From Mytilus galloprovincialis (Eukaryota > Mollusca > Bivalvia > Mytilida > Mytilidae), in NCBI RefSeq assembly GCF_965363235.1, contig NC_134838.1:15098441-15162440 (forward strand): DNA of 64,000 nt, written 5' to 3'. The notes under the pieces are model-generated. The model saw nothing but the letters and a program-made list of their open reading frames with translations. It had not been told where the DNA came from and made no database searches. The number at the start of each line of letters is the position of its first letter. The first letter of the stretch is position 1. Made by a program: the position numbers and the translations under genes. Below are positions 1 through 64,000 of the stretch, piece by piece.

Positions 1-414
1 TCACACAAGCTAATTTAAATATTAAAATTTTTAGATTCACAACAAGAGCATTAAATGAAAGATTATGTCTTTTAAGTAACAATGGCGATAGTAATGATTA
101 ATTTCATTTATTTTAAAATGTCCAAACTATAACTTCCAGCAAATTGTATATTCAAAAGCATTTTATACAAATGCATCTGTTTTTAAATTTGTTCAGTAAT
201 TGTCAACTAAGAATGTAAAGAAACTGTCTATGATTTATGAAAATACAAATATGATTTTGTGAATTTTATGGTAAATAGAAAAAATTACCGGTATGGTATT
301 TATTATAAGGAACAGAATAAGGTAGCAAAATGAGGTACTGATTTGTCTTGGTCCGGAAGTGGGACAGACCAATTATATTTAAAATGTTATGGTATAATAA
401 CATGTATATCGTAT

Positions 415-620
415 AAACGCGAAAAGGCGAAATCGCGAAATCGCTTAAACGCAAAATCGCGAAAAGGCGAAATCGCGAAGTCGAAAACGCAAAGTCAAAA
501 ACGCAAAGTCAAAAACGCGAAGTCGAAAACGCGAAGTCGAAAACGCAAAGTCGAAAACGCGAAATCGGTTTCGCGTTTTCGTCCTATAGAATATGAAAGG
601 CGAAAACGCGAAATGGCCTT
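415..620. repeat. 14-bp degenerate tandem repeat of GCGAAGTCGAAAAC type
   Basis: Successive units such as GCAAAGTCAAAAAC and GCGAAGTCGAAAAC run for about 170 bp. They end in an inverted echo (TTTCGCGTTTTCG then CGAAAACGCGAAA). The open frame through it, rich in Lys, Arg and Ser, is a by-product of the 14-bp repeat. Confidence 0.8.
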
Positions 621-1890
621 AACCGGCCACCATACTTTATACTATCAACGTCTTGACTGACGCAGTACAGGCAAATAAAGGTATGGAAAGTGTCAGTCTA
701 TTTGTGAAAAAAACAACCTTTCGATTTTCCTTGCTGTCGTCAACTTTTTCTAGTCTATACAATTATATGTAACTACATTCATTAGCCTCTTAGAAATAAA
801 CTTATTTTATATACTTAACCGGTAAGTTCTTTCAGAAAAGACCCAAGCTCGTCCATGTCACGACCTCAGCATGCATTGCAACATCATTGACAAAAACTAG
901 TGTGGGATATATGGTAAAAGCCATATTTTTTGGTCTGAGTATACTCCTTTCTTATACGGATTAATTGTGGGGAGCTATAATTTTGGTAAATCTTGACATT
1001 CTGAGCCTTTTTGTCCCTTTCAAATCAATTATGATTTTCAAAATATCCTGCAATTATTTGCAATTCACCTCATGTTCAATCTATAAAAAATGTATGAATT
1101 TTCAAAGACCTTCGTTCATTTAAACGAACAGGAAACAGTTTACATTAAATTAAAAAGTTTTTTTAAAGATTGTATTTGAGATTATTTGATTTTGTTGTTT
1201 TGAGTCTGCATACAGTATTTTGTTAAATATGCTCTTCGTCATACGTTGAAATCCGTGGTTCACCTTTAAGCACGAAATCAACGAATATTGATATCCCACG
1301 AATAATAATAAACCCACTGTTATTTACCATTTTTAAGGCAGAACTTCTGTATTATTAAAAAAGATCTGGCAATGCAAATACATGTGTATGAATTTGTTCT
1401 TAATTCACCCGAACAGCTGACTTCATATAACATCTGCATCTCTTGTCTATATCTCTGTTATTTTACATGTTTTAACATAATTAAATAAAACAGTTCTGAT
1501 TTGATGTAACATTATATTTAGATTTACAACAAAATACAATTTTTGAAGTAGCTCGCTCCATTTAGTTGTTTTCTGCATTATATTTTTTTTTTTTTGTCGA
1601 TTATAAACTCTTTGGTATCAACACATGATGATAGATCAATATAGATTTGTCCTTATTGAATAAAAACATGTTGGTATTTAAAAAGGATTGCATGAAGTAA
1701 AGATTTTTTTCTAATTGTTATGGTTAAAATGCTATCGAGTAATTTAGACTTTAAAGTGTGGATGTATGAAAATATATATTAACGTAAAAAATCAATGAAC
1801 TCTGAATTTCGAACATATAACTTGAATGTTCGAATATCGTGCATAAATGCTTAGTGTTTATAAACACGTATCTTTTTTAAATGCTTACAA
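621..1890. other. AT-rich DNA without a recognised gene
   Basis: I see no supported exon. The piece at about 1245-1320, with paired CACGAAAT and CCACGAATAAT motifs, looks like a remnant of the MITE family found intact at 31028-31237. Confidence 0.5.
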
Positions 1891-1914
1891 GATAAGATAA
1901 GATAAGATAAGATA
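1891..1914. repeat. (GATAA)n microsatellite
   Basis: Five GATAA units stand before a repeat-like segment containing TGGGCCCCAAAGGGCATAAA. Confidence 0.85.
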
Positions 1915-4082
1915 TTTTATTTTCCAATTATGGGCCCCAAAGGGCATAAACATTACAACATCAATAATTTTTTCATAATACAATACAAACAATGAGATAA
2001 AAAAAAAGAAAAAAAAGTTAAACGAGAACTATTTAAGTTCTTAAAGAATACGTAGATAAAGAATCTATAGTATGTTTTTTTTTTTAAATACTAATGCATT
2101 ATTACGCCACACTAAAGAGAATCGCTTTAGTTGAAAAAAAACACCCAAAAGCAGGGAAAAGCTAAATCCTTTTTAAATAATAAAGACGCACACCTTGATT
2201 CGAAAACAATTAACCCAAACCAACGTCAAACGCTCCTGTGAACTGTGAAATACTGATAGCTGCGATACGCCGCCGAGAGTAGTATAAGTCCAATAATATC
2301 AATTTAAAATGACGGTCAAGTATAGTCACAAACAAATTCAATGAATCTTCAATCTTTGAGGCAAATAATCTCAGAAGAGCTGCGTTCACAAGATATGTCA
2401 TTGCGTTACAATAATGATTAAATATCTTGAGGTATTATTGTGTTACAATACCATGTAGTTAAAATGCTCAAAGTCCCATTACACACGCATGCATAAATGT
2501 CAAACCAAAAATGTCAAAAAAATATCGGTAACTACACATGAAGTCAAACATTTCTACAAAAGTTGAGAACTTTCTGGCAAATTTTCTCAGGATTTCAGTT
2601 CACGAGGTGTCATTGTGTAACAAAATGGTCAAAATTCCCATAACTCCTGTCAAAAATTTAAATCAAATGAGGGTGTCAGGTATTTTAAAGTCTGTCGTGA
2701 TTAGTACGGACGAAGACTATTAGTATGTCCAACACCGCTGGCGCAGGTGACAGGAACAACAACAAAAAATTAAATTATTTTTGGGAAGTATGCATCTTAA
2801 CAAACAAATGTCACATTTCATAGCTTTGTGCCAATTTAGCAGTGTATAGGCATGTCTGGATCGGCCCCCTCTTAAGCAATGCCCCTCCCCTCCAGAAAGT
2901 GTCTGGATACACCACTGATTTATCTGTGTCATTTGATCTCTATTAGAGTGCTGTCTCATTGGTAATCATACCACATCTTTTTTTTTCTATTTCTGCACCT
3001 TTTATTTTTGTAACGAAATTTCCTTGAGTCAAGTTTTTTGTTACAGCAAAGTTAGGTAATGGGCACCCTAAATCTCACGATTAGCTTAACATGCTCAACG
3101 AACACAAAACACGTTTATCTTAAATTTTTAATATTTTCTAAACATTGTTTTTATATAATTTATTTTCATCCAAAAAGTGATGTAGTCGAAATTATTTTCA
3201 TCAAATATAACATAACTTTCCTCTAGTCAGTCTTGTATTCATTGACTTCATTATCTTTGATAATATTTTTTTTATGCTCGTATATATATCTGTCGTTTGC
3301 TCATACTTGTGTTATATACATGCAGATAACTGTTAAGATAATATCAAGTATTTCCGTGTTTTACATGATGCATATATACTAATCATATTATCTTGCAACT
3401 GTTGATGTCCTATGCTTTTCCGCTTATTGTGTTTACGATAACCTTTTTTCATAAACAGGGTAAAACAAAACTGAAGTCAGATACTTTACTTTCATCACAT
3501 TTCTGTCGAATTAGCACTATTATGGGTTTTTGAAAAACCCATTATCTAGATCTGGCATGTTGCCTGGTTTTGTTCGTGCTTGGAATACACTTTGATACAA
3601 CCAGTTCAAAAATGAAGTGCATTTTGAACCCCTTTTATTATTTTTACCACTGAGGTTTACCCTCTATATATATGTTGATAATATAGGGTTGTGGATATGA
3701 GTGAACACCAAATAAAGATCATTAAATAATTGAAAATATTAATGCATTACAGAATATTAAAAAAATGAGTAACAAATACAAAATTTAGCGCCTGTGCCAG
3801 AATAAGACCCATTATTAGGAGTCGGGATATTACAGTATCAGCCTGTATGAACTATAATAATCCCGGATGAAATATAGACCAAACTGAAGTGATATGAAAG
3901 GGCTACAGGATATTTGACTATATAAGTGATCTATAAGTGGCATGTATGAGTATGACTTGCATTGATAAAATTTCCAACTCTGCGTTGTAACTGATTGACT
4001 TGTAACCAGGGGAAATGGCTTTCCACGTGATGTTTCTGGACAATATTTTAAATAAAGTTTTAAGAAGTGTAAACATACTTAC
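1915..4082. other. Probable first intron of the USP-like gene
   Basis: If the USP exon at 4155-4083 is real, this is its intron. No second exon was recognised. At about 2942-2982 a tail module with CTCATTGGTAATCATACC, common elsewhere in the window, marks a truncated retroelement. Confidence 0.4.
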
Positions 4083-4155
4083 AATCAAATGATTTTTCTG
4101 CAAACTCACTGTTATCAATTCCGATCACAATTATCCGTTTTGTGTTTGAAGCCAT
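4083..4155 (-). CDS. Universal stress protein (UspA-like) gene, first coding exon only
   Basis: Minus-strand ATG followed by MASNTKRIIVIGIDNSEFAE...SFD, then a partial codon T before a strong donor GTAAGTATG. The pattern basic residues, IVIGID-S-E, about eight residues, S-FD is the N-terminal beta-strand and nucleotide-loop start of animal universal stress proteins. The split codon T|GG would give the usual Trp after FD. USPs are small cytosolic alpha/beta proteins, often ATP-binding and stress-linked, and are expanded in molluscs. A TATA box lies 50-57 bp upstream of the ATG. No continuation exon was recognised between 1 and 4082, so the rest probably lies beyond the left edge. A processed or broken copy is less likely given the intact donor and TATA box. 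Confidence 0.72.
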
Positions 4156-4204
4156 GATCTTGGTCAGTTGCTAATGCTGGAATGTATCGGGAAATGAACG
4201 ACAC

Positions 4205-4212
4205 TATTTATA
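4205..4212 (-). promoter_or_regulatory. TATA box of the USP-like gene
   Basis: TGCTATAAATAG on the minus strand fits the TATAWAWR consensus and stands 50-57 bp before the ATG of the USP exon. This would place transcription start near 4180. A TATA promoter suits an inducible stress gene. Confidence 0.6.
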
Positions 4213-4687
4213 GCACTTTAAAAACATTCACCAAGACAGCACAGCAACGAAGGTCATTAAGATGTGGATAATTATAATCAATGAAGAGTCAAACAAATCA
4301 ATTAGATAAACTTCAATACAAAGGTTGTACTTTGAATACGTTAATTTGTTGAGTTACTGATAAATACTATGATTAAAACACTTGCATCACTCTGAATTTA
4401 TTTACGGAATCTTCAGCGGAGCACCAAAATTTACCACGTGTTTTCTATTATTTAGACAAAATATGTGCTATCATATGCACTTGAATGCATAATCGAACTA
4501 TTATTTATTAATATCATATATTAACACAAATAAGGTCAAGACCTCGCTAATCGGTGGTTTATCAGTTACAAGTTTATGATCATGTAAATAGTATTTTGAT
4601 ACAATTTTGATGTTGAAAATATGAATCCCCATTGTAAAATTAGTATGATTTTAAGTTCACTGCTTTAACTCAACGATTATTGAAATC

Positions 4688-4842
4688 CAGTGGCGGATCC
4701 AGGGGGGGGGGGGGGGTCCGGGGGTGCGCACCCCCCCCCTTTATTTTTGCCGATCAATGCATTTGTATCGGGACATATGTTTTGCACCCCCCTTTGCCCT
4801 GGGTTAGCACCCCCCTTTCGAAAATTTCTGCATCCGCCCCTG
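4688..4842 (+). mobile_element. CAGTGGCGG element, G/C-tract subfamily, copy 1
   Basis: The ends are CAGTGGCGGATCCAGG and GCATCCGCCCCTG (inverted). A 5-bp direct repeat AAATC flanks it (4683-4687 and 4843-4847). The interior has G and C homopolymers near both ends and is shared, inverted, with 48814-48983. It is non-coding, so a MITE-like non-autonomous element. Confidence 0.85.
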
Positions 4843-5030
4843 AAATCCAAGTTATATTTATAGCCTTAAGAGCTCATAAATGAAAGGCTGGAGAAGGTTA
4901 AGGGATTACGTGAAAAGGGGGGGGGGGGGTGCACGAATCAGGAAACAGGAGAAAGGAAGTGGGAGTCAGGGCTGGAACAGGTTAGGAGGGTAGGTTATAT
5001 TGATATGTTCACAATTATAAATTAACTATT

Positions 5031-5193
5031 CAGTGGCGGATCCAGAAATTTTCATAAGTGGGGGCCCACTGACTGACCTAAGAGGGGGCCCGCTCCAGTC
5101 ACGCTTCAGTGATTCCCTATATAAGCAACCAAATTTTTTCCCAAAAAGGGGGGGCCCGGGCCCCCTGGGCCCCCCCCCCTAAATCCGCCTCTG
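5031..5193 (+). mobile_element. CAGTGGCGG element, second subfamily, copy 1
   Basis: It starts CAGTGGCGGATCCAGAAATT and ends AAATCCGCCTCTG. A 5-bp direct repeat CTATT flanks it (5026-5030 and 5194-5198). The interior differs from the copy at 4688 but matches 7262-7400. Confidence 0.85.
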
Positions 5194-5434
5194 CTATTTA
5201 GAAACTTTGAATTTTTGAAAAACTAAGGCTTTAATTTCTACCTCAGCTGTAGTTTAACTTTTCGGAACTCAATGCTCTTTATTTGGCCTTTTTACCATTT
5301 TTATGCAGTTAAGCTGCATTATGCGAGCACCTTAGATTTGTGTTCTACCCAATAAATCCTGAAATACTTGCCATTGTTATTTTCTAGCTTGTTACTATGT
5401 TATATATAACTAATTGAACACTTTTTTAATACTT

Positions 5435-5440
5435 TTTATT
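5435..5440 (-). promoter_or_regulatory. Candidate poly(A) signal of the small gene
   Basis: AATAAA on the minus strand, 90 nt beyond the TGA at 5530. It supports, but does not prove, a gene ending here. Confidence 0.35.
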
Positions 5441-5529
5441 CTGGATTACAAAAAAAATGACCAGAAAAACCTTAAATGATCGTCGATTTATCCAAAAGTT
5501 TTAAAGTTACACATAGGAAGTAGTGCTTA

Positions 5530-5619
5530 TCAAAAATCCTTGTGTAGTTCATTATGACTTGTGCTTTTAGCTAAGATGTCAAAGAACAATTGTATGAAAT
5601 ATTTAATCGCCGAAAATCT
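5530..5619 (-). CDS. Candidate small gene, exon 2 (29 codons and stop)
   Basis: The acceptor CTGCTTGTCTTCAG is followed by an open frame in the right phase for exon 1, containing FSAIKYFIQLFFDILAK and ending in TGA. AATAAA follows about 90 nt after the stop. The 299-bp intron is short for this region. Function unknown. Confidence 0.38.
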   Translation of the reverse strand, partial: RFSAIKYFIQLFFDILAKSTSHNELHKDF

Positions 5620-5918
5620 CTGAAGACAAGCAGTTTAAATTTCCCAAATGACAAAAGTCGTAGGAATATTGTTTGTCATCAATACGTAGTACAACTACGT
5701 CAGTAGTCTATTATATAATTCAACTGTTCATGCTGTTGGCGGCAATTTCAAATTAGAAAAAGAAATTTTCGTAGCTTTTCAATTTGGAGGCAGGTGAGCA
5801 AATTAGCGGTGGTCCGAGACCTTCCACTTTTGCAAGCGGAATTTCGACTAGGATAGTTGGTTTCTAGCTACGCCCGACGTAGTCGCCTTTATACATTTGA
5901 AAGAAAATAAGAAATTAC

Positions 5919-6011
5919 TTTGCAAACCTTTTCACCATGTTCACCAAAGTCTCCAATTAAACGAGCTAAAAACTTATTTTTATCATTATTATTCATGACG
6001 GCGATGTTCAT
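5919..6011 (-). CDS. Candidate small gene, exon 1 (31 codons); unknown protein
   Basis: The minus-strand ATG opens a 31-codon frame containing NKFLARLIGDFGEHGEK, followed by donor GTAATT (an alternative donor GTTTGC lies nine bases earlier in the same phase). A second ATG is at codon 6. The composition looks protein-like rather than AT-noise. The upstream DNA has YY1 and ETS-type motifs typical of housekeeping promoters. I do not recognise the family. Joined to 5619-5530 it gives a 60-residue protein with no signal peptide; the second half is hydrophobic-rich. It sits between two CAGTGGCGG elements. Confidence 0.4.
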
Positions 6012-6112
6012 TTTGTTCAACCGCTAGCTTTATACAGAAAATCGCCGACAAATATTGTATAAATTCGAGTAAAATCGTATCTGATTGACAAAAACAACAT
6101 TGTAAACACATA

Positions 6113-6185
6113 ACAATGGCGGCCGTGAAGGCAAAATTTTACAAAATCGGATCCGATTCCGGAAGCGGATAAGGGTAATTCCGGG
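6113..6185. promoter_or_regulatory. YY1/ETS-type promoter, possibly bidirectional
   Basis: CAATGGCGGCC at 6114-6124 fits the YY1 core and TTCCGGAAGC at 6157-6166 is a palindromic ETS site. The stretch is GC-richer than its surroundings. It lies about 100 bp upstream of the small minus-strand gene. On the plus strand the same ATGGCGGCC could start an 18-codon frame, which stops at once, so I treat it as a promoter motif. Confidence 0.45.
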
Positions 6186-6619
6186 TTTGACGATCATTTA
6201 CAAAATAAATCCATGCAGGTGAAAAAATACATCTATGCATGGTAAATGAATATAAACACTAGTATTGTAAACCAAAGATATATGTAAAAGAAAGAAAAAG
6301 GAGAAAAATCTTTTATGTAGAAACTAAAAATTACTTTTTGATAAATTTTAATTTAAAAATCCAATACAACGTGACAGCTGGGAACAGTATATCTAACAAT
6401 ATACATGTTCATGGTCACAGTCTAAATTTTCTTTATAAATGATAAATGATGATAATGCATGTGAGATGCTTTTAAAGTGTAAACATATTACTGCAATTTC
6501 GAGGGGTTATTTGTTTTTTTCTCAATTTTGAAGGGTCAATTAAAGTAGCTGAAAGTTTCATTCTTTATTTTCACAAATAATGCAACTATATTATATATAC
6601 CTTAATGTAAGTAAATCAT
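6186..6619. other. No gene or repeat recognised
   Basis: AT-rich sequence between the YY1/ETS promoter and the 122-bp array. Confidence 0.5.
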
Positions 6620-7500
6620 ATGATATATAGGTGGCATTCTTTGGGCCACTGTACCCCCTCTTGTTTGATAACTTGGAAACGGTCGAGCTCTCCACCCCTT
6701 AACCATATATATTCATGTTTGTGACAATATGAAAAATCAAATGAAATATAGGAAGAGTCGCTAGGGGTCACCCCATCCCTCCTGTTTAAGAATTTAAAAA
6801 TGGTCGAGATCCCCATCCCTAAACCATATATATTCATGTATGGGACAATATAACAAATCAGATGAAAGATAGGGGGAGTCCCTGAGGTCACTGTTCACCC
6901 TCCTGTTTGAGAACTTGGAAATGGTCAAGATCCTTACCCCTATTAAACCATATATACTCATGTATGGGACAATATAACAAATCAAATGAAATATAAGGGA
7001 AGTCCCTGTGGTCATCCCAACCCTCCTGTTTGAGAACTTGGAAAGGTCGAGATCCCCACACCAAAACAATATATATTCATGTACAATGTATGGATCAATA
7101 TAACTAATTAAATGAAATATAGGGGGAGTCCCTTGGGTCACCCTACCCTTCCTGTTTGTGAACTTGGAAACCAATAAGATCCCCACCCTTAAACCATATA
7201 TATTCATGTATGAGAACAAATAAATGAAATGTAGGGGAAGTCCCTAGGGTCACCCTACCCCCAGTGGTGGATCCAGAAATTTTCATAAATGGGGCCCACT
7301 GACTGACCTAAGAGGGGCCCGCTCCAGTGATTCCCTATATAAGCAACCAAATTTTTTCCCAAAAAAGGGGGGGCAGGCCCCCTGCCCCCTAAATCCTCTG
7401 CCTACCCTTACCTGTTTGAGAACTTGAAAACCGTTGAGATCCCCACCCCTAAATTATATATATTCATATGTATGGGACAAAATAACAAATCATTTACATT
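6620..7500. repeat. ~122-bp tandem array
   Basis: About seven units carry the words CCATATATATTCATG, GAGAACTTGGAAA and GGGGAGTCCC, spaced about 120-125 bp apart. The open frames crossing it on the minus strand share the repeat period and are not genes. An element insertion at 7262-7400 splits the sixth unit. Confidence 0.85.
7262..7400 (+). mobile_element. CAGTGGCGG element, second subfamily, copy 2, inside a tandem array
   Basis: Same interior as 5031-5193, with CAGTGGTGG as the left end. It interrupts a unit of the ~122-bp array. CCTACCC occurs on both sides (7254-7260 and 7401-7407). Confidence 0.8.
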
Positions 7501-9270
7501 TACTATGGGCAAGTCAGTCAGACCTCATCTTTGATCCCTGTTGTAGTGAACATTTGTCTGATTCGTGTCTCATAACTTTTGTACCATAGAACACAAACTC
7601 AGTTTTCTTTCCAGGGAAACCAGTCCATTCATACTATTACATGTTCATACTACGTCAAATTGAACTTCTAGCAGTCAAATAAAACCAAGGTTAACTACCA
7701 AGTAGAACAACTGCAATCATTGGGAACTTGTACCACTGCAGACTCACAATAAAAATATACATTGATATATGCATTGCTTTTGAAACCTTGATAACATATA
7801 AATTATTTACCTTAATAAATAAATCATTAGATAAACATGAATGTACTATATATGAATGTTTAATGTTGAGGCAACATTGCCACAGTTTTCATAATTACGG
7901 TTGCCTTGGTTTTTGGTTAACTGCCTTCAGCGCTTACAGCGCTTTGATTTATTCGAGCGTCACTGATGAGTCTCGAAAACAAGCACATTGACCCGACAAT
8001 GACCCCTATATTTTTTTTTGCTTTTTTTATTCCTCAATTAATCCCTTATTAATATATACTAGTGTTATGGAAAGCTATTTATTTTGAAATTGAGAAGCGA
8101 ACTTCCTTAAGACTACTAACTATTTTGCAGTTTTCAAGATCAAAAACATAAAAAGTTATTAAAAGCGTCACTTAACGGAGAATACCACCGAAGATTTTGA
8201 CCATGTTGATTATTTTGTAGATTTTGTCCTATAAAGGATTAAGGTCAGTGTTAATTTTCTTTCCGTCAATCAATTGCCGCATATTAGTTTTCAAACAAAA
8301 GCAAAATGCAAAAATGGACATTTCAGGGGCAACAACTCTGATAATGTCTTATATTTCTTAAAGGTTTTCAAGTTATTAAGGAACAGGTGAATAGATTTTG
8401 AACTGATGATCAGACAGTTTTATAATAAAGATTTTACATTTTACTTTAGCCATGGCGTTGTCAGTTTGTTTTAGATTTATGAGTTTGACTGTCCCTTTGG
8501 TATCTTTCGTCCCTCTTTTTTAATTAAAGGCAGTCTTGTTTTTTTACAAATCAAAATCTGGGAAACTAGATACCTCTAGCAACATTTAAAAAAAAATTCA
8601 TTCAAATCTGTTCCTTGGTTTCAGATGATTTTTTTTTAAGTTGACACTGTCAACCAGTAACAGCAATAGGTTAAATGGAAATTATGTGTGAACTAATGAA
8701 ATTAACAAGACAAACCCTTCCGTAAAAATTTGCACTAAAAATTAAAGATTGAGAAATAAAAATCTGGCCAACAATAAACCCTATGTGGGATCATTGTTAT
8801 GTGAAAAATTTGTGCTTTGAACATCTAATAAGAGCAATTGAAATTTTTTTTGTGCACAACAGATTATTATTTATTAATCTGATGTTAAATTTTTGACAAA
8901 GCCTGTGACTTTGAAACATGGTTTATTTGTCCACCATTTAAAAAAAATTGTAGCTCTCCTTTAACTTTACATTTACATGCATATGACAAATTACAGGGCA
9001 TACTCACACAGAAATGAAAACCAGTAGTTCTCTTTGGCTTGAATAAAGTTAACTAAGACTAGTATCCATATCAAATGCAGATAGTAATTTTTAAAATAGA
9101 AATGTGAAAGTAGAAAATTTCAGTAAAAATAGAGATAAGGAATGAAAAATGAACTCTGAACTTGTAGATATATTTAAACAACCAATGTTCATATATAACA
9201 GCAAGTAACAGGAAAGATCTCTCTAACCATTCATCAGTAGAGCAATAATTATTTATTAGTGATACATTGT
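7501..9270. other. AT-rich DNA with retroelement tail fragments
   Basis: At about 8450-8522 a module GGCGTTGTCAG...GTCCCTTTGGTATCTTTC is present. The same module recurs at about 55968-56035, so it is the conserved 3' end of a dispersed element. I see nothing coding. Confidence 0.5.
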
Positions 9271-9274
9271 CTTA

Positions 9275-9420
9275 TCGGGGCCTTTTATAGCTCACTATGC
9301 GGTATGGGCTTTGCTCATTGTTGAAGGCCGTACGGTGACCTATAGTTGTCAATGTCTGTGTTATTTTGGTCTTTTGTGGATAGTTGTCTCATTGGCAATC
9401 ATACCACATCTTCTTTTTTA
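9275..9420 (+). mobile_element. Retroelement 3' tail fragment
   Basis: GGCCTTTTATAGCTCACTAT..., GGGCTTTGCTCATTGTTGAAGG and CAATCATACCACATCTTC occur in order. Parts recur at about 2942-2982, 41915-41985 and 54710-54760. This is a truncated dispersed element tail. Confidence 0.6.
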
Positions 9421-9889
9421 TATCCTATTCTCATATAGCACATTTTAACCCTTGTCATTGGAACAGTTGCTTACATATACATGTACTTGTATCCCATATT
9501 TCATGGTCCATGACATTGTTCCAAATTTTAAAAGATTTCAGTCAAGCAGTACTTTAAATACCTGGAAACTAATATTGTGACACACATAAAATTATACTCT
9601 CAAGTCAAAAATATCCATGGTTGTAAAATTAATGAAGCCTCTTTTACATGAGGATATGATAGTTGCCAATTAATATTAACCTGAAATAAACTACATGAAT
9701 GTTAACAGTAAATTCCAGTAAGTATAAACATTAATATTTATTATGATTTCTCTTTAATAACAATGACACATATATCTATGATTTAAACATAAACAGGTTG
9801 AAATATCTTACCATCTGTACTGTCCATGACTGATTTAATGTAGAAAGTCTTATAAATAATGGCCGTAATGCAAGTATCACATAAGCTTA

Positions 9890-12740
9890 ATTTCATCAAT
9901 GATCAATGATAATAAGTTAAAGGTCAAAAGAACCCTGGCTAACATACATGTACACCTTAAAATCACTCAATACACCAAATATGGTTGACCTTTTGTCGCT
10001 TTTTGTTATAAAAAATCCAAACCAAACTAAGAAAACTTAATGTTGACAAATGAACCATGAAAATGAGGTCAAGATCAGATGATACATGACAGAAAGACAT
10101 TTACACCTAACAACCATTCCATTCACCAAATATAGGGAACCTATTGCGTATAATATCTAAGAATCAGGCTTAAGGATGTATTCTTATGATTTTTCAGTCT
10201 CGTTGAAATCTCGTTCTTGAATTATTTCCAAAACTTGTGATACAAGTGGAAAATATCAATGAATTTAAAAAAAAACTATAATCAAACATAACTCTGTGAA
10301 AAAAATGTGTATTTACAATGAATGGTTTTTGAGTAATCCAGTTTTCAAATTTTACGACCGATCAGGTCAGTATTTTTAGCCAAAATTTTGAGAAAATGGG
10401 TAAAGGATACAAAAAATGATTTTACAAGAATCATGTACATCCCATATCATTTAGGTCTTTTCAGATTTCTTAGATATGTATTTTTTTATCATTTATAACA
10501 AAAATGTTGAAATAATATGAATTTTGATCTTAAAACTGAGAAAAATCACAAAAATACAAAATTGAGAGCATGGTAAATTTTACATAAAAAAACGTCAAAA
10601 TATGATAAAACTTTCTTATATTAACACCTACCTATAGTTTTTTTAAGTAAAATTTATTCAGATTGGTCCACTTCATCTTTATAGAAAGTATGAAAAAAAA
10701 GTTTAATTGTGGAACTGATTTTTTTCACGATAATAGGCCAAAAATAGGTAAAAATCGATGAAAAATGGGAAAATCACCAAAATTGGGCATTTTCAAAGGG
10801 CCGTATCTAAAAGAGAAGTGCACCACCCTATGATTTTTTCTTCACCAATTATTTTGTTACAGTCTTATAAACCCAAAAATCAGGTTAAGAAAAAAAGTTT
10901 ACTTCTAGAAATTTTTGGCTCCTGAGAGGTGTACATCCTTAAACATGAAGACTAAATATTGATCAATTAATGAACCATGAAAATGAGGTCAAGGTAAGAA
11001 GAACCCTGCTAGGCAGATATGTAAACCCTACAATCATTCCATATACCAAATACAGTTAACCTGTTTATCATTTTTACTTTTAGTATCTGAGAAGAGGACC
11101 AAACTACAGAAACTTAACATTAACCAATGTACCATAAAATGAGGTCAAGGACAAATGATACCTGCCAGATAGACATGTAGACATTATACTATCATTTCAT
11201 ACATCAAATATAATTAACCTTTTGCTTATATAATTTGAAAAACAGACTAAAACACAAAAGCTTAACATTGACCAATGAAACCATGAAAATGAGTTCAAGG
11301 TCAGACTGGCATGTAACCATTATAATCATTCCACATACCACATATAGTTGACCTACTCTTATAGTATATGAGAAATAGACCTAATCATGTATCTTTAACC
11401 TTGATCACTGATCAATGAAATGAGTACAAGGACAAGGTCAAGTGAACTCAACCCAAATATAGTTATTTTATTAATATTACTCATAATAAGTGTAAAATTC
11501 ACATAAAAAATAAAATGTTTTTTTTTTCAAATAGTTGCTGAACCATGAAAATGAGGGGAAAAAAATGAGTACCTTCAAACAGAAATGAACGCCCTGTTGA
11601 TCTGAAAATAGTTTACTTATTATAATCAAGTTTCAACCAAACATTAAATTATTCTTTTATATAGAAGATAAGTTGCTAGTAAACACAAGAGTGCACACGC
11701 TGAAATGTCTAGCCTTCTATACTAATCATTGATATTATGTTGATAGTCCTAAGTATAAAGCTAAGCTTTATTACAACTGTCACATAAACTTAACATTAAT
11801 CGAGATAACTAAACAAAGACCAATGAACCTTGAAAATGAGGTCAAGGTCAGATGAACCATTCCAGGCAGACATGTACAGCTAACAATGCTTCTATACAAC
11901 ATATATAGTTGACACATTACTTGTAGTTTAAGAAAAATAGACCAAAACACAAAAACTTAACACTGTGCAATGACCCGTGAAAATGAGGTCACGGTCAAAT
12001 AAAACCTGCGCGACTGACATAAAGATCATAAAATATTTCCATACACCAAATATAGTTTACCTATGGCATATAGTATTAGATAAAAAGACCAAAACTCAAA
12101 AACTTAACTTTGACCACTGAACCATGAAAATGATGTCAAGGTCACATGACATCTGCCCGCTAGACATGTACACTTTACAATCATTCCATACAACAAATAT
12201 AGTAGACCTATTGCATATAGTATGAGAAAAACAGACCAAAACACAAAAATTTAACTATAACCACTGAACCATGAAAATGAGGTCAAGGTCAGATGACACC
12301 TGCCAGTTGGACATGTACACCTTACAGTCCTTCCATACACCGAATATACTAGCCCTATTACTTATAGTATCTGAGATATGGACTTGACCACCAAAACTTA
12401 ACCTTGTTCACTGATCCATGAAATGAGGTCGAGGTCAAGTGAAAACTGTCTGACAAACACGAGGACCTTGCAAGGTACGCACATATCAAATATAGTTATC
12501 CTATTACTTATAATAAGAGAGAATTCAACATTACAAAAAATATGAACTTTTTTCAAGTGGTCACTGAACCATGAAAATGAGGTCAAGGACATTGGACATG
12601 TGACTGACGGAGACTTCGTAACATGAAGCATCTATATACAAAGTATGAAGCATCCAGGTCTTCCACCTTCTAAAATATAAAGCTTTTAAGAAGTGAGCTA
12701 ACGCCGCCGCCGCCGCTGGATCACTATCCCTATGTCGAGC
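9890..12740 (+). repeat. ~145-bp satellite-like array with GC-rich end module, copy A
   Basis: About a dozen diverged units carry CCATGAAAATGAGGTCAAGG, a central CATGTACA and ATACACCAAATATAGTTGACC, at roughly 140-150-bp spacing. The right end (12610-12740) is a separate module with TATAAAGCTTTTAAGAAG, a CCG-rich stretch and TATGTCGAGCTTTCTGCAAC. The same arrangement recurs at 56540-59955, so the array is part of a dispersed element. A TTAA element interrupts it at 10170-10942. Confidence 0.8.
10170..10942. mobile_element. TTAA-flanked MITE inserted in the ~145-bp array
   Basis: It begins TTAAGGATGTA and ends TACATCCTTAA. The array sequence resumes on both sides. TTAA target duplication with short inverted ends suggests a piggyBac-type non-autonomous element. 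The 773-bp interior is AT-rich and has no useful frame. Confidence 0.65.
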
Positions 12741-13208
12741 TTTCTGCAACTCGACAAAAATTATGGGCAGAAAGACACTTTTTTGGACAGACAGGCAGAC
12801 AAGGTGATTGCAGTACACCTTCTACTCTATGTAAGTGAATGTATTCTAGCAATGAAATATAGAATACAATCTATCGATTCAGAAATCAAAAATGTATCCA
12901 CTGGAAAAGACTACTGTACTTCAGAAATTATTGCTATGTTTTATTATTGCGAAAAATGCCACAGGGTTATACATTGAAGTCGCAATTATTTAAACTCGCA
13001 TTTTGAATTTTTAAATATGAATTAAACAGTAAAATAAATGCACCCAATAATTTCAGAATAAACAGTATTTAAGAAAAGATTTTCATTGTGTCAAGTTATT
13101 TTAAGCCACAAGAGGGAGTAGTTTTAAACAAATCTGGTGTTTAAATTTTCCTGAAATCATAAAAGCACACAATAAATATTGAATTTAAATTATAATTGAA
13201 ATTGCTAT
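12741..13208. other. No gene recognised
   Basis: Region beyond the HROB 3' end. A plus-strand frame at 12732-12977 begins inside the repeat end module and has no family signature. Confidence 0.5.
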
Positions 13209-13214
13209 TTTATT
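13209..13214 (-). promoter_or_regulatory. Candidate HROB poly(A) signal AATAAA
   Basis: On the minus strand AATAAA occurs about 245 nt after the HROB stop codon. It is the first canonical hexamer I noticed downstream of the stop. AT-rich DNA makes chance hexamers common. Confidence 0.4.
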
Positions 13215-13455
13215 TGATCACACTATTTGAACACATATTTCATTCTTTAGCTACAGATTCATATTTTAAATAGTTTCAATGTCAGCAATATGAATCTTTT
13301 TTACATGCATGATTACAGATTTTAGTGCCCCTCATCAGAACTTTTTTTAAACAACAGCTAGTTTATATTTTCATGTATCAACATCTTTTTGAAGCACTAT
13401 TGTCTTTCAATGTTACTGTTCCAGACCACAACTCAAATTATGAATGTCTCTCTTT

Positions 13456-13502
13456 CTACATCATTTCTTCTGACAGCTGCGACAAAAGATCATCACTTAA
13501 AT
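13456..13502 (-). CDS. HROB: HROB exon 9, C-terminal acidic peptide and stop
   Basis: The acceptor is TTATTTATTTCAG. Two bases complete an Asp codon, and the exon then reads LSDDLLSQLSEEMM and TAG. This mirrors the human C-terminal ADDLDGLLSELPEDFF. Phase and sense fit exon 8 exactly. Only 47 nt are coding, and the family match at this length is what identifies it. Confidence 0.85.
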
Positions 13503-16500
13503 CTGAAATAAATAATAAAGATTATACACATAAAACATCAATAAAATGTAAATTTCAGCTGCAATTCAATTATACATGTATGTATGTACTGGTAAATGCC
13601 TCTGTTATCTGAAGACCCCCATTGAAAGCTGCAAAGGGTACAGTGGCATCCATGTACACTCCCTATCGGGATTAATGGAGAGTTGTAACTAACGTATATT
13701 TATACGACAATTATTTTTACAAGGACAATCAATCCCCATCCAACACAAAGGGAGTGCTAGGACACGGGGAAGTCTGTTATTATGGTAGAGGAAGCTGAAG
13801 TTCTCAGAAAAAATGGAGAGAAATCAGAAGATTGATCTCCAGGTCAAAGTAGGGGACAACTGTGACCAACTGAGGACCCCAAAGTACACATTCTAGTTTA
13901 AACTCCAGTCTGGGTACCAGAAAAAAAAGTGTGTTGGAGGGTGAAAATCACCCTTGTGATGTACTGAAATTTCCAGCACCCCATGTCGGATTTCAACTGT
14001 GGACCTTCAGCACTGTAGCCATTGGTCTTAACCACTAGACCACGAACCCACACTAAATGATGCATCAGCATGACATCAATACTTGTATTTAAAATTGTCA
14101 CTTAAGTGTGGTTTAGGACTATGCGGGATGGCTTATCTTCTACAAAGAAAATTTTATTGATGATGATAAAATAGAAGTCCAACACCTTTTACCAACACAC
14201 ATCATGCACATAAAACCCTTACTTTCCCTTTTTTTACTCTAATGTGAGCATATGTATATGTTACAGGCATTTTCTAAATTTAGCATATTGTAAAATGACT
14301 GAATTTTCAGTCAATTTATAAAATGCCTAACCTTGACAGGCCTTATACAAAATGAGATGCATATGACAAAAGTGGACAAGAACACAATATCGTCAATATC
14401 TTGCAAAGAAAATAACTAATGTTTTGGTAAAATTTATTTATTATTCAAAACCCAGGTGGGAAGGATTGTGTCTTATGATATGTTCTTTTTAGCGAAACTA
14501 CATAAAATACATCCTCTCTTTGTATTTCAGATACTAATTATAATAGTAAATTTATGATTATTTTGTTAAAATGGCAGGAGGACAAGTTGTTCTGTTAATA
14601 GAAGAAAATTTACAATCACATTAATTTTGTAGGAAATCTAGATTTAAAACAGTAAAGTGAAACATATGAAGCAGAGAAAAATGAAGTTGGTTTTTTAATT
14701 CACTGATTGACGTTTTTTGCTTTCAGTTGCAAATTTTAGACTGCAGCTTGCATGTGAAATAAAGGTATTTTGGACAGGGACAGAAAATTCCCACTGCATA
14801 GCGTTATTAACGTGCAGAAAGTGTTGCTTTTAAGGACAATAACTCTTTCAGGGGTCGATTGACAATTTTGTTAATGTTGATCTTACTTTGCTGAACATTA
14901 TTGCTGATTACATGTACAGTTTATCTTTATCTATTATAATGTTGAAGAAAATAACCGGAAACTGCAAACTTTAAGGCTGGTATATCAGGTTATTAACTGT
15001 TAAACCCCAATGTCAGATTTGCTCTAAATACATGAGATTTAGAGAAATATTAAGTCAAACACTGCATTTACCCCTATGTTCCATTTTTAATCATGTTGAC
15101 CATGTTGTTTGGCAGTCGGGATTTAACAGATTTTAAAAACAAGTTACTCTATTAATGATGATTGTGGCCAAGTTTGGTTACATTTGACCTTGTAGTTTCA
15201 TAGGAGAAAATGTTTGTGAAAGTTAAGTGACGAAGACGGAAGACAGCTGCCAAGTGATGAGTAAAGCTCACTTTGCCCATTTGTCCAGGAGAGCTAAAAT
15301 CGACAAAGAAAAAAAATAACGATACTTTGACAAGATAAGTGTCTCCTGCTAAAAGAGGCATCACCCTGTCATGGGCAAATCTGCTTCAGTCAAATTTATT
15401 CTTGATTTTTTATTATATTTTAAGCTCTTCGTTTTAATTCTGTAACTACCATAAATAAGACTGCTCTGGTGTTCAAACTTTTGAACTGTTTTTCTTAACA
15501 TTTCATTCTATAAAATTATTTCAGGCATTTCATTTTTTCCATGCATTTTGAAAAATGCCTAGAAAATTTAGTCATTATGTATAATGACTGAATTTTGTAA
15601 GCATTTTATAAAATGCCTAAAGTTTTCAGGCATTTTACAAAATGCCTAAATTTAGAAAATGCCTGTAACATATATATGGTATATATAACATACTCATTAG
15701 TTATTTACAACAAAAACCATAAACCTGTGGTTTTTTGGCAGCTGCAGTTCTTACTTGAATTGTATCTACATCTACCATGTCTACACCAGATATAAAGTGT
15801 TGAAGTTAATATTGCTGAGCCCCCAAAACAGCTTCATTTGACTATATCAATATTTTTAACATCAAATAGACGTTTTACAACCAAAAGGCATGAAAGTTAA
15901 ACTTCATGTACCAAAAAAAAAAAAATAATCATAATTCTTTTAACATTTTTTCTTAAACTGATTTAAATGACAACTATATAAAAGTAAAATAAAGTATGAT
16001 GACAAAATGATCAATGATGATGTTGGCGCTAAAAACTATAGGTCACAATACGGTGAATCCTATTCAATCACGAAATTGTTCAATTTACTAAGTTTGGTTG
16101 CTTTGATTTTGTACACCATTCATTGCCTGACCAGACAAATCTAATTAATCCCTCACCAAATGATCATGAGTTTCTTTGGAAAAAACAAAAAATAAGACAG
16201 AGACTTTGAACATGAAGTTGTGGAAATTCCTGGGAGATATAAAATTTTGTCAACCATTATAATAGTCACACAATGTCGTGCATAAATCTGTTTCTTTGAC
16301 AAATTTTTCACTTCTCTAGGGTAAAATTGTAAAAGCAGACAAAATATTATTATATCAGAAATACCTGACTTGTGAAATATTGATAAATCCATAGAGATTT
16401 TTGTACATTATAAGCTCTAATTACAATACTGACTCTTATAAAATAATAGATAGATATATATATGATTATCCCATACAAAATCAGTAATAAAACAGTTTGT

Positions 16501-19500
16501 AAAAGCTTTGGAGAATTGTTCAGTATCAGATATCTAGCATGTGTCTAGATGCAGTTAATCAAGTTTTGAAATAAAATGGTTGCTTGCACATGATTTTTGA
16601 TTACTTAGCTTGGAAAGTAAATAGGATTTAATGTGATAAATAATACTAATGCTTACATAGTCATGAGTAAATATTTATCGCATGACACTAAAAGAGAGAT
16701 TTTGAGGACTAAATTGAGAAATTGGACTATAAATCAGAATTTAAAGTGAGATAAGACAAACAACTTAGCCGGTGAGATGGGGTGAAGTACTTTTAGCTGC
16801 TAATTAAGTAACTGTATTCTTTGATACAGCCATAACAGTATCATTATTGTGTTTTGTCCAGTCCTTTTATAGCAAATTTGTAGTCAATTGTCAATTGATG
16901 ATCTTTTATGGTCTGTTATAAATGGTAATTCAAAGTTTTTTTTTAATTTGGGCAATTTGGAGCTTGGAATATTGTACATGTAACCTGTATAGACATTCAG
17001 ATTATTTAGACAACATGTACCTTTATTTTGCCTGTTGAAGAAAATAAAAGAAATACCCAATTATATATATATGCACTATCAATATTATGACTAAGTTCTT
17101 AGTTAATTGAAATATATTTAATAAAGAGCTGCACCATGAACACATGATACACCCAACACCCTTTTAGCTTTTCTTCATGCTTTAAATGAAATCTATTTGC
17201 GATGTTGTCTGACAAGTCTTGACAATGGACGAATGGACAACGGTACACCATAATATGTCCTGTAAATTGTTTTGTTTACCTTGACCTGTTACGTTACTTA
17301 CTCATCAACATTCACAGGATATGGTTGCTTAAGTATATTAATAATTTCTTTAGGTCCCTTTTTCTAACTCATCATATTTAAAAAATAAAATCAAAAGTAC
17401 TGGTAAAGTAAATCTAAAATAACTTTACATATATCAATTTTTAAAAAATCAGAAAAATTGTGCACAGTTAAATTGTGCATTTAAATAAGAACTCACCATC
17501 ATGCCACATGGAATCAACTTCAAAGCATGGTCTGGGTGGATCTCTAACATGTTTCAATACATTCTTGGTAGGAATAGCATTAGATTTTACTGTCATATGA
17601 GTGTCTGTAGTTTTACATATATCAGCTGTCACTTGAGTCCGATTTGATGATTTAAACCGTAAACCATTTTTTACTGATGGACTAGCACTACATTCAGTAG
17701 TTTCACTATTTGATGCCTGCCTTACACTATTACCAGATTTACTAGGTACATTGGGAACATTTCTTTCGTAATTATTGCTTGCATTTGTGTTTCTCACTTC
17801 AAGAGGGGTATTGTCATGGCCAATCTTGTTAGAATTAAAGTCTGTTGAACACAGATTTCTACTGAAATAAGGCTTCTCATTAATTTTTCTTTCATCATAT
17901 GCATGTGTCAAGCTTATTGAAGACGAAGCTTGATTTAAATTTTGTTTATTTTCATTCATAGAAACTGGTGTATTGGGAACTCTACTGTTAACAGATGGAG
18001 TTATGTTCACATTATTTGGCACTGTTGGTTTTGCCAATACTTGGCTATTGTTTAAATTTGGTGTCAGAGCTATGTGACTTCCTGTGTTATTTGACTGAGC
18101 TGTGTGACTTCCAGCACTCTGTACTGAATTACATGCAGTGTTCAATATATTTGGTGTTTTCACAAATTTAAACTTGTTGGAACTTTGTGGCCTCTGAGGT
18201 GTCTGATTAGAAGAATTCTGTTGAATTGTTGGAGTATGTACAGTAGGATTATGAGTTAGTTTTGGAGTTGTCACACCCATACTGCGTCCTGTCTGATCTG
18301 ATCTTGCTAAGTTACTGCTTTTTATTATATTTCTAGAATTGTTTGGAATAGAACCAGGCGTAGATAAATTTCCTTGTCCACATTTGATTGAGAAGGAAGG
18401 TGTAATTTGTTGTCCAAATTTGCTTGATATAGAACCAGGTGTAGCCATATTTCCTTGTCCAAATTTGTTTGAGATTGAACTAGGTGTAGATATATTTCCT
18501 TGTCCAAGTTGTTTTGTGATAGAGTTAGGTGTAGACATATTTCCATGTCTGCAATTGTTTGGCAAGGAACCAGGTGTAGACATATTTCCTTGACCAGATC
18601 TCCTTCGGATATTACTATCTTCACTGATATAAGGTTCCACTTGGTGAAGTACTGAGTTTAAGGATGTATTTTTTTCTATATTTCTTATGGTTCTCAATCC
18701 ATTTGATGTGTTACTATAAATAACAACAACATTGGCTGGAGTGACATTCAGATAGTGGTTTCTGGTTGTTGGACTTATCATGCTAACCTGAAAAGACAAA
18801 TCGGTTTTAATTATATTTTCATTCATTACTTTTAATCATATGAAACATTCCAAGTATACTATCCCTTGTTTTATAAATAGAAATATATACCGGTATATAA
18901 GAAAACAAGAATGTGTCCATAGTACACGGATGCCCCCCACGCACTATCTTTTCTATGTTCAGTGGACTGTGAAATTGGGGTAAAAAATCTAATTTGGCAT
19001 TTAAATTAGAAAGATCATATCATAGGGAACATGACTACAATAGACCACTTTCGAGTTCATTCGCCACCGGAAAAAACTCGTCAATTATACGCGCCTTTAT
19101 GATGTCATTTACCAGATAGAGGGGGTCGCCTGTATCCCTGCACTATTTAAGTTCATCAAGCGTCTTAGTGATCGTCATTGTGCAGGATAAACTAGAAATA
19201 ATGGTTGTTCTGTAGGTACTTAATGACAATTCCCTAATGACAGCAATGCTGATTGTCAATTTTGAGAATTCAATTTGCCGAATAATTCGTACAATATAGA
19301 ATTATAGTTTTCCAACCACTCGCTCAACATTGGAGTGGAAGTGACGACACCCCTAAATGCACAAATGACGTTCACTAAAACCAGAGTTTTTGATGGAAAT
19401 GCATCGAACTCGAAAGTTGTCTATTGATCTTTATACTGCATTGTTCATGGCTTAGGATCATTCTTAGCTATAAGTTTTATTGTGAAATTGACTCATGAAC

Positions 19501-22500
19501 TTCAAATTAAAAAGGTGTGACTAAACAAAAGTTGAGAACTGTGAAAAATTTCCCTTATGGTTGTTTCAAACTATGGACCTACATTCAAAAACTGTCAAAG
19601 TCTATCAGTAATTGAGAACCAATGGATACCTGTCTTTTGTTAAAGACCCTATGTTGACCTCAAGATTATTTTATTTTTTTGTGTTGTTTGGTTGCTGTCT
19701 TATTGATTTGTTTATTTATTCTCAAACCTGCCTTGGCTTTGAAATAGATTGAAAGGATATTTTAGTACTAAGGTTCAAGATTGCACTGCAAACATGTATA
19801 ATCTGCATGAATCTGCATGTACAATTAAACAACCATATGTTAAATATTACTAAGTTTGAATCTTACATTGATTTTATTTATTACATTATGTCAGAATAGT
19901 TTGTTTACAATATTTAGATGGGCTTTCAAAAATCCATCTGCAGTGAAAAGTTAGATGCCTCTTACATAATATCTGATGATAAGAAACCATCATTGTACAA
20001 AGCAGCAATTTCTTTTGCCATTATGTTATGTAACTTTTATTCTAAAATTAACACAATGATCAGTCACGATTTGTAACCCTATCAACTAATTTCATTTAAA
20101 ACATGTTAGTGACCGATTTGCAAGATTATTTAAATGGCTGCAACAACAAACGCAATCATTGTCATATCTAAATAGTATTGATGGAAACTTTTCGTTGCCA
20201 AGATAATTAATTAAAATATCTCCAGAAATGCACTGAAAAATCAATCAAATAAACAAAATGTCAAATTTATTTATACCATCTGATAAAGAAGTCAAGTCGA
20301 TTTTTTGGGCTTTGTTTATAAATAAGAGCATTATTCAGATTTCTGGTTAACTTCATTTACAATAGACTTCAAACTTAATATTAAGAAGTATATGCTGGCA
20401 TTTAATTAAGTTTTCTTATAGGAAATCTAATATCACAATGATTTCTATTTACCAAAGCAATTCTGATAAGTTTTACAGGTTATATATGGTCTAAAATCAA
20501 TTGCACAAGAAGTAAAAATTAGTTTTAATCTCTTTCTTAATGCACGTTTTGTTTAATCATAATCTAAAGTGTTTTTTTATTGAGGGGTGATAAAAAAAAA
20601 TCTCTGATAATGACTTAAAGTAAATTTGTTCCAGAATCTTTACAAATTTACTTCTTGTTCTTGAAAACAACAACAAAACCCAGAAAACAAATGAAGTTCT
20701 ATCTTGACTGACAATTTTCTATAAAGATGTTGATGTTGCTATGACTGCAGTTATCAGTGTGTAATATGCCAACTCATGTCTTATCCTGCAATGACATTTG
20801 GGATTTCAATAACAGAACAATTTATTACTGGAGAATAGTTTTGTTCAGGATTTTGTTATCACCATGCAATTACTTTTTAGCATATAAAGGGAGTATAATA
20901 AGTTAAAACCAGATGCTCCACAGAGCGCAGCTTTATACGACCGCAGAGGTTGAACCCTGAACGGTTGGGGCAAGTATGGACACAACATTCAAGCTGGATT
21001 CAGCTCTAAATTTGGATTGTGATTAAATAGTTGACACAGCATAGGTTTCTGACACAGAATGAATGTGGTCTAATAAACTTAATAAAATTTGTTTTTTGCC
21101 TTTGAGCAATTCACTATGCTGTTGGATATCAATCCTCTCAAAAAAATGTTTGAAGAAATTTTCTTTTTATTTATGAAATCTGAAATGAGAAAAATTGAAC
21201 CCCCCCAATTTTTTTTTCACATCCCCCTTTCCCTTATTCGAAAACTGATCTCAATTAAAATTTCTAATGGAGTTTGCAACAATAACTACTCATTTAAATA
21301 CATCATAAAATATTAAAATGTAAAAAAAGTGCTTGTTATCACTGAATGGTAAAGATTGTTTTAATTTATCAGTTGGTAGTAAAAGTAAATATACATTGTA
21401 TATTGTATAAAACAATGATTTAAGTTGATTCAACTACTATTCTGGACAAAGAAAGATAACTCCAATTGAAAATTCCTTGCTATTGCGCAATATTGTGCAA
21501 TTAGATATTTCTTGCTATTGCGCAATACAAAATTTCTTGCTATTGCACAATACTGTGCAATTGAAGATTCCTTGCTATTGCTGAATACTGTGCAATTGAA
21601 AATTTTTTGCTATTGCACAGTACTTAATATAATAATTTTGGATCCTGATTTGGACCAACTTGAAAACTGGACCCATAATCAAAAATCTAAGTACATGTTT
21701 AGATTCAGCATATCAAAGAAGCCCAAGAATTCAATTTTTGTTAAAATCAAACTTAGTTTAATTTTGGACCCTTTGGACTTTAATGTAGACCAATTTGAAA
21801 ACGGGACCAAAAATTAAGAATCTACATACACAGTTAGATTGGGCATATCAAAGAACCCCAATTATTCAATTTTTGATGAAATCAAACAAAGTTTAATTTT
21901 GGACCCCGATTTGGACCAACTTGAAAACTGGGCTAATAATCAAAAATCTAAGTACATTTTTAGATTCAGCATATCAAAGAACCTCAAGGATTCAATTTTT
22001 GTTAAAATCAAACTAATTAAGTTTAATTTTGGACCCTTTGGACCTTAATGTAGACCAATTTGAAAACGGGACCAAAAATTAAGAATCTACATACACAGTT
22101 AGATTCGGCATATCAAAGAACCCCAATTATTCAATTTTTGATGAAATCAAACAAAGTTTAATTTTGGACCCTTTGGGCCCCTTTTTCCTAAACTGTTGGG
22201 ACCAAAACTCCCAAAATCAATCCCAACCTTCCTTTTATGGTCATTAACTTTGTATTTAAATTTCATAGATTTCTGTGTACTTATACTAATGTTATGGTGC
22301 GAAAACCAAGAAAAATGCTTATTTGGGCCCCTTTTTGGCCCCTAATTCCTTAACTGTTGGAATCTCAACTCCCAAAATCAATCCCAACCTTCCTTTTGTG
22401 TTCATAACCCTTGTGTTTAAATTTCATTGATTTCTATTTACTATTACTAAAGTTATTGTGCAAAAACCAAGAATAATGCTTATTTGGGCCCTTTTTTGGA

Positions 22501-25500
22501 CCCTTATTCCTAAACAGTTGGAACCAAAACTCCCAAAATCAATCTCAACCTTCCTTTTGTGGTCATAAACCTTGTGTCAAAATTTCATAGATTTCTATTT
22601 ACTTAAACTAAAGTTATAGTGCGAAAACCGAGAAAATGCTTATTTGGGCCCTTTTTGGCCCCTTAATTCCTAAACTGTTGGGACCAAAACTTCAAAATCA
22701 ATCCCAACCATCCTTTTGTGGTCATAAACCTTGTGTTTAAATTTCATAGATTTCTATATCTAAAGTAATTGTGCGAAAACCAAAAGTCTTCTGACTATGA
22801 CTACGACGAGGACGACAACGCCAAAGTGATACCAATATATACGATCAAAAAATTTTCAATTTTTGCAGTCGTATAAAAACAAGGTTTTATGTCAATAGCA
22901 TTGGCCTGATTTATTTTAGCATAGTTTAGCTTTCAGTGACTGAGTATTTCTTTTCCTTCATGTCTCTTGTATATCTGAAGTATTGTGTCAATTTTTCTAG
23001 AAGTTACAGGCCTCTAGATGGTATCTATGAAATAGATTTTTCCTTACACTTTCCTAAATATGGACCATTCTGGTTAGTGGTGAAAGGGTTGTAAATTTTT
23101 TGGAAAAAAAATTCACATAAGGAGGACCTATGAACTTTAATACTGATCCTAATTTTGCCAGGATATTGTTGCATTTTTTCTACACTGCACCAATGATCAT
23201 GCTCCCTGTCATACTGTTAGTACTATTCCAGGACGAATCAAAACAGTCATATTTTTGCACCCCTGCTATTATGCAAGTGCCAACTCCTTATTTTTTAGCA
23301 CAGGGCCGTAACTAGGGTTCGAATTCAGAGGAGGCAGGGGTTTGGGGGCCGGCGATTGAGGAGGGTTGGGTTTTTTTCCTCTTTCAGTAAAATGGCTAAA
23401 AATGACCGTTTTCCTTCGATTTCCTTACATCAGTATTGCTTGAACCTGGGAGCAATTTTTATGCAAAAAGAAGCTGAGATTGCTATTGGGGGTGTGCCAA
23501 GGCTCCGTTTTGAAGGTCACCTCACGGCCCTGTTTTAGCATTTCTTTTCAGTGAAGGTTAAAATTCTCTGTCAATTCAAAGATCCAATTCACCAACTGGC
23601 ATAATCTTATGTAATTTTTCTATTTTTTGTTTTAAGTTCAAAGAATTTTTTTTACTGCTGGTTGTATAGATATATTATTAATTTCCACAAAACAAGCACT
23701 AGAAAATTAAAATCTACATTGTTCAGTATCTTGTGCATTCTGTTTTGAAATGTGTTCATGAAGAAATAGTAAAGCTGAAACTGTATTATTATACCATTAT
23801 CACCAACTTAATTAGAACCTAGCATGCAATTTTAAATCATAATTTAAATGTAAAAAAATATGCTTCAAAGTTAAGAAAGAACAAATTACTACTCGTCAGG
23901 AAGTCTTCTCATCTATTGATCTTTGTAAAACAAAATACCTTAAAAGCTGTACATGTTAACAAATGGATTTGTTAAAGTCATCCATAGAAACAATACATTA
24001 CTGTCAGCCTTTATTGGAAGAGTATAAAGATTTATTGTGACAATTTGGAAATATCATTAATTTATTTTCACAGTTGTTTTCACAATTTATCCATTCATCC
24101 TCGTATGTTATGATATACGGTTGTATTGTCTTTCAACAAACTATATAAATAGTCTACAGTTTTGTCCTTTCTTTAATTTCTATGATTGGCATATATCTTT
24201 CAAGCCACACTAGGGTATCTTAAATTGTGTCTTTGAAATAAAGTGGTTATGATTTATTCACATATTAATGTTACACATGGGACAAGACATAATAAGAGTA
24301 GAAAGTCTTACTGTTGTAATCAGGTTTAGTTTAAAACCAATTCATTTAAGTTGAAATTTTCTGGTATGGATAATTACAAAGCTTGTTTCATTGTGACAGC
24401 TTGTCCAAGTTTGTCACTTTACATGAAAACTAATAGGACTTTGTTTTGAATGATATGTCATATAATAAATGCAAAAAAATGAGGAATTATAATTTGACTA
24501 TTAAAGAATATAATATTGTGACCTTTTCTTCTTGTTAATAGTCATTTCTCGATAAACATTTTTTTTTAATATTAAAGTGTTTAAGCTAGGTATCAAAATA
24601 TATGCTAAAAAAATGAAATTTGAAGACAACAAGCTTGTTGTTCAGTGGCTGTCATTTGTTGGTGTCCTTCATATGTGTTTCTTGTTTTTTGTATAGGTTG
24701 TTGGTTTTCCTGTTTTCAAGTACCTATGAAACAACCCTTTTTACTAGTTGATCATGCATAATGACCATTACTAAGACACTTGATGAACTTTAACAATGCC
24801 TGGTAGGGATACAGGCTTGGTAAATGACATCATAATGGCACTAATTTGACAAACTATTCTGGTGTTGAACATCTCAAAGTTTGTCTATTCAACTTTAAGG
24901 GTATTATTTTCTGTGTATAGAGATGTTGTTCCTATTTGATTTCCTGCATTTTCAAAGAAAAAGAAAAGAAAACTTTTTCATGCGCAGCAGATTTCAATTT
25001 GATAGTCCTTAGCTTATCCAAAATATCTATTATCTATTATCAAATTTGAGAAAGTCTTGCCTTGCTGTTTCAGAGATAAAATAATTTTAGAATGATCTAT
25101 TCTGAACACAACTGAACTTCTTTCTTATTCAACCTACATGTCTGAGGAATACAGTTCCAGGTTGAAGGTCACACTGATGTTCTTTCTTATTCAACCTACC
25201 TGTCTGAGTTCAACAACAGTTCCAGGTTGAAGGTCACACTGATGTTCTTTGTTATTCAACCTACCTGTCTGAGTACAACAACAGTTCCAGGTTGAAGGTC
25301 ACACTGATGTCCTTTGTTATTCAACCTACCTCTCTGAATACAAAAACAGTTCCAGGTTGAAGGTCACACTGATGTTCTTTGTTATTTAACCTACCTGAAT
25401 TTGTCCTATTAGAATCAAAATAATTCATGGCAGCCATTGATTTGTTTTCATTTAACCATAGGTTGGTCATTTATATTCGTATTTTATATAATCAAATATA

Positions 25501-28500
25501 AATGCCCAACCCATGGTTAAATGAAAACAAATCTACAGCTGCCATGAATTATTTGTAATATATGTAAGGTATAATAATAACAGTTCTTTCTTATTCAACC
25601 TACCTGTCTGAGTACAACAACAGTTCCAGGTTGAAGGTCACACTTATGTCCTTTGTTATTCAACCTACCTGTCTGAGAACAACAACAGTTCCAGGTTGAA
25701 GGTCACACTGATGTCCTTTGTTATTCAACCTACCTGTCTGAGAAGAACAAAAGTTCCAGGTTGAAGGTCTCACTCATGTTCTTTGTTATTCAACCTTCCT
25801 GTCTGAGTACAACAACTGTTCCAGGTTGAAGGTCACACTGATGTCCTTTGTTATTCAACCTTCCTGCCTGAGAAGAACAACAGTTCCAGGTTGAAGGTCT
25901 CACTCATGTTCTTTGCTATTCAACCTACCTGTCTGAGTACAACAACTGTTTCAGGTTGAAGGTCACACTGATGTTCTTTGTTATTCAACCTACCTGATTG
26001 AGTACAACAACAGTTCCAGGTTGAAGGTCACACTGATGACCTTTGTTATTTAACCTACCTGTCTGAGTACAACAACAGTTCCAGGTGGAAGGTCACACTG
26101 ATGACCTTTGTTATTTAACCTACCTGTCTGAGTACAATAACAGTTCCAGGTTAAAGGTTACACTGATGTTCTTATTAGTTCAACCTTCCTGTCTGAGTAC
26201 AACAACTGTTTCAGGTTGAAGGTCACACTGATGTTCTGTTATTCAACCTACCTGATTGAGTACAACAACAGTTCGGGGTTGGTGGTCACACTGATGTTCT
26301 TTGTTATTTAACCAACCTGTCTGAGAACAACAACAGTTCCAGGTTGAAGGTCACACTGATGACCTTTGTTATTTAACCTACCTGTCTGAGTACAATAACA
26401 GTTCCAGGTTAAAGGTTACACTGATGTTCTTTGTAGTTCAACCTTCCTGTCTGAGTACAACAACTGTTTCAGGTTGAAGGTCACACTGATGTTCTTTGTT
26501 ATTCAACCTACCTGATTGAGTACAACAACAGTTCGGGGTTGAAGGTCACACTGATGTTCTTTGTTATTTAACCAACCTGTCTGAGTACAATAACAGTTCC
26601 AGGTTGAAGGTAACACCGATGTCCTTTGTTATTTAACCTACCTGTTTGATGTACAACAACAGTTCCAGGTTGAAGGTCACACTGATGTTCTTTTTTATTC
26701 AACCTACCTGTCTGAGTACAACAATAGTTTAAGGTTGAAGGTCACACTGATGTTCTTTGTAGTTCAACCTTCCTGTCTGAGTACAACAATAGTTTCAGGT
26801 TGAAGGTCACACTGATGTTCTTTGTTATTCAACCTACCTGATTGAGTACAAAAACAGTTCGGGCTTGAAGGTCACACTGAGGTTCTTTGTTATTTAACAT
26901 ACCTGTCTGAGTATAACTGCCCCAGGTTGAAGGTCACACTGATGTTCTTTGTTGTTTAACCTACTTGTCTGAGTACAACAACAGTTCCAGGTTGAAGGTT
27001 ACACTGATGTTCTTTGTTATTCAACTTACCTGTCTGAGTATAACAACAGTTCCGGGTTGAAGGTAACACTGATGTTCTTTGTTATTCAACCTACCTGTCT
27101 GAGTACAACAACAGTTCCGGGTTGAAGGTCACACTGATGTTCTTTGTTATTCAACCTACCTGTCTGAGTACAACAACAGTTCCAGGTTGAAGGTAACACT
27201 GATGTTCTTTGTTATTCAACCTACCTGTCTGAGTACAACAATAGTTACAGCTTGAAGGTCACACTGATGTTCTTTGTTATTTAACCTATCTGTCTGAGTA
27301 CAATAACAGTTCCAGGTTAAAGGTTACACTGATGTCCTTTGTTATTTAACCTTCCTGTCTGAGTACAACAACAGTTCCTTGTTGAAGGTCACACTGATGA
27401 CCTTTGTTATTTAACCTACCTGTCTGAGTACAACAACAGTTCCGTGTTGAAGGTCACACTGATGACCTTTGTTATTTAACCTACCTGTCTGAGTACAATA
27501 ACAGTTCCAGGTTAAAGGTTACACTGATGTTCTTTGTAGTTCAACCTTCCTGTCTGAGTACAACAACTGTTTCAGGTTGAAGGTCACACTGATGTCCTTT
27601 GTTATTTAACCTACCTGTCTGAGTACAACAACAGTTCCTTGTTGAAGGTCACACTGATGACCTTTGTTATTTAACCTACCTGTCTGAGTACAATAACAGT
27701 TCCAGGTTAAAGGTTACACTGATGTTCTTTGTAGTTCAACCTTCCTGTCTGAGTAAAACAACTGTTTCAGGTTGAAGGTCACACTGATGTTCTTTGTTAT
27801 TTAACCAACCTGTCTGAGTACAATAACAGTTCCAGGTTGAAGGTAACACTGATGTCCTTTGTTATTTAACCTACCTGTTTGATGTACAACAACAGTTCCA
27901 GGTTGAAGGTCACACTGATGTTCTGTGTTATTCAACTTACCTGTCTGAGTACAACAACAGTTCCGTGTTGAAGGTAACACTGATGTACTTTGTTATTTAA
28001 CCTACCTGTCTTTGTACAACTGCCCCAGGTTGAAGGTCACACTGATGTTCTTTGTTATTCAACCTACCGATCTGAGTACAACTGCCCCAGGTTGAAGGTC
28101 ACACTGATGTTCTTTGTTATTTAACCTACCTGTCTGAGTACTACAACAGTTCCAGGTTGAAGGTCACCCTGATGTTCTTTCATCAAACTCTGATGAACTG
28201 TGCCATGAATCCTTCCTGTAATTTATAGTAACAACAGGTATTGATATTAAATCTACTCACTGGGCATTTTATGCTTACAACATTAATATACTCCCCCCCC
28301 CCACCCCCTTTATATTAAATGATAGCAGGTTTTAATTTTATATGCAGATTGTGAATAACTAAAAGCTTGCTTTCAATTTTATATAAAGTGGTTTTAAGGA
28401 GTCTGTATTGTGCTTCTAGCAAATTTATAAAACAGTCTTTAAGCAGTCAGCCAACCATGAGAATTAGGTCAAGGGCAATTGATATAAGTCAGACAGTCAA

Positions 28501-31500
28501 CCTCCTTTCATACAGCATATATATACACATTTGTACAAGGAATGAAGCTGCCATGCTTTAAATGAGCAGGCTTTTGGAAATATTCAAAATCAAAAATGAA
28601 TCTACATCTGTTAATACCTTGTTTTAATTTAATTCAATTGCAATCATACTAGAGTTAATGCATGATACTTCAAAAATGCCTTTTATTTATCTAACGGTTC
28701 AGTCCAATGGAATGACCTATAGTAGAAAAAATGGTTATGATATCTAATTTCAACAATTATGTAAAGATTCCAAGCAAAGCCAAATTATGGTACAATATGT
28801 GAAAATCTATCTAAATGTCTCCTAACTCTGGAACAACAAACCAGCAAATAAAAAAAAAAAAGAAAGTCAGAAATAGAGAGCTTTCTTCTAGTTAAACAAT
28901 AAAATGAATAATGCAACTTTTTTTTAAGTCAGAACCAGTCTTTTTAAATCAGTAAAAAACTGTTTTTCCCCATCATGTTTAAAGTATAAACATGATTATC
29001 TCAATTTTCTCTTTGATAATTAAGTCAATTGGTTGTTGAAGAAAACCACATGCCCTGAAGCAATTCTAAGCAACTATTAATTACTTTAGTATAGTTAAAT
29101 CAATCTGATCAACTGTAAGGTTAATTCAAATGCAAATCTCAATTACTTTGAAGAGGGGCAACATCAATTTATTGATTTAATAGTTCTACTTTAAAATGTA
29201 TTATAGTTTAAAAGAATATATAGAAATGGATTTTAAATGTAATTAAAAGAAAGCTGAGTAATGCTTTTGTATTCAAATAGAGGTAAATTTTCCAATATTG
29301 CTTCTGCATGATGATCTTCAATTACAAATTCAAAGTGCTTAGGGACATGAAAACAAAACAGTACTAAGAAAAGATAAACAATGTAATCTGATACCATCAA
29401 AGAGCTTGTAGAAGTATGAATATGTTCTATGGTAATACCATGGATACAAAGCTAAAGCATTTCTGTATTAGACATTGTTTCTGAGCTATAAATGTCCAGC
29501 TTGACCAATAAATATTTAACTACGCCACAGAAAAAGGAAGATAAAACTCAAGGCAACGTCTCATAAAAATTCATCAAAAAAGTATAGGACATTTACATAA
29601 AGAAATTGTCAAAGCATTCCAAATATCTGAATTCCATTTGACTGTCTATAGTCCTGTTTAATTCCTTGATCATTTTTCATCAGATGATTGTCTCAGATCT
29701 GACAGCACAAGCACAATTTACCCTAATCTTTCAATATAAATGTAAATCAATCAATCAATAACCAACCATGTCTGGGTTAATGGAAGAACAAATTGCTGTT
29801 GATGGAACAATTATTGATCCTGACAGGAAACGTGATAGACACAAATTCTCATCCATAATTTACTATTTGACCATTCAATGATGTTTTATTACAATTGTAT
29901 AACAGCTATAGCAGTGCTTGTAGTTAACAAAGAGTAAAATAAATGATGATTGATCATGTTGATGGCCTGAACACTCTAATCAACTGTATACATGGAATAA
30001 TCTATACTTGTAGCTGTGAAATTAAGCTATATTAATGGCCTGTGCACCAGTAACTAACAAAATGGAATAAAGTATACTAACAAAGAAATAGAAACACACC
30101 AATTCCAACTTCTTGAAAGTAAATGTTTTTGGTGCATAGGTATTTTATTAGAAAGTCAACAAAATCAGCCAAACATTTTGACATAAAATTCCTGTAGTCT
30201 TAAAATCATATAATACTTCAAATTCAATATAAAAGAACAGAGTTCCAATGTCCCCCTCATTGCACATATTTTTTTCCAAGGGGCATACATGTAACTCTTT
30301 AAAAAATTTGTTTGCCCACCTTTATAGAACTTGTCAAGAGATATTGCTGATTTTATCCTATAGTGTTAGATTTATAAAAATCTAGCAAGAATTGTACCTG
30401 TGAGAGCACTAACAAGGCTATTTTCCATAAATTTAAATTTCCAAGGGGCATAACTTTTTAAAAAATAAATGCTCATTCACTATTATAAAACTCGAAGAGA
30501 TATTGCTATAAGACACATAGACAGACGCCTCGTATTTCGATGTCCCCCGCAATGTGTTATGACGAGGTAAAACAGTTATGTTTTTTAAACATGTAATTTG
30601 CATGGCTACGCTTTACTATGAAACAAGTGTACATGAACATTTTTTGTCCAAGAAAATCCAATTTATTAACAAAATCTGAATAAATGCACTACTATTAATT
30701 CATGAGACCTCTTGTAAAATCTTCAGACAGCGCACAGTGGAAGTGCAAGGGGAAAATCGTGATGAAATAATGCAAACAACCATGCTCCGGAAGGTAAATA
30801 GTATTAAAATGTAATGCAACATTGAAAAAAAATATACATGGACTCCATATATATAGCGTTGCGGTAATTATTATAGCGTCACGGGAAGAAATATAGCGTC
30901 GCGGTACTGCGACGCTAAAACGGCCTGGGGAGAACACTGCATGGAGACACATGGAAAATAAAAAATCTAGAAATTGTGAAACTATATGGGAAAAAGCAGT
31001 AAGTTTTTTTTTGTGTTGATGAGTATACTGTGGATTCATTTATTTTCATGGGTACCAATTTTTTCGTGGTTTGAGGAAAATTTGCATATTGGTGGATATT
31101 TGATTTCATGGTTTTGGCAAATTCTGCATACATTCCTTCAGAAAATTTGTAATTCATTGATCATTTGAATTTGTGGTTCTCTTGTACCCACGAAATCCAC
31201 GAACATTAGTATCTAACGAATATTAATGAACTCACAGAACTTTGTTTTTAAAAAGGATTTTCACAGTTAAGAGGCTGTCCAAGTAAATATCAGGCAAATC
31301 CTATGATATCGGTGGCACAACATAATTTTTTTCCCACTGAATTTTTGGATCCAATGCAATGTTTATATCATGCAAAGGATATATATGTCAAAGATATTTT
31401 TGAATGAACAGTGGATGGCTCAGAAAATGACTTAAAAGTTCATTAACAAAGCAACCAAATTTTGTACAAAATGAAGAGTAATCTCCCCTTTTCAATGAAT

Positions 31501-34500
31501 TTTCTGTGCTTTCTATGTATTTTTTCTCTCTTTATTTGTTGCAGTTAATAAAAAAACTAAATTTAACTTTGAGAAAGAATGAATTTTTGATATGAAATAG
31601 ATGAAAAAATTTTGAAAACAAAATATGTCATGTGCCATCCACTGCCTGGTTTTTCCATGGACACCCTCTTAACTATTTTATTAGACCAAATAAAAATATA
31701 TGTGTGGTTCCAGTTACCCGACCGACCCTAGTTCAAACCCCCTGACCCTAGAACTTTTTTATTCATTTCTGAAAAATAAATTTTCAAACGATCAAATTTT
31801 GAGGAATGTGATTTAAAATAATTAAAATCATATCTGTCATCTAAATTTCCATCAGAAGTATATGTTACAGCTAAAATTCAAGAATTCATAACAGATTGCA
31901 GCAACATTAACTAAAAACGTATCATGACTGTTTATTTTACAACCAAACACATGTAAAAATGGCGGACTTCCGTTTGGGGCGTGTATAATTCCGGAAACAA
32001 TTTCGGTAAGCACTTGATTTTTTTTCCGGATTTTGACAATCAAAAAAAAAATGAAGACCTACCGACTCTGTTTTTTTAAAAGTATGTAACTGGAACCACA
32101 CATATATTTTTATTTGGCCAACTAACATGCATATAAATATACCTTTACCTACCAGATTTATCTTTTAAACAAATACTAGCATCAGACCCCTGCCAGTCCA
32201 CACTCTCTATAACAGCTATCACTAGGGGTACCTTTCCTTTAGGTAGTAGTTTCTTTTTGGCCTAAAAATGTATTTTATACTATATACATGTATTTTTAAA
32301 ACTGATGAAGGTATACATAAATAAAGGAAAAAGCATTAAAAGCAGAAATTGGCTATGATTTACCTTCGTTTAAATCAACTTGAAATGTTTTCCCTTCTTA
32401 GGCCTAACATTAGCAAAATTTCAACTACTTGCAGCAAGGAACGACTGCACTCCAGTCCTTCCAGAGTTCCTTTTCAATAAATAAGAAGGAAGCATTGAAG
32501 TTTTCAAAATATATAATAAAAGTATAGCTCACCAATTCCTGTTTCCAAGCTAAAGACTGAGAAAAATCAACACGTTTTAAACTTTTTTTTTATGAATAAC
32601 CTACACAGAAAAGGCATTTGAGAAAAATAATACATGAGTGCTTAAAATTTTCTTTCGGAAAAAATGAAGATATCAACTGCTCATTCTTATTTGAAATTAC
32701 ATTATCTTAGTTAGCTCCCTTTGTAAAGCAAATAAAAGCAAGAAAATGTACCCATAGGACACCATGCCCAGCTTGCACTATCAGTCTCCCTGCTCATGAT
32801 CAGTGAACAATGAAACCACTCATTCTATAAAACTAGAGGCTGTGTTGTTCACCTGCATGTTCAACTTGTAAAATATAACATCATTAAAGGTCAATAACTC
32901 CAGAATGAGTTAACTATTAATTCAGTTTTGACGACATATGTGAAGATCTTGACCTGCTGATCATTTCTGCATTTAAAGTTTTTATCTATCTTTATGGTAT
33001 TGGCTAACCTGTGGTGTCAATTAATTTTCAAAATAAAATACCCTAAGAATGATTTTTGCCGATTTGATTCCAATTAGCCTAGCAGTTTCAGAGGAGAAGA
33101 TTTTTTGTAAAATTTAAAGATATTCCCATGACTCTTTGGATCAGGTGTGCTATAAATTTCTCATAATAAAAAAACATGAGCTCAGGTTCTAGTTTATGTA
33201 AACTACTTTCACCAATAAACAGTTGTGCCATAAGAGCATTATACGCCAGTCACATTTTCTAAGAATAAAGTTAAATAACTTCTCAATATTATCTATCATT
33301 AATTTTTGAAAAACTAAAGGGAGGTTATCTTATTGCGAACCCTATCGTAGTTTTCCACAGATTCACCTGCAAGTTACCTGTCCATTTAAACTTTTGTAAG
33401 TTCTATTGTCCAATCTAAGAAATACAATAGCTATTGTTTTCTGTTAAGTTTATTCAATGGGACCTTTACATTTCTTGCAAGTTACATCCCAGCTCCTTTG
33501 TTCTAACAGGGGTGATTTGAGCCGGATCACCCCTACCAGATCACCCCAGTTTGAGTTTCTTTGTAATGCATGCTTTCCTTTGTTCTGTAACATTTTGGCG
33601 GGAATGTCAAATCCACTATAAAACTTATAATTAATTATACGGAAAAGACTATTTATCAAAATTCATGTAGAAAATATCTAGTGTATAGGCTGGGATTCGA
33701 ACAAGACCTTTAGCATATCAAGCCACGACACATACCACTACACCAGGACGACTGGATAAAAACTAACGGTATTTTAACATAGTTAAAGGAAGCAAGATCT
33801 TCTTATAATTGGGGCGAGTTGGCAAACTTTTATTCAGTGGGGTTTAAACCTTTTTCGTTAATAAGTGGGTTGTCAGGCTGATTGATCAATTTGATTTTAC
33901 ACTTTTACACTTTTTCAAAAGTGGGGCGAGTCAGTAAACAAGAGTTGGGCGTTTTTTTTATAAAGTGGCAATATAGTGTGGGCCGATTGGCAAGTGTGGC
34001 GAGTTGATATTGTTTGATATCTACTCATCATGATTGGGGGTCATAAAGGGTATACATCATAGTAATATAATTATATAAAGTATATTATAATGGTTGTGTG
34101 GCGTTCTAAACTAGATTTTATGAATTGTAATTGATTTTTCGTCTAATCTTAAACAGCTGGGATGTAAAATAGTTATCCCACTCGGACTTGGTGTGTCAGT
34201 GTTAGATCACCCTCTGGCCTCAGGCCTCAGGTGATCTTACACTGACACACTGCGTCCTTGTGGGATAACTATTAAAGAAATCTATCACTCACTGATTAAT
34301 TTACCTGAACAAAAAATTGAACTGTCAATGATGAAAATACATGTACAAATAAGTAATTATAAAACTGCATGTGATGTTGTATTTATTCAATCAATAACAC
34401 ATTTTCAATTTGTTTGATATAAACACTAATTTAAAAATTAAAAGTTGATTTCTGATCAAATTTCAACATTTTACCTATTAAAATTTGTTTTTTAGCTCAC

Positions 34501-37500
34501 CTGGCCTAAAAGGCCAAGTGAGCTTTTCTCATCACTTGGCGTCCGGCGTCCGGCGTCGTCCGTCGTCGTCCATCGTCGTCGTTAACTTTTACAAAAATCT
34601 TCTCCTCTGAAACTACTGAGCCAAATTAAACCAAACTTGGCCACAATCATCATTGGAGTATCTAGTTTAAAAAATGTGTCCGGTGACCCGGCCAACCATC
34701 CAAGATGGCCGCCATGGCTAAAAATAGAACATAGGGGTAAAATGCAGTTTTTGGCTTATAACTCAAAAACCAAAGCATTTAGAGCAAATCTGACATGGGG
34801 TAGAATTGTTAAACAGGTGAAGATCTATCTGCCCTGAAATTTTCAGATGAATCGGATAACCCGTTGTTGGGTTGCTGCCCCTGAATTAGCAATTTTAAGG
34901 AAAGTTTGCAGATTTTGGTTATTATCTTGAATATTATTATAGATAGAGATAAACAGTAAACAGCAATAATGTTCAGCAAAGTAAGATTTACAAATAAGTC
35001 AACATAACTGAAATGGTCAGTTGACCCCTTTAGGAGTTATTGCCCTTTATAGTAAATTTTTAACCATTTTTCATAAATCTTAGTAATATTTTACAAAAAT
35101 CTTCTCCTCTGAAACTACTGGGCCAAATTAATCCAAACTTGGCCACAATCATCTTTTGGGTTAGTAGTTTGAAAAATGTGTCCGGTGACCTGGCCATCAA
35201 ACCAAGATGGCCGCCATGGCTAAAAATAGAACATGGGGTAAAATGCAGTTTTTGGCTTATAACTCAAAACCCAAAGCATTTAGAGCAAATCTGACATGGG
35301 GAAAATTGTTTATTAGTTCAAGATCTATCTGCCCTGAAATTTTCAGATGAATCGGACAACCCGTTGTTGGGTTGCTGGCCCTGAATTAGTAATTTTAAGG
35401 AAATTTTGCTCTTTTTGGTTATTATCTTGAATATTATTATAGATAGAGATAAACTATAAACAGCAATAATGTTCACCCAAGTAAGATTTACATATAAGTC
35501 AACATGACTGAAATGGTCAGTTGACCCCTTTAGGAGTTATTGCCCTTTATAGTCAATTTTTAACCATTTTTCGTAAATCTTAGTAATCTTTTACAAATAT
35601 CTTCTCCTCTGAAACTACTTGGCCAAATTAATCCAAACTTGGCCACAATCATCTTTTGGGTTAGTATTTTGAAAAATGTGTCCGGTGACCTGGCCATCCA
35701 ACCAAGATGGCCGCCATGGCTAAAAATAGAACATGGGGTAAAATGCAGTTTTTGGCTTATAACTCAAAACCCAAAGCATGTAGAGCAAATCTGACATTGG
35801 TAAAATTGTTTATCAGGTCAACATTTATCTGCTCTGAAATTTTTAGATGAATCGGACAACCCGTTGTTGGGTTGCTGACCCTGAATTGTTAGTTTTTAGG
35901 AAATTTTGCTGTTTTTGGTCATTATGTTGAACATTATTATTGATAGAGATAAACTGTAAACAACAATAATGTTCAGCAAAGTAAGATTTACAAATAAGTC
36001 TACATGACCGAAATGGTCAATTGACCCCCTTAGGAGTTATTGTTCTTTATAGTCAATTTTTAACAATTTTCATAAATTTTTAATACATTTTCCACTGAAA
36101 CTAATGGGCCAAGTTCATTATAGATAGAGATAATTTTAAGCAGCAAGAATGTTCAGTAAAGTAAGATGTACAAACACATCACCATCACCAAAACACAATT
36201 TTGTCATGAATCCATCTGCTTCCTTTAATATTCACATAGACCAAGGTGAGCAACACAGGCCCTTTGAGCCTCTAGTTTTTTAGTCTGTTCACAAATAAAA
36301 ACTTGAAATGATAATGTTTAAATAAAGGTCTTCATAAATTTTGTATTCTTTATAACTGAATAACCACAAAAAACATGCAAATTCTTTGAAACATAAATGG
36401 ATGCAGTAGTTTAAAACTAGAGGCTCTCAAGAGCCTGTGTCGCTCACCTTGGTCTATGTGCGTATTAAACAATGGACACAGATAAATTCATGACATAATT
36501 GTGCTTTGGTGATGGTGATGTGTTTGTAGATCTTACTTTACTGAACATTCTTGTTGCTACAATTATCTTTATCTATAATGAACTTGGCCCAGTAATTACA
36601 GTGGAAAATATTTTCTAAAAATTTACAAAAATTTATGAAAAATGCTAAAAATTAACTATAAAGGGCAATAACTCCTTAAGGGGTCAATTGACTATTTTGG
36701 TCATGTTGACTTATTTGTAAATCTAACTTTGCTAAACATTTTTGCTGTTTACAGTTTATCTCTATCTATAATAATATTCAAGATAATAACCAAAAACAGC
36801 AAAAATTCCCTAAAATTACCAATTTAAGGGCGGCAACCAAACAACGGGTTGTCGGATTCATCTGAAAATTTGAGGGCAGAAAGATCTTGACCTGATTAGC
36901 AACTTTTCCCATGTCAGATTTGCTCTAAGTGCTTTGGTTTTTCAGTTATAAGCCAAAAACTGCATTTTTACCCTATGTTCTATTTTTAGCCATGGCGGCC
37001 ATCTTGGTTGGTTGGCCGGGTCACGCCACACATTTTTTAAACAAGATACCCCAATGACGATTGTGGCCAAGTTTGGTTTAATTTGGCCCAGTAGTTTCAG
37101 AGGAGAAGACTTTTATAAAAGAATGACGACGGACGACGACGACGCCGGACGCCAAGTGATGGGAAAAGCTCACTTGGCCCTTCGGGCCAGGTGAGCTAAA
37201 AAATCAGAAATAAACTTTTTTATAATTAAATCAGTGCTTATATTGAACAGATTGAAAATATATCATTGATATTGAATAAATACTGTATCACATGCAGTTT
37301 ATGTGAGTTTATACATGTACATGTATTTCAATCAATAAAGAAGACATTTTTTTGGTCAGGCAAATTAATCAATGAGTGATAGATTTCTCCAAGAAGAAAT
37401 TTAAATGTCCAAGTGAATAAACTACACAGAGAACAATAGCTATTGTATTGATTCAATGGGACAGGTTAACTTGCAAAAGTTTAAATACCTTGGTCAAGAG

Positions 37501-40500
37501 CAGACGACTCTATGGTAAACTTTCATTTGGTTCGCAATAATAGATCTAAACCAGTCACCAAGGTTTCATGAAAACTGCTCAAAGCATTTGTCTGAAAACA
37601 GGAAAATCGCCCTTTTTTTATGAATATTACACCTTATGTAATAATCCTGGGTTTTGATTGGTTGATAGCCAGATATGCCTTTTTTACCCTCTCTGCCGGG
37701 GTATTTGCCAAAAAATACTTTATCCGACTGGACGCTTGTAACGTCACGATCATCAATGAGTTTTTGAAGGTTAACATTCAGTGTAATTAAACAGAAATAG
37801 CATGTTCTTGATTTATCTGTTCAAAATCCAATCACTCGGAAACATAAAATCTAAAATTTATAAAAATCAAAAGGGAGCTCAAGTCAATAGTTCCAGACAG
37901 ACAGGACAGACCAGACCAGACAGAACAGAACAGAACAGAACAGAACAGAACAGAACAAAACAGGACAGGACAGGACAGGACAGGACAGGACAGGACAGGA
38001 CAGGGTTAAAAATGTAATCTCATGGTCAACATAAGATCATACATGTAGAGTTAAATTATGTCCACAGTGACATTTTAGCTATAACTTTTTATGTGTGCTT
38101 AATTTGTGTTTAAGTCAAAATCTTGAATAAATCCCATCTTGCCAATTTGAACCAGAGGAACGTTAGAATCAACAGCATGGAAGACATGAACATTGAATCA
38201 AGATCTTGTCAACACTATGTTCTAGGAATTATGAAATCAAATCCCTGTGAAAATAACCTTTTTAATTTACGATTTATCTCCTGAAAATTATTTATCAGTC
38301 AACTCTTTACTGTCAAAAACTTTTATACCTAGTCATCATGGTCATGTTTCCTTTATGCTTAAAGCTTGAAACTATTTTAAGTCAAAGAGAGATAATAAGT
38401 TTATAAATTTCATGATGGATGACCATGTGAAAAGTTGTAATTGTTAGTCACTGAAAAAATGAAATTTATATAGAACATTCAAGGGGACATTGGCTGCCAA
38501 ATTTGTGTTCACTGATGTGACTCAAATTCTCATGTTGGATTTATAACATACATAAAACATAATTCAAACATGCACATACGTGTATTACTCCAACCTTGAT
38601 TTTCCTTTTGAGAAAATATACTCAAGTCTTTTTATTTCAGTAAACTTTTTAAACATATAATAACAAATCTTACTTTTTGTCCTTGTAAAGTAAAATAATT
38701 ATATAACTTACTTTTTGAAAGCTTGTAGCTATAGAGAATTTGACCATTTGTTCTCTACCATCCTCTCCAAGATCACTAAGTAATGTCTGCCAAGCCACCT
38801 CATTAAATACCTCCTCTCCTGACTGTGAACTCAAGATTACCGATTCATCCTATAATGATAAAATTTATATCTGAGTTAAAAGTAGATTTTTTTGAAAATA
38901 TGTAAGATACAATGAACATAGACACACTGTTGGGGATCCTAGGGGAAGCGTCTAAACCCAAAGTCCCCACTCACTCTATCTAGGCAAATTAAAAATATTG
39001 ATGGAACACTAGTTAAGGCCACACCAATTTAATTCCTTGTTCGACGGACCCGCCCCCACCTATTTTTTTTCAAAACAGATTTTTTTAATTTTTTTTATAT
39101 TCCCGCTTCCCGCATCCGTAAATGTAATCATGTCCATTTCCCGCACCGTTTTTTTGTAAATATTATTAAAAGATATAAACATTTGTCTTTAGATCAAAGT
39201 CTTTTAAACCTATATATAACGATTTAAAACCTATTAGCACCCCACCACACTGTACATATCTGTGAAACCAATTAATCCCAAGTTGGAGTGCTCCGAAATA
39301 TAACAGCGGAAATACCTATACAGAACAAAACATAGGTTTCTTTCCCCCTTACTTATATTCCCTATCACAAAATGTTCATTGTTAGAATTAAATACAAGGA
39401 ACTTCTGAAAGAGTTGCCTTCAACTGCAATTATATTGTATGCTGGCGAAACAAAACTATCCATAGCCGCTGTATGTTTATGCACCTGTCCTGATTGATTC
39501 AGGGACCTGTCGTTCAGCAGTTGTCGTTTGTTGATGTGGTGCATTGGTATTTTCCCGTTTGGATATATAAATTAGATCGTTGGTTTTCCTGTTCGAATTG
39601 TGTACACTAATGATTTTGGGGTCCCTTATACATTGTAGCTTGCTGTTTGGTATTGATCAAAGCCCTGTGTAAAAGTCCTACTTTGACCTGTGTTTGTTAT
39701 TAGCAGGTTGGGAACAATGATACCCCCCCCCCCCCCCTTCCCCTTTTAGACAAGGGGTCATTTTACTGTTGTAGAAAAGAAAATAGAAATACCAAGGATT
39801 TGTAAAGTGCTACTATACAAAACCTTTGATAACTTAGCATTTTTTACTCAAAAAGAGGTTAAATACAACATATTTTAACAACTTTTCTAAAAGAGGGGTC
39901 CACTTATTTTGAATAATATTAAACTGTAAAAGTAAATGTGTTAACTTAACATGGTTAAAGTCCAGAAATATTACAAAATTCTTGGACCATTTAATACCAG
40001 ATAGATATATAGTTCTTTGGGAAAATATGAGCCCTTTTGTACTAAAAAGTGTTTTTTACAAAAAAATATATTATAAAGTTATATTGACCCCTCATTAAAA
40101 GGGATATTTATAACATTAAGGGGTTGTTCCCAACCTGATTATGACTTGGATGGAGAATTGTCTCATTGTAAGTCACACATACAAAGACCAGATTTAATTA
40201 TTCAATTATTTCTTGGTAAACAGGGAAAAAAATACTTCATAAATTAAAGAAATGTCAAAGTACAAGTGATAAATCAAGTCTTAATATTGTCAAATCCTAC
40301 TATTTTATGTTTACAAAAAAAAATTATAATCGCTCGCCTTTACTTTTCAAGCTTCGCCTCAAAAATTTGCAAATTAAATATTTTTTTATTAAAATTTTCA
40401 AATCGCTCGCTCGCCCCAATTTTTGGAGTCCAAAAATCTGTAGAACAAGAAATTAAATTGGTGTGGCCTAAGTATCAAAATCAGGCTTTCACATTTTTTC

Positions 40501-43500
40501 CTCCAAAATTGTAATTGTCGGGCAGGAGTAATTTTTTATCCAGGCAGAACTAAAAGCAAGAAGTACAGATAAGAGAAACTGTTAATTCCTTTATGTATGT
40601 TTACATATGTCATCATGTTTTTCCTGACAAAGTATAGGGCTGTAAGGGAACACTATTTATTTTCAATTTTTTAATCATTTAAATCATTTGTGTTATCAAT
40701 ATCATTATCATGATTATGCAATTCTAATAACAATATAAGAAGAATATGACTAAGGATACAGATGCCCTAAGTTAAAAAGGGGGATGAGTCTACATGGTCT
40801 AGAACAGTAAATGACTTACAACCCAAATACCAACTCTGTCTATGTGTTGTGGTTCTTAGCATTGTGTTAATGAGTTCATAAAATTTGGATGATGAGACAA
40901 ACTTAAGACGTTAAAAATTAGCAAAATGTCAAGGTTATAAATGGGAATAACTCTAGTACAGTAAGCTACTCACCGACCATATTCGAACTTTGTCTGTCTG
41001 TTTTGGATTTTAGCATTGTGTATGAGTTTCATAAATTTGGGTGAGGAAAATTTAAGCTAGAGCGTGGAAATGAAAATGGGATGGACAGATGGACCAGCAA
41101 ACTTTTTGACCCACCTGTTGATGCAAGATCTCTGGGCTTGTTGACACTGTCTGCTTTTGTAACTGTTGATTGTCTTTTATGCTTCCTGGACTCTGAAAAA
41201 CATATGAATTTTTATATTTAATTGAGAAATATAAAAAAAAACTGTAGCCATTGTGAACATGGTGAATGATAGCTTATCTCCACAATTTCTTTATAATTCA
41301 AATGATTGTATTTTCAAAGTTAAGTACAGTTTGTTAGTTTTTCCACAAGTGCCTATTATCTTAGTTTAGAAGGAGTGGTCAACTAGACATTCATATGCTT
41401 GAGGATACCAAACTATACTTGATTAAATAAGTTTCCTTACAATCCTTGGCAACAGTCCGGCAGGACCTGGGAATTTCCTCTTTGTTCTAACAGGAGTCTT
41501 TAGATGGCTTTCTTCATGCTGTCTAGTTTTACTCTGTCTTGTAAAATGACTTGCTGGTTCCTGGTTCTCTGTTACTACAATGTGCTGGGATACTGCTGGT
41601 ACTCTAGCCTGTGTATGGTCTGTTTCACTTATCCTGGAATCTTGTCTTATTTCCTGTTGACAGTTTGTATTCTGAATCTGTTTCTCTTGAAGAATTGTGC
41701 TTGAATGCCTGTAAGCCCCTGTAAGAATGAAAGAAAAAAATATTGTACTGACTTGCATTTAACTATTTAGTAGCTTTCATGTGTAATGAAGTTTATAACA
41801 AATTTTGCTAGTGTTAATTGACTGTCGACAATAATATTTCATGCATTTATACATTTATACCATTTTTTCTTGTTTGACATTTTATCATTTGCACGCGTTT
41901 TAGTTGCTTTGTGGTATGGGATTTGCTCATTGTTGAAGGTAGGTTGGTTACCTATAGTTTTTATTATCTATGTCATATTGTCTCTGTTGGAAAGTTAACT
42001 AATGAATGGTCTATCAAACCATGAAAATAAGGGTCTCTTTGATTGTCACTGACAGTAGAATAAGAAATGTGAAAGTTTTTTATTAATAAATATAGGGGAA
42101 AAAAATCATCCAATTGTTTTTTAAACTCTAAAAGGTATATACATGAAGTTGGGAACAAATGAATATTTTTGTTGGACCTACCTCTCTGAATGTACTTATC
42201 ATCTGGTGATTGTATCAGACCTGGTCTTAACCTTTTGTTAGATGATTGATGATCAGACTCAGAGGATAATCTTTTCTTACAGCCACTAGAATTCCCATCC
42301 TTTGCAGGAGTTCTCCTATCTGTAATATCATCCAGTGGTAGGTCCTTAAAAAAAGAAAAACTAAAAATAAGTAATAAATTATTATAATAGAAAGGCTTTA
42401 AACATGATTTTGTCATAGTCATCAACATTCACCAAGTGCACTTGAATTGTATTCTCATGAAAACAAGGGAATTTTAATAGGGTTTTTATTTATAGAAACA
42501 TTTATTGATTATCACTTTTTTTCTATGTAGCATTTTTTTATTTTTCATTTCTTCATTTTCAAAGATCAGCCGTTTTATATGTAAGCAAGCAGTCAATGAC
42601 AAGACTGCAACCTTTCGATTTTGAATGAAAACCAGAAGACTGGATGTTTCAATATGATTGTACACTATGGAATGAATTCTGAATTACAATAACTTTCTTC
42701 AGATATTATCAAGTTGCAGTTAATACCAAGTTCATGTATTTACTTTTCAACTTGTAAAAATATTAAATATTATTGATAAAATTTTGCTGTGCTTGTGTTT
42801 AATGGCATGAATAATGTTCAGTTTAACATCTAGTTTTGTACCCGTTTAAAAAGGGACATGCTGATTGTGCAAGTCATCAATATAAGCACATGTTTGACTT
42901 GTGATTTTTTTCTTTATTACTGGATTAAGCATTTATTTTTTTTATCAAACTTTCCATTTGCTGCAAACGTAATTAAATAATGCATTCTGTCATCTATCTA
43001 GTTCTCCTGTCATGTGTGTTAATCTACCTGTACAAGTGATTAGTGATCTTTAGCCGGATATCCCTCAGAGCTTGAAAACTGTATCAAGAGTACCCTTTGG
43101 ATTACAATACAATAACCTACGAGTTAATTGTTTATAGTTACTAACAAAAATGGCAGAGGCTAGAAAAAACACAAATTTTGACATTGGCGGAAGATAATTT
43201 AAGGTTTATCATAACAAATGGACACACCGTATTTTCACTTGAAAAACCACTCTGTGTACAGACTTACCTGTGCAGTTTTGAAAGTTTTAAGGCATCCACT
43301 ACATATATAAAAGTTAAATTTATTTTGCATAACAGAAAGATAAAATCGTTTTTGGATCTTAAAGGGCATTTTTTTTGCTTTCTGCAGAAGGTGTAAAAAT
43401 AAATAAACACCTGAATTGCATTTGATGCTGTCAACTCAGTTTCTACCTTTAATTCACCTATAGATATCATCATGCCAATCAAGGACAATCAATTAATACA

Positions 43501-45384
43501 AACCAGTTTTTACCTGAAAGGGAGCTTCTCAAAGTTGTAACCCAACTTAGTTTATTTTAACACCTACTGTTTGGGAATGAAACGCGAAATATATACAAAA
43601 TTTGTCGCAATTAGTGAATAAATTGATTAAAAATACTCAGAAATTTATAAATATTCATAATATAGGCAAGTGACCAGTTTTGCTCATTTAATTAAAGAAC
43701 CTTTGTGAGTTCATATACCCCACGTCCCCACATTGTCACTGGAGAAATAAAATAACTAGATAATAAGGTTTCGTGAAATTCTGTTGTGTGGTTTGATAGG
43801 AGTTGCGATGACAAACTGTTGCAGTAGTACATTAAAGTAAATAAGTTCAAAGGGGTGTAACTCCTAGAAAAAGAATTGAATCGAAATTTCCTGTTGATAT
43901 GCACAACTACATAGTATGTTCTTATTATCTAAAAGAGTTTCCTGAAATTCTGTTGTCAATGTGTGGTTTGAGAGGACTTGCTATGACAAGAAACAGGACT
44001 GACGGACGGACAAACAGGTCAAAAACATTATACCCTCCGCAACCCATTGCGTGGGGTATAATAAATATTCTTTAAATGGAAGAGAGTGATATACATGTGG
44101 GGAAGGCATTTCAAAGAAATCATGAATTGGACTCTTTGGACTATGATCGTTGTTTGGACTGGCAACATTTGAAATGTGCAGGGTTGAAATATGTGACAAA
44201 ACAATCCTATTGGATATGTAAAATGTGTGCCAAATCTTAATTAGTTACATGAATCTTTTAAAATTGGTTTAATTGGACATTATTACTTGCTTCTTTAACT
44301 TTTATATAGATATCCAAGCTTTAATTTTAGTAGTTTACTTTAAAATATTTTAAAATTTCTGTTTCTGTTTTACATTTTACTAAAAGATTATTTTCAAATC
44401 TCATGAAGGTATTTTTCAAATTCAGTAACAAATCAAATATATTTTTAAATTAATTCTTTGAATCTGCATTTACATTTTATAATAGTAATATTTTTTATCA
44501 TGTTTTTCTCTTATAAATAGGAACTGCACAGTTTCATTTTCCATCAGTGTGCTTTTAATTTGCAATGTTTATTATGTATAATTTACTTATAAATACAATT
44601 TGAAAATATTGTTTTTCATACTCTTCACTCATTCTACACGAAATCCCCTTTATATTTCACATTTCATTCCCGATCTGATGGTATTTTATTATAAAACCAG
44701 ATGTAGTCTACGAACGGCAATTTGACTATTTGTACATTTGTATCCCCATGCGCCATGATGCGGGTACACGCAGACACTTCCATATTTAAACGGTGGCGGA
44801 TGATATTTTAACGAAGGCGGACCATCATCATAAAAAAGGTCATGGAGATCCCTGCAGTAAATGGGACACACATTTTATGTGGTGCACATACATAGGTAGC
44901 CTACGAACGACAATTTAACTATTCGTACCCGCCCCGCCAGGTACGCACAGACACTACCATATCTTTACGGTGGCGGATCGCCATCATAAAAAAGACATGA
45001 AGATCCCTGCAGTAAATGGGACATAAATTAAATGTGGTGCTAGTTTCTCTAGTGTATATCATGATTTATGAAACTTGAAAGGTGCTGAGAACAATTTTGG
45101 CCTTCTATTACTTTAGGGGTCCCAACCCTTATAGAGCATTTCTAAACTATCCTAAACCTAAAATCTTATCCTAACCCATACTCAACCATAACACTAGCAC
45201 TAACCAGAAAACATAACCCTTACATAAAACATCCCCTAACCTAACCATAATAATAATTTACAGGCATGAACGAACCCTACCCCTAAAGTTACATAGGGAC
45301 CCTTAAAGTGAAACAAGGCCGAAATAGTTAGTTTAATAAACAAACCTCCCAAAAGTTATCATCATCATCTGGAATTTCAAACAT
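13456..45384 (-). CDS. HROB: HROB homolog (homologous recombination OB-fold protein, C17orf53/MCM8IP), nine-exon gene, complete coding frame
   Basis: In vertebrates HROB is a nuclear ssDNA-linked factor that brings the MCM8-MCM9 helicase to recombination and interstrand-crosslink repair sites. The assignment rests on my memory of the human protein. Human FPGPAGILP corresponds to FPGPAGLLP here (residues about 150-158). The OB-fold block runs from about residue 195 to 325 and includes LPKGKVPLVIAVI, the GTVHQSL and DLQPGTVVVLRQ strands, and RNHYLNVTP (306-314). The C-terminal acidic DDLDGLLSEL of human matches DLSDDLLSQLSEE. Exons (minus strand): 45384-45346, 42344-42182, 41718-41441, 41192-41115, 38849-38712, 32261-32153, 28215-28130, 18787-17497, 13502-13456. 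All introns are GT-AG with matching phases and the sum is 2229 nt. Human HROB is 647 aa; this one is 742 aa, with a roughly 400-aa Ser/Thr/Asn/Gln-rich stretch after the OB-fold. UTRs were not resolved. Confidence 0.93.
13881..14066 (-). mobile_element. tRNA-derived SINE-like head in HROB intron 8
   Basis: On the minus strand GTGGTCTAGTGGTTAAG fits a pol III A box and GGTCCACAGTTGAAATCC a decayed B box. Their spacing is tRNA-like but acceptor stems are absent. The 3' extent is uncertain. Confidence 0.5.
14800..15380 (-). mobile_element. Diverged copy of the AGCTCACCTGGCC family in HROB intron 8
   Basis: It contains AATAACTCTTTCAGGGGTCG, GTTTATCTTTATCTATTATAA and GTGGCCAAGTTTGGTTACA, which line up in order with 36655-37195. 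Strongly diverged and therefore old. Confidence 0.7.
15381..17496. other. Remainder of HROB intron 8
   Basis: Short motifs GGCATTTTATAAAATGCC recur around 14267-14340 and 15520-15665 (small palindromic clusters). No exon is supported between exons 8 and 9. Confidence 0.5.
17497..18787 (-). CDS. HROB: HROB exon 8, end of OB-fold and long low-complexity region
   Basis: The acceptor TTTTCAG precedes VSMISPTTRNHYLNVTP (human IGVFSPSLRNHYLNVTP); the donor is GTGAGT. The exon is 1291 nt and enters in phase 0, leaving in phase 1. Residues 298-320 finish the OB-fold. The remaining ~400 residues are rich in Asn, Ser, Thr, Pro and Gln, with few hydrophobics, so probably disordered. They include six or seven degenerate 17-20-residue repeats with a STPGS or similar core, encoded at about 18340-18600. 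The frame is open over the whole exon. The equivalent human region is only about 80 residues. Confidence 0.92.
18339..18600 (-). repeat. In-frame tandem repeat within HROB exon 8 (STPGS repeats)
   Basis: Six or seven units of about 17-20 codons have the core GQGN(M/I/L)(S/A)TP(G/S)S. Each unit offers a Ser/Thr-Pro site. The unit lengths stay in frame and the exon remains open. Confidence 0.85.
18900..19037 (+). mobile_element. Truncated dispersed repeat (AGTACACGGATGCCC family)
   Basis: GAATGTGTCCATAGTACACG through ATCATAGGGAACATG matches 59980-60103. The longer copy at 59980-60270 continues beyond this point; here it stops where a TIR element begins. Confidence 0.7.
19038..19426. mobile_element. 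TIR element (CAATAGACCACTTTCGAGTTC)
   Basis: The left end CAATAGACCACTTTCGAGTT pairs with the right end AACTCGAAAGTTGTCTATTG with one mismatch. It is 389 bp and non-coding, in HROB intron 7. It abuts the truncated repeat at 18900-19037. Confidence 0.75.
19427..20908. other. HROB intron 7, no feature recognised
   Basis: AT-rich intronic sequence; I see no exon-like frame or clear repeat. Confidence 0.5.
20909..22880 (+). mobile_element. ~2-kb dispersed element with TTTATACGAC ends and internal tandem repeats
   Basis: Near the left end GCAGCTTTATACGACCGCAG and at the right end TTTGCAGTCGTATAAA form an inverted pair. Inside, a ~260-bp block (TTTAATTTTGGACCC..., GAATCTACATACACAG) is duplicated, and a ~165-bp block (CCAAAATCAATCCCAACCTT) occurs four times. 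I know this as a common mussel repeat. No transposase frame; intronic in HROB. Confidence 0.75.
23301..23532. mobile_element. hAT-type MITE with 8-bp target duplication
   Basis: The ends CAGGGCCGTAAC and CTCACGGCCCTG are inverted. TTTTAGCA is duplicated exactly at 23293-23300 and 23533-23540. An 8-bp duplication and CAGGGCCG end are typical of hAT elements. It is 232 bp, in HROB intron 7. Confidence 0.88.
23541..25117. other. HROB intron 7, no feature recognised
   Basis: AT-rich DNA between the hAT MITE and the junction array. A fragment at about 24640-24720 (TTGTTGGTGTCCTTCATATG, TTGTTGGTTTTCCTG) resembles retroelement tail sequence. Confidence 0.45.
25118..28180 (-). repeat. 65-bp minisatellite made of the HROB exon 7 / intron 7 junction, about 45 copies plus the original
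   Basis: Read on the gene strand, each unit has 51 bases homologous to the end of exon 7 (KEHQ-x-DLQPGTVVVLRQ) followed by GTAGGTTGAATAAC, the donor and first intron bases. The unit nearest the gene start (28130-28180) is the real exon end. I counted 45 further copies downstream. Most are about 65 bp; a few are 61-62 bp and share an ACTGCCCC variant. Roughly eight copies have GGAAGGT instead of GGTAGGT and lose the donor GT, while most keep it. The copies at 27029 and 27940 read CAG|GTAAGT. A hairpin element interrupts the array at 25418-25554. Confidence 0.95.
25418..25554. mobile_element. Foldback (hairpin) MITE inside the junction array
   Basis: Two ~59-bp arms are inverted: AAATAATTCATGGCAGC at the left and GCTGCCATGAATTATTT at the right, with a ~19-bp AT-rich centre. 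The flanking array unit is disrupted. Confidence 0.85.
28130..28215 (-). CDS. HROB: HROB exon 7, OB-fold strands; source of the adjacent junction array
   Basis: The acceptor is ATAAATTACAG and the donor is GTAGGT. With the incoming base the exon reads GRIHGTVHQSLMKEHQG followed by DLQPGTVVVLRQ (residues 269-297). This matches human GEMQGTVHRLLLE and ELKPGSVLLLKQ. It is the copy used by the gene because it alone has the 5' half of the exon and a real acceptor. The last 51 bases are repeated about 45 more times immediately downstream in intron 7. Confidence 0.92.
28216..30840. other. HROB intron 6, upstream part
   Basis: No exon is supported. About 30240-30570 looks like a dispersed repeat with twice-occurring CCAAGGGGCATA and AAGAGATATTGCT motifs. 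A C-homopolymer lies at about 28292. Confidence 0.5.
31028..31237. mobile_element. MITE with CTGTGGATTCATT ends
   Basis: The left CTGTGGATTCATTTA pairs with the right TAATGAACTCACAG. Further paired motifs inside are TTTTCGTGG and CCACGAAATCCACG. About 210 bp, no coding capacity, in HROB intron 6. Confidence 0.65.
31681..32122. mobile_element. TIR element ending 31 bp from the HROB exon 6 donor
   Basis: About 35-bp inverted ends (CCAAATAAAAATATATGTGT then GGTTCCAGTTAC) at 31686 and 32117. The right end lies about 30 bp from 32153. The interior contains AAAATGGCGGAC and CTTCCGTTTG. There is no long frame. Confidence 0.85.
32153..32261 (-). CDS. HROB: HROB exon 6, OB-fold strands
   Basis: The acceptor is ATTTTTAG and the donor is GTAGGT. 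It encodes residues 233-268 plus one base. LLPKGKVPLVIAVIESVDW and DASICLKDKSG match the human QLPRNKVPNMAVMIKSL and DASVVFKDPTG block. It leaves in phase 1 and exon 7 completes a Gly codon. A TIR element ends about 30 bp inside the following intron. Confidence 0.92.
32838..33180 (-). mobile_element. Diverged copy of the AGCTCACCTGGCC family
   Basis: CTAGAGGCTGTGTTGTTCACC and AGCAGTTTCAGAGGAGAAGA match the ends and interior of the copy at 36413-37202 in the same orientation. The middle is shortened. Confidence 0.65.
33681..33756 (-). mobile_element. tRNA-like SINE head
   Basis: On the minus strand TGGTGTAGTGG is a perfect A box and GTTCGAATCC a perfect B box. The acceptor ends do not pair and the T stem is poor, so it is a SINE head rather than a working tRNA. 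It lies in the extra segment of the left arm of the inverted duplication. Confidence 0.6.
34171..34270. repeat. 100-bp hairpin (inverted repeat)
   Basis: AGTTATCCCAC...GTGTGTCAGTGT...GATCACC at the left is mirrored by GGTGATC...ACACTGACACAC...GTGGGATAACT at the right, around a GGCCTCAGGCC centre. Confidence 0.85.
34491..36283 (+). mobile_element. AGCTCACCTGGCC-family element with three internal ~500-bp repeats (left arm)
   Basis: It begins TTAGCTCACCTGGCCTAAAAG, has a GTCCGGCGTC run, and ends CTCTAGTTTTTTAG. TCTCCTCTGAAACTACT recurs at about 34601, 35101 and 35603, each followed by the same block with CCAAGATGGCCGCCATGGC. No transposase is encoded. It is a dispersed bivalve repeat. Confidence 0.85.
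36413..37202 (-). mobile_element. AGCTCACCTGGCC-family element, single-unit copy (right arm)
   Basis: On the minus strand it starts TTAGCTCACCTGGCCCGAAGG, carries a CGTCGTCGTCG run and the GCCGCCATGGC segment once, and ends in CTCTAGTTTT. It is tail-to-tail with 34491-36283, separated by about 130 bp. Confidence 0.85.
37894..38004. repeat. Pentanucleotide microsatellite (GACAG/AACAG)n
   Basis: ACAGA-type units change to GAACA and then GGACA blocks over about 110 bp. The three homogeneous blocks suggest stepwise expansion. Confidence 0.9.
38005..38711. other. HROB intron 5, no feature recognised
   Basis: Intronic DNA upstream of the exon 5 donor in genomic order; nothing else supported. Confidence 0.5.
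38712..38849 (-). CDS. HROB: HROB exon 5, start of the conserved domain
   Basis: The acceptor is TCATTATAG and the donor is a consensus GTAAGT. It encodes 46 codons in phase 0/0 (residues 187-232). It aligns with the human segment SSQASVEEDFGRGPW...: here SSQSGEEVFNEVAWQTLL, then FSIATSFQK opposite human YSIVMVLRK. This is the helical lead-in to the OB-fold. Confidence 0.9.
39017..40468. mobile_element. TIR element GGCCACACCAATTTAATT with a nested insertion, HROB intron 4
   Basis: The left GGCCACACCAATTTAATT is exactly inverted at the right end. Both terminal parts carry odd C-rich or CTCGCT-rich segments. The middle (about 39460-40170) contains retroelement-like text (TCGTTGGTTTTCCTG, TTGGTATTGATCAAAGCCC) and a CCCCCC tract, so probably a second element landed inside. 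Confidence 0.8.
41115..41192 (-). CDS. HROB: HROB exon 4
   Basis: This 78-nt exon is in phase 0/0 (26 codons, residues 161-186), with acceptor TTTTTCAG and donor GTGGGT. It encodes a Gln/Ser-rich linker (SPGSIKDNQQLQKQ...) between the FPGPAG motif and the OB-fold. The content is poorly conserved, so the call depends on splice sites, phase and position. Confidence 0.8.
41441..41718 (-). CDS. HROB: HROB exon 3 with the FPGPAG motif
   Basis: The acceptor is TTCTTACAG and the donor is GTAAGG. The exon encodes residues 68-160, a polar linker (rich in Gln, Glu, Ser, Thr) ending in KRKFPGPAGLLPRI. The FPGPAG(I/L)LP block is nearly identical to the human protein and is the strongest short signature for the family. 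Its likely role is partner binding next to the OB-fold. It enters in phase 1 and leaves in phase 0. Confidence 0.92.
42182..42344 (-). CDS. HROB: HROB exon 2
   Basis: The acceptor is a T-rich tract ending in AAG; the donor is GTAGGT. The exon reads DLPLDDITDRRTP and then a basic, Ser-rich stretch (residues 14-67) with possible nuclear-localisation clusters KKRLSS and NKRLRP. It enters in phase 0 and leaves in phase 1, so residue 68 (Gly) is completed by exon 3. Confidence 0.85.
42345..43690. other. HROB intron 1, downstream part
   Basis: No exon is supported by splice sites plus conserved sequence. Confidence 0.45.
43692..44062 (+). mobile_element. Dispersed repeat with GACGGACGGAC tail, HROB intron 1
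   Basis: CGTGAAATTCTGTTGTG and CCTGAAATTCTGTTGTC blocks form an internal duplication. GACTGACGGACGGACAAAC and a palindromic CCGCAACCCATTGCGTGG follow. Tail style matches other repeats here (60180-60230). Confidence 0.55.
44703..45050. repeat. Two-copy tandem duplication in HROB intron 1
   Basis: The unit at 44703-44894 and the unit at 44895-45050 share CTACGAACG-CAATTT, GGTGGCGGAT, CATCATAAAAAA and GATCCCTGCAGTAAATGGGA. Both stay GC-richer than the surrounding intron. Confidence 0.8.
45346..45384 (-). CDS. HROB: HROB exon 1 (start codon, 13 codons)
   Basis: This exon starts at ATG and encodes MFEIPDDDDNFWE, an acidic N-terminus like the acidic start of other HROB proteins. It ends in phase 0 before donor GTTTGT. 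The phase and sense match exon 2. An extra small exon inside intron 1 cannot be excluded without transcript data. Confidence 0.75.
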
Positions 45385-45453
45385 TTTGATTGAAAGATGG
45401 ATCTTTAGTATTTAATTTCACCGCTCTTGCATCAATGTGTGTACTTTGTAGAA

Positions 45454-45460
45454 TACGTCA
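45454..45460. promoter_or_regulatory. CRE/ATF-like site upstream of the HROB start
   Basis: TACGTCA (TGACGTA on the gene strand) lies about 70 bp upstream of the HROB ATG, in a slightly GC-richer stretch with no clear TATA box. It is a plausible proximal promoter element by position only. Confidence 0.3.
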
Positions 45461-46610
45461 CGAATAGTGGGGCAGAACACATATCCGGTTTTATCCTACA
45501 ACCTTGGTCCTCACAGATGGATTGCACTGTCAGCGTTGTCTGAGAAATAACTTACATGTAATGACATGACTTATTTATAAAAGTTTAGAGACCAGCAAAT
45601 GCACGTGTAGCATGATTTATCTCTGAAGGGAATCGTTTATTTTTTTTCTGTCAAATAGAGACCACTCGCTTCCGAAATTATATGGGTCAAGTCGGACCAA
45701 GATCCGTCGGCCTAAAATCCCGGTTGTGTCTATTAGTTAACCCTTAGAATGATGTAACCACCTAGGGTAGGTAATGCATATTCATGACTACGCGATGATT
45801 GACAGCTATGTAGATAAAAGAAATATTCGTAGTTCCGATCATAATCACAGTCAAAGAATGAAAAGATATACTAATAAAGAAGTAATAATAGTTAAAAATA
45901 AATGGAAATACTTCTTCTTCTTGTCTCCGTATAAGCATCCTTTATAAGGATCACCACCATGAGTTATGGCGTATAAAGGAAGCATTTGGAACCTGTATCG
46001 GTACAGATTAATGTGAGCATTAAATTAAGAATTAAATTTAAAATCTAAAATTATGAGGATAAGCAGAGACAAAAACTAGAACTTTTTGAAAAATATTGAT
46101 CAGATGGGTGTCTCAAAATTGATTTAAAAAAGACAAAAAATCCGGGTATTTTGATTAAACTGTGAGACATATCTTTCGGCTTTTTGTTTTAATTCAATCA
46201 TTCTTCTATGGAATGTGTATCCAGTAACAAATTTACGAATATACATTTTTCGGCATGAAGATTGATAGATTGATTGATTGATTGATGGTTCCAGTGGCAA
46301 ATATTTCATGCATGTTTATGACGATCATGAAGAATTTGTATGTTAACTATAATCAGAATGTATTTAAAAGATATTAGAAATTAAGAACAAGATGTAAGTA
46401 TAAATCCAAGAGAAGACTAGTCTACCGGGTATAATGTATTTGAGCTTCTTCTTTGTTATATTTAGTAAACTAGATTGAGGTAACGAGCAGGATTCATGAG
46501 GTTTTATATAATACGCCCTTATTACGAGCAGTTTATTTTTTGCTATACCTATCATGGGAACAGTATTGTCGTACTTGACTTTCAGCCTATGTCGTCTGGA
46601 CTTTAGCTGG
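45461..46610. other. Region upstream of HROB
   Basis: It should hold the HROB promoter. No TATA box at the expected spacing is seen. A TGAT microsatellite lies at about 46259-46287. The frame starting at 46554 (MGTVLS...) is discussed under rejected items. Confidence 0.45.
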
Positions 46611-46674
46611 CCTGGTAAAAACGAAGAATTCCAAAATAACTATATTTTATTACAACTGAGATCTCATGGCAACT
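46611..46674. repeat. 64-bp direct repeat, copy 1
   Basis: CCTGGTAAAAACGAAGAATT through CATGGCAACT is identical to 47229-47292. Confidence 0.9.
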
Positions 46675-47228
46675 CTATAATACAATTTCATATAAATGCA
46701 TACAATATATTTCACAATATTTATAGTTCATCATACATAGATAATGTCAAGCTGTAATATATTAAATGTTTCTTGCTATTACGTAATACGCAAATATTTC
46801 TGTTCTGGAGATCAATCCTGCATCGGTACGATTTCAATATACATGAAACAACAAATATTTTCTTTGTGTTCTGTTGCGTTGTCAAGGTAAACCAAAGTGA
46901 CAAACAAAGATTTCTTTAAACTTCGTTGAATATTAAATATAACCAAATAACAGAATTTAACTTTACTACGAATAAATTATGCGTCAAATTCACAAATCTC
47001 CTGTAAACAAATTTGCATGTAATAATGAAAATTAATGAAATAAATAACATTTACGGAATTTATGTTTACTGTATATTTCACTTAAAAAATCATCTATTTA
47101 ATCGTAATGTAATAAACTAAAAACGCTCATTTTAAATAAATAGAACTAAATAAATAAAACTTAATTAAAAGTAAATGTGAAATGTAATTTTCATAAAAAG
47201 AATGCTTTAAAATATTAATAATGAATTA

Positions 47229-47370
47229 CCTGGTAAAAACGAAGAATTCCAAAATAACTATATTTTATTACAACTGAGATCTCATGGCAACTGACGAATA
47301 GCCCAAAACACTAGTTTAAAAAGGTCGTTGCTCACGTGCTTAGAGATCCCAGGTTTTCTTCGTTTTACCA
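47229..47370. mobile_element. Direct repeat copy 2, bounded by inverted ends
   Basis: It starts with the same 64 bp as 46611-46674. The outer ends TGGTAAAAACGAAGAA (47231) and TTCTTCGTTTTACCA (ending 47370) form an inverted pair with one indel, so this may be a ~140-bp MITE, with 46611 a truncated copy. Confidence 0.55.
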
Positions 47371-47697
47371 ATGAAAATTATCGTTACATAATTTCATAAC
47401 TGACCACAACATTTTAATTGGTCACTCATAATTTTGTCTTGTCAACCAAGCTGACACTTTAATCTAAATTATTGATTTTCGTATACCTATGTTGCGACAA
47501 CCTATGTAATTTTGACAATAGGCCTAATTGCCTACACTCTTTCTTTTATTCAAAATATAGCATGTATAATTAATGAATGAATAATTATCAATATTTGTCA
47601 AACATCTGTAAAATCTATTTTCTTCTAAATTGTCCATTTTTACAAATTCATTTTGAGAATAAAAAATATAATACTTAATAAAAGAAAGCTTGCAAAG

Positions 47698-47787
47698 CTG
47701 TTATATTTCCTATTTTGTAAATTCGGAATTTCAAATGTTATAGATATATTTTGAAATTCCGAATTTACAAAATAGGAAATATAACAG
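47698..47787. repeat. Perfect 38-bp inverted repeat with 14-bp loop
   Basis: CTGTTATATTTCCTATTTTG... at 47698-47735 is perfectly complementary to 47750-47787. All 38 positions pair. Confidence 0.95.
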
Positions 47788-47997
47788 TATATCTAACAAT
47801 GTTTTTTATGTTCCTGACCTGTCGAAAATAGATAGAGATAGCCACAAGCATGAGCTTTTATCTAATACGGACTTCAACATTCTGTTTGTTGCTGTACAAT
47901 TATGTACCAGTAAATCCTCATTCCGGTAGTAAAATTTGTAGACTTTTCTTCCTTAGTATAAATCAAGTCCGTGACCATAATTTAAGTGGGAATGTAA

Positions 47998-48315
47998 TGC
48001 TGAGTTCACACGTAATTCGAATTCGATATGCATTAACTAATTCGAATTAGTTTAATTCGCATTCGAAACGATTTACGTCCTAACGTCAATTCTAATTCGA
48101 ATTACAATGCGCGTAAATTTGCTGTACTGTCCAAACGACGTTAACTTTTAATTCGTATTAACAAAAACGTATTTCTAATTCGAATTGGATAATTCGAATA
48201 AGCCAATTCGAATCAAGTCGAATTAAAAAAGAAGAGTGTGTGAACGCGATTAGCGAATTCAATTTGCATTCGATTCGAATTCAATTCGAATTAAATGTCC
48301 GTGTTAACGAGGCAT
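47998..48315. mobile_element. MITE built of AATTCGAATT palindromes
   Basis: ATGCTGAGTTCACACG at the left pairs imperfectly with CGTGTTAACGAGGCAT at the right. Between them AATTCGAATT and ATTCGAAT words occur more than ten times. Confidence 0.7.
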
Positions 48316-48813
48316 AAGTCTATGGGTACATTACCCATGGAAAATAATTCTATAGCTAGTAAAACATGTCTGGCACGTTTTCCTAGCGGAAAATTTTAAT
48401 ATAACCGTATTCTTATTGTTTTTGTTTTGAAAAGGGTCCTTTTAAAATGAATCAATGTTAATAATAAAATTAAGAAAGGAACATTCTTAAGAACGTACAT
48501 AGTAAAAGTCTGTGATATCAATTTTCCTAGGTAAAAAAGCCTGTGTAATAATTAAAAAACCCATATTTTAATGAAATAGTGAAATATTAATGCACAACTG
48601 TTAATCAATTTAAACTATATACGAATAAGAACTTCCATTGTTTACATATAAATCATTGTTTTCATAAAAAAAATTCCCATCAAAATAAGGAATATCGGGA
48701 CTTTTTTTTTTTTTACCTAAGAGCCCTGGAGATGAATTTGTAAAAAAAAATTAGTCTGGGCACCTGAATTTTGTCAAGAATTTGTATAGTAAAACTAACT
48801 ATAAAAATCCTTG

Positions 48814-48983
48814 CAGGGGCGGATGCAGGAATTTTCGAAAGGGGGGGTGCTAACCCAGGGCAAAGGGGGGGTGCAGGGGGGGGGGTGCAAAACATATGTC
48901 CCGATACAAATGCATTGATCGGCAAAAATAAAGGGGGGTGCGCACCCCCGGAACCCCCCCCCCCCCCCCTGGATCCGCCACTG
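48814..48983 (-). mobile_element. CAGTGGCGG element, G/C-tract subfamily, copy 2
   Basis: The inverse complement of 4688-4842, with the same interior (AAACATATGTCCCGATACAA). The 5-bp direct repeat CCTTG flanks it (48809-48813 and 48984-48988). The Pro/Gly-rich open frames here come from its G and C tracts. Confidence 0.9.
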
Positions 48984-49191
48984 CCTTGATTTTACTATTA
49001 GCCTTCACATACCTATGCCTGGGTTTTCTTGTTGGGATGAAGTTGAAAAGAAATAGAGACACAAGCCATTGTATACATATGTCAAAGATATCCTAATTTA
49101 GAGAGCTACCATTTAATTTTTATAGAAAAGGGGGTGGGGCTAGGATGAAAAAAAAATTTCTGAATTTTTATTTAGGTGTAATCTCGGTCTT

Positions 49192-52100
49192 GTCTTTTTA
49201 TTGGTTGTACTAGTATAATAGATCAGGGTAACCACCAGGATGAGGTTTTATATAATGTGAGCTTTTTATTGGTTTTACTTAGTATAATAGATCAAGGTAA
49301 CCACCAGGATGAGGTTTTATATAATATGAGCTTTTTATTGGTTGTACTAGTATAATAGATCAAGGTAACCACCAGGATGAGGTTTTATATAATATGAGCT
49401 TTTTATTGGTTTTACTTAGTATAATAGATCAAGGTAACCACCAGGATGAGGTTTTATATAATATGAGCTTTTTATTGGTTGTACTAGTATAATAGATCAA
49501 GGTAACCACCAGGATGAGGTTTTATATAATATGAGCTTTTTATTGGTTGTACTTAGTATAATAGATCAGGGTAACCACCAGGATGAGGTTTTATATAATA
49601 TGAGCTTTTTATTGGTTTTACTTAGTATAATAGATCAGGGTAACCACCAGGATGAGGTTTAATATAATATGACCTCTTTATTGGTTGTACTTGGTATAAT
49701 AGATCAGGGTAACCACCAGGATGAGGTTTTATATAATATGAGCTTTTTATTGGTTTTACTTAGTATAATAGATCAGGGTAACCACCAGGATGAGGTTTAA
49801 TATAATATGACCTCTTTATTGGTTGTACTTGGTATAATAGATCAGGGTAACCACCAGGATGAGGTTTTATATAATATGAGCGTTTTATTGGTTTTACTTA
49901 GTATAATAGATCAAGGTAACCACCAGGATGAGGTTTTAGATAATATGAGCTTTTTATTGGTTGTACTTAGTATAATAGATCAGGGTAACCACCAGGATGA
50001 GGTTTTATATAATATGAGCTTTTTATTGGTTTTACTTAGTATAATAGATCAGGGTAACCACCAGGATGAGGTTTAATATAATATGACCTCTTTATTGGTT
50101 GTACTTGGTATAATAGATCAGGGTAACCACCAGGATGAGGTTTTATATAATATGAGCTTTTTATTGGTTTTACTTAGTATAATAGATCAGGGTAACCACC
50201 AGGATGAGGTTTAATATAATATGACCTCTTTATTGGTTGTACTTGGTATAATAGATCAGGGTAACCACCAGGATGAGGTTTTATATAATATGAGCGTTTT
50301 ATTGGTTTTACTTAGTATAATAGATCAAGGTAACCACCAGGATGAGGTTTTAGATAATATGAGCTTTTTATTGGTTGTACTTAGTATAATAGATCAGGGT
50401 AACCACCAGGATGAGGTTTTATATAATATGAGCTTTTTATTGGTTTTACTTAGTATAATAGATCAGGGTAACCACCAGGATGAGGTTTAATATAATATGA
50501 CCTCTTTATTGGTTGTACTTGGTATAATAGATCAGGGTAACCACCAGGATGAGGTTTTATATAATATGAGCTTTTTATTGGTTTTACTTAGTATAATAGA
50601 TCAGGGTAACCACCAGGATGAGGTTTAATATAATATGACCTCTTTATTGGTTGTACTTGGTATAATAGATCAGGGTAACCACCAGGATGAGGTTTTATAT
50701 AATGTGAGCTTTTTATTGGTTGTACTTAGTATAATAGATCAGGGTAACCACCAGGATGAGGTTTTATATAATATGAGCGTTTTATTGGTTTTACTTAGTA
50801 TAATAGATCAAGGTAACCACCAGGATGAGGTTTTAGATAATATGAGCTTTTTATTGGTTGTACTTAGTATAATAGATCAGGGTAACCACCAGGATGAGGT
50901 TTTATATAATATGAGCTTTTTATTGGTTTTACTTAGTATAATAGATCAGGGTAACCACCAGGATGAGGTTTAATATAATATGACCTCTTTATTGGTTGTA
51001 CTTGGTATAATAGATCAGGGTAACCACCAAGATGAGGTTTTATATAATATGAGCTTTTTATTGGTTTTACTTAGTATAATAGATCAGGGTAACCACCAGG
51101 ATGAGGTTTAATATAATATGACATCTTTATTGGTTGTACTTGGTATAATAGATCAGGGTAACCACCAGGATGAGGTTTTATATAATGTGAGCTTTTTATT
51201 GGTTGTACTTAGTATAATAGATCAGGGTAACCACCAGGATGAGGTTTTATATAATGTGAGCTTTTTATTGGTTGTACTTAGTATAATAGATCAGGGTAAC
51301 CACCAGGATGAGGTTTTATTTAATATGAGCTTTTTATTGGTTGTACTAGTATAATAGATCAAGGTAACCACCAGGGTGAGGTTTTATATAATATGAGCTT
51401 TTTATTGGTTGTACTTAGTATAATAGATCAGGGTAACCACCAGGATGAGGTTTTATTTAATATGAGCTTTTTATTGGTTGTACTAGTATAATAGATCAAG
51501 GTAACCACCAGGGTGAGGTTTTATTTAATATGAGCTTTTTATTGGTTTTACTTAGTATAATAGATCAGGATAACCACCAGGATGAGGTTTTATATAATAT
51601 GACCTCTTTATTGGTTGTACTAGTATAATAGATCAAGATAACCACCAGGATGAGGTTTTATATAATATGAGCTTTTTATTGGTTGTACTTAGTATAATAG
51701 ATCAGGGTAACCACCAGGATGAGGTTTTATATAATATGAGCTTTTTATTGGTTTTACTTAGTATAATAGATCAAGGTAACCACCAGGATGGGGTTTTATA
51801 TAATATGAGTTTTTTATTGGTTGCACTAGTATAATAGATCAAGGTAACCACCAGGATGAGGTTTTATATAATATGACCTCTTTATTGGTTGTACTTGGTA
51901 TAATAGATCAAGGTAACCACCAGGATGAGGTTTTATATAATATGAGCTTTTTATTGGTTTTACTTAGTATAATAGATCAAGGTAACCACCAGGATGAGGT
52001 TTTATATAATATGAGCTTTTTATTGGTTTTACTTAGTATAATAGATCAGGGTAACCACCAGGATGAGGTTTTATATAATATGAACTTTTTGTTGGTTGTA

Positions 52101-53819
52101 CTAGTATAATAGATCAAGGTAACCACCAGGATGAGGTTTTATATAATATGAGCTTTTTATTGGTTTTACTTAGTATAATAGATCAGGGTAACCACCAGGA
52201 TGAGGTTTTATATAATATGAGCTTTTTATTGGTTTTACTTAGTATAATAGATCAGGGTAACCACCAGGATGAGGTTTTATATAATATGACCTCTTTATTG
52301 GTTGTACTTGGTATAATAGATCAAGGTAACCACCAGGATGAGGTTTTATATAATATGACCTCTTTATTGGTTGTACTAGTATAAGAGATCAAGGTAACCA
52401 CCAGGATGAGGTTTTATATGATATGAGATTTTTATTAATTGTGCTTAGTATAATAGATCAGGATAACCACCAGGATGAGGTTTTATATAATATGACCTCT
52501 TTATTGGTTTTACTTAGTATAATAGATCAGGGTAACCACCAGGATGAGGTTTAATATAATATGACCTCTTTATTGGTTGTACTTGGTATAATAGATCAAG
52601 GTAACCACCAGGATGAAGTTTTATATAATATGAGCGTTTTATTGGTTTTACTTAGTATAATAGATCAAGGTAACCACCAGGATGAGGTTTTATATACTAT
52701 GAGCTTTTTATTGGTTTTACTTAGTATAATAGATCAGGGTAACCACCAGGATGAGGTTTTATATAATATGAGCTTTTTATTGGTTTTACTTAGTATAATA
52801 GATCAGGGTAACCACCAGGATGAGGTTTTACATAATATGAGCTTTTTATTGGTTTTACTTAGTATAATAGATCAGGGTAACCACCAGGATGAGGTTTTAT
52901 ATAATATGAGCTTTTTATTGGTTTTACTTAGTATAATAGATCAAGGTAACCACCAGGATGGGGTGTTACATAATATGAGCTTTTTATTGGATGTACTTAG
53001 TATAATAGATCAGGGTAACCACCAGGATGAGGTTTTATATAATATGACCTCTTTATTGGTTGTACTTGGTATAATAGATCAAGGTAACCACCAGGATGAG
53101 GTTTTATATAATATGACCTCTTTATTGGTTGTACTAGTATAAGAGATCAAGGTAACCACCAGGATGAGGTTTTATATGATATGAGATTTTTATTAATTGT
53201 GCTTAGTATAATAGATCAGGATAACCACCAGGATGAGGTTTTATATAATATGAGCTTTTTATTGGTTGCACTAGTATTATACATCAAGGTAACCACCAGG
53301 ATGAGGTTTTATATAATATGAGCTTTTTATTGGTTTTACTTAGTATAATAGATCAGGGTAACCACCAGGATGAGGTTTTATATAATATGAGTTTTTTATT
53401 GGTTTTACTTAGTATAATAGATCAGGGTAACCACCAGGATGAGGTTTTATATGATATGAAATTTTTATTGGTTGTACTTAGTATAATAGATCAGGGTAAC
53501 CACCAGGATGAGGTTTCATATAATATGAGCTTTTTATTGGTTTTACTAGTATAATAGATCAGGGTAACCACCAGGGTGAGGTTTTATATAAAATGAGTTT
53601 TTTATTGGTTGTACTAGTATAATAGATCAAGGTAACCACCAGGATGAGGTTTTATATAATATGAGCTTTTTATTGGTTTTACTTAGTATAATAGATCAGG
53701 GTAACCACCAGGATGAGGTTTTATATAATATGAGCTTTTTATTGGTTGTACTTAGTATAATAGACCAAGGTAACCACCAGGATGAGCTTGTTATTGGTTG
53801 TACTAAGTGTAATAGATCG
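49192..53819. repeat. 69-bp satellite array, about 66 units, with 414-bp higher-order repeats
   Basis: The unit contains TTTTTATTGGTT, AGTATAATAGATCA, GGTAACCACCAGGATGAGG and TTTTATATAAT. The 69-bp length is a multiple of three, so one frame gives a 23-residue periodic peptide. Units of 68 bp (TACTAGTATAATAG) shift the frame and units with GTTTAATATAAT stop it. Six-unit blocks repeat at 414 bp: the same phase is seen at 49807, 50221 and 50635, then after seven units at 51118. Confidence 0.93.
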
Positions 53820-54779
53820 TTCGTCTGTTCCATTATTGGTATGTTGTTATTCTCCTAAAGTTTGAATCTTAGGAAGTTTTCACCTCGCTGGCTATTTGTA
53901 CATATATTGAAGGTTTGCATGTGGTCAGAGTTTTGATTTTAATTCTTATGTACTCTTTTGGGAGATAGTTGAACTTTGTCATTTCTGGGGTATAAGCAGT
54001 TAAATTCTATAGTTATTTAAAACAACACGTTGCATCTCCGGGGGCATCAATTGTGTCTCCCAGACACAATAATATCTCAAAGAAAGTCCTACATTGACTT
54101 TGTTATGATACAGTTACTTAACAGTGAAGTGCGGGGCATCACTTTGTCCAGTTTTTATTAAAACATAATTGAATATGACATATTGCTATATATGTAGTTA
54201 TGAAAACGCATTATCCTACATCCTGTCGATATTTATATTGTGGCATTGCACAAGGTAACACGCGTTTTTTGTACTAATTATGAAGGTCTACACTAGACTT
54301 AATACGTTGTATGCGTACGGATTGTTACTTTAGTCTAGGTGAAAACAATATATTTATTAGTTGTTAATTTGGGATAGCTTTCAGTAACATCAAGAACTCT
54401 TATTTCGGTGATTTATTTCTATTGTTTTTATCTTTTGGCTTGATGCAATTGCTTTTGATTCCTACATTGTGTTCTTATGTTGCGTTGTTACACCAATATC
54501 CCAGGTAAGAGGGGTTTGAGTGCTTACAAAAATGTTTAACCCCGCCACATTCGGTATGTGCCTGTCCCAAAACAGGAGCATGCAGTTTAATGATAGTGAT
54601 TCATATCTGTCATATTTTTGTTTTCGTAAATCGTTTTGTTATTGATTAAGCCATTGGTTTTCTCGTAAGAATTGTTTCACAAGTTTTATGTCAAATCATT
54701 CATAGCCGACTATACGGTATGGGATTTTCTCATTGATTAAGGCTGTCCAGTTGCATATATTTGTCGTTAAGGATGTTAG
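53820..54779. other. No gene recognised; retroelement remnants
   Basis: At about 54710-54760 ACGGTATGGGATTTTCTCATTG matches the tail module at 9297. A small palindrome ATTGTGTCTCCCAGACACAAT lies at about 54049. Confidence 0.5.
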
Positions 54780-55450
54780 CTTTACTTTTGTTGTCACTTT
54801 GGAGGAATCCAATCATGTTCTTTAATGGTGCTGTTCCTGTCCATTCCTGACCTTTGCTTTTAATAAAGGCCAAGGATTTCTTGGAGTTGTCCTTGTAGTT
54901 TTGAGCTGACTTCTTTGATGTATTTCTTAATGGCTTGTCTTACTTCCCATTGTACTTCTTGTCTTGATTATTGTATCTGTCTGGGTCTCTTTTCTTTATG
55001 GTTTTCCTACCTTTCTTGTGAGCTTTTTGTTTTTTGTTGATCTTGCGTCTTATTGCTGTGTTCATCCATGGGTGTATGCGTGTCTAAATTGAGTCATTTT
55101 TGTTGGTACTCGCTTCTTAATGTTTTTGTGAATTTCTGATTTGAAGCTTTGCCACATGGATTCTACAGTTCTGTTGTTGATGTTTTTAAAAGATGTCTTG
55201 AATGTTACGAGGTCTTCCTTTATCTCATATATATGTCTGTTTTTTTCAATAAGTATATCTTTCTTAATACTGGTTTTGGCTTTAAAGGTTTACATGCTAT
55301 ATCAAGTAAGACGTTGTCATGGTCGCTGTTTCCTATTTATGGTAAAGGTTTACATCTTAGTTTGAATGATGGATGAGAGGCAAGTATTAAATCCAAGGTG
55401 TTTTCTTTGCGTGTTGGGAGGTCTACGATTTGTTCTTAACCATTATCAGC
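54780..55450 (-). mobile_element. Decayed non-LTR retrotransposon, endonuclease C-terminus and linker
   Basis: The minus-strand translation contains QIVDLPTRKENTLDLILAS, then GNSDHDNVLLDI. These are the conserved PTR...LDLIL and SDHD signatures of AP-endonuclease LINE proteins. WQSFKSEIHKNI and PTKMTQFRHAYTH, a Lys-rich linker and TAPLKNMIGFL follow, as expected before the reverse transcriptase. At least two in-frame stops interrupt it. No RT domain was found, so it is a 5'/3' truncated fossil. Confidence 0.8.
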
Positions 55451-56289
55451 TATTCAAAAGGTAAAGACTTTACTTGAAAAGTGTGGTATGAATACAGTTA
55501 TTTGTTTGTATCTATTGCAGGACTCTTGAAACAAAAAGAATAAAGACCGGTGGTCAAAGACAATAAATCTGGTGGATTTAGCGAAAATTTGATAGTCTTG
55601 TATTTGCAATACATTTTTGCCTTTAATTATTGCTGTAAATAACACACAATAATGAATAGTGTTATCGAAAGGTGGCGATAACAGTAATTTAGTGTTATAG
55701 TGTGTCCATAGTATGACTTGATGTTTGTAACTTTATCATTTTTTTAAAGCTTTTTTTTCCATTTGATTCATATTAATTGCTGATATGGTTTGTGTTACAT
55801 TATAAACACTACATTTACAAGTTTACTGGACGAGTCAAAGTTTGTATACATCTGCTAATTGTTGAAGACCGAGATGTATTACCCGTAACTGTATTTTGTT
55901 TGTTTGTGCTGTTGTTTTGGTATCTCATGCTGTTGGCAAATAAATTTTGGTCCTTTCCTGTTTTTGACACGGCGTTGTCAGTTTATTTTCGACTTAGATG
56001 TTTGAATGTCCCTTTGGTATATTTCTTTTATCTTTGATGCACAGTTTTAAACATAATCACATGCTGTTGTGAGTCAGGATACACACACGCTTGATATGAA
56101 CATAAGGAGATGTAATGTGATTTCCCAATGCTACCTATATCCTCTAATCAAAGACAAATAGACGTTAATGAACACACTTGAAGAGCACATATTGGACTTC
56201 AAAAATCACAAGCAATACTAAGTAGTTCATCATATAAAGCTATGTCTGGTAGTGCTTATCTAACCTTGGCCAATGTTCATGGTTCATTA
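55451..56289. other. No gene; a dispersed 3'-end module
   Basis: About 55968-56035 repeats the module at 8450-8522 (GGCGTTGTCAGTTT, GTCCCTTTGGTAT). Nothing coding is supported. Confidence 0.5.
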
Positions 56290-56547
56290 GGCAAAGGGGC
56301 ATCGATGGTGGTGTAAGTAATTGAACTACTGTATCATTAGTCTGTCTGTCAACATAGAAGTTCGAATCCTGAACGTGGCAGGTAGACTCCACTTCAATTA
56401 CATTGGACAAGGATTGTCAGTTTTCCTACCAAAGGTCAGTGGTTCTCTATGGGGACTCATGCTTCCTATATCAATAAAAACAGCCTGCCATGAAATAGCA
56501 CAATAGTGCTGAAAGTGGTGTTCAACACCAATCAATCAATCAATCCA
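56290..56547 (+). mobile_element. tRNA-headed SINE with bivalve Meta-type central domain
   Basis: A-box-like GGTGGTGTAAGTAATTGA and B box GTTCGAATCC are followed by the central block ATCAATAAAAACAGCCTGCC, AAATAGCAC, GTGGTGTTCAACACC and an (AATC)n tail. This order matches the Meta-domain SINEs known in bivalves. Slightly diverged. Confidence 0.75.
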
Positions 56548-59500
56548 TAGGCAATTGAAAGTTTCCATAGCGATGTTTATTTCCTAGATGCTATAGGCAA
56601 TAAGTCAACTGTACTATATTCAATGACTGGAATGATAGTAAGGTGTACATGTCTGTCTGGCAGAATTCATATGTCCTTGACCTCATTTCCATGGTTCATT
56701 AGGCAATGTAAATTGCATGGTTATTTTTTTTTTAGATACTGTAAACAATGGTTGAACTATATTTGGTTTATGGAATAAACGTATGGTGTACCATGTTGTT
56801 CAGCATGGTTCATCTGACCTTGACCTCATTTTCTTGGATCACGTTAAGTTTATGTGATAGTTGTAGTAAAGCTTTATATTTAGGACTATCAACATAATAT
56901 CAATGGTTAGTAAGGAAGGCGAGAAATTTAAGAATGTGAGACATTTCAGCATTGCACTCTTGTGACAGTTAAAGTTGTGGTCAAATTTATACCAAAGTTA
57001 TCATAATGTGCCTTCTGTTTTTGTATTTGAAATTTATATGCCAATTTATTGTTGCCATCTCATTATCAGACAGTTATGAATGACTGAACATTTAATTATT
57101 ATTATAGTGGAAATGTGGCAGGGATTTTTCCACCAGGCTAATTGAATAACAAAAATATTTCTAGTCAGCTTTCTATGTCAACATATCTATGAGTTCATAT
57201 GATAATTCAATAACTGTGGAAAATAGTTTAATGTAGATCAGAACTAATAATTTACTCAGATAGAACCTTCTTATACTTTGCATTCAGGAAAACAAAAATT
57301 ACAAGAAGATATCTTTTATAATGTACTTTTAAAAATCTAGAAGAAAACATGGTGTCCCTAAACTCGTTTTCTTGCTACAAGTAACAAGAGTGCACTCACC
57401 GGCCTGCTTTACTTATCAAATTGTATTGGTGTTTAAAGTGTGCCATTGAAAGTTTCAAAGTTCCATTTAAACTTAACTTTTATCAATGATCAATGTAAAT
57501 GAGGTAAAGGCCATATGAACCCTACCATGCAAACATGTACAACTTACAACCATACCATAGACCAAATATATGTATCATATTGCTTATGGTATAAAGGAAT
57601 TGTCATAATTACGAAAATTAAACATTCACTAAAGAACCCTTAAAATAAAAGGAAATACATGTACACCTTACAATCATTCATACACTAATTATAGGTTAGA
57701 CTATACTTGGTCATGTTTTATGAAGATTTAAGCCCAAGGCGAAGCCGAGGGTTTAAATCTTCATAAAACATGACCAAGTATTGTCTGACCAATTTAGAAC
57801 ATATTCACACTTTCGAGTGACCTTACAAAACGATCCTTTCCCATTGTAATATATTAAAACCTAAATAAGAGTTCACTTTTTATAATGAACTAAATGTAAA
57901 ACATAGGTAATCATCATTTCAATGGATGGAAGGAAAAAGATCTGACATAGTTTGTCAGGACCAAATGGATAAATTGTTTTTCTTCTGCTTCAGGTAAAAT
58001 TGATACTTATTTATTGTGAGATATTTTTCTTTTAAAAGCAACACAATATAATATAAATTCCCTTTTTGAAATTTGATTTTTTTTTATAAATATAAAACTC
58101 TCCGTATCAATATTTAAATTCAGACCATTCAACATTAAGTGCTTACTTTTTATTGATAAATTTACATGTATTGTGTTTCTCTGAAAAAATCCTTTGCTGT
58201 ATATATCAGCATTCTGGCATCGTTTGCTTGAAAGAAAAAAAATCCCTCAAATGTCAGGTATATAATTTAAATAAATACTATTTTACCTATATCCTGAAGT
58301 TATCCCAATTATTTTTGTTTATAATTCTACCATTAGAAAATGTATGAAAATTTGCAAAATTAAAAATGTTTTGTTTTAATCTATGCTCTTTCACCTTTAA
58401 TCAGTAGACTTTTTTTCCCAAGGAAAATGCCTCAGGGAATTGTACACTTTGTTAGTGCAGTTATTAAGAGTTCACTTTCATAATTAAATGACAATGAAAA
58501 GTCATTCATGTATAGCATTTCATAGTGCATGGAAAACCATGTACTATGAAAGTTAGAGGGAAAAAAAATTAATTTTCATTAGACGAGAAGGGGTGAGTAT
58601 GTTCTAAATATAGATGACCTATTGCTTATAGTTTTTAAGTGACAGACTTAACCACGAAAACTAAACATTGCCAATGAACAATGGAAATGAGGTCAAGGTC
58701 AGATGAACGATGCCAGGCAGTCATGTACACATTACAATCAATCCATGCATTAAATAAACCTATTTCCTATAGTATCTTAGAACCAAACTAAACTATGAAA
58801 ACTTAACATTGACCAATGAACCACCAAAATAAGGTCAAGGTCAGATGATACCTGCTAGACAGACAACAGCTCACAATCCTTCCGTACAACAAATAAAGTT
58901 GACCTATTGCTTATAGTTTTACCAAAAACGAGATCAATACACAAAAACTTAACGCTGAGCAATGAAGTGCTTTAAATGAGGTTAAAGTCAAATAAACACT
59001 GTGAGACTGACATGTACATCATAGAATATTTCCATACACCAAATATAGTTGACCTATTGTATATAGTATTAGAAAAAGAGATCAGAACTCAAAACTTTTG
59101 ACCACTGAACCATGAAAATGAGGTCAAGGTCAGATGACACATGCAAGTTGGACACCTTACAATCCTTCCATACACCAAATATACTAGACCTATTGCTTAT
59201 AATATCTGAGATAACCATTAAAACGTTACCTTGTTTACTGATGCATGAAATGAGGTCAACGTCAAGTGAAAACTGTCTGACGGTCATGAGGACCTTGTAA
59301 GATACGCACATACCAAAAATAGTTATCATATTACTCGTAATAAGAGAGTAATTAACATTACCAAAAAATCTTAACTTTTTTTTCAAGTAGTCACTGAACA
59401 TGAGAAATTCCTAGAACAGTGTATATGTGACAGACGGTAACATAAGGCATCTACATACAAAGTATGAAGTATGCAGTTCTTCCACCTATTAAATTATAAA

Positions 59501-59955
59501 GCTTTAAAAGAAGTTAATTAACGCTGTCGCTGCCAGATCACTATCCCCATGTGGAACTTTCTGCAACAAAAGTCACAGGCTCAACAAAAACCAGAAGTGT
59601 TTACTGGTTGATGTATTTATTTCACAAGATTACATTTCCATGTAGTGAACTGTGATATCATAGTCCAAATTTGAATTCTGAATATAACTTAGAATTTCAA
59701 AACATAATAGACATGTTAAAAGTTTCAAGTAAGAAACAAATCATTGAAGGCTATCGTGACCAATCAAAATTGACTTAATGTAGAACAAACAAAGTAACAT
59801 GAGGCATCTATATACAAAGTATGAAGCATCCAGGTCTTCCACCTTCTAAAATATAAAGCTTTTAAGAAGTGAGCTAACACCGCCACCGCTGCCGCCGTAG
59901 CCGCCGGATCACTATCCCTATGTCGAGCTTTCTGCAACAAAAGTTGCAGGCTCGA
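56548..59955 (+). repeat. ~145-bp satellite-like array with GC-rich end module, copy B
   Basis: The same unit words as at 9890-12740 occur (ATGAGGTCAAGGTCAGATGA, CACCAAATATAGTTGACC, GTTCATTAGGC). Units before 57000 appear in the opposite sense (CTTGACCTCATTTCC). The end module occurs twice, at about 59440-59580 and 59795-59955, the latter almost identical to 12620-12735. Confidence 0.75.
57703..57781. repeat. 33-bp inverted repeat (hairpin)
   Basis: ATACTTGGTCATGTTTTATG... at 57703-57735 is complementary to 57749-57781 with one mismatch, around a 13-bp loop AAGGCGAAGCCGA. Confidence 0.9.
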
Positions 59956-59979
59956 CAATAAAACCTGTTAACAAAGAAG

Positions 59980-60270
59980 AATGTGTCCCCAGTACACAGA
60001 TGCCCTATCCGCACTATCATTTTCTATGTTTAGTGGACCGTGAAAAAGGGAGAAAATCTCTAATTTGGCATTACAATTAGAAAGATCATATCATAGGGAA
60101 CATGTAAACTGAGTTTCAAGTTGATTGGACATCAACTTCATAAAAAACTACATCGACCAAAAACTTTAACCTGAAGTGGGACAGATGGACAGACGAATGG
60201 ACGGACAGAACAACGAACGAACAGATGGATGCACAGATCAGAAAACATAATGCTCATAAACGAGGCATAA
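59980..60270 (+). mobile_element. Dispersed repeat (AGTACACAGATGCCC family)
   Basis: The first ~125 bp match 18900-19037. It ends in a run of CAGACGAATGGACGGAC motifs and AATGCTCATAAACGAGGCATA. Non-coding. Confidence 0.65.
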
Positions 60271-60840
60271 AAATCAATGGAAACCAGCTTTATTGTTAAA
60301 ATGATCCCACTAAATGATATTGATTGGGTTTAAAATCCCAAAAAGCTCAACAGGGATAAATATGTTATACATTTAATCTGTTAAAAATCACATCCCTGAC
60401 GAGTTACAAGGAAACAATGAAATATATCCGTTGAATAAAAACTAAAAGAATTTGGAAATATATGCTAAGAGGAAATAAATAAATAAAAAGTTTACATTTT
60501 GAGTTTACACATGACATAGGCAAAATCTCTTTGTTCTAATTGTGCTATAATTTGATTTATGTACAGATAAAGTGTGCATTAACTACCTCAGATATACTGC
60601 ACAGTACTAATGTACTCATATCTTTAAAGGTGGATCAAATTGTTTTAAAACACATATGGGCATAAATTGATAAAATTGAATACATCAGAGTGTAGGGAGG
60701 TTAAAAAATATTTTGTCAATTATGGGCTAACTCATTGCGTATTTAATTCATTAATATACAAATTATATTTGAATTGTGTAAGATCAATTAACAATGGAGA
60801 TGGCTGTAAAGTTTTATCAAAATCCATGTTGATTTGCAGA
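60271..60840. other. No gene recognised
   Basis: AT-rich DNA between the dispersed repeat and the right-hand satellite. Confidence 0.5.
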
Positions 60841-62890
60841 AATTTGATTAATTTTAAAAGTTGACTATCAGAAATAAGTCTCAAAATTGTTTTCCATTTT
60901 TTTACCTATCATTTAAATCTTTAAAGTTGACACCAATATAACAAACTACTATATAACCAGGCATTTAGTAAGATAAATATGTAATTGAGTTAACTGTAGA
61001 GTTTTATGAATATCCCAGATTATTTGAAAAAGTTACAGAAATGTTTAAAGTTGACTATCATAATTTTTTCTGACATGAAAAATTCCTGTTTTTTTTTACC
61101 TATCAATTAAATCTTTACATTTGCCACCAATATAACAAACTACTATATAACCTGGCATTTAGTAAGATTAATATGTAACTGAGTTAACTGTAGAGTTTTA
61201 TGAAAATCAAATTTTATTTGAAAAAGTAACAGAACTTTTTAAAGTTAAAATTATCTAAATTTTGTCCAGAATAAAAATACTAGCTATTTGTGCCTATCAA
61301 TTAAATCTTTAAAATTGACACCAATATAATAAACTACCATATAACCTGGCATTTAGTAAGATAAATATGTAATTGAGTAAACTGTAGAGTTTTAAGAATA
61401 TCCAATTTCATTTGAAAAAGTAACAGAGCCCTTAAAGTTGACTATCATAAATTTTTTCGACATAAAAATTTCCAGTTTTTTTACCTATCAACTAAATCTA
61501 TACAGTTGACACCAATATAATAAACTACCATATAACCTGGCAATTAGTAAGATTAATATGTAATTGAGTAAACTGTAGAGTTTTATGAATATCCAAGATC
61601 GTTTGAAAAAGTTACAGAAATTTTTAAAGTTGACTATCATATAAATTTATTCCGACATGAAAAATTCAAGTTTTTTTTACCTATCAATTAAATCTATACA
61701 GTTGACACCAATATAATAAACTACCATATAACCTGGCATTTTGTAAGATTAATATGTAATTGAGTAAACTGTAGAGTTTTATGAATATCCAAGACCATTT
61801 GAAAAAAGTACACAAATTTTTAAAGTTGACTATCATATAAATTTATTCCGACATGAAAAATTCCAGTTTTTTTTACCTATCAATTAAATCTTTATAGTTG
61901 ACACCAATATAACAAACTACTATATAACCAGGTATTTAGTAAGATTAATATGTAACCTAGTTCACTGTAGAGTTTTAAGAATATCCAAGATCGTTTGAAA
62001 AAGTTACAGAGCCTTTTAAAGTTGACTATCATAATTTTTTCTGACATGAAAAATTCCAGTTTTTTTTACCTATCAATTAAATCTATACAGTTGACACCAA
62101 TATAACAAACTACCATATAACCTGGCATTTAGTAAGATTAATATGTAATTGAGTAAACTGTAGAGTTTTAAGAATATCCAATTTCATTTGAAAAAGTAAC
62201 AGAGCCCTTAAAGTTGACTATCATAAATTTTTTCGACATGAAAATTTCCAGTTTTTTTACCTATCAACTAAATCTATACTGTTGACACCAATATAATAAA
62301 CTACCATATAACCTAGCATTTAGTAAGATTAATATGTTATTGAGTAAACTGTAGAGTTTTATGAATATCCAAGACCATTTGAAAAAGTTACAGAGCCTTT
62401 TACAGTTGACTAATGAAATCTTTACAGTTGACACCAATATAATAAACTACTATATACTAAGAATATCCAAGTTCATTTTAAAAAGTTACAGAAATCTTTA
62501 AAGTTTAATGTCATACTTTTTTTCTGACTTGGAAATTCCATTTTTTCCCCTACTGATGAAATTGTTAAAATTGACAATAATAAACCAAACTACCAAATAA
62601 CTTGACATTTAGTAAGATCAATATATAATGATTTGAAAAAGTAACAGAACTTTTTAAAGTTGACTATCTATTTTTGTCAAAATTGAAATACTAGCTATTT
62701 TTACCTATTAATTAAATCATTTAATTTGACACCAATTTAAAAAACTCCAAAAAAAACCTGGCATTTGGAAAGAAAGATTAATCTGTAAAAGAGTTAACTG
62801 TAGAGGTCCATGAAAATCCAAGTTCATTCTAAAAAAGTTATAGAAATTTTTAAAGGTGACTTTTTGAATTTAGTTAGAAGTGAGAATTCT
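60841..62890. repeat. ~195-bp satellite array, about 10 units
   Basis: GACACCAATATAA recurs at about 60930, 61122, 61319, 61510, 61708, 61903, 62096 and 62288, a period of 190-198 bp. Each unit has ACCTATCAATTAAATCT, ACCTGGCATTTAGTAAGAT, ACTGTAGAGTTTTA and AAAGTTGACTATCAT. Units beyond 62400 are shortened and diverged. Confidence 0.92.
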
Positions 62891-64000
62891 AGTTTTTATT
62901 AATTCTTAAACCTGTTCTTAGGATTATTCCAGAAAATACTATTTCCATCCCAGAAAAGGCAATTTTTAAAAAGTTAATGTGGGTGGATGTATTTGAAATA
63001 ATAAAAAAACCAAAGGGGGTGTTGATTTAGTTCATTTTTCTATGGATGGTGAGGGGTAAAAAAAGTTCCGTCCCTGGGGGACATAGTTTTTTCTTGAACA
63101 GCCCTTAACCTTAGTACTTTATCATTCTAAGTACTAGTACATTTTTAATATGAATATAATCTATAAAATGGCAAACAAATGTTCTCAAAATTGATAAAAT
63201 ATAGTAAGTGAACCTATAAAAAAAAACCACCAAGTTCTAGCAAAGAAGGAAAGAAAGAAAAGAACAATGAAAATTACTCAATGAAAAAGTTACTTCAGTG
63301 TTCAATTATACTCATATTATTTTATCTTAGAAGAATTTTTAGACTACCAGTATCGTAAATTTTTTCAGACATTTTTTTTAACCACAGCTGAATTATTAAT
63401 ACACTCATGTCACACTCATGTCATATTGTTGCTAACTACTATCAATTTAAAAAAGACAGCAAAATAAGAAAAAATATACACTTTCAATATCAGTATAGCA
63501 TAAATAAAATACCTTGTATAATACATTCAATAATAAATGAATAAAATTATATTGCAATTTCATGGAACTTTCAAAATGTTGTCTCTTATATAAATATGTG
63601 GTTTACAAAATGATGTCATTAATGTATCATTACCTATAGGTTGCATTTCTGTAAATATCAACAATGCAATTTCCCATAGGAACTCCTTTTACAGCTAAAA
63701 CCGTACCGTACCAATTGTACTATGAAGTTTTGAAAAAAATCATGCCTTAGAATGGGAAGTTCATCTGCACTATTTTTTTTTCCAAGGTCAAAATATAGGG
63801 CTGTGCCGCATATTTTCAACATTTATATGCCCCGAACTTCTTAAGAGTTTAAACTTACACTAAAATTATGTCCTACCCTTACCTTGACTTAAGGGTTCTC
63901 ACATATTTGACCAAAACGCATATGTATATTTACTGGTAACTTTCCCCAAGTTATTTCTTTACAAGATGAAACATAGAGATCATGTATTGGAACCAGTACG
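62891..64000. other. No gene recognised
   Basis: About 62930-63115 carries a repeat-like segment (CCATCCCAGAAAAGG, TCCGTCCCTGGGGGACATAG). Otherwise AT-rich with no supported exon. Confidence 0.45.

Follow-up and report, generated by a model that had tools for sequence, protein, structure and literature searches.

How a 5' splice site is chosen when the end of a coding exon has been copied dozens of times, together with its donor, into the intron behind it is the question raised by this locus, which lies in a 64,000-nucleotide stretch of Mytilus galloprovincialis DNA analysed as a whole (the window). The gene on the minus strand is, as judged from its predicted protein, Mytilus HROB, a DNA-repair/recombination protein with an OB-fold. 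Its joined exons 6, 7 and 8 score 90.2 bits with the Pfam HROB family (PF15072), above the curated cut-off of 30.8 and thus within the family, and five of six Mytilus models agree on the exon 7/8 junction, so that the initial annotation was right in naming the gene, in taking its source for a bivalve, and in placing exon 7 at 28215-28130. This junction reads VLRQ/VSMISP in models P0002-P0006, with an insert instead in the sixth, P0001. The protein comparison covered 10 of 18 database proteins, and a PDB search gave no matches. The exons are disposed as follows:

45346..45384, minus strand: HROB exon 1 (MFEIPDDDDNFWE), from a tblastn match to the M. edulis model P0003 and from sequence
42182..42344, minus strand: HROB exon 2
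41441..41718, minus strand: HROB exon 3
41115..41192, minus strand: HROB exon 4
38712..38849, minus strand: HROB exon 5
32153..32261, minus strand: HROB exon 6, where the OB-fold domain begins, donor CTG/GTAGGT
28130..28215, minus strand: HROB exon 7, 86 nt, phase 0 end at CAG/GTAGGT
17497..18787, minus strand: HROB exon 8, start cag/GTTAGC (VSMISPTTRNHYLNVTP)
13456..13502, minus strand: HROB exon 9, coding end (..LSDDLLSQLSEEMM and stop)

Intron 7 spans 9.3 kb, and reading through the first donor of exon 7 leads to an immediate stop (LRQVG-stop). The 65-bp tandem array contained in this intron has the end of exon 7 as its copy 0, the unit combining the final 51 coding bases of that exon with 14 bases of intron 7. 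TRF reports the array at 25111-28180, with a period of 65, 47.2 copies and 83% matches, and wrap-around alignment to the unit runs from 28180 to 25107 in 48 segments. Full units account for 44 of these (43 array copies and the exon copy), segment 42 being a partial unit with its donor intact, segments 40-41 an unrelated insertion, and segment 47 a 17-base tail.

28116..28180, minus strand: copy 0 by alignment, 51 nt of exon 7 and 14 nt of intron 7, including the authentic donor
25124..28115, minus strand: intronic minisatellite proper, 43 full copies and 1 partial copy
25418..25554, minus strand: palindromic insertion inside the array, two 60-nt arms with 5 mismatches
25107..25123, minus strand: distal array edge AAAGAAGTTCAG, similar to the unit start AAAGAACATCAG

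Copy 0 agrees with the consensus in 62 of its 65 bases (49/51 exonic, 13/14 intronic), against a best value of 36 in 20,000 base shuffles by 13 rotations, and in an unrooted FastTree tree with mostly modest supports the exon copy falls among the units. Earlier claims that some 45 tandem copies are present (44 full units and one partial, exon copy included), that each joins 51 exonic to 14 intronic bases, and that the real exon is the outermost copy are therefore borne out, the last of them by the alignment of 28130-28180 with the units, which places it in the family. Mean pairwise identity among array copies is 0.887, and the mean majority per unit column is 0.934. Near-identical unit pairs, one or two at each of the lags 3, 4, 6, 17, 19-21 and 24, were counted in support of block copying of units; a strict higher-order period was rejected, mean identity being flat with lag (0.874-0.898). 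As a protein query, an array ORF returned 8 candidates, none of them at E 0.001. Regarding the founding breakpoints, their position is only suggested by the short similarity at the distal edge, AAAGAAGTTCAG being possibly a relic of founding micro-homology.

Coding selection on the array copies was considered and rejected, the 18, 13 and 13 distinct substitutions at codon positions 1, 2 and 3 showing no synonymous excess; within the exonic part these comprise 10 synonymous, 31 nonsynonymous and 3 stop changes, out of a possible 34, 111 and 8. Besides column 38, which is synonymous, a base specific to the exon is the first of a codon, G in exon 7 and T in 43 of 43 array copies (TGT in 41, TGA in 2). 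The corresponding residue is Gly in P0001-P0004 (M. galloprovincialis and M. edulis models), Cys in P0005, P0006, P0007 and P0011 (M. coruscus, M. trossulus and scallop HROB among them), and Asn and Ser in the two vertebrates aligned. Since all the array copies have the Cys-type base, as relatives do, the array resembles a fossil of an older, Cys-type exon 7, and seems to preserve an exon codon that has since been altered. That Cys is the older state is suggested by four bivalve or bivalve-like proteins, and introgression between Mytilus species could blur the picture. Founding of the array by a copy already mutated at this codon was also rejected: the relatives suggest that Cys is older, and therefore that exon 7 itself changed.

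The donor GT is retained in 35 of 44 array copies (36 of 45 with the exon copy), in line with the three quarters or so first reported. Matches to CAG/GTAAGT at no fewer than 8 of 9 positions number 28 in the 3,023 bases of the array, with the authentic donor excluded, and zero both in the remaining 6,319 bases of intron 7 and in the 3,933 bases of intron 6. Under generic splice-site matrices, which score the authentic exon 6 acceptor poorly, 27 of the 35 array donors equal or surpass the authentic one; the spliceosome does face a choice of donors, as had been proposed. Column by column, the donor G (column 51) is kept in 42 of 43 array copies and the donor T (column 52) in 35 of 43, the latter tying for eighth most variable among the 65 unit columns. 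The donor bases of the array are neither unusually conserved nor purged, and this pattern favours tolerance rather than a selected U1 function.

Exon 7 ends in CTCAGACAG/GT, and for this reason an acceptor-like site, CTCAG, comes with most units as well, 4 nt upstream of the donor; most of them read CAGACAG/GTAGGT or near it, with an AG right before the donor GT, as ratchet points require. Neighbouring units consequently define GT-AG mini-introns of 61 nt and in-frame pseudo-exons of 69 nt, and the array would amount to a chain of potential 61-nt introns. A donor followed by a YTCAG acceptor is present in 27 of 43 successive unit pairs, 61 nt apart in 23 of those. Among 522 intronic AGs scored with the generic matrix, the CTCAG acceptor of the 32 units with CAGACAG has a median rank at the 96th percentile, the authentic acceptors of exons 6, 7 and 8 ranking at the 62nd, 89th and 99.8th. 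A strong polypyrimidine tract, one of the criteria for ratchet points, is absent from these units, with 7-9 pyrimidines in 16 positions in 31 of the 32, the authentic acceptors having 7 (exon 6), 9 (exon 7) and 10 (exon 8).

The insert of P0001, an M. galloprovincialis HROB model, is 63 aa long and lies exactly at the exon 7/8 junction. Spliced alignment to the array divides into 24 segments that together recover 59 of the 63 residues; 4-nt segments number 16, and 14 of these are ACAG. Shuffling the first 36 residues lowered the score of the fit from 117 to at most 65 (40 shuffles). Against the array, the first 40 residues score 50, as compared with a mean of -29.9 and a maximum of -10 in 60 shuffles, a maximum of -34 in 72 other stretches of the window, and a maximum of -14 in 30 column-permuted arrays. 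As modelled, then, the insert fits micro-exons from the array of this window, with a putative path that includes:

28072..28129, minus strand: mini-intron 1, inferred from the gene model, 58 nt, exon 7 donor to the CTCAG of copy 1; leaves ATCG (28071-28068)
28020..28067, minus strand: mini-intron 2, inferred from the gene model, 48 nt, GT-AG; leaves TTGTACAAAGACAG (28019-28006)
25395..25405, minus strand: micro-exon GACAAATTCAG, 11 nt
25334..25394, minus strand: mini-intron, 61 nt, GT-AG; removal gives GQIQRGRLNNKGHQCDLQPGTVVVLRQ, identical to P0001
25265..25333, minus strand: in-frame exon, 69 nt, one array unit; an array donor follows at 25264

A contiguous genomic ACAG microsatellite was rejected as the source of the insert, the unit-specific joins in P0001 (ATCG to TTGTACAAAGACAG, and GACAAATTCAG to AGAGG) coinciding with GT..AG stretches of the window. 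Relative to the sole array sequence compared, 4 of 63 residues differ and units are skipped, which hints at another allele behind the model. The insert region as query found only P0001 itself among 299 candidates.

With a probability of about 0.8, the exon 7/intron 7 junction was duplicated and expanded in the intron, its first donor is the one normally used, and a minor use of mini-introns is possible. The anatomy, the place of the exon in the family, the base difference at the Cys/Gly codon, the stop codon and the fit of P0001 are established; we infer the history of the array, as well as which donors cells use and how much, along the following lines. In an ancestral Mytilus, a 65-bp segment across the HROB junction would have undergone tandem duplication, and the array would then have grown within intron 7, probably via unequal exchange, in which whole blocks of units were moved as well. 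Exon 7 proper would have remained at the upstream edge, this outermost copy alone being under protein-level constraint and the intronic copies being left to drift. Normal transcripts would have the first donor joined to exon 8, by analogy with human F7 and in keeping with the gene models, probably because this donor is the first to be transcribed and the only one to end a short exon that has a genuine acceptor upstream. Running on to any later donor would be unproductive, since VG-stop is read at once. Any use of mini-introns or pseudo-exons would be minor, and P0001 may record it. Counted against this reading was P0001, a single model that seems to make use of many array sites.

The same model could also be an annotation artefact, a gene finder or aligner having chained strong look-alikes of donors and acceptors while splicing of the array is confined to its first donor, and this we regard as plausible, if at less than even odds. 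With so many array donors equal or superior to the authentic one in score, a program could be drawn to them; EvidenceModeler is described as having merged several ab initio predictors (PMC7653742); and the insert appears in no other database protein found among the 299 candidates. To our knowledge, ab initio predictors do not usually output chains of many 4-nt exons, which counts against an artefact, as does the origin of P0001 and P0002 from equally long contigs, which would fit a PASA isoform update. More doubtful is scarred recursive splicing, in which units would act as ratchet-like points and intron 7 would be removed in many steps: the exon 7 donor would join the CTCAG of a later unit, a fresh donor would follow 4 nt on, and the cycle would repeat, about 4 nt (ACAG) being left per step and some mRNAs encoding a (TDRQ)n-type OB-fold insert. 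Considering that (i) the insert sits at the exact junction and fits the array far above shuffles, (ii) the contigs of P0001 and of the normal P0002 are equally long, (iii) a donor and a YTCAG acceptor pair up in the above 27 of 43 unit pairs, and the CTCAG acceptor ranks high in the 32 units with CAGACAG, (iv) the mg10 annotation is described as drawing on PASA transcript alignments (PMC7653742), and (v) tiny exons are on record, of 1 nt in Arabidopsis and earlier of 3 nt (PMC4674806), such splicing gains some support. On the contrary, P0001 is a gene model, no second protein with the insert was found among the 299 candidates, five of the six Mytilus models are without it, and pyrimidine tracts in the units are weak. 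The fitted path, moreover, passes over many units, has odd 1- and 7-nt pieces, and is not unique, a 20-segment path with more mismatches winning at a higher intron cost. That the minisatellite is a working mini-intron chain in part of the HROB pre-mRNA, with a scar of ~4 nt per unit and with copy number and mutations writing variable (TDRQ)n-rich OB-fold inserts, we likewise judge unlikely, slightly more so.

A selected U1 snRNP platform, by which the array would shield the 9.3-kb intron from premature polyadenylation or titrate U1, might be read from the density of strong U1-complementary sites, 28 in the 3.0 kb of the array where 10.3 kb of intron nearby have none; on the contrary, the donor bases are conserved no better than the rest of the unit, column 52 included, and such a role is highly improbable. 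Tandem arrays are prone to misassembly, which was counted for an assembly artefact, but P0001, from an M. galloprovincialis contig, holds unit-specific variants of this very array, and artificial repetition is unlikely because the copies differ, so that this explanation is hardly credible.

The duplicated and expanded junction, our preferred reading, offers a natural experiment on 5' splice-site choice, with some 35 donors in near-identical exonic and intronic context that differ mainly in acceptor distance and transcription order. If the P0001 chain were real RNA, it would represent bulk intron creation through tandem duplication of an exon edge, and if the mini-intron chain were true, copying an exon end in tandem, along with a latent AG upstream of it, would be a route mass-producing introns. 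The locus is also a warning that such arrays are able to yield odd gene models. Neither the acceptor-like sites of the units, nor the fit of P0001, nor the apparently older codon had figured in the initial annotation.

The array adjoins exon 7 and has the authentic donor in its first copy, as do arrays of the F7 and ABCA7 kind. The repeats in intron 7 of human F7 (IVS7) are low in copy number, and ratchet points are single, scarless sites. As described for F7, the repeats are of 37 bp, normally only the most upstream donor is used, and its weakening leads to exon skipping and to downstream cryptic donors (PMC6627357). The HROB unit, in contrast, is of 65 bp in about 45 copies, mostly coding exon, and mini-intron-sized. 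Human ABCA7 intron 18 contains a 25-bp VNTR, of 23.7 reference copies, that begins with the donor GT of exon 18; low-level use of a later donor retains one unit, and VNTR length differs among people (PMC5954066). Its unit begins at GT, and is therefore without exon sequence as described, and its length affects exon 19 skipping (PMC5954066). In human duplicated genes, 27 intron modifications are reported from internal tandem repeats at exon-intron boundaries (PMC2812944), where units average 30 bp by 4 copies and novel introns were inferred from paralogues. A duplication spanning an intron-exon boundary is described as providing both splice sites for a new intron (PMC4974935); that case is one duplication, whereas in HROB potential introns follow one another by the dozen inside an intron already present, as read from the DNA. 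Drosophila ratchet points, with adjoining acceptor and donor, permit stepwise intron removal (PMC8605326), and the HROB array differs from them as a putative, repeat-borne chain with weak pyrimidine tracts. A C. elegans minisatellite paper was set aside as a parallel, donors not being its topic (PMC4039745). The initial suggestion of an undescribed kind of array thus gives way to human precedents, F7 (PMC6627357) and ABCA7 (PMC5954066), of which the HROB array is a larger variant, set apart by a unit long enough to act as a tiny intron, the human units being smaller.

Comparison with Mytilus models made nine HROB coding exons readable, from 45384 down to 13456, and the closest protein to the HROB encoded here is P0002, a M. 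galloprovincialis model (98% identity, 98% of the query covered). The joined exons 6, 7, and 8 scored 90.2 bits for the Pfam HROB family, the cut-off being 30.8. The two features that concern the repeat are the following, exon 7 lying exactly where the initial annotation had placed it:

28215-28130, minus strand, HROB exon 7, ending CAG|GTAGGT
28129-18788, minus strand, HROB intron 7, ~9.3 kb

The minisatellite of intron 7 is real and unusual. TRF delimits it at 25111-28180, with a 65-bp period and 47.2 copies, and it starts at 28180, inside exon 7 (minus strand). Alignment bears out the proposed composition of the unit, with 14 intron bases following the last 51 bases of exon 7. Wrap-around dynamic programming of the stretch against this unit produced 48 segments, among them 44 full units (43 array copies and the exon copy, namely the end of exon 7 with the start of intron 7), an incomplete unit whose donor is intact (segment 42), a palindromic insertion (segments 40 and 41) and a 17-base tail (segment 47); the earlier count of ~45 copies agrees with the 43 full array copies, the exon copy and the partial unit. 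The exon copy agrees with the consensus in 62/65 bases, the best of 20,000 shuffles reaching 36, and an unrooted tree, modestly supported for the most part, places it among the array units, confirming that the real exon is itself a member of the array. The palindromic insertion (25418-25554) has two 60-nt arms with 5 mismatches, and the first 14 bases of an arm are found elsewhere in the window only in its own other arm.

Other repeats were also observed. Intron 7 holds two more tandem arrays at 21633-22757 (135/265 bp and 161 bp), and intron 5 carries a 500-bp unit about three times at 34586-36077 (92% match). A coding 45-bp minisatellite in exon 8 (18410-18596; 15-aa GQGN(I/M)STPGS-type repeat) varies in length among the aligned Mytilus models. 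At 49194-53794 lies a 69-bp array (66.9 copies, 93% match), its period being a multiple of 3, within which a 195-aa open stretch (52555-53142, plus strand) repeats a 23-aa peptide.

Donor GT is kept in 36/45 copies, exon copy counted, in line with the three quarters initially estimated; all nine bases of the real donor are present in 26/45, exon copy included, while CAGGTAAGT occupies the donor in two of the 45. The array proper contains 28 sites that depart from CAG|GTAAGT at no more than one of the nine positions, with none in the 10.3 kb made up of intron 6 and the remainder of intron 7. Read-through beyond the first donor immediately gives VG*, so an exon 7 prolonged to a donor further on would be cut short. 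Donor columns among the 43 array copies (G 42/43, T 35/43; mean majority 0.934) are no better conserved than other unit columns, and substitutions in the exonic part of the units show no synonymous excess. This is the pattern predicted by drift, which argues both against selection in favour of the extra donors and against their strong removal by selection. Most probably the array is tolerated and the first donor predominates (probability of about 0.8).

A bolder, testable and rather improbable reading is that the array forms a chain of mini-introns, GT-AG stretches between the donor of one unit and an acceptor-like AG of the next. Exon 7 ends CTCAGACAG|GT, and a unit therefore has an AG that precedes its donor by four bases. 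A donor faces a YTCAG acceptor of the next unit in 27/43 successive pairs, 23 of these 27 mini-introns being 61 nt long and 22 leaving ACAG. Ranked against 522 intronic AGs with a generic matrix, the acceptor of the CAGACAG units (n=32) stands at the median near the 96th percentile; the genuine exon 6, 7, and 8 acceptors rank at the 62nd, 89th, and 99.8th. Among 42 pairs examined, 23 have both sites, and 15 of these give a 69-nt unit pseudo-exon that keeps the frame and contains no stop.

The second M. galloprovincialis HROB model, P0001, whose contig equals that of P0002 in length, bears on this same reading, since it has 63 additional residues exactly between VLRQ and VSMISP. The last 27 correspond to 25406-25395 joined to 25333-25265, the 61 skipped bases having GT at their start and AG at their end. 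When the entire insert is aligned to the array with splicing allowed, 59/63 residues are accounted for; the path has 24 segments, of which 16 measure 4 nt (ACAG in 14), and scores 117 versus at most 65 in 40 shuffles of the insert's first 36 residues. Its first 40 residues alone score 50, compared with at most -10 for 60 same-residue shuffles, -34 for 72 other window stretches and -14 for 30 column-permuted arrays. P0001 therefore looks, from these alignments, derived from such an array by removal of tiny introns. On the other hand, the fitted path skips units, includes odd 1-nt and 7-nt pieces and shifts with intron cost; the insert is absent from 5/6 Mytilus models, and database searching found it in no other protein. 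To judge from its name and contig, P0001 probably originates from the mg10 annotation, for which PMC7653742 describes a combination of PASA transcript alignments and several ab initio predictors, followed by refinement of alternatively spliced exons.

One exon 7 codon, GGT (Gly), has T as first base in 43/43 full array copies, reading TGT (Cys) in 41/43 and TGA in 2/43. Among 10 of 18 database proteins aligned, Cys occurs in HROB of M. coruscus (P0005), M. trossulus (P0006), a further relative (P0007) and Pecten maximus (P0011), Gly in all four M. galloprovincialis and M. edulis models (P0001-P0004), and Asn and Ser in the two vertebrates. The M. edulis model P0004, whose contig differs in length from that of P0003, starts at the methionine of exon 7 and is possibly truncated. 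The simplest reading of these codons would be that the array was founded while exon 7 still coded Cys, that the exon codon changed later, and that at this base neither array nor exon overwrote the other. An array would then be predicted in M. edulis, with the caveat of introgression between these Mytilus species.

Arrays with a mostly coding-exon unit, tens of copies and units able to act as introns were not found among the listed results of the open-access literature searches. Nonetheless, the earlier suggestion that such an array is undescribed does not stand, the kind being already known: a 25-bp VNTR of ABCA7 starts with the exon 18 donor, and the donor one unit downstream is used at a low level (PMC5954066). 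Likewise, exon-intron boundary repeats creating new introns are catalogued in human duplicated genes (PMC2812944), and in potato an intron was created by tandem duplication across an intron-exon boundary (PMC4974935). The HROB array is a large variant of this already known kind of donor-bearing array.
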